DNA of 41,244 nucleotides from the NCBI GenBank assembly GCA_018817425.1, contig JAHITX010000075.1, positions 1-41,244 on the forward strand, in the 5' to 3' direction. Positions 1-41,244 of this stretch are shown here, piece by piece; positions within the stretch are counted from its first letter, which is position 1, and each line of letters opens with the position of its first letter. The stretch comes from Pseudomonadota bacterium. GTDB taxonomy: Bacteria > Desulfobacterota > Desulfobacteria > Desulfobacterales > RPRI01. A program made the position numbers and the translations under genes. Under the pieces are notes generated by a model. It was not told the DNA's origin. It was given only the letters and a program-made list of their open reading frames with translations, and ran no database searches.

Positions 1-1
1 A

Positions 2-163
2 CTATGGAAAACCGGCCAATTGTCAAACCAGGAAATCGGTAATCTGATTGGGCTTTCCTATTCTATGGTTAGTCGCAGTGTAAAAGCAACGAATGACAAG
101 ATATTGTCTGATCAGGGCTATAGGCGACAGTATCAAGCCGTAAGTTCAGAATTCAATGTTTGA
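2..163 (+). CDS. C-terminal fragment of an IS200-like (REP-associated) transposase
   Basis: An open frame enters from the window edge and ends at TGA 161-163, giving about 53 residues. It reads LSNQEIGNLIGLSYSMVSRS followed by a basic tail. That is the DnaA-like helix-turn-helix found at the C-terminus of many chromosomal Y1/REP-associated tyrosine transposases, which handle single-stranded palindromes. The catalytic HUH domain would lie upstream of the window, so I cannot say whether the gene is intact. It fits with the other signs of rearrangement in the first 2 kb. Confidence 0.6.
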   Translation, partial: LWKTGQLSNQEIGNLIGLSYSMVSRSVKATNDKILSDQGYRRQYQAVSSEFNV

Positions 164-317
164 CCCCAAGTATTTCGGCTTCGTCCAACCCGATTGTATA
201 CGGAATGAAGCTGCATAAAGCTTGCTAAATTTGCAAAATTTTATTAGCTTCACTCAGTATACAATATTTATTGTTATGTGTGATAGGCAAGCACCACGGA
301 GAGGAAAGGATTTTAGT

Positions 318-785
318 TTGCTGAACATCTTTGTAGATGCTGATGCGTGCCCGGTCAAACAGGAAGTGTACCGCATTGCAAGCCGACATCGCCTTAATGT
401 CACGTTGGTGGCCAACTCATGGATGAGAGTTCCGAAGGAGCGATGGATTTCTCTCGAAATTGTAGCGGACGGTTTCGATGCGGCCGATGATTGGATTGTC
501 GAGCACGTGCAACTTCATGACATCGTTGTCACCGCGGATATTCAGCTTGCAAGCCGCTGCCTGAAGGAAGGTGCAAGTGTAATTGGCCCAACCGGAAAGC
601 CATTCAGGGAAGATAACATCGGTGATGCTGTTGTGACTCGTAACCTGTTGTCAGAGCTTCGTGGCGCTGGTGAGATAGCAGGAGGTCCTGCACCGCTAAA
701 TAAGGGTGACCGATCACGTTTTCTTTATCAGCTCGATGAGATGATTAAAGTAATCCGCCGTGAGCAAACGTTAAACAGCACCTAA
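318..785 (+). CDS. yaiI: UPF0178 (YaiI/YqxD) family protein
   Basis: This encodes a protein of about 155 residues starting LNIFVDADACPVKQEVYRIA, the signature opening of the UPF0178 family, whose fold is PIN/NYN-nuclease-like and whose biochemical role is not established. Other family landmarks are visible: VTADIQLASRCL in the middle and a GPTGKPF segment before the helical C-terminus. The frame is open from 222, but I place the start at TTG 318: a purine-rich ribosome binding site (GGAGAGGAAAGG, about 300-309) lies at good spacing, and the protein then begins right at the conserved domain, matching the usual family length of about 150. No functional link to the neighbours is evident. Confidence 0.88.
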   Translation: MLNIFVDADACPVKQEVYRIASRHRLNVTLVANSWMRVPKERWISLEIVADGFDAADDWIVEHVQLHDIVVTADIQLASRCLKEGASVIGPTGKPFREDNIGDAVVTRNLLSELRGAGEIAGGPAPLNKGDRSRFLYQLDEMIKVIRREQTLNST

Positions 786-792
786 CCAAAAC

Positions 793-987
793 TTGCACAT
801 AGGGTGCCCAAGGGTCGCGGTGTTCTATCGCCTTCGGTGGTCACAATATTTCAACAGTGTCCAAAAATTCCGGTCAAAAGACAGCTCTGCAGGAAGCATA
901 GTGGATAGGGTAAAACATCAGTTGAAAAAGGATAAGCAATTAAGGGCTAAGGTTCATGAAATAAAGAGAAAAATCAATAAGAGCTAA
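793..987 (+). CDS. Small hypothetical ORF, possibly spurious
   Basis: A 64-codon ORF starts 7 nt after yaiI. Its last 30 residues are strongly basic and predicted helical (DRVKHQLKKDKQLRAKVHEI), while the N-terminal half looks non-coding in character and has no family signature or clear ribosome binding site. It may be the tail of a decayed gene. I do not recognise it. Confidence 0.2.
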   Translation: MHIGCPRVAVFYRLRWSQYFNSVQKFRSKDSSAGSIVDRVKHQLKKDKQLRAKVHEIKRKINKS

Positions 988-1047
988 TAGGAGATTGTGC
1001 CCCCTTTTTTCCCTTAGTGAGAAGGATGGCGGGTAGCAACTAAAACA

Positions 1048-1272
1048 ATGACTGATTCTACAGAAAAACAATGCCCAAGATGTGGCCAACAGTTAAGATT
1101 CCCTAATAACATCGGCGGGGTTCTAATGGCTTGTCCTTCATGTGGGAACAAGTTTTACTCAGATTTTAAGATAGGTGGTACTAAAAGAAGTGAGCATAGA
1201 GGAATATTAACAATTATTTTCGAGATGCCCTATGAAACCATGATGCGTATCTGGCGATATTTCACGTCATAA
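1048..1272 (+). CDS. Small zinc-ribbon protein
   Basis: This 74-residue ORF begins MTDSTEKQCPRCGQQLRFP and carries a second knuckle, MACPSCGNKF. The two CPxCG motifs make a classic zinc-ribbon fold of about 35 residues. The C-terminal half is hydrophobic and aromatic (ILTIIFEMPYETMMRIWRYF) and could be an amphipathic or membrane-associated helix. The ribosome binding site is weak, and neighbouring genes give no clue to its role. Similar short zinc-ribbon proteins are common and mostly uncharacterised. Confidence 0.5.
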   Translation: MTDSTEKQCPRCGQQLRFPNNIGGVLMACPSCGNKFYSDFKIGGTKRSEHRGILTIIFEMPYETMMRIWRYFTS

Positions 1273-1316
1273 ACGTAATCGGTTGGCAAGACAACTGAAA
1301 CCTGTAGAGTCTGTCC

Positions 1317-1887
1317 TCAAGTAGTTTTATTGATATTTAATTCATAAGATATGGCTCCGGTTGTGCAAGCATCACGGCATAAGCCGTAGTTATCGCAAAC
1401 CGCCCTCTGCAAAGTTTTATAATTTTCCATCTGATCCGGTTCCAGCCCATAGGGACAAAACGATCTGCATTTTTGGCAATTTATACATTCGTTTTTATTT
1501 ACTCTTATTTTACAGATTCGTTTCATTCCCAAAAGAGAAAGACATGCTCCGGAAGGGCAAAAAAACCTGCACCAGGCGCTGGATACAAATAAAATTTCAA
1601 ATACAAGTATAGCAAGCAAAAATATAAGACCGGCAACACTTACTTCCTGATGGGTAAATATCATGGAAAGCTCCCTGCCGAGAAGATGGGCAGGATCAAA
1701 GATTGAAATTACGGGAATTCCAAATAAAAATCTGTCCGCTGACACTTGCCTTTAATTAGGTTACCTACACTGCAAGAATTATATAACGAAAATTTATTAT
1801 ATATGTTTTACGGGTAAAACCTTTTATTCTCAAAACCGCATTAATTTTTGTTGTAATTTCCAGTATAAATCCGATTGGGCAAAGCCA
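1317..1887 (-). pseudogene. Decayed, 5'-truncated copy of a NapH-like polyferredoxin gene
   Basis: This is a degenerate second copy of the intact NapH-like gene at 20229-21104. A run of about 89 bp starting at 1582 is identical to 20489 onward, and similarity continues through a rearranged stretch (about 1730-1800) to the shared GGGCAAAGCCA ending near 1887, where it stops. Only the C-terminal 142 codons (1745 down to 1317) remain open. Decay shows in the protein: the last cluster motif reads CDNYGLCRDACTTG, where the intact copy has CDNCGLCRDSCPKG, so one cluster cysteine is now tyrosine. The upstream membrane segments and the first FCSWLCP motif are lost. The broken end lies about 30 bp from the tRNA-Asn remnant, so a rearrangement endpoint lies between them. 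Confidence 0.75.
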
Positions 1888-1913
1888 GTTTCTCCTATGT
1901 CACGACCATTAAG

Positions 1914-1989
1914 AATAGAATGGCTTGACAGGTAGAGCAAGTGGCTGTTAACTACTTTGTCCGCGGTTCGAGTCCGTGCTGGGGAGCCA
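1914..1989 (+). tRNA. tRNA-Asn(GTT) remnant lacking a matching 5' acceptor strand
   Basis: The anticodon loop CTGTTAA (1945-1951, anticodon GTT 1947-1949) sits on a 5-bp stem with one G-U pair. The T arm (CGCGG, TTCGAGT, CCGTG) is complete, a plausible D arm is present (GCTT 1923-1926 with GAGC), and CCA is encoded at 1987-1989. The 3' acceptor strand CTGGGGA (1979-1985) needs TCCCCAG opposite it, but the sequence there (1914-1920) is AATAGAA and cannot pair. The molecule is therefore probably non-functional, or a composite left by recombination. A strong terminator follows at 1998. Confidence 0.75.
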
Positions 1990-1997
1990 AACAAATC

Positions 1998-2030
1998 AAA
2001 GGGGTTAGCCAAGTCATTGTTAACCCCTTT
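1998..2030 (+). terminator. Intrinsic terminator after the tRNA-Asn remnant
   Basis: A perfect 10-bp stem, AAAGGGGTTA (1998-2007) and TAACCCCTTT (2021-2030), encloses a 13-nt loop and runs into a T-rich tract. It fits a tRNA terminator on the plus strand and may also help end the minus-strand regulator transcript arriving from 2045. Confidence 0.8.
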
Positions 2031-2044
2031 TTCTTTACCCTGCA

Positions 2045-2401
2045 TTATTTTGCCGTTATTTTACCGCTTTTGGAATCTGGAAAGTGCTTATTAAATGCTT
2101 CTTGGAGCTTTTCCTCAGCCTCCTGGCAAAATGTTTCGTATCGCTCAAGCAAAGTCCTACCAGCGATGGTGATCTTAGACCCACCACCGGAAGTCCCTCC
2201 TGCTCTTCGATCGATCAACGCAAATCCGAGCCGACTTTCGATATCGCGCAGTAGATTCCATGCCTTTCGATAAGAGATACCCATCTCCTTCGCGCCCTGA
2301 TGGAGTGAACCGGTTTTCTCAATGCTCCTCAAAAGGTTACATGGTCCTTCCCCAAAGACTTTTCCATCATTGTCAAGCCATAATTTATAGCTCAGCTTCA
2401 T
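2045..2401 (-). CDS. Stand-alone ModE-type DNA-binding regulator
   Basis: This 118-residue protein matches the N-terminal winged helix-turn-helix of ModE, the molybdate-responsive repressor. It opens with a KLWLDNDGKVFGEG wing and continues with LLRSIEKTGSLHQGAKEMGI and SYRKAWNLLRDIE, then a glycine-rich turn GGTSGGGSKIT and a helical, probably dimerising tail. ModE proper adds two MOP domains that bind molybdate; these are absent, so any metal sensing must come from elsewhere or be lost. The start at 2401 follows a G-rich ribosome binding site. ModE-like palindromes lie in two nearby promoters (2730-2753 and 5071-5094), which makes this protein the obvious candidate to bind them. Whether it responds to molybdate or tungstate cannot be read from the sequence. 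Confidence 0.85.
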   Translation of the reverse strand: MKLSYKLWLDNDGKVFGEGPCNLLRSIEKTGSLHQGAKEMGISYRKAWNLLRDIESRLGFALIDRRAGGTSGGGSKITIAGRTLLERYETFCQEAEEKLQEAFNKHFPDSKSGKITAK

Positions 2402-2720
2402 TCCGCCCCCATCACACTCTACCCCAAAACTGTTCTAATGGAAATAACCCAATCTGACATTAAACAGAAACCTCCTTAAAAAACATAGTTTATTTGCAGA
2501 TGGAAAGCAATAATCTCTAAAAATTAATTTCATCATATAACGAGTAGTTTTTTTTAGTCAATCAATTGGGTTGTTTTCATACTATTTCTCATAAATACAT
2601 TTCGTTTAAGAGATCTATATTTTACCGAATCCCTCGTCCTCTTTGAATAAATGAATGGGGTACAAGCGCAAGGTATGATGCGGCACACAGCAGTTTAAAA
2701 AATAATTTTGCAAAAAACTG
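2402..2720. other. Intergenic region, no gene seen
   Basis: AT-rich spacer upstream of the minus-strand ModE-type regulator and the plus-strand ModE-box promoter. No open frame with a ribosome binding site or family similarity was found. It must contain the regulator's own promoter, which I cannot pinpoint. Confidence 0.5.
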
Positions 2721-2753
2721 TTGACATATGGTTATGCACAGTCATACATATCG
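2721..2753 (+). promoter_or_regulatory. Promoter with ModE-type palindrome (aldehyde dehydrogenase unit)
   Basis: A consensus -35 TTGACA (2721-2726) and a -10 candidate TACATA (2745-2750) are 18 nt apart. Over the spacer and -10 lies an imperfect palindrome: GGTTATGCA (2730-2738), 6-nt spacer, TACATATCG (2745-2753). It resembles the E. coli ModE operator pattern (CGTTATATA and its complement separated by about 6 nt). The second half-site covers the -10, which suggests repression. The promoter at 5062-5094 has identical geometry. Confidence 0.6.
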
Positions 2754-2835
2754 CATATGTATTTTATATATTTTAATAGTCTTTTATAAACGTCATTATA
2801 TTCATATAAGTTCTCATTGACACGAATCAGCTCTA

Positions 2836-3212
2836 TTGTTGTTTCATGTATCGACTGACAGCTTGGGAGAAAAAATTATTACCATAAAAGGCTATACAGT
2901 TGAACGGGTGTTGAGTGCGGCCCATACCGGTGCGGTAAAGCATGTAAAAAAACTGGGAGATGAAATCAAAAAAGTCGATTTCTCTAAGTGGACAAAACTC
3001 CGGTGCATTCCGGTATATACGGAATACTTCGTGGTCTTATACGTGAAATCGAAGTAATGGTAAATGAAAAAGGAGGGGATATTGCTCCGAGAGGGAATAA
3101 AGAATGCTGTTACACAATAATTGAAAAGGCACGAGCTTTAGGCGGAAATGTTCTTGAAGCAATAATGCATTTCTACAACATATCTTCATTGAACAAAAAA
3201 CGGTTATTTTGA
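2836..3212 (+). pseudogene. Unrecognised ORF pair, apparently one frameshifted gene
   Basis: Two overlapping frames look like one protein broken by a frameshift near 2985-2990. The first (2836-3057) gives about 50 sensible residues ending KKLGDEIKKVDFSK. The second (GTG 2988 to 3212) continues with DKTPVHSGIYGILRGLIREI and ends in a helical IIEKARALGGNVLEAIMHFY segment, while the first frame degenerates after the overlap. Neither half has a family signature I recognise. The ORFs sit between the ModE-box promoter and the aldehyde dehydrogenase and would be co-transcribed with it. A sequencing error is an alternative to true decay. Confidence 0.4.
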
Positions 3213-3257
3213 ACCCGAAGATGGGTTCAAATCTTCAATAACAAAGAGGAAGAAATT

Positions 3258-4733
3258 ATGGAAAAACCTATGAGTGACAGCTATAAACTATGCATTGACG
3301 GCCAATGGGTAGATGCCGCCAACGGTAAGATTTTCAATACCTATTGTCCTGCAAACGGAGAACTTCTTGCCACCTGTGCCGATGCAAGCAGGGAAGATGT
3401 TGATAAAGCTGTGCACGCCGCCTGGAAAGCTTGGGATAACTGGAAAAGAATCAGCGCTCAGGATCGTTCGGCATTGTTGCTGAAAATTGCCGACCTTATT
3501 GATGCCAATGCTGAAAAGCTTGCCCTTATTGAGACCATGGATAATGGAAAGCCGATACGTGAAACAACTGCCATCGATATACCCCTTGCTTCGGATCACT
3601 TTCGCTACTTTGCAGGCGCCATCAGAGCGGACGAAGGACAGGCGGTAATGATTGACGATACCACTATGAGCATAATCCTGCACGAGCCTCTTGGTGTTGT
3701 AGGCCAGATAATTCTCTGGAATTTCCCTTTTCTAATGGCCGCCTGGAAGATAGCTCCCGCCATTGCTACAGGTAATTGTGTTGTTATTAAACCATCATCT
3801 GCAACATCGCTCAGCTTGTTGGAACTTGCTAAAATTATGAATCCGGTTTTACCATCAGGAGTTGTAAACGTGATTACCGGAAGTGGATCAGGGGCAGGTA
3901 ATTTTATATTGGAACATCCCGGTTTCCGGAAACTGGCCTTTACAGGTTCAACCGACATCGGTTGCCAGGTTGCCTGTGCTGCCGCCGAAAAACTTATCCC
4001 CTCGACCCTTGAATTGGGCGGGAAATCCGCTAACATTTATTTTCCGGACTGCTGTTGGGAAAAGGCCATGGAAGGTCTTCAGATAGGCATTCTGTTAAAT
4101 CAGGGGCAAATATGTTGCGCCGGTTCACGCGTATTTGTTCATGAAGACATTCACGACAGATTTGTCGCTGATGCGGTAAAAGCTTTTAGCAACATTAAGG
4201 TCGGGCTTCCCTGGGAAAAAGGAACAATCATGGGCTCTCAGATCAACGAGGGCCAGGTCAATCATATTCTTGATTATATCGAAATTGGAAAAGAGGAAGG
4301 TGCCATGGTGGCGTGCGGCGGTGTGCGGGCAACCGGGAATGGCCTTGAAAAGGGAGCCTTCATGAAACCGACTTTATTAACGGGAGTAAACAACATGATG
4401 AGAGTTACCCGTGAAGAGATCTTCGGCCCTGTGGCGGTGGTCATCAAATTCAAGACTGAGGAAGAAGTTATTGCTATGGCCAATGACAGTGAATTTGGCT
4501 TGGCCGGTGCAGTTTGGACACAGGATATTAATCGTGCGCTCCGCATAGCCAGGGCCGTGGAAGCCGGTAGAATGTGGATTAATGCTTACAATATCCTACC
4601 GGCGCATACCCCATTCGGTGGATATAAAAAGTCCGGTATAGGACGTGAAACTCATAAAGTAATAATGGACTATTATACCCAGATGAAAAATATCATCATA
4701 AGTATGACGGAATGTAAAGTTGGCTTTTATTGA
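3258..4733 (+). CDS. NAD(P)-dependent aldehyde dehydrogenase
   Basis: This 491-residue protein is a full-length member of the aldehyde dehydrogenase superfamily, which oxidises an aldehyde to the acid with NAD(P). Catalytic landmarks are all present: the oxyanion-hole asparagine in WNFP (N155), the cofactor-contacting lysine in VIKPS (K178), the general base in LELGGKS (E252), the nucleophile in NQGQICCAGSR (C286) and the EIFGPV cofactor motif near residue 390. Its sequence style resembles the acetaldehyde/aliphatic aldehyde group, but the substrate cannot be fixed. The start at 3258 has an AGAGGAAG ribosome binding site. It lies downstream of a ModE-type promoter, so it could be a metal-independent substitute for a tungsten or molybdenum aldehyde oxidoreductase. 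Confidence 0.9.
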   Translation: MEKPMSDSYKLCIDGQWVDAANGKIFNTYCPANGELLATCADASREDVDKAVHAAWKAWDNWKRISAQDRSALLLKIADLIDANAEKLALIETMDNGKPIRETTAIDIPLASDHFRYFAGAIRADEGQAVMIDDTTMSIILHEPLGVVGQIILWNFPFLMAAWKIAPAIATGNCVVIKPSSATSLSLLELAKIMNPVLPSGVVNVITGSGSGAGNFILEHPGFRKLAFTGSTDIGCQVACAAAEKLIPSTLELGGKSANIYFPDCCWEKAMEGLQIGILLNQGQICCAGSRVFVHEDIHDRFVADAVKAFSNIKVGLPWEKGTIMGSQINEGQVNHILDYIEIGKEEGAMVACGGVRATGNGLEKGAFMKPTLLTGVNNMMRVTREEIFGPVAVVIKFKTEEEVIAMANDSEFGLAGAVWTQDINRALRIARAVEAGRMWINAYNILPAHTPFGGYKKSGIGRETHKVIMDYYTQMKNIIISMTECKVGFY

Positions 4734-5061
4734 TTATAAAGTTCACATATATGGAAAAGATTTATGCACGCAAACATAGCCCAGAAACGCAATATGAGAT
4801 CGGAAAACAAGTTATTTGTCTTCGGAAACAGGTACACAAAATTATGAAAACTCCTTTTTACAACATATCTTCCTGGACAAAAGCTGTAGCAGCACACAGC
4901 AATACTTGAACTGCAACAACAAGCATATCCCCCCATTGCTTCCACCTGAGTTAGTGAGCAAATCCGGAATCAATCAAAAGCCATTACAATCTTAGATTGA
5001 CCATTTCTTGCAGAAGGAAATCTTCGAAATATTTTTAGGAAAATAATTTAGGAAAAAACAG
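4734..5061. other. Intergenic region between the aldehyde dehydrogenase and the metallophore-type operon
   Basis: No convincing gene, RNA or terminator is visible here. Short open frames exist on the minus strand but have no ribosome binding site or recognisable content. The right end runs into the ModE-type promoter at 5062. Confidence 0.5.
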
Positions 5062-5094
5062 TTGACAAAACGTTATGTATCTTTCTATATAGCG
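5062..5094 (+). promoter_or_regulatory. Promoter with ModE-type palindrome (12-gene operon)
   Basis: The -35 TTGACA (5062-5067) and -10 TATATA (5086-5091) have 18-nt spacing. The palindrome CGTTATGTA (5071-5079), 6-nt spacer, TATATAGCG (5086-5094) matches in 7 of 9 paired positions and is very close to the published E. coli ModE operator shape. It begins 9 nt after the start of the -35, exactly as in the 2721-2753 promoter, and the downstream leaders also share ATTTTATA and ACGTCAT patches. This argues that one regulator controls both units, with repression by occlusion of the -10. Confidence 0.65.
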
Positions 5095-5166
5095 CTTATG
5101 CATTTTATAAAGTTTATATGACAATTATACACGTCATATCATTTGTGTTTTATGAATGGAGGGATA

Positions 5167-5799
5167 GTGAAGATCAATGCCGTGGAATTCGATGAAATAG
5201 CCCGAAAAATTTTTAAGCCCGTCTATCCGGTTATTGCCGCTCAAATTCTTGTTTACACAGGCATTGCCGAGGGATGCTGCCTGGATATCGGTTGCGGTGG
5301 AGGCTACCTGGGTATTGAGCTGGCTCGGGCAAGCAATTTGGCAATTTACTTTTTAGACCAATCCAGCGACATGATAGAAATCGTAAAGCGTAATATCTCA
5401 GTAAACGGGCTTCAGGGGCGCGGGGAAACCATTTTGGCCAATGTCGAAAAAATTCCAATGCCGGATAATTCCGTAAACCTTGCAGTCAGCCGCGGGTCCA
5501 TCTTTTTTTGGGACGATCTTGTCCAGGCATTCAGGGAGATATACCGGGTGCTCGCTCCGGGCGGTATAACATATATCGGCGGTGGTTTTGGATCGGCCGG
5601 TATGAAAGAAGAAATAATCAACCGGTGGCAGGACAACCATAAAGGCAGAGCTGAATGGCAAAATATGGCTAAGCGTAATCTCGGGCCGGATGCGCCCCGG
5701 AAATTCGAGCGGGCCTTAAAGGATGCAGCTATTTCCAACTATGAAATAGTGCACTGCGAGGAGAAAGGCCTATGGATAATCATACGCAAGGAGAGCTGA
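5167..5799 (+). CDS. Class I SAM-dependent methyltransferase
   Basis: This protein of about 210 residues has a Rossmann methyltransferase fold. Motif I is CLDIGCGGGYLGIELA, followed by an acidic motif II region (YFLDQSSDMIEIVKRN), motif III around IPMPDNSVNLAVSRGSIFFW and the post-motif EIYRVLAPGGITYIGGG typical of UbiE/COQ5-like small-molecule methyltransferases. I choose GTG 5167 because GGAGGG lies just upstream at 5158-5163, although the 3-nt spacing is short; the frame stays open back to 5143. It is the first gene after the ModE-type promoter, and its end overlaps the start of the radical-SAM gene by 28 nt. The substrate is unknown; chelator or cofactor biosynthesis is an inference from the operon. 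Confidence 0.85.
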   Translation: MKINAVEFDEIARKIFKPVYPVIAAQILVYTGIAEGCCLDIGCGGGYLGIELARASNLAIYFLDQSSDMIEIVKRNISVNGLQGRGETILANVEKIPMPDNSVNLAVSRGSIFFWDDLVQAFREIYRVLAPGGITYIGGGFGSAGMKEEIINRWQDNHKGRAEWQNMAKRNLGPDAPRKFERALKDAAISNYEIVHCEEKGLWIIIRKES

Positions 5800-7664
5800 A
5801 GCAATCTCTGATCTGCAATATTTGTGAGCAGGGTTGTCTGCTGGGTAAGGGGAAATCCGGCGTTTGCGGTTTATACGAACTTCAGGGCAGGCAAATTACG
5901 GAAATACTTCCCGACCGTTACCTGACGGTTTGTCCCATATCTATCGAAACCATGCCTATGCTGCATTATTTTCCGGGTAACAAGTTTTTACAGATAAGCT
6001 CCACAGGCTGTAATTTTGATTGCTCTGGATGTATTTCCACGGTCATTGTGCGGGAAATGCCAAATAACAGTAAAGCTTTGTTGCATTTAACTCCTGAACA
6101 GATTGTAAAAAAAGCGAAATCTTCAGGGTGTATGGGTATAGCTTTTCTGATGAATGATCCTTTAGCTTCTTTTCCGACCTTTCTAAGGGTAGCAGCTCTT
6201 GCCAAAGCAAACGGCCTTAAAGTCGGTTGTTCCTCCAATGCATATTTTACGCTTCAGTCATTGAAAAGCCTGTTGCCTGTGCTTGATTTTATCAACATTG
6301 GACTGAAAGGATTTTTCGACGAATCCTACCATTTTTGCGGCGCCAAATCCGGTATGGGACCTGTGTTCAGAAATCTTAGTTTACTGGTTGACGCCGGTAT
6401 CCATGTTGAACTGTCAGTGATATTCAGTCGTGGTAAAGAGTCGGAATTGCGTTCTCTGGCGGATCTCATTGCCGGTATTTCACCCCGAATCCCATTGCAA
6501 TTGATGAGGTTTATTTCTTTTGAAGACTCCGATATATCGCAGGAGCCGAGCGTCCGCCAGGCTGAAGATTTTTGTTGTCAACTTCGCAAGCGGCTGAATT
6601 ATGTATATCTGTTCAACACTCCGGGAACGAAATATCTGAACACGATATGCCCGGACTGCGGCCGAATGGCCATCAACAGAGAGTTTTATGGCCCAATGGG
6701 CGCTAAATTGCACGTCAACAAACCAACAGAGTTCACAGATACCAAGTGTGGCTCTTGTTACGGTTCGCTTAATATAACCGGGTCAGTGGCTGAGCAAACT
6801 CACCAGGAGGATGCTTTCCAGGGTGGTTACCCTTTTACGCGGGCTCTGGAAATGGTTGAAGCCATGCTTATTGCCATGGGTGTCCACAACCAATATGACA
6901 TTGTGCGGGCATGGGAACACCTGTTGATTCCGGGTGGTCTGCTAATGCTGCACCATAATGTTCAGCACCCTCTAACCTATATTGACAGCGTTCGTTATTT
7001 TGGCTGGGTAACGGGTTTCAGGAGTCAGAGCGAGGAACTTGCGCGCTTTCTTGAAGATAGACTGCAAAAAGTTTCTGAGTCTTTGTATGGACTGTCGCAC
7101 AGGCCGGGGGTTTATTATGCCATGGCAAAGCCGCTGTTTTATATTAACGGCGGTCGCATGGAAAATCAGCTTGTGGAGTGGGCCGGAGGCATTAGTTTAA
7201 ACAAGCAGTTACCTCCGGGAGGAAGACCTGGCCGCAGCTTAAGTGTCGAGCAGTTAAACGAACTGAATCCGGATATAATTTTTATTTCAGCCTTTTTATC
7301 AAACTCGGTTGATGATTTTCTGGATGAATGTCTGGAACTGGGCCTTAAAGTAAATGTTGTTAAGCAAAAGCAAATCTTTGTTCATCCGGCTTCAGGATGG
7401 GATTTCGGAAGTCCCCGCTGGATTCTCGGATTATTAAACATAGCCAAAATCCTGCATCCGGGGCGCTGTAAATATGATGTTATTGCCGAAGCCCGGACTT
7501 TCTATCAACGTTTTTACGGCATGGAATTTTCTCCCAAAAATATTAATCGTTCTTTTTCAAAGCCTTCAGCCGATTGGCGCTGGCAGTGTAGTGAGAATCA
7601 AACTGCACCGGCATCATCAAAAAGTACTTCAACCGTCCTTAATTTAACAAGGAAATTAAATTAA
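5772..7664 (+). CDS. Radical-SAM enzyme fused to a substrate-binding-protein-like domain
   Basis: This 630-residue two-part protein has no signal peptide. Residues 15-32 form a cysteine knot (C15, C18, C22, C32) like that at the front of PflA-like/AmmeMemoRadiSam-type activases. Residues 80-87 (CNFDCSGC) give the CxxxCxxC site for the SAM-cleaving cluster. Paired CPDC (293-296) and CGSC (326-329) motifs close the first part, perhaps a zinc or auxiliary-cluster site. From about residue 350 to 590 it resembles BtuF/FepB-type binding proteins: RPGVYYAMAKPLFYINGG, then ELNPDIIFISAF, HPASGWDFGSPRWILGL, and the AKILHPG ... RTFYQRFYG ending seen in the operon's true binding proteins. A binding-protein fold fused to a cytoplasmic radical enzyme is unusual. 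It probably binds the imported chelate or its metal inside the cell; the reaction is unknown. Confidence 0.85.
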   Translation: MDNHTQGELKQSLICNICEQGCLLGKGKSGVCGLYELQGRQITEILPDRYLTVCPISIETMPMLHYFPGNKFLQISSTGCNFDCSGCISTVIVREMPNNSKALLHLTPEQIVKKAKSSGCMGIAFLMNDPLASFPTFLRVAALAKANGLKVGCSSNAYFTLQSLKSLLPVLDFINIGLKGFFDESYHFCGAKSGMGPVFRNLSLLVDAGIHVELSVIFSRGKESELRSLADLIAGISPRIPLQLMRFISFEDSDISQEPSVRQAEDFCCQLRKRLNYVYLFNTPGTKYLNTICPDCGRMAINREFYGPMGAKLHVNKPTEFTDTKCGSCYGSLNITGSVAEQTHQEDAFQGGYPFTRALEMVEAMLIAMGVHNQYDIVRAWEHLLIPGGLLMLHHNVQHPLTYIDSVRYFGWVTGFRSQSEELARFLEDRLQKVSESLYGLSHRPGVYYAMAKPLFYINGGRMENQLVEWAGGISLNKQLPPGGRPGRSLSVEQLNELNPDIIFISAFLSNSVDDFLDECLELGLKVNVVKQKQIFVHPASGWDFGSPRWILGLLNIAKILHPGRCKYDVIAEARTFYQRFYGMEFSPKNINRSFSKPSADWRWQCSENQTAPASSKSTSTVLNLTRKLN

Positions 7665-7690
7665 ATTTTTAAAATAGGGGTGAAAATCTT

Positions 7691-9715
7691 ATGCGTTTAT
7701 TATTGAAAAATATTTTTGTTTTATTTATGGCATTCATGGTCTTTATGGCAACAGACCTTAAGGCGGAAGAGAATCCCCAATTAACGGATGTCTTTATCCT
7801 TGGCGAGATTGTGGTAGTGGGCAGCTCGGATGTCAGTAATAATATCACTGAAGAAAAGCTCTACAACAATGAACTACGCGATTTTGACAGGAACAATGTG
7901 GCACAGGCCGTTACATTGCTGCCTGGTGTTACTTTATCCCAAACAGGTGCAAGAAACGAACAGACAATATACGTGAGAGGGTTTGACATAAGGCGGGTTC
8001 CGCTTTTTTTAGACGGTATCCCTATCTATGTACCCTATGACGGTTACCCCGATTTTAGTAGATTTACAACCTATGATGTATCGGAGATTGTTGTTTCAAA
8101 AGGTTTTTCATCTGTTCTTTACGGACCAAACACGGAAGGTGGCGCCATAAATATGGTGTCGAAAAAACCGCAGAAAACTTTTGAAGGGGATGCAGGCATT
8201 GGTTATGCCACTGGCGGTACATATAATGGATATATTAACCTCGGCACCAATCAGAAGATATTTTATTTTCAGGGCGGGGCATCCTATGTCAACAGTGATT
8301 ATTTTGTACTTTCCGACAAATTTGATCCGGATAAAGTATTGTATAATACTGAAAACGGCAACAAGCGGGATAATTCCTATTATCATGACGGCAAATACAA
8401 CCTGAAACTGGGTTTTACTCCGGCAGAAGGCCATGAGTATGCCCTGAGTTACATTGAGCAGCATGGAGTAAAAGGTAATCCTGTTTATGCAGGAAATGAT
8501 TCCGGCACTAAACCCAGGTATTGGAAATGGCCATATTGGGACAAAAAAAGCTGGTATTTGACGACAAAGACACCTTTCGGAAAGGATATATATTTAAAAA
8601 CCCGCTTCTACTACGACAAGTATAAAAATTCCCTCTTGTCATATGATGATGACACATATACCACACAAAACAAGAAATCGTCGTTTATCAGCGATTACGA
8701 CGACCACACACGAGGTTTTTCTTTGGAGACCGGGACAACGCTGATCCCGATAAACGAGATTAAAGCGGCTTTTCATTACAAGGAGGATTTCCACAAGGAA
8801 CATAATCTTCCTGATCCCTATCAGAATTTTAAAGATGAAATTATGTCTCTTGGACTTGAAGATACGGTGCAGATTACAGACAAGCTCTATTCCATCCTTG
8901 GCATCAGCTATGATAGTATCAACACCATTAGGGCGGAAGACAGTTACGACTCGTCAACAGGAACATTCGGCTACTACCCCAAAGACAGGGCACATGCCAC
9001 CAATCCCCAAATCGGTCTTTTTTTCAACCTTACTGATTCGGCCAAAATATATGCAACTATAGCAGACAAGAGCAGGTTGCCGACAATAAAGGACAAATAC
9101 TCTTACAGAATGGGAACGGCCCTGCCCAATCCGGGACTCAAACCCGAAAAATCTACAAACTATGAGATTGGTTACCATGATATCTTTATAAAAAAAATTG
9201 CCGTCAAGACCGCTCTTTTCTATTCCGATGTAAGAGATATGATCCTTTCGGTAGAAGTTCCCGATCCGGATAACCCCGGCGATACACTTAAGCAGAATCA
9301 GAACATCGGCGACGTAAATCGCTGGGGAGCTGAACTTGAAATTGCGGCCCCGATTATGGATAAACTTGAGGCCGGCTTCAATTATTCCTATATTTACAAC
9401 GACAACAGGACAAACAACGAGAAGATAACCGATATCCCGAAGCACAAGTTTTTTGCCTATGCGCGGTACATGCCAGTCACGCAACTGAGCCTGCTCGCCG
9501 ACATTGAATACAATTCGGATCGTTACAGCTCTAGCGATGGTGATGCTACAACAGGAGCATTCGCTATTACTAATTTCCGCACTATTTACGAAATCATAAA
9601 GGGCATAAAGATTGAAGCAGGTGTGCTGAACATCTTCGACAGAAACTATGAACTGTCGGAAGGTTATCCAATGCCGGGCAGAAGCTATTTTGCAAATATT
9701 CGCTACACTTTTTAG
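7691..9715 (+). CDS. TonB-dependent outer-membrane receptor
   Basis: This 674-residue protein begins with a signal peptide (LLKNIFVLFMAFMVFMATDLKA). The plug domain follows, with FDRNNVAQAVTLLPGVTLSQ, YVRGFDIRRVPLFLDGIPI and FSSVLYGPNTEGGAINMVSK. The barrel carries the typical NPGLKPEKSTNYEIGYHDIF strand and ends in RYTF with the terminal phenylalanine needed for outer-membrane insertion. An N-terminal TonB-box candidate is DVFILGEIVVVG. The start has an AGGGGTGA ribosome binding site and lies 26 nt after the radical-SAM gene. Its ligand is probably the same chelate served by the ABC genes downstream; it is one of two receptors in the operon, and the two are not obviously close paralogues. 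Confidence 0.93.
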   Translation: MRLLLKNIFVLFMAFMVFMATDLKAEENPQLTDVFILGEIVVVGSSDVSNNITEEKLYNNELRDFDRNNVAQAVTLLPGVTLSQTGARNEQTIYVRGFDIRRVPLFLDGIPIYVPYDGYPDFSRFTTYDVSEIVVSKGFSSVLYGPNTEGGAINMVSKKPQKTFEGDAGIGYATGGTYNGYINLGTNQKIFYFQGGASYVNSDYFVLSDKFDPDKVLYNTENGNKRDNSYYHDGKYNLKLGFTPAEGHEYALSYIEQHGVKGNPVYAGNDSGTKPRYWKWPYWDKKSWYLTTKTPFGKDIYLKTRFYYDKYKNSLLSYDDDTYTTQNKKSSFISDYDDHTRGFSLETGTTLIPINEIKAAFHYKEDFHKEHNLPDPYQNFKDEIMSLGLEDTVQITDKLYSILGISYDSINTIRAEDSYDSSTGTFGYYPKDRAHATNPQIGLFFNLTDSAKIYATIADKSRLPTIKDKYSYRMGTALPNPGLKPEKSTNYEIGYHDIFIKKIAVKTALFYSDVRDMILSVEVPDPDNPGDTLKQNQNIGDVNRWGAELEIAAPIMDKLEAGFNYSYIYNDNRTNNEKITDIPKHKFFAYARYMPVTQLSLLADIEYNSDRYSSSDGDATTGAFAITNFRTIYEIIKGIKIEAGVLNIFDRNYELSEGYPMPGRSYFANIRYTF

Positions 9716-9817
9716 TGTTGCATGATTGTGGATGAAACAGCCGATGTGATACGGGGCCTCTATGGGAAAGCTCAGGTGCAAATTACAATTGCGAGAATTA
9801 CATAAGGAGATATGTAT

Positions 9818-10420
9818 ATGACTACAGACAATCTGGATTTAGCAAAATGCCTCGAGGAAGCAAAGGCTTTCCACGGAGATCTCTGTGCCGGGGTTACTCT
9901 TGGTACGAGAATGGCCATTCTTGGACTTAAAGCTATCGGCATTGACGATCCTAAGGGTAAAGACAGTAAGTACCTCATCGTTTTTGTTGAAACGGACAGA
10001 TGCGCGACCGATGCCATTCTGGCAACAACCGGGTGCCATCCGGGTAAACGTACCATGAAAATACTTGACTACGGAAAGATGGCCGCTACCTTTATAAATC
10101 TGAAAACGGATAAAGCCGTGAGGGTTAACGTAAAGAATAAAGACGGCGACAGAGTTCAGACCCGCGAAGAGATAGAACAAAATCCCTATACGGTAGAATA
10201 TGCAATGATGCCCGCCGACGAACTCTTTAACATTATGGAAGTTTCAGTAAATCTGAAACCTGAAGATATGCCGGGCAGGCCTCTTACCATAGTTACTTGT
10301 TCCTGTTGCGGAGAACGAATCATGGATATGAGGGAAGTTGTTGAGGATGGCAATATTCTTTGTAAGCCATGTGCAAGCAATAGCAGTTACTATTCACCAC
10401 TGCTCTCTTACTCAAATTGA
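9818..10420 (+). CDS. FmdE-domain protein with C-terminal zinc ribbon
   Basis: This protein of about 200 residues has the FmdE domain, named for a subunit of molybdenum formylmethanofuran dehydrogenase but common outside methanogens. Signature stretches are AFHGDLCAGVTLGTRMA, VETDRCATDAILATTGCHPG and DYGKMAATF; conserved H19, C23, C62 and C73 could bind a metal. A zinc ribbon follows (CSCCG near 161 and CKPC near 182). Two ATG codons lie 6 nt apart; AAGGAGA at 9804-9810 is 7 nt from ATG 9818 and only 1 nt from ATG 9812, so 9818 is the likely start. No other formylmethanofuran dehydrogenase subunit is nearby, so the role here is more likely metal handling than that enzyme. Confidence 0.88.
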   Translation: MTTDNLDLAKCLEEAKAFHGDLCAGVTLGTRMAILGLKAIGIDDPKGKDSKYLIVFVETDRCATDAILATTGCHPGKRTMKILDYGKMAATFINLKTDKAVRVNVKNKDGDRVQTREEIEQNPYTVEYAMMPADELFNIMEVSVNLKPEDMPGRPLTIVTCSCCGERIMDMREVVEDGNILCKPCASNSSYYSPLLSYSN

Positions 10421-10475
10421 AGGGAAAAACTATAATTTGGTTTTTCAGGACTTCGCAGCCCATACTATTTAAGAA

Positions 10476-11291
10476 ATGTGCATGATAGATATTAAAACGA
10501 TAGACTGGAATGAAGTATGGAAGGGGAAAAAATCAGTTCGCTCGTCTCCTGCCCGCAACTCCGCCTCATGGGATAAGCGGGCGCCTTCTTTTGCCGAAAA
10601 TTCGTCAAAAACAGAATATGCAGAAGCATTCGTAAAAATCGTAAATCCGAAAAAGAGCTGGACCGTTTTTGATATGGGTTGCGGATCAGGAACCCTTGCC
10701 ATACCTTTTGCAAAACTTGTCAGCAAAGTTACAGCCATCGATTTCTCAGGTTCGATGCTCAAAATTGTTCGGGCACAATGTGATAAACTAAATATCTCAA
10801 ATGTCAGTACCATTAAAGCAAGCTGGGAATCTAACTGGAATGAAGCCGGAATAGGAATTCATGATGTTGCGATTGCATCCCGTTCACTTGTCGTAGACGA
10901 TCTTGTTTCAGCAGTAATTAAACTGAACGGTGTAGCAAGAAAGCGTGTCTATATATCTACCATTGTAGATGACGGGCCATATGACCGGCGTGTATTTGCA
11001 GCAATCGATAGAAAACTGAATACAGGCCCTGACTACATATACAACTATAATCTCTTATATCAGATGGGAATCAGAGCCAATATAGATTTTATAACCGAAA
11101 AAACAAAAAGCTACAAAACAAGCAAGCAGCTGGTGGAATCCGTGAAATGGATGCTTGGCAATTTGCGTCTTGAAGAAGAAATAAAACTCAACAAGCACCT
11201 GGACAAACACATTGTATGCAAAGCCGGCTGGTGGAGTCTGGATTACGGAAAAGATATAAAATGGGCGCTCATCTGGTGGAACAAGGATTAA
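10476..11291 (+). CDS. SAM-dependent methyltransferase, second of the operon
   Basis: This 271-residue protein has motif I VFDMGCGSGTLAIPFA, motif II VTAIDFSGSMLKIVRAQ and a DVAIASRSL segment at the motif IV position. Upstream of the fold lies about 50 residues including DWNEVWKGKKSVR and SASWDKRAPSFAE, an N-terminal style seen in methyltransferases that travel with FmdE and ABC-importer genes in anaerobes (from memory, not checked). The C-terminal third is tryptophan-rich (GWWSLDYGKDIKWALIWWNK) and may shape a substrate pocket. The ribosome binding site is weak, and ATG 10482 is an alternative start. Together with the first methyltransferase, it implies chemical modification of an imported or self-made ligand. 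Confidence 0.85.
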   Translation: MCMIDIKTIDWNEVWKGKKSVRSSPARNSASWDKRAPSFAENSSKTEYAEAFVKIVNPKKSWTVFDMGCGSGTLAIPFAKLVSKVTAIDFSGSMLKIVRAQCDKLNISNVSTIKASWESNWNEAGIGIHDVAIASRSLVVDDLVSAVIKLNGVARKRVYISTIVDDGPYDRRVFAAIDRKLNTGPDYIYNYNLLYQMGIRANIDFITEKTKSYKTSKQLVESVKWMLGNLRLEEEIKLNKHLDKHIVCKAGWWSLDYGKDIKWALIWWNKD

Positions 11292-11350
11292 TTGCTATTC
11301 ACATTTCTTATAGAAAGCGGAAGTATTAGTGATTATAAAGGAAGAATTGC

Positions 11351-13543
11351 ATGAAGTACTATGGAATGAAATTATTAAGCATAAGTCTGGTCCCGGTTAT
11401 TTTTATCTTTTTAATACATAAAGCGGCAATGGCCGATGAATCCGAAAACGGTCAAGTATCAAAAAACCAATCTGAACCGATTACTGCTGTTGGTGGATCT
11501 GTTCATCAGCGTGAGAGTATTGAGCCAGAAAGCATTGAAGCAGCCAATCAATCTGAGAACATACAAAAAAAAACACACCGATTAGACTCTATAACCGTTG
11601 TTGCCGATATGCCAAGGAAGGATCTTGATCCCGATAGCATTACAAATCCCTACCGTGTTGAGACAAGTGCCCGGTTCGGGACTGAAGTGTTTACCGAAAA
11701 AGAAATCCAAAATCTGAAACCCAGTGATGTTTATGATCTGCTTGATAAAGCAACCGGCATAAACCTTACCTATCAAGGACGTAAAAGCCCTTTTTTTATT
11801 TCTCTGCGAGGCGGTGGCAGCTTTACCTATATTATTGACGGAGCAGTATTACCATCGTCAGTTAACAGAATTCTTTATAAATTTCCTGTGGCGGCAATTG
11901 AGCAGATGCAGATTGTACGAGGTTCAACCTCACTGACTTTGGGACCATCGATAGGTATCGGTGCTTCCAACTCAGGGTCCGGATTAAATACGGGTTTTAT
12001 AATCATTCGCACCAAACAGCCCGGAAAAACGCAGGCAATTCTGAGCGGTTCTATTGAAAAAGCCAAAGGAGGGCATCCTATAGAAACTCAGGAGAGTGTT
12101 TACGTTGGAAGTCTGTATGATGAGTCATCACAAATCGAAGGTTATCTTGGCGGAATGCTGTCAAAAACAGATCGTCCAAGTCAGGATAGCTGGTTTGATG
12201 GACGAGAAGGGTCCGGCGGTATGCTTAATACCGGAATCAAGGCCGGTAAATTCAACCTTAATATGATGGTATATCGTGATTCGGGATATTTTGAAATGCA
12301 GCGGGGTGTGGCAGCAGACGGTACCCTATCGGATGTCAAATGGTATTACGACCCTCTGGAAACAACCATTTATTCAGGAGATATGGGCATCCGGTGGGAT
12401 AATAACAATACAACTCTTCTGAACCTGTTTAAAGTTCAATATGACCAAACTGAACGCAATGAGAGTTTTTCTTCTTCAGCAGTAACAATAAAAGAATATG
12501 AGGAAGAAACCTCAGGCATCGGCCTTCGCCATAATTCCTGCTTTTATAACACCCTGCTTCAATTAGGTGGGCAAATGTCAAACAGTAAAGGATATGGTCC
12601 TAACCTCAGTAAAGGCTATAACAAGTACGATACTACCGTTATAGGTTGGTCGGCATCCGTGGAACAGAAATTGCTAAATGACAATCTGGTATTTAATTTG
12701 GGTTATCGTCGTGATGTCAAGCATATAGATAACTCAAGTGCTGCAAGAAATGAAAGCCAGGCCACTAACGAGGCTAACAATGATGTTGATATGGCTCCTG
12801 CTAATATTTATGCCTTGGGCGCTCATTGGCAGTTAACAGATATCTATGCGCTTGATACTCGCTACTATTACGGCGATCAGGGAACTTCGGGTGATTTTGA
12901 TGTACGGACAGAAAACGGAGAAGAGTTGCATGGAGAAAAGCAAAAACGGATTGAAATCGGTTTGGCGGCTGATTTTACATCCTGGCTAAGAGCAACGCTG
13001 ACTTGGTTTGATATCGATATAAAAAACGCAAAATCGGCCACTAATTCCACTTATGAACTCGATAGTGGAACTTATTACTACTATTCCGAGGCGGACGAAC
13101 TCAGGAGAGGATTTGAAATAATGGTTCAAGGAAAAATTATGAAAAATACCATTTATAAACTGAGCTGGACACGAATACTGGATAATGAAAGCACATCCGG
13201 TGGTGTGACCACAGATGAAAATGGCGTATCGAATCCTGAAAATCTTTATTCTCTCATGCTTAACCATTGCTGGAATTCTTATAAGTTCAACTTATCCGTT
13301 AAAAAGGTCGACGAATGGTCAACCTCCAGCAGTCCTATGGGAACAGCTTCATACGGAGGCCTGGGAGGATATACTCGTGTTGATGCAAACATCAAACGCG
13401 ATTTCAAAATCAGCGATAGGTTGGTGACTATTACTCTGTACGGACGCAATCTGGGAGATAAACATTATTCAACACGTTATGTGACAGGCTATTACCCGGA
13501 TCGTGGACGTACCATCGGGACACAACTTACTTTGGCATTTTAG
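11351..13543 (+). CDS. TonB-dependent outer-membrane receptor, second of the operon
   Basis: This 730-residue protein has a signal peptide ending near KAAMADES, then a low-complexity Glu/Ser/Gln-rich linker of about 50 residues before the TonB-box-like LDSITVVADM. Plug landmarks follow: LKPSDVYDLLDKATGINLTY, FFISLRGGGSFTYIIDGAVL and AAIEQMQIVRGSTSLTLGPS. The barrel ends in QLTLAF, with the terminal phenylalanine. The ribosome binding site AAAGGAAG is well spaced. The extended linker between signal peptide and plug is longer than in the first receptor. It lies directly upstream of the ABC import genes, so it is the likeliest outer-membrane partner of that importer. Confidence 0.92.
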   Translation: MKYYGMKLLSISLVPVIFIFLIHKAAMADESENGQVSKNQSEPITAVGGSVHQRESIEPESIEAANQSENIQKKTHRLDSITVVADMPRKDLDPDSITNPYRVETSARFGTEVFTEKEIQNLKPSDVYDLLDKATGINLTYQGRKSPFFISLRGGGSFTYIIDGAVLPSSVNRILYKFPVAAIEQMQIVRGSTSLTLGPSIGIGASNSGSGLNTGFIIIRTKQPGKTQAILSGSIEKAKGGHPIETQESVYVGSLYDESSQIEGYLGGMLSKTDRPSQDSWFDGREGSGGMLNTGIKAGKFNLNMMVYRDSGYFEMQRGVAADGTLSDVKWYYDPLETTIYSGDMGIRWDNNNTTLLNLFKVQYDQTERNESFSSSAVTIKEYEEETSGIGLRHNSCFYNTLLQLGGQMSNSKGYGPNLSKGYNKYDTTVIGWSASVEQKLLNDNLVFNLGYRRDVKHIDNSSAARNESQATNEANNDVDMAPANIYALGAHWQLTDIYALDTRYYYGDQGTSGDFDVRTENGEELHGEKQKRIEIGLAADFTSWLRATLTWFDIDIKNAKSATNSTYELDSGTYYYYSEADELRRGFEIMVQGKIMKNTIYKLSWTRILDNESTSGGVTTDENGVSNPENLYSLMLNHCWNSYKFNLSVKKVDEWSTSSSPMGTASYGGLGGYTRVDANIKRDFKISDRLVTITLYGRNLGDKHYSTRYVTGYYPDRGRTIGTQLTLAF

Positions 13544-13658
13544 GTTCTCGGATTGAATATAGAAAAGACACATAGAATATACCCGCAGCAAATTTCAATA
13601 AAACAAAAAAACCATGGGAAATTTATGTGGAAATAACACAGATAGTGGAGCTAACATA

Positions 13659-14093
13659 ATGTTTAATCAAAAGAACATTCAACTTATTGCAGCCATCGGC
13701 GCATTTTTTGTGCTGAATTTTTGTATAACTGACACTGCTAGAGCACTGATGATTACTGATATGGCAGGATGTACAGTAAATTTACCCGATTCTATCCGGA
13801 AAGTGTATGCACCTTCACCTTACGGCTCGTATTTAATGTATTCTATTGATCCGGTATGGCAAAATGTCAAGGCTGTAAGGCAAGGACACGTCTATCTTAT
13901 TCCCAGACACCCATTTAACTGGTTTGACCGTCCGCCGTCATTTATGCGTATCATGGGTCTTAAGTGGCTGGCAAATATTCTTTATCCAGCAGAATACAAA
14001 ACAGATATAGTTAAAGAAGCTAAAGATTTTTACCGGTTGTTTCTTGGTGTGGACTTATCAGATGATGAGATGAGACAGGTCATTTATCCATGA
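13659..14093 (+). pseudogene. Internally deleted substrate-binding protein, frame intact
   Basis: This 144-residue protein keeps a signal peptide and the first mature residues of a BtuF/FecB-type binding protein (MITDMAGCTVNLPDSIRKVY ... MYSIDP) and then jumps directly to its last 85 residues (VWQNVKAVRQGHVYLIPRHP ... GVDLSDDEMRQVIYP). The complete paralogue at 15903-16967 has the same two ends separated by about 200 extra residues, so the middle was lost in frame, at a point where both flanks share GATCC. The start at 13659 has GGAG 8 nt upstream. The stop overlaps the permease ATG by 4 nt, so the remnant may survive because it couples translation of the permease, or as a small C-lobe protein with a new role. 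Confidence 0.75.
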
Positions 14094-15103
14094 AGCGCTC
14101 CCTGCTTTTTCCTGTGCTGACGCTCATTCTTGTTATGACGGCTGTTTTTTCAATGGCTCTCGGCAAATATCCGCTTGCATTAACTGATATTACAGGATTT
14201 TTTCTTTTCAAGATATTCGGTATCGGCAGCATAGACGCCGAACAATGCAGCTTGCTGAAAAATCTTCTACTCGATATACGTTTGCCCCGCATTCTGGCAG
14301 CAGTACTTATCGGCGCGTCCCTTTCGGTATCTGGCACATCCTTTCAGGCCATGTTTGTAAATCCCCTCGTCTCCCCTTCCCTTCTCGGCGTGCTCGCTGG
14401 GGCATCATTCGGAGCTGCGCTTGGCATGGTTTTCTCCAAAAGTTGGTTTGCAGTACAGTCTCTAACCTTTCTTTTCGGTTTCATTGCCGTTCTCATATCT
14501 GTGGGCATTGCTAAAATGCATAGAGGAAATACCGTTTTGCTTCTTGTATTGGGAGGTGTTATCAGCGGTGCATTTTTTACTTCACTTTTATCGATTGTCA
14601 AATACATAGCTGACCCGTACAATCAGCTGCCTGCGATTGTTCAATGGCTCATGGGAGGATTGTCTCTTGTGGACAGAAAGATACTGCTTGCAGCAGGAAT
14701 TCCCCAGGTTGTCGCCATCATTCTTGTTACCTTTCTTTCAGGGTATCTTAATGCGCTTAGCATGGGTGATGAAGAAGCACGGGCTCTCGGCATTCCGGTT
14801 GAACGGATACGAATGCTGCTTATATTTTTTGCAACGCTGATGAGCGCTCTTACGGTGGTTCTGGCCGGAATGATAGGCTGGGTCGGTCTTATAATTCCGC
14901 ATATTACGCGCATGCTCGTTGGCCCGGATAACAAGGTGCTTGTTCCGGCAAGTGCTTTTGTCGGAGCTATCTATCTTATCATTGTAGATGATGTTTCTCG
15001 GATGCTCTTTAATGTGGAAATTCCGATAGGCATCAGCACATCACTTATAGGTATACCTTTTTTTGCCGTAATCCTGAAAAAAGCGAGACGTGGATGGAAT
15101 TGA
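14090..15103 (+). CDS. FecCD/BtuC-type ABC permease
   Basis: This 337-residue integral membrane protein is rich in hydrophobic helices. Family motifs include LLDIRLPRILAAVLIGASLS near residue 65, the coupling segment FVNPLVSPSLLGVLAGASFG, the SMGDEEARALGIPVERIR cytoplasmic loop that docks on the ATPase, and GMIGWVGLIIPHITRMLVGP near 265. These define the permease family for siderophores, haem, cobalamin and other metal chelates. It forms the inner-membrane channel with the ATPase that follows. Its start overlaps the preceding stop (ATGA) and its end overlaps the ATPase start by 10 nt, a tightly coupled arrangement. The substrate cannot be told from the permease alone. Confidence 0.93.
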   Translation: MKRSLLFPVLTLILVMTAVFSMALGKYPLALTDITGFFLFKIFGIGSIDAEQCSLLKNLLLDIRLPRILAAVLIGASLSVSGTSFQAMFVNPLVSPSLLGVLAGASFGAALGMVFSKSWFAVQSLTFLFGFIAVLISVGIAKMHRGNTVLLLVLGGVISGAFFTSLLSIVKYIADPYNQLPAIVQWLMGGLSLVDRKILLAAGIPQVVAIILVTFLSGYLNALSMGDEEARALGIPVERIRMLLIFFATLMSALTVVLAGMIGWVGLIIPHITRMLVGPDNKVLVPASAFVGAIYLIIVDDVSRMLFNVEIPIGISTSLIGIPFFAVILKKARRGWN

Positions 15104-15906
15104 ATTCACATATAGCCGTCAAAGGTGTTTTTTTCGGATACAACGGAAAACCGGTTCTTGAAGATATCAACTTTCATATCAGAGCCGGAGAGATTGTAAC
15201 ATTGCTGGGGCCTAACGGGTGCGGAAAAAGTACTCTGATCAAGATCATCCTTGGTTTATTGCACCCTGCACGGGGCAGTGTATTTATTAACGGAACAGAT
15301 ATTACCCGTCTCAGCTCAAAAACAATCGCCAGAAAAATCGCTTATGTTCCGCAAACCCACAGAAGTTCTTTTCCATACTCAGTTACTGATATTGTTCTTA
15401 TGGGAAGGATACCTCATAAAACTTTTTTTTACCGTTATTCAAATGAGGATATTAAAATCGCCAAGGACGCTATGGAAAGACTTTCAATATCGCATCTTGC
15501 CATGCGCCCATATACCGAACTTTCAGGGGGAGAGAGGCAGCTTGCAATCATTGCCCGCGCTATTGCCCAGGGAGCGAAAACTATAATAATGGATGAGCCT
15601 GCAAGCGGTCTTGATTATGGAAACCAGTTGCGTCTCCTGGAGCAGATCATCAATCTCTCCGGTTCCGGTTATACTTTTGTTAAATCGACTCATTCACCGG
15701 AACACGCTCTATGGGTGGCCGACAGGGCTATCATGATAAAAAGCGGCGGTATTGTCGCCGATGGAAAATGCAACGATATCGTCAACAGCGAAAACCTCTT
15801 TCATCTTTACAACGCAAAAATAGATGTGATGAGAGTTAACGGTTCTCTCAGGTTCTGTGCCCCCCGTTCGATATGCAGGCGCTACCGGCAAGAAGAGAAA
15901 ATATGA
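15094..15906 (+). CDS. FecE/BtuD-type ABC transporter ATPase
   Basis: This 270-residue nucleotide-binding subunit has Walker A GPNGCGKST (residues 39-47), a Q-loop in YVPQTH, the signature LSGGERQ, Walker B TIIMDEPASGLDYG and an H-loop histidine in KSTHSPEHA. The SGLDYG D-loop is typical of the metal-chelate (FecE/BtuD) ATPases. It powers the FecCD-type permease encoded just upstream. The stop overlaps the next start by 4 nt (ATGA at 15903). The last 20 residues, basic and cysteine-containing (RFCAPRSICRRYRQEEK), extend past the usual end. Confidence 0.93.
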   Translation: MELNSHIAVKGVFFGYNGKPVLEDINFHIRAGEIVTLLGPNGCGKSTLIKIILGLLHPARGSVFINGTDITRLSSKTIARKIAYVPQTHRSSFPYSVTDIVLMGRIPHKTFFYRYSNEDIKIAKDAMERLSISHLAMRPYTELSGGERQLAIIARAIAQGAKTIIMDEPASGLDYGNQLRLLEQIINLSGSGYTFVKSTHSPEHALWVADRAIMIKSGGIVADGKCNDIVNSENLFHLYNAKIDVMRVNGSLRFCAPRSICRRYRQEEKI

Positions 15907-16967
15907 TACGCAAAAAGCTCAAATACGATGATACAAAGCTTAGAATCCTGATTATGGTTTTAACATGGCTGCTTCTTGATTTGAGCTGTGTTGCTTCCGC
16001 AAATGCTCAACAAATTACGGATATGTTTGGAAGAATATTTTTAATTCCCGACCGCCCGCAAAAGGTTTACAGCACTTCACCGCCGGTAACCAACCTATTG
16101 TATGCCATTGATCCTGAAATGTTGACAGGTATCAATTTTCCGGTACAGAAGATACAGAAAAAGTATCTGAACAAAATCATGCAGGAACTGCCTGTCCTTG
16201 GCGGATGGTTCGGTCAGGCAAACACACCAAACATCGAAATGATTCTTAAAACAAAACCGGATATTATTGTGATATTCAAACATAATGCCGCAATGAGCAG
16301 CATCGTTGATGATACCATGAGGACAATACCTATACCGGTGATTTATGTCACACTTAACAGCCTTTCCGACTATCCGGAGGCTATGCTTTATCTTGGCAAA
16401 GTCCTTGGTCGCGAAACACGCGCAAAGAAACTGGCAGCTTACGCACGTTCAACACTAGCGGAGATATCGATCCTATCCCGGTCCATACCACAGAAGCAAA
16501 GAGTTTCCGTTTACTATGCAGAAGGTATTGATGGGCTTAGTACCGAATGCGACTCGTCATTGCACGCCGAACTTATCAATCTTGTCGGCGGGAGAAACGT
16601 CCATCGCTGTTTAATGCGAAGCCTCTATGGAATGGAAAAAGTCAGTATGGAACAGGTAATGCTTTACAATCCTGAAGTCATACTTGCAATTGAACCTGCC
16701 TTTTACCGGAGCGTCTTTTCTGATCCACGATGGAAAAGCATTAAGGCGATAAAAGATAAAAGAGTCTATCTAATTCCTCGTGAGCCGTTTAACTGGTTTG
16801 ACCGGCCGCCTTCTTTCATGCGGTTTTTAGGAGCCAAATGGCTTGCGAATCTTCTTTATCCGGATCATTACAAGCCGGATATGATAAAGGAAAGTCAACA
16901 GTTTTTCAGGCTGTTTCTTGGCGTGGATGTATCAAAAAATGATATGAATCAGATAATTTATCCGTAA
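15903..16967 (+). CDS. Periplasmic substrate-binding protein, complete
   Basis: This protein of about 354 residues has a signal peptide ending SANAQQ. It is an all-alpha-linker, BtuF/FecB-type binding protein: QQITDMFGRIFLIPDRPQKV opens the N-lobe, EMILKTKPDIIVIFKH and the helical linker follow, and the C-lobe carries VSVYYAEGIDGLSTECDSSL, LINLVGGRNVHR and the ending KRVYLIPREPFNWFDRPPSF ... RLFLGVD. I choose ATG 15903, which overlaps the ATPase stop, over the frame's earlier ATG at 15873, because the signal peptide then begins MIRKK. The NWFDRPPSFMR segment is shared almost exactly with the deleted paralogue at 13659, so the two arose by duplication. It is the likely primary receptor of this importer. 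Confidence 0.9.
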   Translation: MIRKKLKYDDTKLRILIMVLTWLLLDLSCVASANAQQITDMFGRIFLIPDRPQKVYSTSPPVTNLLYAIDPEMLTGINFPVQKIQKKYLNKIMQELPVLGGWFGQANTPNIEMILKTKPDIIVIFKHNAAMSSIVDDTMRTIPIPVIYVTLNSLSDYPEAMLYLGKVLGRETRAKKLAAYARSTLAEISILSRSIPQKQRVSVYYAEGIDGLSTECDSSLHAELINLVGGRNVHRCLMRSLYGMEKVSMEQVMLYNPEVILAIEPAFYRSVFSDPRWKSIKAIKDKRVYLIPREPFNWFDRPPSFMRFLGAKWLANLLYPDHYKPDMIKESQQFFRLFLGVDVSKNDMNQIIYP

Positions 16968-16993
16968 TTAAAATAATAAATGGAAGGTGGAAA

Positions 16994-18031
16994 ATGAGAA
17001 AGAAAATTATTGTATTTCTATCGGTTTTAATATCACTGGTATTTTATGCCACGGTTTATGCACAAGATTATAAGATAATAACCGATATGTGCGACAACAG
17101 GGTTGAAGTGCCTGTAAGCCCAAGAAGAATCGCATGCATGCATTGTGTTTCTCCGGAAAAGATTATGACACTCGGTAAGGGAAGTTCTATAAGCCTGATG
17201 GCGGAACAATCTTTATGGGCTTACAAACTTTTTCCGGAAATAAAGAACGCTCAAAACAATAAGAGCGTTAGTCCGGAACAAATGTTGGCTATGAACATTG
17301 ATCTTGTACTCTATACGCCGGGGATGACCAAAGGAGACCAGTATAGTGCAGCAGGTTTAAAGACGGTATGTGCATTTTCCGCCGAAACAAGGCCCATGAA
17401 CATTGATGAATATATGGAAAATTTTAAAAGGCAGGTAAGCTTGTTCGGCGATCTTCTGGGACCGGATGCGAAAGCAAAAGCAGATAGATATAATAAATAT
17501 TTTGATGAAAAAGTTAAACTGATTCTTGCAGTAACATCAAAAACAGACAAGAAACACCGGCCTGCGGTTTATTACGGCGGTCTGCGCAATGACATGTTAA
17601 AAAGCCAGGGAATGGGCAGTGTAATGCACTGGAATACTGAAGTTTCCGGTGGTAATTATTTGCCGCAGGCATTAACTGACAACCATGCAAATGCTACCAT
17701 GCAGCAGATATTGTCGTGGAATCCTGATATTATTCTTCTAAGCGGCTATGTTGATTCTCCGGATATAGTAAAGAATGATCCGGACTGGGCAAACATGAAA
17801 GCCGTTAAGAACGGAAGAGTTTATCGCATTCCCAGAGGAGTTTATACATGGGATCACGCAAGCAACGAAGGTGTACTTCTCATGATTTACATGGCAAAAA
17901 TATTTCATCCTGATTTATTCAAAGATTGGAATATGATAAAAGAAATGAAAACATTTTACTCCGAAATATACGATAAAACAATAACTGATCAGGATGCTGA
18001 AAGGATATTGAATTGTCTTCCGCCATTGTAA
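16994..18031 (+). CDS. Second periplasmic substrate-binding protein
   Basis: This 345-residue protein has a signal peptide (MRKKIIVFLSVLISLVFYAT ... VYAQ). It is again a BtuF/FecB-type binding protein (ITDMCDNRVEVPVSPRRIAC; SVSPEQMLAMNIDLVLYTPG; RPAVYYGG; QQILSWNPDIILLSGY; NGRVYRIPRG; MAKIFHPDLF). It is distinct from the 15903 protein, with an unusual CMHC where the ligand-binding loop begins, two cysteines and a histidine that could touch a metal. Its C-lobe resembles the domain fused to the radical-SAM enzyme at 5772 (NPDII and AK-I-HP motifs). It may serve the same permease with different ligand preference. The ribosome binding site GGAAGGTGG is strong. Confidence 0.9.
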   Translation: MRKKIIVFLSVLISLVFYATVYAQDYKIITDMCDNRVEVPVSPRRIACMHCVSPEKIMTLGKGSSISLMAEQSLWAYKLFPEIKNAQNNKSVSPEQMLAMNIDLVLYTPGMTKGDQYSAAGLKTVCAFSAETRPMNIDEYMENFKRQVSLFGDLLGPDAKAKADRYNKYFDEKVKLILAVTSKTDKKHRPAVYYGGLRNDMLKSQGMGSVMHWNTEVSGGNYLPQALTDNHANATMQQILSWNPDIILLSGYVDSPDIVKNDPDWANMKAVKNGRVYRIPRGVYTWDHASNEGVLLMIYMAKIFHPDLFKDWNMIKEMKTFYSEIYDKTITDQDAERILNCLPPL

Positions 18032-18127
18032 TTCAAAAATGTGTTGTTAAACTTCTCTATCCGCATATATATCAAATAGACATGGTGAAATAATCGCAAC
18101 TGCTTTACATATCACAAGGAATATTTC

Positions 18128-18886
18128 ATGCATAAAACAATTCAAGAAAAGATAATTGATTACCTGAAACCCGTTTCACAAGGTCTTATTGTTGCCGATG
18201 CACGTATTGGGCTGGGATATACAAGTGTAAGGCTTGATAATGGAAATATTGGGATTGCTTGGACAGCCAGAAGCAATTCAGGAGGTTGTACTCACGAGGC
18301 AAAGGCTGGAACTCTTGCCGGAAGAACAGCCGTAGAACTTCTTGAGATGCTTGCAAACTCGCATAATCCTCTTTCCAGAACACTTGGCCTTGCAACGGCC
18401 AACGCCCTTGCAGCAGGACTCCCGCATCCTGAAACCACTTCGGTTGACATTCTGGAACTTGCCAATATCCAGGCATCTGACCATGTGGTCATGGTGGGGT
18501 TTTTCGGCCCCCTTGTGCCTGTAATTCGCCGGACCGGTTGCCGCCTTGATATTTTAGAACTGGATAGCAACAGGATTGATACAATATCTCCTGAGAAAGG
18601 TCGAGCCGCACTTGCCGCATGCAGTGTTGCCATAATAACGGCCACATCCATAATTACAGGCACTATAGATGAGCTCCTGTCAGGTCTCGGAAATCCGCGT
18701 GCCGCAATAATTCTGGGACCTTCATCGTTCATGCACCCGAAGATTTTCGCTGATACACCGGTAACCCACATTGCAGGGGCCAGAATCCGTAACACTGCCG
18801 CTGTAGAAAAGATTGTATCGGAAGGCGGCGGTACCATGATCTTAAAGCAGCATATGGACTTTGAGACCATCTGTCTTAAACATTAA
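18128..18886 (+). CDS. DUF4213/DUF364 putative heavy-metal chelation protein
   Basis: This 252-residue cytoplasmic protein has an enolase-N-like DUF4213 front (ADARIGLGYTSVRLDNGNIG ... TLAGRTAVELLEML) and the DUF364 domain behind it (HVVMVGFFGPLVPVIRRTGC, DILELD, AIITATSIITGTIDELL, AIILGPSSFMHPKIFA). The family is annotated as putative heavy-metal chelation because of its structure and its neighbours, mainly metal and cofactor importers; its chemistry is not proven. As last gene of the ABC operon it probably receives or stores the imported metal or chelate. The ribosome binding site AAGGAA is suitably placed. A 6-bp hairpin overlaps the stop codon. Confidence 0.88.
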   Translation: MHKTIQEKIIDYLKPVSQGLIVADARIGLGYTSVRLDNGNIGIAWTARSNSGGCTHEAKAGTLAGRTAVELLEMLANSHNPLSRTLGLATANALAAGLPHPETTSVDILELANIQASDHVVMVGFFGPLVPVIRRTGCRLDILELDSNRIDTISPEKGRAALAACSVAIITATSIITGTIDELLSGLGNPRAAIILGPSSFMHPKIFADTPVTHIAGARIRNTAAVEKIVSEGGGTMILKQHMDFETICLKH

Positions 18887-18900
18887 GGAGAGGATCTCCT
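18886..18900. terminator. Short hairpin between convergent operons
   Basis: AGGAGA (18886-18891), a GGA loop, and TCTCCT (18895-18900) form a perfect 6-bp stem at the end of the plus-strand operon, about 50 bp from the end of the minus-strand one. No strong T tract follows on either strand, so terminator function is only possible. Confidence 0.35.
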
Positions 18901-18952
18901 GTCATCATTTTCACCATACGATGGCCTCACATATGTTGAATTCTGCACCGTT

Positions 18953-19660
18953 TTATCTTATTATACCTATTACATTAATAACAATTTCATCTCTCAACTT
19001 ATTATCGGTCTTAAGATAAATACTACCCTGGTATTTTCCAGTCTTTTCTTCAATGTTCTTTACTGTTAAAAAATATTTGTCTTCCTTTTTGTTCAGTGCA
19101 AATACAATTTTTTTATCAAGATTGACCGCATAAGATTCTACGATATTAAACGGGTATTTTTCCAAGGGTGTAATAGTAATCCGGGATTGAATCGTTCTGT
19201 CTGAATTACCACTTAAAAATACAATCTTCGGTGCAATAAGGGCAAATGCTTCAACTTCTCCTTTAATAAACAGATTTATTATTTGGTGTTTCGGATCATC
19301 TGTATATACTATTATACTTTTTTTGAAATTTCTGCCCGCATACCCTGCTGTATTAACTCTTATTGAGATCTTCCCTTCGGCGCCCGGAAGTATCTGCCTG
19401 GTATAATCCACAGTCGTACATCCGCAGCTTGTTTTTACTTTGTTTATAGATAAAGGAGCATTGCCCGTGTTTTTTATAATAAAATCATGTGTAACCACAG
19501 CGCTTTCAAGCACACGATCAAATCTGAAACCATTATCTTCCAAAACGGCAGAAGGCGCTAAAGAAGCATTGGTAACAGCTTGTATTTCTTCGGCTTTTGC
19601 TAAAACGAACATAGTAAAAAACAGGATGAAAAATAAAACTAATAATGATTTTAATTTCAT
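18953..19660 (-). CDS. DUF1573 secreted protein
   Basis: This 235-residue protein has a signal peptide (SLLVLFFILFFTMFVLAKAE). It contains the DUF1573 immunoglobulin-like domain, recognisable by FRFDRVLESAVVTHDFIIKN, TGNAPLSINKVKTSCGCTTV and PGAEGKISIRVNTAGYAGRN. The TSCGCT motif is the family hallmark. A second beta-rich half follows without recognised signature. Function is unknown; members are periplasmic or surface proteins. GGAGGAG lies upstream of ATG 19660. It follows the HesB-like gene by 40 nt and is probably co-transcribed with it. Confidence 0.87.
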   Translation of the reverse strand: MKLKSLLVLFFILFFTMFVLAKAEEIQAVTNASLAPSAVLEDNGFRFDRVLESAVVTHDFIIKNTGNAPLSINKVKTSCGCTTVDYTRQILPGAEGKISIRVNTAGYAGRNFKKSIIVYTDDPKHQIINLFIKGEVEAFALIAPKIVFLSGNSDRTIQSRITITPLEKYPFNIVESYAVNLDKKIVFALNKKEDKYFLTVKNIEEKTGKYQGSIYLKTDNKLRDEIVINVIGIIR

Positions 19661-19700
19661 AGCTCCTCCTTACATGTCACTTGTTATCAATCAATTCTGT

Positions 19701-20021
19701 TTAGCAGCACGAACCGCCCCCGGAATCGCAACTTGAGCATCCGCTATCAAATTTAAGATTGGATGAAACAATAAACCCGGTTAATCCATAATCCACATTG
19801 ATAGGCTGAGCCTTTTTCAGTAGTTCTCTATCAATTACGTACTGGATTCCGTCAACTTTAAAAAGTTTATCACTATCTTTTTTTTCGTCAAGCCCCATTG
19901 CCATCCGCGGGCCGCAACATCCGCTCTGGTTAAGAAATATCCTGACAGGTTGTATTTCCATTCCTTTATCTTTGAAAAAAGCTTTTAGTTCCTTTTTAGC
20001 TGCTTCTGTAATAATTAACAT
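19701..20021 (-). CDS. HesB/IscA-like small cysteine protein
   Basis: This 106-residue protein resembles the HesB/IscA/ErpA Fe-S carrier fold: ITEAAKKELKAFF, then QSGCCGPRMAMGLDE, a YVIDRELLKKAQPINVDY beta region and GFIVSS. The C-terminus is unusually cysteine- and glycine-rich (GCSSCDSGGGSCC), unlike the CGCG end of true IscA. HesB-like proteins of this style include selenocysteine forms in other anaerobes (from memory); here only Cys codons are seen and the stop is TAA. AAAGGAGG precedes the start. Its place behind an Fe-S-rich operon suggests cluster delivery or metal binding. Confidence 0.8.
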   Translation of the reverse strand: MLIITEAAKKELKAFFKDKGMEIQPVRIFLNQSGCCGPRMAMGLDEKKDSDKLFKVDGIQYVIDRELLKKAQPINVDYGLTGFIVSSNLKFDSGCSSCDSGGGSCC

Positions 20022-20228
20022 GATTCCTCCTTTTAAAATACGCCTTTGTAAAAACTCCCTCTGCTGTATTGTTCTTAATTTTTATCATTGCAGCGTACAA
20101 AAAAAACTAAATATAATCAATCAAGCTTTTTTATACAGTCAATAAATAAGATTGATAAATTTAGAACCGAAATTTGGACTTAGCAAGTAAACGCAATATC
20201 TAAAAAGGGCTTGCATCACATTTGAAAA

Positions 20229-21104
20229 CTATTTATCAAAACAAAGGTTATAAGATATTGCTCCTTTCGGGCATGAATCCCTGCACAAACCGCAGTTATC
20301 ACAAACTGCACTCTGCAAAGTTGTGTAGTTTACTATCTTGTCCGGCTCCAGATTATAAGGACACACCGATCTGCATAGGTTGCAACTTACACATTCTTTT
20401 TGATCTGTTCTGATTTTATAAATTCGATTAACTCCAATTAGAGACAGACATGCCCCGGACGGACAAAAATACCTGCACCAGGCGCGGGATACAAATAAAA
20501 TTTCAAATACAAGTATAGCAAGCAAAAATATAAGACCGGCAACACTTACTTCCTGATGGGTAAATATCATGGAAAATTCCCTGCCAAGAAGATGGGAAGG
20601 ATCAAAGATTGATATTACGGGAAATCCAAACAAAAAAGCTGTAATCAAAGATGTAGCAAGAATTACAAAACGAAAGTTTTTTATGCGTATCTCTCTTGTA
20701 AGACCTTTTTTTTTCAAAAACGCATTAATTTTTGTTGTAAGTTCCAGTATAAAACCGATCGGGCAAAGCCATGAACAAAACACCCTGCCAAAAAGTAATG
20801 TAATTAATAAAGGAATTAAAACAGCGATGAGCATGGAAGAAGAAACGGATTTTGCTGAAAACACAAAATCAAAAAAAGCTGTAGGATGAATAATGCTAAA
20901 ATTTCCTATTGAAAAACTCCATGTATCACCGGATACTTTCGAAATGGCAGGGGGCGGCAATTGACCCTTTACAATTAATGAGGGTGACCCGTTATACGGA
21001 TTTTGTGAGTATAAGGGCACGGCAATGATAAGGAGAATTATACTTATCTGAGATATACGTCTTAATGGAAGTATTTTAAGATTTTTCTTCTCACTTCTCT
21101 TCAT
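20229..21104 (-). CDS. NapH-like membrane polyferredoxin
   Basis: This 291-residue protein has an N-terminal membrane anchor (ISQISIILLIIAVPLYSQ), further helices around residues 80-110, 145-165 and 190-210, two membrane-side cysteine motifs (FCSWLCPIG and CRYFCPSGACLS) and two C-terminal [4Fe-4S] motifs (CVSCNLCRSVCP and CDNCGLCRDSCP). This is the NapH/NosR/CcoG layout that passes electrons from menaquinol to a periplasmic iron-sulfur partner. It overlaps the NapG-like gene by 4 nt, so the two form a quinol-oxidising module for the molybdopterin enzyme upstream. A decayed copy lies at 1317-1887. A 207-bp gap with no visible gene separates it from the HesB-like gene. Confidence 0.9.
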   Translation of the reverse strand: MKRSEKKNLKILPLRRISQISIILLIIAVPLYSQNPYNGSPSLIVKGQLPPPAISKVSGDTWSFSIGNFSIIHPTAFFDFVFSAKSVSSSMLIAVLIPLLITLLFGRVFCSWLCPIGFILELTTKINAFLKKKGLTREIRIKNFRFVILATSLITAFLFGFPVISIFDPSHLLGREFSMIFTHQEVSVAGLIFLLAILVFEILFVSRAWCRYFCPSGACLSLIGVNRIYKIRTDQKECVSCNLCRSVCPYNLEPDKIVNYTTLQSAVCDNCGLCRDSCPKGAISYNLCFDK

Positions 21105-21886
21105 CTGTCCGACTTGTTTTTTAATACTCTAATTGCCGGCAATTGTGCATTATCTCTATTTTGTGCAATAATTCTTTCCACAAGAGCACCGTATCTTAGC
21201 TGAAAATAATCCGGCACATTAGTTTCGTTTATAAATTTTGCATTGAATTTTCTTACCGGACAGACAAAAACACACCGGCCACATCCGATACAGGCTTTTT
21301 GATTAACATAAGGCGATATGCCGCTTCTTGATACTTCTTCATCAGGCGGCCTTGAAAGAAGTGCTCTGTCTTTAAGCGGGCAATTGAAATAACATTCTCC
21401 GCAAAAACTAAACTGCCATGCCACACAAAGCTTCCTGTTAAGATTTGCTGTCCCGATTTTCATTTCTTTTGGAAGCTTTGATAAAACTTCTATATCGTTG
21501 AGTATTGGTTTTAGTGCTCCTGTCGGGCATGCTTTTCCACAGCGCAAGTATTTTCCAAGAGGCTTTGATTTTCCGTCTGTCCCTGTTGTCCGGCATAAAT
21601 AACAGGGGGTTTTTACAGGATCTATATATGGTGTATAAATATTAAGACCGGAATCGGCCCCTAATAAACGAATACTGTCATAAGGACATGCTTCGACACA
21701 TTTGCCGCATCTGATACATTTTGAAAGAAAATCAGATGCGGCACCAGGCGGCCTTAAGACATCTTCTTTACTTCTTAATATCGGAAAAGATACTGTGGTA
21801 GCCAACATACCGGTATTTTTCAAAAAGGTCCTTCTTGTTATTTTAAATTCATCTGCCTTGTGATGTTTCAATCTATACTTTTTCAA
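21101..21886 (-). CDS. NapG-like periplasmic ferredoxin with twin-arginine signal
   Basis: This 261-residue protein has a Tat signal (ITRRTFLKNTGMLATTVSFP). Four cysteine groups follow: CIRCGKCVEACP, a spaced CYLC ... CGKACP set, CVAWQFSFCGECYFNCP, and CIGCGRCVFVCP, consistent with four [4Fe-4S] clusters, as in NapG and related MauM/NapG ferredoxins. It should relay electrons between the NapH-like membrane protein and the molybdopterin oxidoreductase in the periplasm. Its start overlaps the end of the oxidoreductase gene by 14 nt. There is no NapA-type nitrate reductase or cytochrome nearby, so the enzyme served is a different one. Confidence 0.9.
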   Translation of the reverse strand: MKKYRLKHHKADEFKITRRTFLKNTGMLATTVSFPILRSKEDVLRPPGAASDFLSKCIRCGKCVEACPYDSIRLLGADSGLNIYTPYIDPVKTPCYLCRTTGTDGKSKPLGKYLRCGKACPTGALKPILNDIEVLSKLPKEMKIGTANLNRKLCVAWQFSFCGECYFNCPLKDRALLSRPPDEEVSRSGISPYVNQKACIGCGRCVFVCPVRKFNAKFINETNVPDYFQLRYGALVERIIAQNRDNAQLPAIRVLKNKSDR

Positions 21887-24059
21887 CTTTACACAAAAAT
21901 CCTCTATACCCCGGAAAAGAGCTTATCGGGTCCAGAGATTGAGCCGAATCGTCTGTCAATTCGTTTACATTACTTTTTGACCATCCATGAGACATGGCTA
22001 CTATTCCGGATTTCAGGCTTTTATTAAGTTGTGCCTTTGCCTGGATGCTGCCTCTAAGAGAGCTTATTGATACATTATTTCCTTCGGATATTCCAAGAGA
22101 TGAAGCATCGGCCGGATTCATCTCAATCACAGGACCTGGTGATTTTGCTTTAAGCGAAGCAAGATTTCTAAACTGGGAATGAATATAGTATGGTATCCGT
22201 ATGCCGGAGGTCATGAGAAGCGGATATTTTGCAAGCAGTTTTTTGTCGGCAGGTCCTTCGTACGGTTCAACATAGTCCGGCAACGGGTTATATCCGGCAT
22301 CTGCCAATGTTTGTGAATGAAATTCAATTTTCCCGGATGGAGTCTTTATTTTTTCCTCCAGTTCTTTCATGTTCCCCGACTTTAAAGGATGATCAATACC
22401 ATTAAAATTTTCCCTCAGATCCGCAGCGGTAATATTGATGGGAGAAAGGTGTTCATCTATTGCTTCATCCAGGGTCGCCCATGGAAATTCTTTTTCATAG
22501 CCCATCTTCTTTGCAAGCTCAAACCAGAGCTTCCACTCCGGCCAGGCATTTCCCTGTTCGGGTATAACCTTTGGACTGATATAAATCCTATCCCTTATCT
22601 TGATATTGTCTCTTTCAAGACATGATGTTGCAGGCAGAAATATATCGGCCATTTTCGCAGTCTCTGTCATAAATAGATCATATACAACTACCAAATCCAT
22701 TTTCTTATAGGCTTTTCTCTGATGTGAAGAGTTGGGGCCTGTTACAATCGGATTACCTCCAATAACCATAAGCGCCTTAACAGGATATGGTTTACCCGTC
22801 AAAACGGTATCCGGAAGAAGATTTGCGGTTACCATTTTTCTTGACTGCCACAAAACGGGATACCGGTCGGCAGAATATCCTTTGGATGTGAATGGCTTAT
22901 AATCATCTAATTCCATATCTGTAAGCCTGACTTTTTCTCCGGAAGAAATCATACCTCCCTTTACATTCACATTTCCGCATAAAGCTTGTATCAACATAAC
23001 AGACCTGATTGTCTGCACTCCGTTTATATGAAGTTCCAATGCATTGCCTGTTTCAATACACGCAGGCGAATTTTCGGCATACATCATTGTTGCATTTATA
23101 ATATCCTTTGCCGGAATCCCCGTTATAGTTTCTGCCAGCTCAGGTTTATATTTTTTAACAAGCTCTTCATATTCAGAAAACCCGACACCGTATTTTTCTG
23201 CAATATCCGTGTGATAAAGATTATTTCCTAAAATTATATTTGTCATTGCCAGAGCAAGCACCCCGTCTGTTCCGGGACGCGGCTTAAGATGAATATCTGC
23301 CATTTGAGTCATGGGATTTGCTCTTGGATCAATGCAGATAAGTTTTGCACCTCTTTCCCTGGCAGGCAGTACTTTACTAAACCATTCAAGAAGGCTTGAA
23401 GATGACGGATTGCTTCCCCATTGAACCATGCATTTAGTATTTTCATAATCAGGGTGAACAGAACCTATGCTGTATTTTTTTGCCATCATAGTTGAAACTG
23501 CGCACTGGCTTCCACAGCCGGTAAAATTTGGAGTTCCGTAAACATTCGAAAACCGCCTGAATAACTGCCTGTAAAAAGGTGCTCTTACCTCGGTAACTCC
23601 ATAATGGCAGACTGTTGATTGGGGGCCATAATCAATTTTAAGTTTTGACAGTTTTTCCGAAATAATATTTAATGCTTCATCCCACGAAATATCCACCCAT
23701 TTATCGCCGACCCGCTTTCCTGGATTAAGAATTCTATCCGGAGAATATGTTTGTTCAACATTTGCAAGCCCCATATCGCACATAAACCCTTTGCTGTTGG
23801 GATCATCCTTGTTTGGTACAACTGCAACAATCCGATCATTTTTGATATATGTCTTCATGCCGCAATCAGATCCGCAAAGACCGCATCTTGTGATGAATTC
23901 CTTAGCCCCGGCAAGAGAATCAACTTTATTACTGCATCCTGCGAAAAAGCCTGCACCGCCTATTGTTACACTGATTCCTGCAAGCTCCAAATATTTAAGA
24001 AACTCCCTCCTTGTATATCCCTTAGCTGTTTCTTCACCTATGAAGATTCTTTTTTTCAT
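21873..24059 (-). CDS. Periplasmic molybdopterin oxidoreductase (DMSO-reductase family)
   Basis: This 728-residue enzyme has a Tat motif (TRREFLKYL, RR at 17-18) and a lipobox-like FFAGC (C42), so it may be a Tat-exported lipoprotein. The N-terminal cluster site is C59xxC62xxxC66 ... C94. The Mo or W ligand is probably C186 in GCGSQCAVSTMMA, aligned with the NapA-type Cys position. Further family landmarks are VQWGSNPSSSS, LICIDPRANPMTQMADIHLK, LMVIGGNPIVTGP and DIFLPATSCLERD, and a C-terminal domain VIEMNPADASSLGI. No subunit-specific signature gives the substrate; PsrA/PhsA-like and acetylene-hydratase-like members have similar size. With NapGH-like partners it is most simply a quinol-dependent periplasmic reductase acting on the ligand imported by this operon. 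Confidence 0.9.
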   Translation of the reverse strand: MKKRIFIGEETAKGYTRREFLKYLELAGISVTIGGAGFFAGCSNKVDSLAGAKEFITRCGLCGSDCGMKTYIKNDRIVAVVPNKDDPNSKGFMCDMGLANVEQTYSPDRILNPGKRVGDKWVDISWDEALNIISEKLSKLKIDYGPQSTVCHYGVTEVRAPFYRQLFRRFSNVYGTPNFTGCGSQCAVSTMMAKKYSIGSVHPDYENTKCMVQWGSNPSSSSLLEWFSKVLPARERGAKLICIDPRANPMTQMADIHLKPRPGTDGVLALAMTNIILGNNLYHTDIAEKYGVGFSEYEELVKKYKPELAETITGIPAKDIINATMMYAENSPACIETGNALELHINGVQTIRSVMLIQALCGNVNVKGGMISSGEKVRLTDMELDDYKPFTSKGYSADRYPVLWQSRKMVTANLLPDTVLTGKPYPVKALMVIGGNPIVTGPNSSHQRKAYKKMDLVVVYDLFMTETAKMADIFLPATSCLERDNIKIRDRIYISPKVIPEQGNAWPEWKLWFELAKKMGYEKEFPWATLDEAIDEHLSPINITAADLRENFNGIDHPLKSGNMKELEEKIKTPSGKIEFHSQTLADAGYNPLPDYVEPYEGPADKKLLAKYPLLMTSGIRIPYYIHSQFRNLASLKAKSPGPVIEMNPADASSLGISEGNNVSISSLRGSIQAKAQLNKSLKSGIVAMSHGWSKSNVNELTDDSAQSLDPISSFPGYRGFLCKVEKV

Positions 24060-24105
24060 AGTCTTGACCTCCGTAATAAATTTATTTCTTCTCCCAATTT
24101 TAAAA

Positions 24106-25086
24106 TCAATTTTTATCTGGCAGATAACTGTAATCGATAAAATCTTCTATGGGAATTCTTCCCGGAAGATGGCCGTTTTCAATCATGATGTCCTGCTGTT
24201 TGTATAACTGTTTAATAGGTTCCCTTCCGTCTTCAAAATGCCTCAGGGCAGAGCGCATGGCCACTTTCATTTCAACTCCGCAATATTTCGGTATCCAGCG
24301 TCTTGCTTCTTTTTCATTGTTTTTTATATAATCAAATGACCTGACAAGGCCCCGTAAAAAGGCTTTTGCTTTTTCCGGGTTTTCACGAAGATACTCATCC
24401 GTAAAAAACAATCCTGAAAATACATATCCTGGGATTGCATCATTGAATGAAAAAAGCAGCCGACTCGCACCATGCATCTCCAGCATGGTCGCTGTCGGAT
24501 CTCAGGCGATTATTACATCAACGCCTTTTGACCTTAAGGCAGCTTCATGCTTCATGGCCTCATCGAGCTTAATTCCTTTGATTTCATGAATATCATCAAA
24601 GCTTAACCCGGCTTTTATCAAGGTTTCGCGAAGAATCATCTTAGCGCTTACGTCTCCGCTGGTTGCAATCCTTTTACCTTGTAGATCAGTAATTTTTTGT
24701 ATTTCAACGTTTGTTGCATCCGCATGAAGACCGCATCTTGTGCCATTATGCGCCCTGCCGAGCCATGCAACGATCTTTATGGGAATTTTTCTGTATGCGG
24801 CATAAAAAAATGATGCAGGTGCAATATGACCGGCATTTATGTCGCCATGAAGCGCTGAAGCGATAATGTTTTGTTCACCTACAAGTCTTACAAGCTCGAC
24901 TTTGAGTCCTTCTTTTTCCCAAAACCCCTCTTCAATTCCCACGTAAAGCGGAAGATCGTCTATACTTCTTCCGTAAGTGACCTTCATGCCGCCCAGCGGA
25001 AAGTCTTTGGCAAGGCAGGGATATGAATTGAGTAATACAATTGCAGTAACGGATATGATCATAATTGTAATTTTTTTAAAATACAT
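24106..25086 (-). CDS. NitT/TauT-type ABC substrate-binding protein, candidate selenoprotein (Sec195)
   Basis: Read through TGA 24504-24502, the frame is one 326-residue protein. Residues 1-194 give a signal peptide (VLLNSYPCLA) and the N-lobe of an NMT1/SsuA-like binding protein (MKVTYGRSIDDLPLYVGIEE, DLQGKRIATSGD, SFDDIHEIKG, GVDVIIA). After the TGA the frame continues DPTATMLEMHGASRLLF and a normal C-lobe (GLFFTDEYLRENPEKAKAFL). The TGA sits where these proteins have the ligand-side loop after the VD-II-A strand. Three nt beyond it a 39-nt hairpin folds (24498-24460). No other lesion is present, so I read the TGA as selenocysteine. The gene follows its permease by 26 nt. Cargo is unknown; the selenol could bind a soft metal or metalloid compound. 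Confidence 0.8.
24460..24498 (-). promoter_or_regulatory. Candidate bacterial SECIS hairpin in the binding-protein gene
   Basis: On the minus strand, starting 3 nt after TGA 24504-24502: lower stem CCGAC (24498-24494) with GTCGG (24464-24460), a symmetrical 4x4 internal loop, a perfect 7-bp upper stem ACCATGC (24489-24483) with GCATGGT (24475-24469), and a 7-nt apical loop TGGAGAT containing GG. The upper stem begins 12 nt after the TGA, close to the layout of the E. coli fdhF SECIS. All bases lie within codons. Confidence 0.72.
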
Positions 25087-25112
25087 TCTGATTCCTTATA
25101 AACTCTATTTTT

Positions 25113-25883
25113 TTATGCCATTCCCCCGGATAAAGAGGTTTCGGTATGCCATGTCAGTACCCTGTTCTGGATAATTCGGGCAATGCGGTCCATACTAAAC
25201 CCTATAGATGAAATAACGATAATTCCTGCAAACATTCTCGCTGTGGCAAATGTTCGTTGTGCATCTATAACTAGAAAGCCTATTCCGGAATCGGCAGCAA
25301 GCATTTCCACTCCTACAATTGCGAGCATTGACATGGCGGTCGAAATCCTCATACCGGTAACAATCATGGGAAGGGCTGCCGGTATAAGTACTTTAATCCA
25401 TAACTGAAAACCATTTGCACCAAGTGAACGCGCAGCCTGAATGAGTTTTTTATCTACACCTTTGATTCCTGCAATTGTATTTAAGACTATAGGAAAAAAA
25501 CATGCTTTAAAAATAATCGCCACTTTAGAGCCGTTTCCTATACCGAACCAGATAAACATAACAGGCACCAACGCAAAGGTGGAAATCGGTCTGATCAATT
25601 CTATAAGCGGATCGATAATATCTTCGACAACTGTTGACCATGCTACAAGAAGTCCTATAGTCAGACCTGCAATTGCTGCGAGAATGTATCCGCTAAATGC
25701 ACGGGCAATACTGATAGCAATGTGCGGAAATACCTCACCGGTAATTATCATTGCATACAATTCCTTAAGCATTGCGGACGGAGGCGGGAAAAAGAAAGGA
25801 TCCACCCAGATAAAACGGCCGATGATTTCCCATATTGCAAGCACACATATGGGAGAGATGATTTTTCTGTATTTAAACCTCAT
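25113..25883 (-). CDS. SsuC/TauC-type ABC permease
   Basis: This protein of about 256 residues is a BPD_transp_1 permease. It has an N-terminal helix ([18 protein letters not shown]), a helix at [20 protein letters not shown], the EAA-type loop [20 protein letters not shown] that contacts the ATPase, and [20 protein letters not shown]. The NitT/TauT family moves nitrate, sulfonates, taurine, pyrimidine precursors and others. I choose ATG 25883, overlapping the ATPase stop by 11 nt; the frame is open further upstream but that part lies within the ATPase gene. It pairs with the selenocysteine-candidate binding protein downstream. Confidence 0.9.
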
Positions 25884-26655
25884 CGTTGCCTTCTTGAAAT
25901 TCTTCCCATACAAGTTCTTTAAGATATCTTTCATATTCTCTAAACTCAGGCGAAACAAACATATCCCTGGTGCGTGGTCTGGGAAGATCAATTTTAATCA
26001 ATTCTTTAATCTTTCCTGGCCGCTTGGTCATAATTGCAACTTTATCAGACAAATAAACCGCCTCGCTTATGCTATGGGTTACAAAAAGTACTGTGCATTT
26101 TGCCTCATGCCATATTCGCAAAAGCTCTGTCTGAAGGCCTTCACGGGTAAGTGCATCCAATGATCCAAATGGTTCGTCAAGCAAAATCACCTTGGGCTTA
26201 TTTACAAGCGCCCTTGCAATTGCTACCCGCTGTTTCATGCCTCCGCTCAACTCGTGAGGATAGCGGTCTTCAAAACCCTCCAGGCCTACGAGTTCAATAT
26301 AGACCGAAGCAATTTCCCGGCGTTTGTTTTTCGGTATTCTTTTAAGTTCCAGACCGAACTCAACATTACCTCTGACGGTTTTCCATGGGAAAAGAAGATA
26401 TTCCTGAAAGACAATGGATCTTTGTGGATCAGGGCCGTTTACCGGTTGGCCTTTGATATATAACTTACCTGCCGTAGTTTTTTCCAACCCTGCAACTAAT
26501 AACAGAAAAGTTGATTTTCCGCATCCGCTAGGACCGACTATGCTGGTAAATTCACGTTCTTCAACTTTAAGATTAAAGTCTTCGATTGCAATTACATTCT
26601 TGCTTTTTCCATCCGAATATACTTTTGTAAGTTCTTCCGCCTCAATGAGACACAT
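25873..26655 (-). CDS. SsuB/TauB-type ABC ATPase
   Basis: This protein of about 260 residues has Walker [11 protein letters not shown]-loop [10 protein letters not shown], signature [14 protein letters not shown], Walker [17 protein letters not shown] and H-loop [16 protein letters not shown], a textbook NitT/TauT ATPase. The frame is open to 26694, but ATG 26655 puts the conserved start ([15 protein letters not shown]) at the N-terminus and overlaps the end of the HgdB-like gene by 14 nt. It drives the permease at 25113-25883. The basic C-terminal extension ([20 protein letters not shown]) is common in the family. Confidence 0.92.
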
Positions 26656-27814
26656 GCTGATTTCCCATTGAAATCTGCTCCAGAAAACCTTCAATGCGTA
26701 CTCTGAGCTGTCCGATATCGGACTGCGAAAAATCCGTTACAATATGCAGAAAAGGAAGGCCGTGTTTTCCTTTAACAACTTCTTTTACCCTGTAAGATTC
26801 GATATTAAAAGTATGGCAAAACTGCCATGTAAGATCTATAACACCTTGTATATTATATTCCGTTATAAGCCTGTCGATATCTTTAAACCTTGTATTATTC
26901 GGCGTCATACAGGAACAAGTTACTCTTAGATATCTTTGGGCAATCGCTTCAATAGGATCTTTGTTTTCATCAACCATATCTTCCATGCGTGTAATTCCGC
27001 CACAACCTTCCTGACAGACGACAACCCCTCCGCATTCCTCCACCAGTTTAAGCACCTTATCGCATCCCAGGCTGTTTCCCAAACCAGTCCAGAGGATTCT
27101 TGGCCTATCCGCAGAACAGGCATATTCATTATTATGTATTTTTGTTTTTAGCCCTTCGAGAAGATTACCAAGTTTTTCTCTATAAGGTTTGCGATCAACC
27201 GTATAGGCGAATTTGGTGGTTAATCCAACAAGGTCAACACCCATAACCGGCACTGGATGTGACTTACGGCATTTATGAATTTCAACTAAAAGCCTGCGTT
27301 CTTCATTTACATCTTTGATGGCCTGTTTCAATTTTTCGTCTGTTATTTTTACCCCAAGTTGCTTTTCAATAAATACTTTAAGCTTTTTAACCTCCGCTAT
27401 CCAGTGGACAAGAGCTTCATTTTCTTCAGACATCTGAGGGAGTTCCATAATGTGCATGGGCTTTTCCCATGCAAGCAGTTCATACATTTTTTTTCTGCCA
27501 TCGCATGTTGTTTCACCCACAATACAATCGGTAAGCGGAAATATTGGACAGGTGTTTGAAACAGCACGACCGTAAGTTGCTTTAACCATAGGGCATAAGT
27601 CAGCAGGCAGCACTTCTTCTGCTGCTGCAATCGGCTCTTCAGTAGTTCCGCAAAGTCCAACCGATATGGCATCGGCTGCCCATACAAGTTCCTTTGGAAA
27701 ATAAGAACACATTGAACCTATAACTTTTCTTCCCTCATCTTTCGCCATTTCAAGCTCTAAGGCCAGATTTGTTCTTACTTCCTGAATAGTATCATTAACC
27801 TTGAATTCCTTCAT
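26642..27814 (-). CDS. HgdB/BcrB-family iron-sulfur protein, possibly double-cubane type
   Basis: This 390-residue protein belongs to the 2-hydroxyacyl-CoA dehydratase D-component family. It shows [54 protein letters not shown], the late Fe-S region CSCMTPN and [13 protein letters not shown], and the ending [20 protein letters not shown]. True dehydratases and benzoyl-CoA reductases need two unlike subunits; only one is present here, with a matching ASKHA activator at 33545. That pattern fits the homodimeric double-cubane-cluster proteins (YjiM-like), which perform ATP-driven reductions of small molecules, rather than a dehydratase. AGGAGA precedes ATG 27814. Cytoplasmic. Its substrate may be what the ABC importer delivers. 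Confidence 0.87.
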
Positions 27815-27825
27815 CAGGTCTCCTG

Positions 27826-28551
27826 TTATGTTATTTCAAACACTACTGTAATTTCAATCGGAATGGGTCCTCTGAAAAGTCTTAAAGGAGGTCTTGGAAA
27901 AGGTGATGCTTTTTTTACGGCTTCAATAACGGCATTGTCTAAAGTTCTGTCTCTTGATGTTCCTACAATCGATAGTCCGGATATACTGCCGTCAAGTCCG
28001 ACAACAAATTCCACTGTTGACCGGCCCTCTATCCGATTCATCTTTGCAATTCTAGGATATTCTTTTTTACTTTCTATCCTGAGCTGAACAAGATCAAAAT
28101 AATCTTTTTTCGTTATTACATCCTTTAATCCGTCTGATACTCCCGGATCAAGGGCGGCAAGATCCAAAGCAGAGCCTTTTAAAATTCCGGAAGCACTGAT
28201 CTGTTCGGTCATTTTGCTTGAATAGTTATTATTTATGTTGTCTATTTTGATAGGTTTGAAGCTGGGCATAATCCTTGTTTGTATTTTGAGCTTTTGAATT
28301 TCTTTCGGGACGGAAACAGGTTTCGGTTTGTGACGGGGTCTTGGAATCTCTCTTGAAACAGACTTTGAAATATCTTCCATAGTTAACTCTATAAATGATA
28401 TCATGCTTGACTTATATAGCCCTGAAACATGTAAAGCCGCTATTATATGGATTCCAAGAGAAATTCCAATCAGTCCTCTTAGCAGCCAGTTTGTATTTCC
28501 TTTTCTTTCGTAACGGTCACCAATAATATTTGTTTCCCATGTAGTTTCCAT
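27826..28551 (-). CDS. tonB: TonB protein
   Basis: This protein of about 241 residues has an N-terminal membrane anchor (WLLRGLIGISLGIHIIAALH), a proline/basic periplasmic spacer (SREIPRPRHKPKPVSVPKEI) and the C-terminal TonB domain, seen as YPRIAKMNRIEGRSTVEFVV, GLDGSISGLSIV and KASPFPRPP. It couples the proton gradient through ExbBD to the receptor. I choose ATG 28551, 5 nt after the ExbD stop with AAGGA upstream, over the frame's earlier ATG at 28584, which lies inside exbD. A dedicated tonB in the same operon as its receptor suggests a specialised uptake system. Confidence 0.9.
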   Translation of the reverse strand: METTWETNIIGDRYERKGNTNWLLRGLIGISLGIHIIAALHVSGLYKSSMISFIELTMEDISKSVSREIPRPRHKPKPVSVPKEIQKLKIQTRIMPSFKPIKIDNINNNYSSKMTEQISASGILKGSALDLAALDPGVSDGLKDVITKKDYFDLVQLRIESKKEYPRIAKMNRIEGRSTVEFVVGLDGSISGLSIVGTSRDRTLDNAVIEAVKKASPFPRPPLRLFRGPIPIEITVVFEIT

Positions 28552-28556
28552 TACAA

Positions 28557-28964
28557 TTACAAATCCTTTTCCGTAGCAAGGCAAAGCCTGCCGGCTCCGG
28601 CAGCTTTGGCAACATCCATGACCTTGACCACCTTGTTAAGTATTACTCCCCTGTCGGATCTGACCACTACCAGTTTATCCTTATCGTTTCCGACCATTTC
28701 CTTAACCTTCTTGAAAAGTTCGCCTATCGCGACTTCCTGTTCGTTAAGATATGTTCTGCCGTCTTTATCAACAAATATTGTGATGGATTCCTCCACCTGG
28801 GGCTTTGATGCTTTTGCCTGGGGAAGCTTGATCTTTATTCCTTCATCCACCATGAAATTTGTGGTTAAAAGAAAATAAATAAGCAGCATGAAAATAATAT
28901 CAATAAGCGAGGTAAGCGGCATCTGCACTTCATAAATTGCCCTCTTTTTACGGCTTTTAATCAT
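28557..28964 (-). CDS. exbD: ExbD-type energiser protein
   Basis: This 135-residue protein has a short cytoplasmic basic head, one transmembrane helix containing the conserved aspartate (PLTSLIDIIFMLLIYFLLTT; D22), and a periplasmic domain ending VVKVMDVAKAAGAGRLCLAT. These are the standard ExbD/TolR features. It works with the ExbB encoded 12 nt upstream and the TonB 5 nt downstream to power the receptor at 31444-33519. Confidence 0.93.
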   Translation of the reverse strand: MIKSRKKRAIYEVQMPLTSLIDIIFMLLIYFLLTTNFMVDEGIKIKLPQAKASKPQVEESITIFVDKDGRTYLNEQEVAIGELFKKVKEMVGNDKDKLVVVRSDRGVILNKVVKVMDVAKAAGAGRLCLATEKDL

Positions 28965-28976
28965 AAAGCAATCCTT

Positions 28977-29594
28977 TTAAGCTTTGTTTCTAAGAGATGA
29001 TATGGTTTTTAAAAACAAAACACTTCCCTGCTGAATTCTGGACTCATAGCCGTTTACCATTGACAGCAGATAGCTGTGAGCAACAACAATGGGAAGAGCT
29101 ACCGCAAGACCGAATGCTGTTGTCAGCATAGCCTCCCAGATACCTCCTGCAAGAACTGAAGAATTGACCTTGCCTCCCATTTCCTGGATAACCATAAATG
29201 CCTTGATCATACCCATAACCGTACCTAAAAGCCCCATCATAGGTACTATGTTTCCCATTGTCGCAAGAGCCTGAAGATATCGCGAAAGACCCTGAACCTC
29301 TTCGTCGGTCGCATGGACAATAACGGTCTCAATGGTTTCCCTGTCCTGGTCTTTTACTTCCAGGGCTTTTACCAACACCCGTCCAATAGGTGAATTGCTC
29401 TGACCTGCAATTGCAAAAGCATCTTGATCATCCCTGTTTTTCAGTTTCTCAGCCACCTTATACTCAAGCCCCTGTCCGCGCTTACGCATCTTGCCAATCC
29501 GTATAAGACGTTCTATAAAAATAGCCAATGATATAACCGAACACAGAAGAATCGGCCACATGCATATACCGCCCTTCGAAAAGAATTCGAGCAT
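28977..29594 (-). CDS. exbB: ExbB/MotA-TolQ-family proton channel protein
   Basis: This 205-residue protein has a first membrane helix (GGICMWPILLCSVISLAIFI), a cytoplasmic loop, and the MotA/TolQ/ExbB signature LQALATMGNIVPMMGLLGTV followed by GMIKAFM and the third helix AMLTTAFGLAVALPIVVAHS. It forms the pentameric proton channel that surrounds ExbD. A GGGGG ribosome binding site lies upstream of ATG 29594. It starts the exbB-exbD-tonB block of this operon. Confidence 0.93.
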   Translation of the reverse strand: MLEFFSKGGICMWPILLCSVISLAIFIERLIRIGKMRKRGQGLEYKVAEKLKNRDDQDAFAIAGQSNSPIGRVLVKALEVKDQDRETIETVIVHATDEEVQGLSRYLQALATMGNIVPMMGLLGTVMGMIKAFMVIQEMGGKVNSSVLAGGIWEAMLTTAFGLAVALPIVVAHSYLLSMVNGYESRIQQGSVLFLKTISSLRNKA

Positions 29595-29625
29595 ATCGAT
29601 ACACCCCCGTTATTTATTATATTTT

Positions 29626-31437
29626 TTATTTATCTGACTTATTCTCACAATTACTTTTGTCTTCAATAACATCCGCAATTCCGTCATAATCCAGATCCTT
29701 TGATTTTTTTACTATTGCTTCGGATTCATCATATTCTTCCCAGATGTCCGGTTTGCCGTCATGGTTTGAATCTTCCTCAACTCTTGTTACACGATCCTTG
29801 TCATAGTAAAACCAGGTATCAATCCTGCCGTCTCCGTCAACATCCTTTTCGGCGCGAACTGCCTGCTGTTTGCCGTCATAATACCAGATAGTATTTAAGA
29901 TACCGGTGTACCCGACATCTTCCTTACTCTTTACAAGCTTTTTGTCTTTGTCGTAATATTCAACAAGATCCGGTTTCCCGTCGGCGTTTTCATCGATTTC
30001 TTTTACTCTTAAAATACCATCCTTGTAAAAATGACGGGTATCGGTGTTTTTATCTCCATCGATATCCGTTTCTATAACCACATCCCAACTTTTACGGTTA
30101 AACCATTGGGTGGTTTCGAATCTGCCATTGTGATCCTGATCCGTAAGCAGTTTTATTCTGTTTTCGTTTTTGTCAAAATACAGTTTATGATCAACCGCCC
30201 CGTTTTCATTTTCATCTTTTTCCAGTCTTACGATTTTTTCATTTTCGTAGTACTGCCATGTATCAGGTTTGCCGTTATAATCCGTATCACTTTCAACCTT
30301 TTGTTTTTCTCCCTTTTTGTTGAAAAAAATCTTTATATCAGGCTTTGAGTCTTTATTTTCATCAAGTGTCTGCAAACTCGGTTTACTGTCTTTAAAAAAG
30401 GTAATCTGATCTATGAATCCATCTCCTTGTGAATCATATTCCATTTTACTTATCTCGCCCTTTTCAAAATATCTTGTTCGATCTATTTTTCCTGTATATC
30501 TGCTGTCTTCCCTGATTACTGCCGGAAGTCCGTTTGAATCGAAATCACAGAAGAAGTCCGCTGTTTTATCAAAATCAGTGTCTTTTTCCTGGTAAAAAGG
30601 CTTTTCGTTTTTAAACTTGAGTGTTATATCAAATACCTTGTCATTGTTTGAATCTTTTTGTTCTTCATATATTTTTCCGTTTTTAAAAATAATTACGGTT
30701 TCAAACCAGCCGTCATAATCCATGTCCTTTTTCTGTAAAACGATATCTCCTTTTTCAAAAAACCGGAAAGTATCCATATTACCGCTTTTGTCCGAATCCA
30801 TCCTGATTTCTTTTACAAGACCTTCACCATCAAACAATATAACTTTTTCAACCAGCCGATCACTGTCCATATCTTCTTTTCTTTCAAAACGCTTTCCGTT
30901 TTGATATGTTTCCCAGACATTTATTTTTCCATCTGCTTTGGTATCTTTTGTTGAACTTGCAATTACTCCCTTATCAAAATAGATAATAGTATCGAAATAA
31001 GCGTCGCCTGTTGAATCCTTTTCAATCTTTAAAGGATTTTCTTTCTTGTCAAAGTATATAATCTGATCGGCATTGCCATTGCCTGTGCTGTCCTTTTCCT
31101 GCCTGACTCTTTTACCATCTTTGATAAAATCCCGGCAGTCGATCTTTTGATTAAAATCAAGATCCCTTTCAACACGCACTGGTTTGCCATTTTCATAATA
31201 CTGGAACCTGTCCATTATTCCATCGGCATTGCCGTCATTTTCTACCTTAAATACTTTTCCACCTGCATCCAGATAGACTAACTGATCAATTTTCCCGTCC
31301 TTGTTCGTGTCAAATTTGATGACTTCCTCTTTCGCATGAAGAATACCATTTGAATACGGCAGCAGAATCAATACAAAACCGATGCTTACAATATAGATAA
31401 ATGTTAATTTCAAAATACTAACGGTTCGTTTTTTCAT
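29626..31437 (-). CDS. Exported protein with 23 Asp-rich (calcium-binding-like) repeats
   Basis: This 603-residue protein has a signal peptide (IYIVSIGFVLILLPYSNGIL, cut near HAKEE). The entire mature part consists of about 23 repeats of 20-26 residues, each of the form D-x-N/D-x-D/N-G-K-x-D followed by a beta-like strand (YY-x-x-GK) and a basic/acidic linker. Examples are DTNKDGKIDQLVYL, DVDGDGRIDTWFYY and DSNHDGKPDIWEEY. The loop resembles EF-hand-type calcium ligands in thrombospondin-3 or dockerin repeats, but without flanking helices. The product is therefore an elongated periplasmic or surface protein. It sits between the receptor (6-nt gap) and exbB, an uncommon position. Function is unknown; it could bind Ca2+, stabilise the receptor or act as a surface ligand trap. 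Confidence 0.8.
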   Translation of the reverse strand: MKKRTVSILKLTFIYIVSIGFVLILLPYSNGILHAKEEVIKFDTNKDGKIDQLVYLDAGGKVFKVENDGNADGIMDRFQYYENGKPVRVERDLDFNQKIDCRDFIKDGKRVRQEKDSTGNGNADQIIYFDKKENPLKIEKDSTGDAYFDTIIYFDKGVIASSTKDTKADGKINVWETYQNGKRFERKEDMDSDRLVEKVILFDGEGLVKEIRMDSDKSGNMDTFRFFEKGDIVLQKKDMDYDGWFETVIIFKNGKIYEEQKDSNNDKVFDITLKFKNEKPFYQEKDTDFDKTADFFCDFDSNGLPAVIREDSRYTGKIDRTRYFEKGEISKMEYDSQGDGFIDQITFFKDSKPSLQTLDENKDSKPDIKIFFNKKGEKQKVESDTDYNGKPDTWQYYENEKIVRLEKDENENGAVDHKLYFDKNENRIKLLTDQDHNGRFETTQWFNRKSWDVVIETDIDGDKNTDTRHFYKDGILRVKEIDENADGKPDLVEYYDKDKKLVKSKEDVGYTGILNTIWYYDGKQQAVRAEKDVDGDGRIDTWFYYDKDRVTRVEEDSNHDGKPDIWEEYDESEAIVKKSKDLDYDGIADVIEDKSNCENKSDK

Positions 31438-31443
31438 AAAAAA

Positions 31444-33519
31444 TTAAAAGAATGTATATTTAAATGTTAAACCATAAATTTGGCGTTTCATGGGATAACC
31501 GTATGTTTGCTCGTAGTTTTCCCCGAACAAATTATTAATATAAGCGTTTAGCTTTGCTTTGTTCTTATAAAATGAATACTGCACACCGATATCCGATGTT
31601 GTATATTCACTAAGAGTATATCCTGCTTCACTGTATCTCTTGCCAACGTAACGCTGATCCCAGGAAAGTTGTACAGAACCGCTAAGATGATATCTTAAAC
31701 TAAGATTAATCTTATGCTTGGGTGGTAATTCCACTAAAAAGTCTACCAATTTTGTGGGATCATCTTCTTTAACTTCGTTATCAACATATGTATAGTTTCC
31801 AAAAGCAGTCATTTTTTTATAATTTATGTTAAATTCATATTCAATTCCCCAGAACCTTACGGTATCGATATTCCATCCACTCCATGTGCTGTTATGAATT
31901 ACATCAGCTCTGTTTATTGTAACGTAATCTGTGATATCAGTATAATAAACTACAAATCTGTTATCGATACCTTCTGTAAAACGATGATAAATTCCGGTTT
32001 CATATTGCCATGTTGTTTCATATTCAAGTTTTTTTTGTTTGCCGCCGGCAGACATAGCAGAGCCATCTCAGCACCCCGGAGTGTCATAGTCCTTGGCAAC
32101 GGATACATATACATTGGTTTCCGGATTGAAATTATATGTTAAGGCAAATTTTGGTAAGATGAACCAGTCATTGTATAAATGCCTTGAAGAAGCCGCTTCA
32201 TCGGAAAGCTTAAAAGGATAAGTTTGCTGTCTTGCCTTTGAAACACGCAGGCCGGTTTTCATCATCCATTTATCGGAAATATTCCACAAGTCTTCAAAAT
32301 ATCCCGCATGGATTCTAAAAATATCATGTAATTCCTTGGCTTCAGTTCTTTTAAAATTATACCCGAGTGTGAGTGAATTATTTTTAAAAGGATACAAAGA
32401 CCATTTGATGCCCCCTCCGACATGTCTTTCGGTTATCTCATCACCGCCATATGTCGTGGGAACACCTGTAGATGTAAAATAGTAAAGTTTCTCATAATTT
32501 TGAGTATTGTAGTAGTATATTTTTAACTTTGTATCCTTTATCGGCTGTTCAAAAGCCACATCCATGTGCTTTACGGATCTTTCCTTGTAATTTTTACCAG
32601 GATAATCATAGGATATCGCCCTATATCTTATCGTATCCGCATCTTCGGGAACTTTGGGATAATCCGGATCATATCCTGCAACACCGGGCCAGTTTACTAC
32701 ATTGTTCCCCGTTTCCGTGGATGAGCCTTTATAACTTAAGAACAAAATTCCTTGAAAGGGGAATTGATAATTAAACCTGGCCGAATAGTCTTCACCGGAG
32801 AAATCATTATTATTCAAATACGCTTCATCGTCGCGGTGTCCGTAATTTAAATAATAGGTAAGACCTCCCACACCCCCGTCTACGTTGACTCTTTCACTAT
32901 GTGAAATTGCATTGGTGTAATCAGAATTTGCCGAATAATCCTGCGTATATGTCAGTCTCGGAACCGGAGAGTCTCTTTTTCTTCCTTTTTTTGTAATGAT
33001 ATTTATGACACCGCCTTCTGCACTTTCATAAGCGGCTGATGCACCACCTCTGATAATCTCTATCTTTTCGATATCACTTAAAGGTAAAGCAGACCAATCT
33101 ATTGTTGTGTTTTGCTTTCCGGTTGAACCTGTTAGTGGTCTTCCGTCCATTGCCACAATAAAACGGCTGTCATCAAATCCTCTCATCATAACAACAGCCT
33201 GTGCATCAGGAGCTCCGGAACTTTTCAACACATCAATTCCGGCAATGTTCATAAGTATGTCTTCTATTCTTTCTACTTTGCCTGCTTTTACATATTTATC
33301 CACATCCACTAAAGTACTGGTAGGAGTATATGTTACAGCACCCCCGCCAAAAGCGTGGACAAAAACATCTCCCAGCTTAACACGTTCATCCTCAATAGAA
33401 TCTTCTTTTTTAGGACAGTCAGGGCAATTTTCATCCTCCTGTGCCCTTACGTTCTGAGGCATGAACAGGCATAAAGCTAAAAAGCCCAGTCCTAATAATT
33501 TTAAAAATTTAAATATCAT
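31444..33519 (-). CDS. TonB-dependent receptor, candidate selenoprotein (Sec484)
   Basis: Read through one in-frame TGA (32070-32068) the frame gives 691 residues. The signal peptide ends NVRAQEDENCPDCPKK, an unusual cysteine-rich start; the plug has RIEDILMNIAGIDVLKSSGA, MMRGFDDSRFIVAMDGRPLT and IEIIRGGASAAYESAEGGVI. The barrel reaches FALTYNFNPETNVYVSVAKD and the segment YDTPGC, then TGA, then DGSAMSAGGKQKKLEYETTW. It ends in FKYTFF, with terminal phenylalanines. The region around the TGA corresponds to the APxL ... LKPE segment of other receptors. Frame and content are intact on both sides, with no second lesion. The Cys-Sec pair would be a strong soft-metal or redox site. GGGAGGT precedes the start. 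Confidence 0.78.
32036..32054 (-). promoter_or_regulatory. Candidate SECIS hairpin in the TonB receptor gene
   Basis: Thirteen nt after TGA 32070-32068, TGTCTGCC (32054-32047) pairs with GGCAAACA (32043-32036) in 7 of 8 positions, with one C-A mismatch, around a GGC loop. The position and the loop guanines fit a bacterial SECIS, but the stem is shorter and less convincing than the one in the binding-protein gene. Confidence 0.45.
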
Positions 33520-33544
33520 TCAAAAAATGACCTCCCTTCACTTC

Positions 33545-34357
33545 TTATATTTTTGGTGCTTTTATACTCATTTTATTATCGCTTCCCGAAAATCCTTCTT
33601 TTGCAATTATTGATGCGCCCAGAGCTCCCGTAATCTGTGGATCTTCTGAAATTGCAGTAAATTTAATTTTTAAATACTTTTCCAAAGACGATCTCAAACC
33701 GTTATTTTTAGCAACACCACCCACAAATACAATATTACACCCAAGGCCAATACGTTTAGCCAGAGTACCAATACGTCTTGCTATACTTTCATTAAGCCCT
33801 GCCGCTATATCTTCTTTGGTTTCTCCTGCAGCAAGAAGAGAAATTACCTCCGATTCGGCAAACACAACGCAAGTGCTGTTGATTGAACATGGCTTTCTGG
33901 AAGCCTGACAATAATTGCTGAAAGATTCCGTATCTGTTTTAAGAGCTCTTGTCATAGCATCTAAAAAGCGTCCGGTACCTGCTGCACAACGGTCGTTCAT
34001 GGTAAAATCATAAATTGTTCCATCACGTTTAAGTTTAATAGCCTTGCTGTCCTGGCCACCTATATCAATGATACCTTCAACAGCAGGATTTAAATATCGA
34101 ACACCTTTAGCCTGGCAGCTTAATTCCGTTATTGTCTGATCAAAGAAATCAAGGGATACGCGACCGTATCCGGTACCCACAATTCGCTTGATTTCTTTAC
34201 TACTGCATCCAATCGTATCAAGTGCTTTTTCATATACGGTTATTCCGGCAAGTTTCGGATTTGAATCCGTAGGGATAACAGCATATGAACAAATCGTGGA
34301 TTCATCCAAAATTACACATTTTGCAGTGATGGAACCTATGTCTATTCCGGCAAACAT
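33545..34357 (-). CDS. ASKHA-type ATPase, activator of an HgdB-family enzyme
   Basis: This 270-residue protein belongs to the BcrAD/BadFG/HgdC family. Its ATP-binding motifs are GIDIGSITAKCVILD at the start, DIGGQDSKAIKL in the middle and FVGGVAKNNGL near the end. Two cysteines that bridge a [4Fe-4S] cluster between monomers lie in MNDRCAAGTGRFLDAM and STCVVFAESEVISLLA. It uses ATP to push electrons to very low potential and hand them to its partner, here most likely the HgdB-like protein at 26642, although six genes for TonB transport separate the two. It is the first gene of the 13-gene minus-strand operon. Confidence 0.92.
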   Translation of the reverse strand: MFAGIDIGSITAKCVILDESTICSYAVIPTDSNPKLAGITVYEKALDTIGCSSKEIKRIVGTGYGRVSLDFFDQTITELSCQAKGVRYLNPAVEGIIDIGGQDSKAIKLKRDGTIYDFTMNDRCAAGTGRFLDAMTRALKTDTESFSNYCQASRKPCSINSTCVVFAESEVISLLAAGETKEDIAAGLNESIARRIGTLAKRIGLGCNIVFVGGVAKNNGLRSSLEKYLKIKFTAISEDPQITGALGASIIAKEGFSGSDNKMSIKAPKI

Positions 34358-34794
34358 ATTTTAATCCGTAATTGAATTTTGTATAATTAAAAGTCATGGC
34401 GTTTTGCAGATGGAAAACCCTCAGCAAATTGAAAATTATAAACAAGTTGAATCAGGGTGGAATATTAAAGAACAGGTGCTGAAATAATACTTCCCGATCC
34501 TCAGGAGAATTAAGCATATACAAGTGATAAACGGTTATGATGACTACATTGTTGATTATCTATATGTCAAATAGATAATATCGATTAATACCCATATCGA
34601 TAATAGACATTATTGATAGTTTCTGACAAAAATTTGAGATTTCGGATTTATTGGAGAATATATGATTTGATCTTCTATTTATAAAAAATATTGACCATTA
34701 CACAATAACATAATACAAGAACTTATATTGTTAAAACATATAATAATACTGGTATTATTTGGGATATTTATTTGATTGTGAACTATAAAATACA
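34358..34794. other. Divergent intergenic region
   Basis: No gene is seen. The region must hold the promoters of the minus-strand selenoprotein-candidate operon and of the plus-strand lipoprotein gene. A palindrome array lies at 34555-34618. The rest is AT-rich, and I cannot assign the -35 or -10 elements with confidence. Confidence 0.5.
34555..34618. promoter_or_regulatory. Array of palindromic half-sites, candidate operator
   Basis: ATTATCTAT (34555-34563) and ATAGATAAT (34571-34579) form a perfect 9-bp inverted repeat. TATCGAT (34579-34585) and ATCGATA (34596-34602) form a second, and TATCGATAAT (34595-34604) with ATTATTGATA (34609-34618) a third (9 of 10). About five copies of a TATCGATAAT-like half-site thus lie within 64 bp. 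This is the layout of a cooperative multi-dimer operator. It does not match the ModE pattern. Confidence 0.5.
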
Positions 34795-35301
34795 ATGTTA
34801 AAATATTTAAAATCACCGACCTTTAGAATATTATGTTTATTCTTATTAATGCTCACTCTTTTTGGTTGCGGGAAGCTTTTAAAACAGCCTGAGGTTCATA
34901 TAAACAGTATTCAGGTTAAGAAAATAAAAAATTTCGAAGCTGTTTTTGGAGTTAAAATTGAGGTGTATAATCCAAACTTTATACCGTTTAATATAAAACA
35001 TATCGAATGTGATGTTGAAATAGCGGATCAGCATATCGCTTCAGCAGTCTCGGATGAAATAATTTCCATTCCGGCTCACGAAACAGCAATAGTTCCTTTA
35101 GAAATTAACTCGAACTCTTTTGATCTGATATCGGCGATAATAAAAGCGTTTTTACCCGGCCCAGAAAAATACAGAAAGAAACAAATTAAATATAATCTTC
35201 ACGGAAAAATTTTATTAGCCGGAATCTTATACGGTCCAAACACAATATCTTTTAGTTCAAGCGGAAATTTACTTGAACACTATGGCCAATCAAAAGAATA
35301 A
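34795..35301 (+). CDS. LEA14-like lipoprotein
   Basis: This 168-residue protein has a lipoprotein signal (ILCLFLLMLTLFGCGK, lipobox LFGC). The mature part is a LEA type-2/WHy domain: INSIQVKKIKNFEAVFGVKI, EVYNPNFIPFNIKHIECDVE and IPAHETAIVPLEI are typical. These beta-sandwich proteins are stress- or envelope-associated in bacteria, without a known enzymatic role. It is probably independent of the AhbB-like gene 60 nt downstream. Confidence 0.82.
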   Translation: MLKYLKSPTFRILCLFLLMLTLFGCGKLLKQPEVHINSIQVKKIKNFEAVFGVKIEVYNPNFIPFNIKHIECDVEIADQHIASAVSDEIISIPAHETAIVPLEINSNSFDLISAIIKAFLPGPEKYRKKQIKYNLHGKILLAGILYGPNTISFSSSGNLLEHYGQSKE

Positions 35302-35361
35302 TAATTCAAGCTAATGCATAGATACCAAACAATATATATACAACTTTTTCTAATATAAAAA

Positions 35362-35844
35362 ATGCTTACGGAACTTGAGAAAAAAATTATTGCTTCAATA
35401 CAAGGTGATATGCCTGTTTTAAAACGGCCATATGCCAAAATAGCAAAACAGCTAAATATTACTGAAGAAATTTTATTAAGTACCCTGAATCGGCTTTTAG
35501 AAAAAGGGGTTATAAGGCGTTTCGGAGCAACTCTTTGTCATCAGAATTCAGGCTTTGAAGCAAATGCTATGGCAGCTTGGGAAGTTGATGAAGATATTGT
35601 TGAACAAGTCGGGAAAAAACTTGCTTCATTCAGACAGGTATCACATTGTTACCGGCGAAATCCTAATAAGGAATGGCCATATAATCTGTATACCATGGTT
35701 CATGCTAAAACCGAAGAATCCTGCCTGAAAACAATTCGTAAAATGTCGGAAGCAACAGGTGTGAAAAACTATACAGTGTTGTTTAGCCGCAAAGAACTTA
35801 AAAAAACATCCATGCAGTACTTTTCAGCAGAAAATGAAAGTTGA
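35362..35844 (+). CDS. AhbA/AhbB-like siroheme decarboxylase (Lrp/AsnC fold)
   Basis: This 160-residue protein has an Lrp/AsnC-type winged-helix front (KRPYAKIAKQLNITEEILLS, LLEKGVIRRFGATLCHQNSG) followed by the AhbB/NirDLHG region, with FEANAMAAWEVDEDIVEQVG, VSHCYRRNPNKEWPYNLYTM and a conserved histidine in MVHAK. This is the alternative haem pathway enzyme that decarboxylates siroheme to didecarboxysiroheme in sulfate reducers and archaea. The usual partner subunit is not adjacent. The stop overlaps the TTG start of the radical-SAM gene, so the two are coupled. A regulatory rather than catalytic member cannot be excluded. Confidence 0.82.
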   Translation: MLTELEKKIIASIQGDMPVLKRPYAKIAKQLNITEEILLSTLNRLLEKGVIRRFGATLCHQNSGFEANAMAAWEVDEDIVEQVGKKLASFRQVSHCYRRNPNKEWPYNLYTMVHAKTEESCLKTIRKMSEATGVKNYTVLFSRKELKKTSMQYFSAENES

Positions 35845-37196
35845 CTAAATTTTCCCCTGTGGTTTCAGATTCCCCCAATATTTTACTTATAAATCCGTGG
35901 ATACACGATTTTGCCGCCTATGATTATTGGGCCAAACCATTAGGGCTTTTATATCTTGCATCAATATTAAGAACCCATGGGTGTAATATTTCATATATTG
36001 ACTGCCTGAACAGATTTCACCCTGATTTAAATAAAACTATTTCCTCAAAACAAGACGGAAGAGGCTCTTATCTTAAAACTCATATTTCCAAGCCAAAAGG
36101 ACTTGATGATATTCCAAGAAACTATTCACGATATGGAATACTACCTGAATGGTTTAAAAAAGATCTGCTTGCCTTAAAACAACCGGATATTGTTTTTATT
36201 ACTTCTCATATGACATACTGGTACCCCGGAGTTTTTGAAACAATAGACATTATAAGAAAAATTTTCCCTTCCGTCCCGGTTATTTTAGGAGGCATATATG
36301 CATCTTTATGCCATGATCATGCTTTAAAATATTCAGGTGCCGATAAAGTAATTGCAGGAGAAGGAGAAAAAGTTGTTCTTGAACTTGTTAAAGAATATAC
36401 CGGATTTTCAAGCAGTATAAAATTTGATCCGGAAGAGCTTGATTCTTATCCTTACCCTGCCTTTGATCTTGAAAATAAAATCTCTTTTATTCCAATTCTT
36501 TCCTCAAAAGGATGTCCTTTTTCATGTGCATACTGTGCATCCGGTTATCTTAACAAAAAACGAATGCTAAGAAGCACCGAATCTTTAATAGAGGAAATAA
36601 TTTACTGGCACGAAAAATATGAAGTAATTGATTTTGCACTCTACGATGATGCATTTCTTTTAGATGCTAATAATCATGCGATTCCTTTGCTAGAGGAAAT
36701 AATAGAATCAGATATAAAAGTGCGCTTCCACACCCCAAACGCCCTTCATATAAGAGAGCTATCGGAAAATACTGCAAAGCTGATGTTTAAAGCAGGTTTT
36801 GAAACAATAAGGCTTGGACTTGAGACAACTCTTTTTGATAAAGACAGATTTGACAATAAGGTTTCGGAGTATGAGTTTAAACAGAATCTTATATTTTTAA
36901 GAGAAGCTGGATTTTCAAAAAATCAGATCGGAGCTTACCTTATGGCAGGGCTTCCGGATCAGGATGAAAAAAATGTAATTGAATCGATGCAAAAGGTTGC
37001 TGAAAGCAAAATCACACCGATTCCTGTTTATTATACTCCTATACCTCATACCGCACTCTGGGAAAAAGCAGTCCAATGTTCACGTTATGATCTAACGTCA
37101 GATCCGATATTTACAAACAACTCAATACTTCCATGCCGTAAGGCAGGCTTTTCATGGGAAATGGTTTCATTTTTGAAAAAACTTGCTGCAAGTTAA
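35841..37196 (+). CDS. B12-binding-domain radical-SAM protein (BchE-like)
   Basis: This 451-residue protein has an N-terminal cobalamin-binding-like Rossmann domain (KPLGLLYLASILRTHGCNIS, SVPVILGGIYASLCHDHALK, ADKVIAGEGEKVV) and a radical-SAM barrel with CPFSCAYC for the cluster, followed by LIEEIIYWHEKYEVIDFALY, ETIRLGLETT and AYLMAGLPDQDE. The TTG start at 35841 overlaps the AhbB-like stop by 4 nt (TTGA), and no better start lies near. It is unlike AhbC and AhbD, the known radical enzymes of the alternative haem route, because it carries the B12-type domain. Coupling to an AhbB-like gene suggests a tetrapyrrole substrate; that is inference. Confidence 0.82.
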   Translation: MTKFSPVVSDSPNILLINPWIHDFAAYDYWAKPLGLLYLASILRTHGCNISYIDCLNRFHPDLNKTISSKQDGRGSYLKTHISKPKGLDDIPRNYSRYGILPEWFKKDLLALKQPDIVFITSHMTYWYPGVFETIDIIRKIFPSVPVILGGIYASLCHDHALKYSGADKVIAGEGEKVVLELVKEYTGFSSSIKFDPEELDSYPYPAFDLENKISFIPILSSKGCPFSCAYCASGYLNKKRMLRSTESLIEEIIYWHEKYEVIDFALYDDAFLLDANNHAIPLLEEIIESDIKVRFHTPNALHIRELSENTAKLMFKAGFETIRLGLETTLFDKDRFDNKVSEYEFKQNLIFLREAGFSKNQIGAYLMAGLPDQDEKNVIESMQKVAESKITPIPVYYTPIPHTALWEKAVQCSRYDLTSDPIFTNNSILPCRKAGFSWEMVSFLKKLAAS

Positions 37197-37272
37197 CTCA
37201 AGTTTGGCAACAATTTTATGAATAAATAAATATTGTTGACTTAAGAGATTATTAAATATATTGCTTTATAGC

Positions 37273-37288
37273 AATTGTGATCACAATT
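37273..37288. promoter_or_regulatory. Perfect 16-bp palindrome, likely MarR operator
   Basis: AATTGTGATCACAATT is a perfect palindrome just downstream of promoter-like elements (TTGACT 37236-37241 and an AT-rich -10 around 37257-37264) and about 50 bp before the MarR start. Position and symmetry fit an autoregulatory MarR operator. It has TGTGA and TCACA arms but no spacer, so it is not a standard CRP site. Confidence 0.5.
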
Positions 37289-37339
37289 AGTTTAATAATT
37301 ATTAATAACATTAACTCGATCAAATCAATGGAGGATGGC

Positions 37340-37861
37340 ATGTCCGACACTGAAGATGCCAAAATGAAAAGCAATGCTACCTCCGGTTCAGGATCTGTGG
37401 ATCAAGACGAAATAACGCTTTATGAAGAATATGAATTTTTTATATTGATGACACAGGTTATGGAAGGCATGAAAAAAGCCAGGGAAAGAGAATTGAAGCC
37501 GGTTGGGATTTCAATGATCCAATCCGCTGTTTTATATGTTCTGGATGAAGCAAATCATCCGCTGGCACCCATTCAGATCGCGAGGCAACTTCTTCGTGAT
37601 CCGGGTAGTATCCACCAATTGCTGGACAGGATGGAAGATAGCGGTCTGGTCAAACGTATCAGGAGCGCAAAAGAGAAAAGAGTAGTACATGTGAAGATAA
37701 CAAAGAAAGGGGAAGAACTACGCCGCATACAGAAAAATGAGGTTCTTGCAAAAATTCTGGGCAAGCTATCAAAACTTGAGAGAAAGCAACTATGGTCAAT
37801 TCTCAAAAACTTGCGCGAGGCAACCTATATAGAGCTTTCCCCTCCACCCTTGTTTCCATAA
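37340..37861 (+). CDS. MarR-family transcriptional regulator
   Basis: This protein of about 173 residues has the winged helix: AVLYVLDEANHPLAPIQIAR, QLLRDPGSIHQLLDRMEDSG, LVKRIRSAKEKRVVHVKITK and KKGEELRRIQ. Typical MarR helices flank it. I choose ATG 37340 because GGAGG lies at 37330-37334; the frame runs back to a GTG at 37277 inside the palindrome. A 197-bp gap separates it from the DUF1302/DUF1329 genes that it probably controls, in response to a small hydrophobic or aromatic ligand as is common in the family. Confidence 0.88.
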   Translation: MSDTEDAKMKSNATSGSGSVDQDEITLYEEYEFFILMTQVMEGMKKARERELKPVGISMIQSAVLYVLDEANHPLAPIQIARQLLRDPGSIHQLLDRMEDSGLVKRIRSAKEKRVVHVKITKKGEELRRIQKNEVLAKILGKLSKLERKQLWSILKNLREATYIELSPPPLFP

Positions 37862-38058
37862 TTCTTCCTTTGGAAAAGGCTAATTATGAGGTGCTTTTTG
37901 TATAAATTATTAAAACTATGTAAAAGAAGATGTTTCCTGCATCCCAACGCACTGCTTTAGGAGATATTTCTTAAACAAACGTGAACTGTCCCCATTTCAT
38001 TTGAGGTTCAAACTTCAAAGTTATACACTTAGATCACTATCTAAAACTAAAGGCTATT

Positions 38059-39567
38059 ATGAAAGCAACCAGTGCAAGATTAATTGTTTTTCCTTTTTCG
38101 TTTTTTTTAGTTCTATATTTATCATTCAATGTATATGCACAAACCGGTCAGGATTATTACAACGCTTTTGACCGCTGGATTGCTAATTTTAATCCGGCCG
38201 GTAATGCCTTAAAACCGCTCAACGAAATCCCGCGTTTTAAAATAAACGGTTTTTTCTCCAATTGGACCGCAATCAATGTTCACAGTGACAGACAGGTGGG
38301 AACTGTAACTAAGGACTGGCGATTTCAGGAGATTCAGTGGATGGCGGAATTGGAACCCCGTTATCAGTTTTCACCCGGAGTGGAATTAGTGAATAAGCTC
38401 CGGTTCCAGTACGATGCAGTATATGACTGGCAAAATTCGAGTCTTTACGCGGATAAAGTCAATAAGGATTCCTATATTTCTCATACCGGTGATGAGATTG
38501 TGAGAGAGCTTCACCTGGATATCGAATCGGACAACTTATATGTGAAAATCGGCAAGCAGCAGGTAGTCTGGGGAAAAATGGAAGGCAGGTGGATGGACTT
38601 CATCAATAACCTTGATGGTAAGGACTCTCTGGAAACCAGAGCTTCACAATATAACAAACTGAGAATACCGCTCTGGATGACAAATATCACATACAGCTTC
38701 CGGGAAAGCAGCATACAGTTTCTGTGGATACCGGATTACGAGCCGACAAAGAATCCTTTTCCGGGTTCTCCCTGGTGGTCACCCTTGAGATCTGATCCGG
38801 AAAGAGATCCTCGCTATCGGGGTTCTGCCGATGAGCCTGGCATGGCGTTTAAAAATCATCAGTGGGCTGCCAGATTAGATACCAAGGTGGGGCAGGCCAC
38901 ATGGAGTTTGGGCTATATGTACGGCTTTTCTCCCAACGCAACAAATTTCATCAGGCAGGATAATCTCGGTCAGGCATTTTATGATCCTGAATATACCAGG
39001 GCGCATTTTGTAGGTTCAGCCATTGATGTTGGATATGTAATAAAAGGGGTTCCATTTTTTCAGCGGATACCTTTTACTTATCGGGCTGAGGTCGTTTTTA
39101 AGACAGACCAGTATTTCACGGATTTTAACAAGTGGGATCCTTATAACGGAATCCTCAAAGAAGGTAAAGGCTTGACCAATACGGATTTAATAAGCGGTGC
39201 AATGAAATTCGATATTTTTTTACCGGGAAGGGTATGGTGTTTTTACCAGCCGATGATGAGTTACTATTCAGGATGGCGTGAAAGTCTTGGTGTCAACAGG
39301 TGGTCTTTGGGCCATGTGTTCTTTGTTAATAAATTCTGGCGGTCACTTGAGGACCGCTTGATTACTTCCTATTTCCTTTTTATCTATACAGGGGGACCTC
39401 TTAATGGTTGGCAGGGGATGAAGAACCAGTTCGTCATAACATGGAAGTTTTCGGATAATCTGGAGGCTAAAATTCTTTACACAGATTACCATGGCGGTCA
39501 AAATGACATATATGGCCAGTTTAACAAGTGGGACAACGCCAGATTTGAAATGAATTATGTATTTTAG
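38059..39567 (+). CDS. DUF1302 outer-membrane beta-barrel protein
   Basis: This 502-residue protein has a signal peptide (FPFSFFLVLYLSFNVYAQTG). The body is a string of amphipathic beta strands with DUF1302 landmarks: LHLDIESDNLYVKIGKQQVV and WGKMEGRWMDFINNLDGKDS, then LRIPLWMTNITYSF and SIQFLWIPDYEPTKNPFPGS. It ends FEMNYVF, with terminal phenylalanine, as an outer-membrane porin-like barrel should. DUF1302 and DUF1329 genes usually travel together, often with RND/MMPL exporters, in organisms that use sterols, alkanes or aromatics. No exporter is within this window; it may lie beyond the right edge. Confidence 0.85.
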   Translation: MKATSARLIVFPFSFFLVLYLSFNVYAQTGQDYYNAFDRWIANFNPAGNALKPLNEIPRFKINGFFSNWTAINVHSDRQVGTVTKDWRFQEIQWMAELEPRYQFSPGVELVNKLRFQYDAVYDWQNSSLYADKVNKDSYISHTGDEIVRELHLDIESDNLYVKIGKQQVVWGKMEGRWMDFINNLDGKDSLETRASQYNKLRIPLWMTNITYSFRESSIQFLWIPDYEPTKNPFPGSPWWSPLRSDPERDPRYRGSADEPGMAFKNHQWAARLDTKVGQATWSLGYMYGFSPNATNFIRQDNLGQAFYDPEYTRAHFVGSAIDVGYVIKGVPFFQRIPFTYRAEVVFKTDQYFTDFNKWDPYNGILKEGKGLTNTDLISGAMKFDIFLPGRVWCFYQPMMSYYSGWRESLGVNRWSLGHVFFVNKFWRSLEDRLITSYFLFIYTGGPLNGWQGMKNQFVITWKFSDNLEAKILYTDYHGGQNDIYGQFNKWDNARFEMNYVF

Positions 39568-39617
39568 TGCTCCAATCAGACAACACGAAAAGAAATATTT
39601 TCTGAGGAGACAGTCTT

Positions 39618-41027
39618 ATGAAAGAAAAAGCCTGTGGACAATCAATTACAAGAAGAAAGTTCATAAAGAAAAGCATCAGGACAGCAATCGCCTGTGGTAT
39701 AGCTCCATCAGTTTTCTTTAAAGCACTTCCGGCATTTGGCTTGTCTTTGTGGGATGTGGAAGAGCTTTGCCCGGAAGCTAATGGAAATGCCACCTGGAAA
39801 GACGTGTGCCAGCTTTCCAAAAAAGACATAGAAACATTCAACATGGATTTAACTCCATGGGAGAAGACGCCAAGGCATAGTCAATACGCATATGTAGCGG
39901 CGAAGTTGGCGCCTCCATACACGGCCACGGAAATTGCTTATATGATGACCGTCGGTCAGCATTTTCCGTGGTGGACACATGAAGGGCCTATGGGCGGGAT
40001 GATGATCAACAACAGGGGCGGATTGAATTTTTATACCGGTCAAAGAGAGGTCTGGTCTGCTCTTTCTCCTGATACACTTGAAGATTATCTGTATAGCTGG
40101 CCGGAAAATAAAGTTTATATGTGGGTACTTGATAGATATCATAAGCCTGCGCTGTACCGATATACCAAGTTCCTGCAAAATGTTTACAGGTGTGGAAAGA
40201 CACATGAGAAGTATTCGGATAAGTGGCGTTATTATCCCGGAGTAAAAAAACTGGTTACGGAAGGAGAGTCAAGGTATTGCGATCAGTACTTTGAAAGAGA
40301 CTTTACCTTTGGGGATACGATGATGATCCCATGGTATTATACATGGAAGTTTTTGGGTACTGATATCTTATATAATAACGATATTGTAAGATTCCCGAAT
40401 GCCCGCAAGGATATCAATATCCGGAATTGGGATGGACAGGCAATAAAAAAAGACACAGGAAGTCTTAAAATCATGGGAAATGATTATCCGGCTTACACGG
40501 AAAACGGGGGCGTACAATGTTATGTTATAGAGGCAACTGCAAACTGTGATTTCTTTGCACCCGAGCACAGCAGATTGATCCTTTGGGTCGATATGTATGC
40601 CCATCGGGAATTGAGAAGAGAGCGGTATGATCTCAATAATAATCTTGTGGCCATTTTAGAAGCAAGAAACCGTATGGAGCTTAAAGATAAAGGTAAATGG
40701 GGGTATTCCATGTTAATCCATCTTGCATGGGACCTTAAAAATGACCATATATCAGCAAATCACTATGATTTCCACAGACCCCCCCGTACATTTGAGATAG
40801 ATCCTGAAAAACCTGAGGCATATTTCAGGCCGAATCCTGTATTCATGGAAAGCGAGATGTTTCCGGTTCCCCTGAGTAGTATGGTTTTTAATGATCCGGA
40901 AGCATTCTATTTAAGGCCAAAGCTTATGCCCGAAAAATTCCCCCGTGCCAGAAAAATCAGATTGTCCGAACAAACACTTAAACTTGTTAAGGCCCAGAAT
41001 GAGGAAAAAAAGTTGGTTTTTATTTGA
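39618..41027 (+). CDS. DUF1329 protein with twin-arginine signal
   Basis: This 469-residue protein starts with a Tat-like signal (ITRRKFIKKSIRTAIACGIA). DUF1329 features follow: TPWEKTPRHSQYAYVAAKL, GMMINNRGGLNFYTGQREVW, KYSDKWRYYPGVKKLVTEGE and IPWYYTWKFLGTDILYNN. Later parts are rich in aromatic residues. The family resembles LolB/outer-membrane lipoprotein folds and is believed to help move hydrophobic compounds in the envelope, without direct proof. GAGGAGA precedes the start. It is 50 nt downstream of the DUF1302 gene and clearly co-transcribed. Confidence 0.85.
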   Translation: MKEKACGQSITRRKFIKKSIRTAIACGIAPSVFFKALPAFGLSLWDVEELCPEANGNATWKDVCQLSKKDIETFNMDLTPWEKTPRHSQYAYVAAKLAPPYTATEIAYMMTVGQHFPWWTHEGPMGGMMINNRGGLNFYTGQREVWSALSPDTLEDYLYSWPENKVYMWVLDRYHKPALYRYTKFLQNVYRCGKTHEKYSDKWRYYPGVKKLVTEGESRYCDQYFERDFTFGDTMMIPWYYTWKFLGTDILYNNDIVRFPNARKDINIRNWDGQAIKKDTGSLKIMGNDYPAYTENGGVQCYVIEATANCDFFAPEHSRLILWVDMYAHRELRRERYDLNNNLVAILEARNRMELKDKGKWGYSMLIHLAWDLKNDHISANHYDFHRPPRTFEIDPEKPEAYFRPNPVFMESEMFPVPLSSMVFNDPEAFYLRPKLMPEKFPRARKIRLSEQTLKLVKAQNEEKKLVFI

Positions 41028-41106
41028 TTGTAAGCGATCCACCCTGCCCACAGAGGTGGTTGGGAAAAACTGTACAGTTGCTTAAGTGGTAAAGCTATTC
41101 TAATGA

Positions 41107-41244
41107 GCCAGTTTCAAAACGCCCCATTTTGGCCGATCTCTGCGTTGGGCTCAAATTTCAATCCTCGAAATACTAAATGTATTCCTGTGGTTGAAATTTT
41201 CTCCCGCCTTGAGCTTGACCAAACTGAAACGTTTTGAAAGTGGC
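41107..41244. repeat. 138-bp imperfect palindromic element at the window edge
   Basis: The left end (GCCAGTTTCAAAACG, 41107-41121) and the reverse complement of the right end (GCCACTTTCAAAACG) match in 14 of 15 positions. Similarity between the two arms continues inward over about 60 bp (shared CA-TTTGG and AAATTTCAA blocks) to a GAAATACTAAATGTATTCC centre. The whole element could fold into one long hairpin, like a MITE or REP-type repeat. It encodes nothing. It may continue beyond the window. Confidence 0.55.

Follow-up and report, generated by a model that had tools for sequence, protein, structure and literature searches.

A conserved operon joining a selenoprotein TonB-dependent receptor, a selenoprotein ABC importer and a double-cubane-cluster protein, with a possible role in selenium import

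What might a bacterium import and reduce with a row of thirteen genes, two of which appear to encode selenocysteine (Sec)-containing proteins that meet the ligand? The question arises from a window of 41,244 nucleotides (the whole stretch of DNA analyzed, contig JAHITX010000075.1), where a preliminary description had proposed a complete Sec-dependent import and reduction system. All 13 genes are present and all are on the minus strand, running from position 34357 down to 20229 (Table 1). The spacing between them ranges from a 119-nt overlap, which involves alternative starts, to a 43-nt gap, and with no gap above 43 nt on one strand a single transcription unit is therefore plausible. Signals outside the reading frames were compared with shuffled sequence: the best motif shared by nine upstream regions scored 17, the same as the best of four shuffles, promoter-like sites numbered 53 versus 42.6 (sd 6.4) in shuffles, and terminator-like sites 10 versus 12.5.

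Table 1. Features of the operon, with positions in the window.
Feature	Position	Strand	Evidence or remark
DCCP activator/reductase (ASKHA, BcrAD_BadFG; acyl-CoA dehydratase activase type)	33545..34357	-	PF01869 196 bits; TIGR00241 261.5, cut-off 125.4
TonB-dependent receptor with putative Sec (PGCUD motif, U484), CU motif-type	31444..33519	-	NF049946 1118.2 bits, cut-off 700
Receptor UGA (putative Sec), codon 484	32068..32070	-	UGA in 10/10 receptors with that region
Weak SECIS-like hairpin, receptor mRNA	32040..32050	-	loop GGC, 21 nt after UGA, -6.1 kcal/mol
Exported repeat protein, 603 aa, many acidic D-x-D-x-D-G type repeats	29626..31437	-	repeat type by eye
ExbB-type proton channel	28977..29594	-	PF01618
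ExbD-type subunit	28557..28964	-	PF02472
TonB	27826..28584	-	PF03544; start downstream of 28584 likely
Double-cubane-cluster protein (DCCP), HgdB fold	26642..27814	-	NF040772 483.3 bits, cut-off 350
ABC ATPase, SsuB/TauB type	25873..26694	-	PF00005
ABC permease, SsuC/TauC type	25113..25991	-	PF00528
ABC substrate-binding protein, putative selenoprotein (NMT1/SsuA fold, U195 in UDP motif)	24103..25086	-	PF09084 88 bits
Binding-protein UGA (putative Sec), codon 195	24502..24504	-	UGA in 13/13 binding proteins
SECIS hairpin, binding-protein mRNA	24467..24492	-	7-nt loop TGGAGAT, 19 nt after UGA
Exported molybdopterin oxidoreductase (accessory)	21873..24059	-	intact only in window and TRIP AH-1
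NapG-like ferredoxin (accessory)	21101..21886	-	NF007012 111.5 bits, below cut-off 269
NapH-like membrane quinol dehydrogenase (accessory)	20229..21104	-	NF007013 130.2 bits, below cut-off 234

The preliminary description had left the exported repeat protein unnamed. The ASKHA and HgdB-like reductase genes that had been taken for a cytoplasmic pair are indeed present, and the HgdB-like protein can be given a more specific name, as it exceeds the cut-off for DCCPs while the activator encoded in the same operon exceeds that of its own family. Assignment of this protein as a CoA dehydratase was rejected, since it falls below the 2-hydroxyacyl-CoA dehydratase and benzoyl-CoA reductase cut-offs (HadC, 74.6 versus 700; BzdN, 112.6 versus 453.8). 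The receptor belongs by its score to the TonB_dep_CU family, for which the cut-off is curated, and the same is true of four further operon receptors that were scanned.

The view that internal UGA codons are confined to the receptor and the binding protein is borne out: when TGA is read as a residue, these are the only two genes that run through one internally. Any other frame extended in this way takes in a TGA only beyond its stop codon or ahead of its start. The binding-protein frame contains one more TGA, which is its ordinary stop, and at this point relatives end with TGA, TAG, or TAA. Nor are these strain-specific mutations, the outcome that was to have counted against the proposal, because the UGA is kept at the same codon in all 13 operon-type binding proteins (including those of G477 and G536) and in all 10 receptors for which the contig covers the Sec region (including that of G536). 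Published criteria for a bSECIS element are a loop of 3-9 nt with a G in its first two positions, located 16-37 nt after the UGA, and an energy of -7.5 or below (PMC13188914). These are satisfied by 11/11 of the binding-protein UGAs tested compared to 85/662 control codons, and by 6/9 of the receptor UGAs compared to 88/1224, with the energy limit missed in the other three, including the window's copy (-6.1 versus -7.5 kcal/mol). The binding-protein hairpin is nearly invariant among relatives, and just downstream of the UGA there is synonymous constraint, in that codon identity at invariant residues is 0.72 versus 0.38 elsewhere, a value that was reached in 0/20,000 random draws. Given the codon conservation, the constrained hairpin of the binding protein, and the presence of tRNA-Sec, SelB, and SelD in the window's genome, both UGAs almost certainly encode Sec. 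That they are ordinary stops or Trp codons, leaving the proteins broken or recoded, is highly improbable. In an alignment to 3e4r, the SsuA of X. citri does have Trp where the binding protein has Sec, but neither TGG nor a Cys codon occurs at either site in the sequences compared, and a Trp codon or a pseudogene mark was rejected in view of the UGA conservation, the conserved hairpin, the frame that is open on both sides of the UGA, and the Sec machinery. In a limited sampling, Cys homologues at the Sec site were absent from the 13 binding proteins, the 10 CU receptors, and 14 receptor matches, each of these matches with one TGA, and a distant homologue of the binding protein (G035, 29%) has Val at this position. 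For a sibling TonB receptor, Cys homologues have been reported (PMC12013277).

The operon is real and is conserved in bacteria. CU receptors over the cut-off and Sec binding proteins mark the same 5 of 297 genomes of the phylum, which is the conserved co-occurrence that the preliminary description had put forward as a check, and which by chance has a probability of 5e-11 without correction for shared ancestry; a sixth binding-protein match, in G035 (distant and without the TGA), was set aside from this count. The conserved core consists of the DCCP, SsuBC, the binding protein, and the receptor, and it is often accompanied by the DCCP activator, ExbBD-TonB, and the repeat protein. The DCCP is present in 10 and the repeat protein in 7 of 13 loci, and in L032 and G477 the available sequence shows the ABC part but neither a receptor nor a DCCP. 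No relatives were found in a viral collection. The molybdenum enzyme and NapGH, which had been counted as parts of a complete system, were rejected as core components as they are intact only in the window and in TRIP AH-1. Two relatives retain fragments of them, and they did not appear in the remaining nine loci, a number of which are cut short. The oxidoreductase is below the cut-off of every NCBIfam match listed (best 25 of 27), and NapG and NapH both miss equivalog cut-offs. A dedicated second SelB as part of the system is no more than a lead: the copy close to the binding-protein fragment in G132 and the copy next to a PCPU receptor in G231 group together with a SelB of G212, but of the 11 operon genomes in which SelB was sought, 8 contain just one. 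In favor of a link to selenium, the binding-protein fragment in AH-1 retains its UGA and has a SufS-type desulfurase, a NifU-like gene, and a second SelB in its vicinity.

A DCCP is expected to contain an [8Fe-9S] cluster and to catalyze ATP-dependent reduction. The protein and its reductase (DCCP/DCCPR) were reportedly described by Jeoung and Dobbek in 2018, and to our knowledge the natural substrate of DCCPs in vivo is still open. Lin et al. (2015, PMC5322559) list HgdB-like and activase genes among the associates of selenium genes such as YedE and YedF, and a connection between genes of the DCCP type and selenium metabolism has been described (PMC5322559, PMC10418091). In the present genomes, 11 of 61 DCCP-YedE pairs are within 10 kb of each other versus 0.4 expected (52 genomes have both; the 11 pairs are in 10 genomes and one of them is the operon of G208), whereas co-occurrence across genomes, at 52 versus 46.8, is not beyond expectation. 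The operon of G208 is divergent to a porin-YedE gene row and that of G252, from the same genus, is likewise beside such a row, as judged by presumed neighboring contigs. These are the only two cases of YedE beside the operon (coordinates were available for 12 of the 13 operon genomes), and a single adjacency event has a probability of ∼0.17 by chance and is not significant alone. In most operon genomes there is no SelD, SelB, or YedE near the operon, in the closed genome G536 SelD and YedE are megabases away from it, and in the window's genome there is no YedE over the cut-off. Among 9 genomes with sibling Sec receptors of the PCPU type, 2 have SelB2/YedE or SelD/YedE no more than 15 kb from the receptor (P ∼0.02). 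In a phylogenetic tree that includes G536, the operon DCCPs form a clade of their own (support 100/100), apart from a larger group that holds most of the SelD/YedE-adjacent DCCPs; two long-branch entries, selD_G302 and oth_G104, are uncertain in placement. Four loci have a second DCCP, and those of G536 and L031 belong to the clade of the SelD-adjacent DCCP of the window's genome (77% identical) while those of AH-1 and L027 are nearest to a YedE-adjacent DCCP.

The binding protein and the permease belong to the NMT1/SsuA fold group, and the relatives with solved structures include binding proteins for sulfonates and taurine. His113, Cys118, His121, Sec195, and His205 are invariant in all 13 binding proteins, and residue conservation suggests that these residues, together with the Cys-Sec pair of the receptor, touch the ligand. 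No tie was found between the Sec position and the contact residues of TauA and NrtT, as far as these are numbered in the sources used. Modeling suggests that U484 of the receptor is in a loop between two long strands, but the AlphaFold models are poor (mean pLDDT of 47.5 for the binding protein and 51.0 for the receptor) and therefore no pocket geometry is claimed.

We propose, with a probability of roughly 0.4, that the operon encodes a dedicated two-membrane importer and reducer whose cargo is most likely a selenium compound and that would serve as a high-affinity scavenger feeding SelD. Import and ATP-driven reduction are predicted from the protein families, and selenium is suggested as the cargo by gene context, namely the strong clustering of DCCP genes with YedE and, in one genus, the position of the operon next to YedE. 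The TonB receptor, powered by its own ExbBD-TonB, would capture the scarce compound at the cell surface via the Cys-Sec pair, the binding protein would pick it up in the periplasm via the soft site formed by the five invariant residues and hand it to SsuBC, and the cytoplasmic DCCP would reduce it, driven by ATP through the activator. The cargo could be an oxyanion, an organoselenium compound, or selenium bound to sulfur, and the molybdenum enzyme with NapGH may provide an optional periplasmic reduction step.

Two other types of cargo must be considered. A serious alternative, although a less probable one, is that the selenols and the His and Cys residues bind a soft metal, metalloid, or organometal, which the DCCP (and the molybdenum enzyme where present) reduces or detoxifies, in the manner of the SAO (Sec-assisted organometallic) system (Haft and Gwadz, 2023, via the review PMC13188914). 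The invariant residues of the binding protein resemble a soft-metal site, and the UDP at residues 195-197 is a Sec-x-Pro motif of the kind listed for SaoX (PMC13188914), a likeness of motif and not necessarily of position. The binding protein does match the SaoX model, but at 52.8 bits (50.1-59.8 in six relatives) versus a cut-off of 300. Similarly, an ArsR-type regulator and a SaoE/SO_0444-like permease are upstream of the operon in the closed genome G536, yet this permease scores 141 bits versus the SaoE cut-off of 325. The NCBIfam matches listed, from a scan that covered 10 of the 13 operon proteins, include no Mer and no other Sao family (the mer/ars family search of operon neighbors covered G536), and a dedicated TonB uptake step would be odd for detoxification. 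We consider it unlikely that the operon takes up and reductively cleaves a sulfur or small organic compound (sulfonate-like or thio), in which case Sec would act as a sensor of redox state or trap the ligand covalently and would not recognize selenium or metal. The fold group is in accord with such a cargo and several of the hosts are labeled as Desulfobacteraceae or related MAGs, but the binding protein misses the cut-offs of both SsuA_fam (TIGR01728, 108.1 versus 163.5; six relatives, 100.3-123.4) and the taurine model (23.3 bits versus 304), and its Sec takes the place of the Trp in the WDP motif of X. citri SsuA.

Selenium import would have further consequences. No dedicated importer with high affinity for selenium is known to us from prokaryotes, and the operon would perhaps be the first, with a relay from TonB to ABC parts that is coupled to ATP-driven reduction by a DCCP, although we put this forward tentatively. 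Both cargo-handling proteins would be selenoproteins and uptake would require the imported element, giving positive feedback on selenium status. Even with a metal or organometal as the cargo, the operon would be an importer of trace elements that relies on Sec and includes passage through the outer membrane. The operon is also a candidate physiological setting for DCCP, it suggests that Sec is used in ligand capture both at the surface and in the periplasm, and it is a concrete, testable candidate for selenium import.

The present analysis links the CU receptor with DCCP, SsuBC, and a binding protein that contains Sec. The earlier statement that no such system had been described must be narrowed as regards the parts, several of which were already known, namely the receptor family (NF049946), the tie between DCCP and selenium, and SAO as a Sec-rich ABC system. 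The NF049946 family, to which the operon receptor belongs and which has the siblings PCPU, PUIUD, and FCYXU, is named for the receptor alone, and a sibling selenoprotein TonB receptor has been published (PMC12013277, PMC13188914). The PCPU receptors have other neighbors, which in G231 are a tetrapyrrole-methylase and a DUF4198 protein. The SAO system, as described in PMC13188914, is similar in having an ABC importer with Sec-containing binding proteins, several selenoproteins per operon, and the UxP motif in SaoX, but the binding protein of the operon is far below the SaoX cut-off and the operon adds an outer-membrane receptor, ExbBD-TonB, and DCCP. The SsuABC and TauABC sulfonate importers share the fold of the binding protein and the ABC parts, and differ in that Sec replaces the Trp of WDP and in the conserved His/Cys set and TonB part of the operon. 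The YedE/YedF/SelD clusters of PMC5322559 are reflected in the DCCP-YedE adjacency reproduced in the present genomes, and in the portions of that work used here neither a TonB receptor nor an ABC binding protein is mentioned with them. Finally, the likeness to DCCP/DCCPR is seen in both the NF040772 match and the activator gene within the same operon, while the operon DCCPs stand as a separate clade.

The operon comprises 13 consecutive genes separated by no more than 43 nt, several of them overlapping, and its families were called by Pfam for 10 proteins and by NCBIfam for 10 proteins. By NCBIfam score the receptor is a 'TonB-dependent receptor, CU motif-type' (1118, cut-off 700), and the HgdB-like protein of the preliminary description belongs to the double-cubane-cluster protein (DCCP) family (483, cut-off 350), its scores as a CoA dehydratase or benzoyl-CoA reductase lying far under those cut-offs. 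Given an energised outer-membrane receptor, a periplasmic binding protein, an ABC importer and an ATP-driven low-potential reductase, we propose that the operon most likely serves the uptake and then the reduction of a compound (probability about 0.8).

Positions of the operon and of other features in the window and related loci
Feature	Sequence	Position (strand)	Remarks
Truncated NapH-like copy	Window	1317-1745 (-)	By eye very like C-terminal half of P0013, the operon's NapH-like protein
Second uptake cluster	Window	7691-18886 (+)	Two TonB receptors, FmdE (by Pfam), methyltransferase, FecCD-type ABC, three BtuF-like proteins, DUF364-like; others named by eye
DUF1573 protein	Window	18953-19660 (-)	Downstream of operon
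IscA/HesB-type protein	Window	19701-20021 (-)	Just downstream of operon; NF038090 IscA_HesB_Se 99.7, cut-off 85; no in-frame UGA
Operon	Window	34357-20229 (-)	DCCP activator, TonB receptor (Sec), repeat protein, ExbB, ExbD, TonB, DCCP, SsuB, SsuC, binding protein (Sec), Mo oxidoreductase, NapG-like, NapH-like
Separate DCCP	L070 (contig C79, window's genome)	9069-12170 (+)	Immediately before SelD and YedF, in selenium gene cluster
Second SelB (SelB2 clade)	L018	11912-13996 (-)	Divergent
Second SelB (SelB2 clade)	L066	6304-8226 (-)	Divergent
Second SelB (SelB2 clade)	L107	2543-4495 (+)	Divergent
DUF1573 relative (56%)	L018 (TRIP AH-1)	15151-15750	Near second SelB and binding-protein fragment

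A binding-protein search of 297 genomes of the phylum (E up to 1e-20) matched six, five with TGA at the Sec codon and the sixth (G035) encoding a 29% homologue with Val at that position. The genome_contigs scan gave 10 loci, one being a 92-residue match to a fragment, and is incomplete because one of its two peptide patterns was unable to match the Sec form. A search across the order (291 genomes) returned seven matches (the window's own, four known contigs and two new). With repeats removed, 13 operon-type genomes remain: the window, L025, TRIP AH-1, L027-L033, G208, G477 and G536. By title, those that are named are MAGs of Desulfobacteraceae and other Deltaproteobacteria, plus one of 'Proteobacteria' and one of Myxococcota, and the distribution is patchy, with three of 10 genomes of the window's genus carrying the operon in the search of the order.

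Both UGA codons, 484 in the receptor and 195 in the binding protein, almost certainly encode selenocysteine. They are not strain-specific mutations, a reading that the preliminary description had left as its refutation, as TGA is kept at the same codon in 13/13 binding proteins and in 10/10 receptors with the Sec region on the contig. The hairpin 3' of the binding-protein UGA (ACCATGC-TGGAGAT-GCATGGT) is nearly invariant in 11 sequences, and codon identity at invariant residues within 15 codons 3' of the UGA is 0.72 (n=10) vs 0.38 elsewhere (n=67), a value equalled in 0 of 20,000 random draws. Two-sided changes sought at its base pairs numbered zero, and hence the support is sequence constraint and not covariation. 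The bacterial SECIS criteria as outlined in PMC13188914 (loop, G position, spacing, energy) fit 11/11 binding-protein UGAs vs 85/662 control codons, and 6/9 receptor UGAs vs 88/1224; the window's receptor hairpin, at an energy of -6.1, falls short of the limit, and the receptor synonymous-constraint test had a single usable column. The window's genome encodes tRNA-Sec (75.6 bits), SelB and SelD, the last with one TGA of its own.

The co-occurrence expected of these families was borne out, in that the five of 297 genomes with a CU receptor over cut-off are the very five with the Sec binding protein (chance ~5e-11, uncorrected for shared ancestry). Across the 13 loci, with short contigs scored absent and counts thus lower bounds, SsuC and the binding protein occur in all 13, the receptor in at least 11 (missing from L032 and G477, only its last 70 residues in L027), SsuB in at least 11 (missing from L030 and L032), DCCP in at least 10 (missing from L032 and G477, cut off in L028, partial in G252), the DCCP activator in at least eight, ExbB, TonB and the repeat protein each in at least seven, and ExbD in at least six. 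In the stretches read for L032 and G477 the ABC part is present, but neither the receptor nor DCCP is. The Mo oxidoreductase, NapG and NapH are intact in the window and TRIP AH-1 only, with fragments left in L025 (Mo enzyme and NapH) and L027 (Mo enzyme), and none was seen at the other nine loci on the same scoring. Hence the supposed complete 13-gene system holds as a conserved core, to which the respiratory module is accessory. The truncated NapH-like copy elsewhere in the window suggests a former duplicate of that module there.

His113, Cys118, His121, Sec195 and His205 are invariant in 13/13 operon-type binding proteins, and both G035 and PDB 3qsl, as aligned, differ at this set, which looks like a candidate soft-ligand site judging from the alignment; structure models were too poor in quality to place it. 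Together with Sec in both predicted ligand-contact proteins, the set suggests a soft cargo.

Gene context tentatively makes a selenium compound the best single candidate. DCCPs that pass the cut-off are found no more than 10 kb from YedE in 11 pairs from 10 of the 297 genomes (one being the G208 operon). The 52 genomes with both families give 61 pairs in all, of which 0.4 would be expected to be this close if genomes are taken as 3.3 Mb long; co-occurrence of the two families beyond expectation was not found in these 297 genomes (52 vs 46.8). HgdB-like and activase genes are listed as associated with YedE, YedF and other selenium genes of one genome by Lin et al. (2015, PMC5322559), and PMC10418091 describes the dicubane protein as having a provisional link to selenium. 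Divergent to the G208 operon are genes for a porin, YedE (493 bits, cut-off 200), a YedF-like protein and a homologue of a protein in which Pfam recognises a Se/S carrier domain; a 39% relative of the window's IscA/HesB-type protein lies beyond YedE. In G252, of the same genus, contig C107 ends in a partial DCCP divergent to a porin and YedE, and the remaining operon genes lie at the end of C120, its presumed neighbour. Such adjacency involves a single lineage (P ~0.17 for one event in 12 genomes) and could be chance, and in the closed G536 genome SelD and YedE are far from the operon. The operon DCCPs group in a clade of their own (support 100/100), separate from a larger group to which most DCCPs next to YedE or SelD belong, and their side of the tree also holds one YedE-adjacent and two SelD-adjacent DCCPs. 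A second DCCP is present at four operon loci. The G536 and L031 copies group with the SelD/YedF-adjacent DCCP of the window's genome (77% identical), and the AH-1 and L027 copies have the YedE-adjacent DCCP of G045 as their nearest relative (66-68%). An AH-1 binding-protein fragment with UGA is near a second SelB, a SufS-type desulfurase, an XdhC-family gene and a NifU-like gene. A soft metal or organometal, ranked next as a serious though less likely rival, is favoured by the genes upstream of the operon in G536, namely an ArsR-type regulator (88.8, cut-off 55), a SaoE/SO_0444-like permease (141 bits, cut-off 325), a thioredoxin-like protein and a TsoB/DsbD-like protein (46.5 bits, cut-off 805), while a sulfur or other compound, third in rank, appears improbable.

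Sibling Sec receptors of the PCPU type occur in nine further genomes, with one TGA each, and two of them have selenium genes no more than 15 kb away (P ~0.02): a second SelB and YedE in G231, and SelD, YedF and YedE in G273. By eye, an exported tetrapyrrole-methylase-like protein adjoins the receptor in 7/9 loci (L057, L059, L060, L061, L064, L066, L067) and a DUF4198-like protein is frequent, the domains of these neighbours having been checked in G231 only. The PCPU loci are a different system on the same kind of Sec receptor. All three SelB2 genomes carry Sec receptors, and two of the three SelB2 copies are near a Sec receptor or Sec binding-protein fragment; SelB2 could be a specialised decoder. 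In L031 the operon is immediately preceded on its upstream side by an uptake set related to the window's second cluster (FecCD 35%, ABC 34%, FmdE 28%, BtuF 25%).

In Xanthomonas citri SsuA (3e4r) the Trp of the WDP motif aligns with the Sec of the binding protein. Our search of the open literature found no description of the receptor family, DCCP and a Sec-bearing ABC binding protein in combination, with earlier notice possible (Haft and colleagues), whereas each is already known singly, the Sec-bearing binding proteins as SaoX and SaoB of the Sec-assisted organometallic system.
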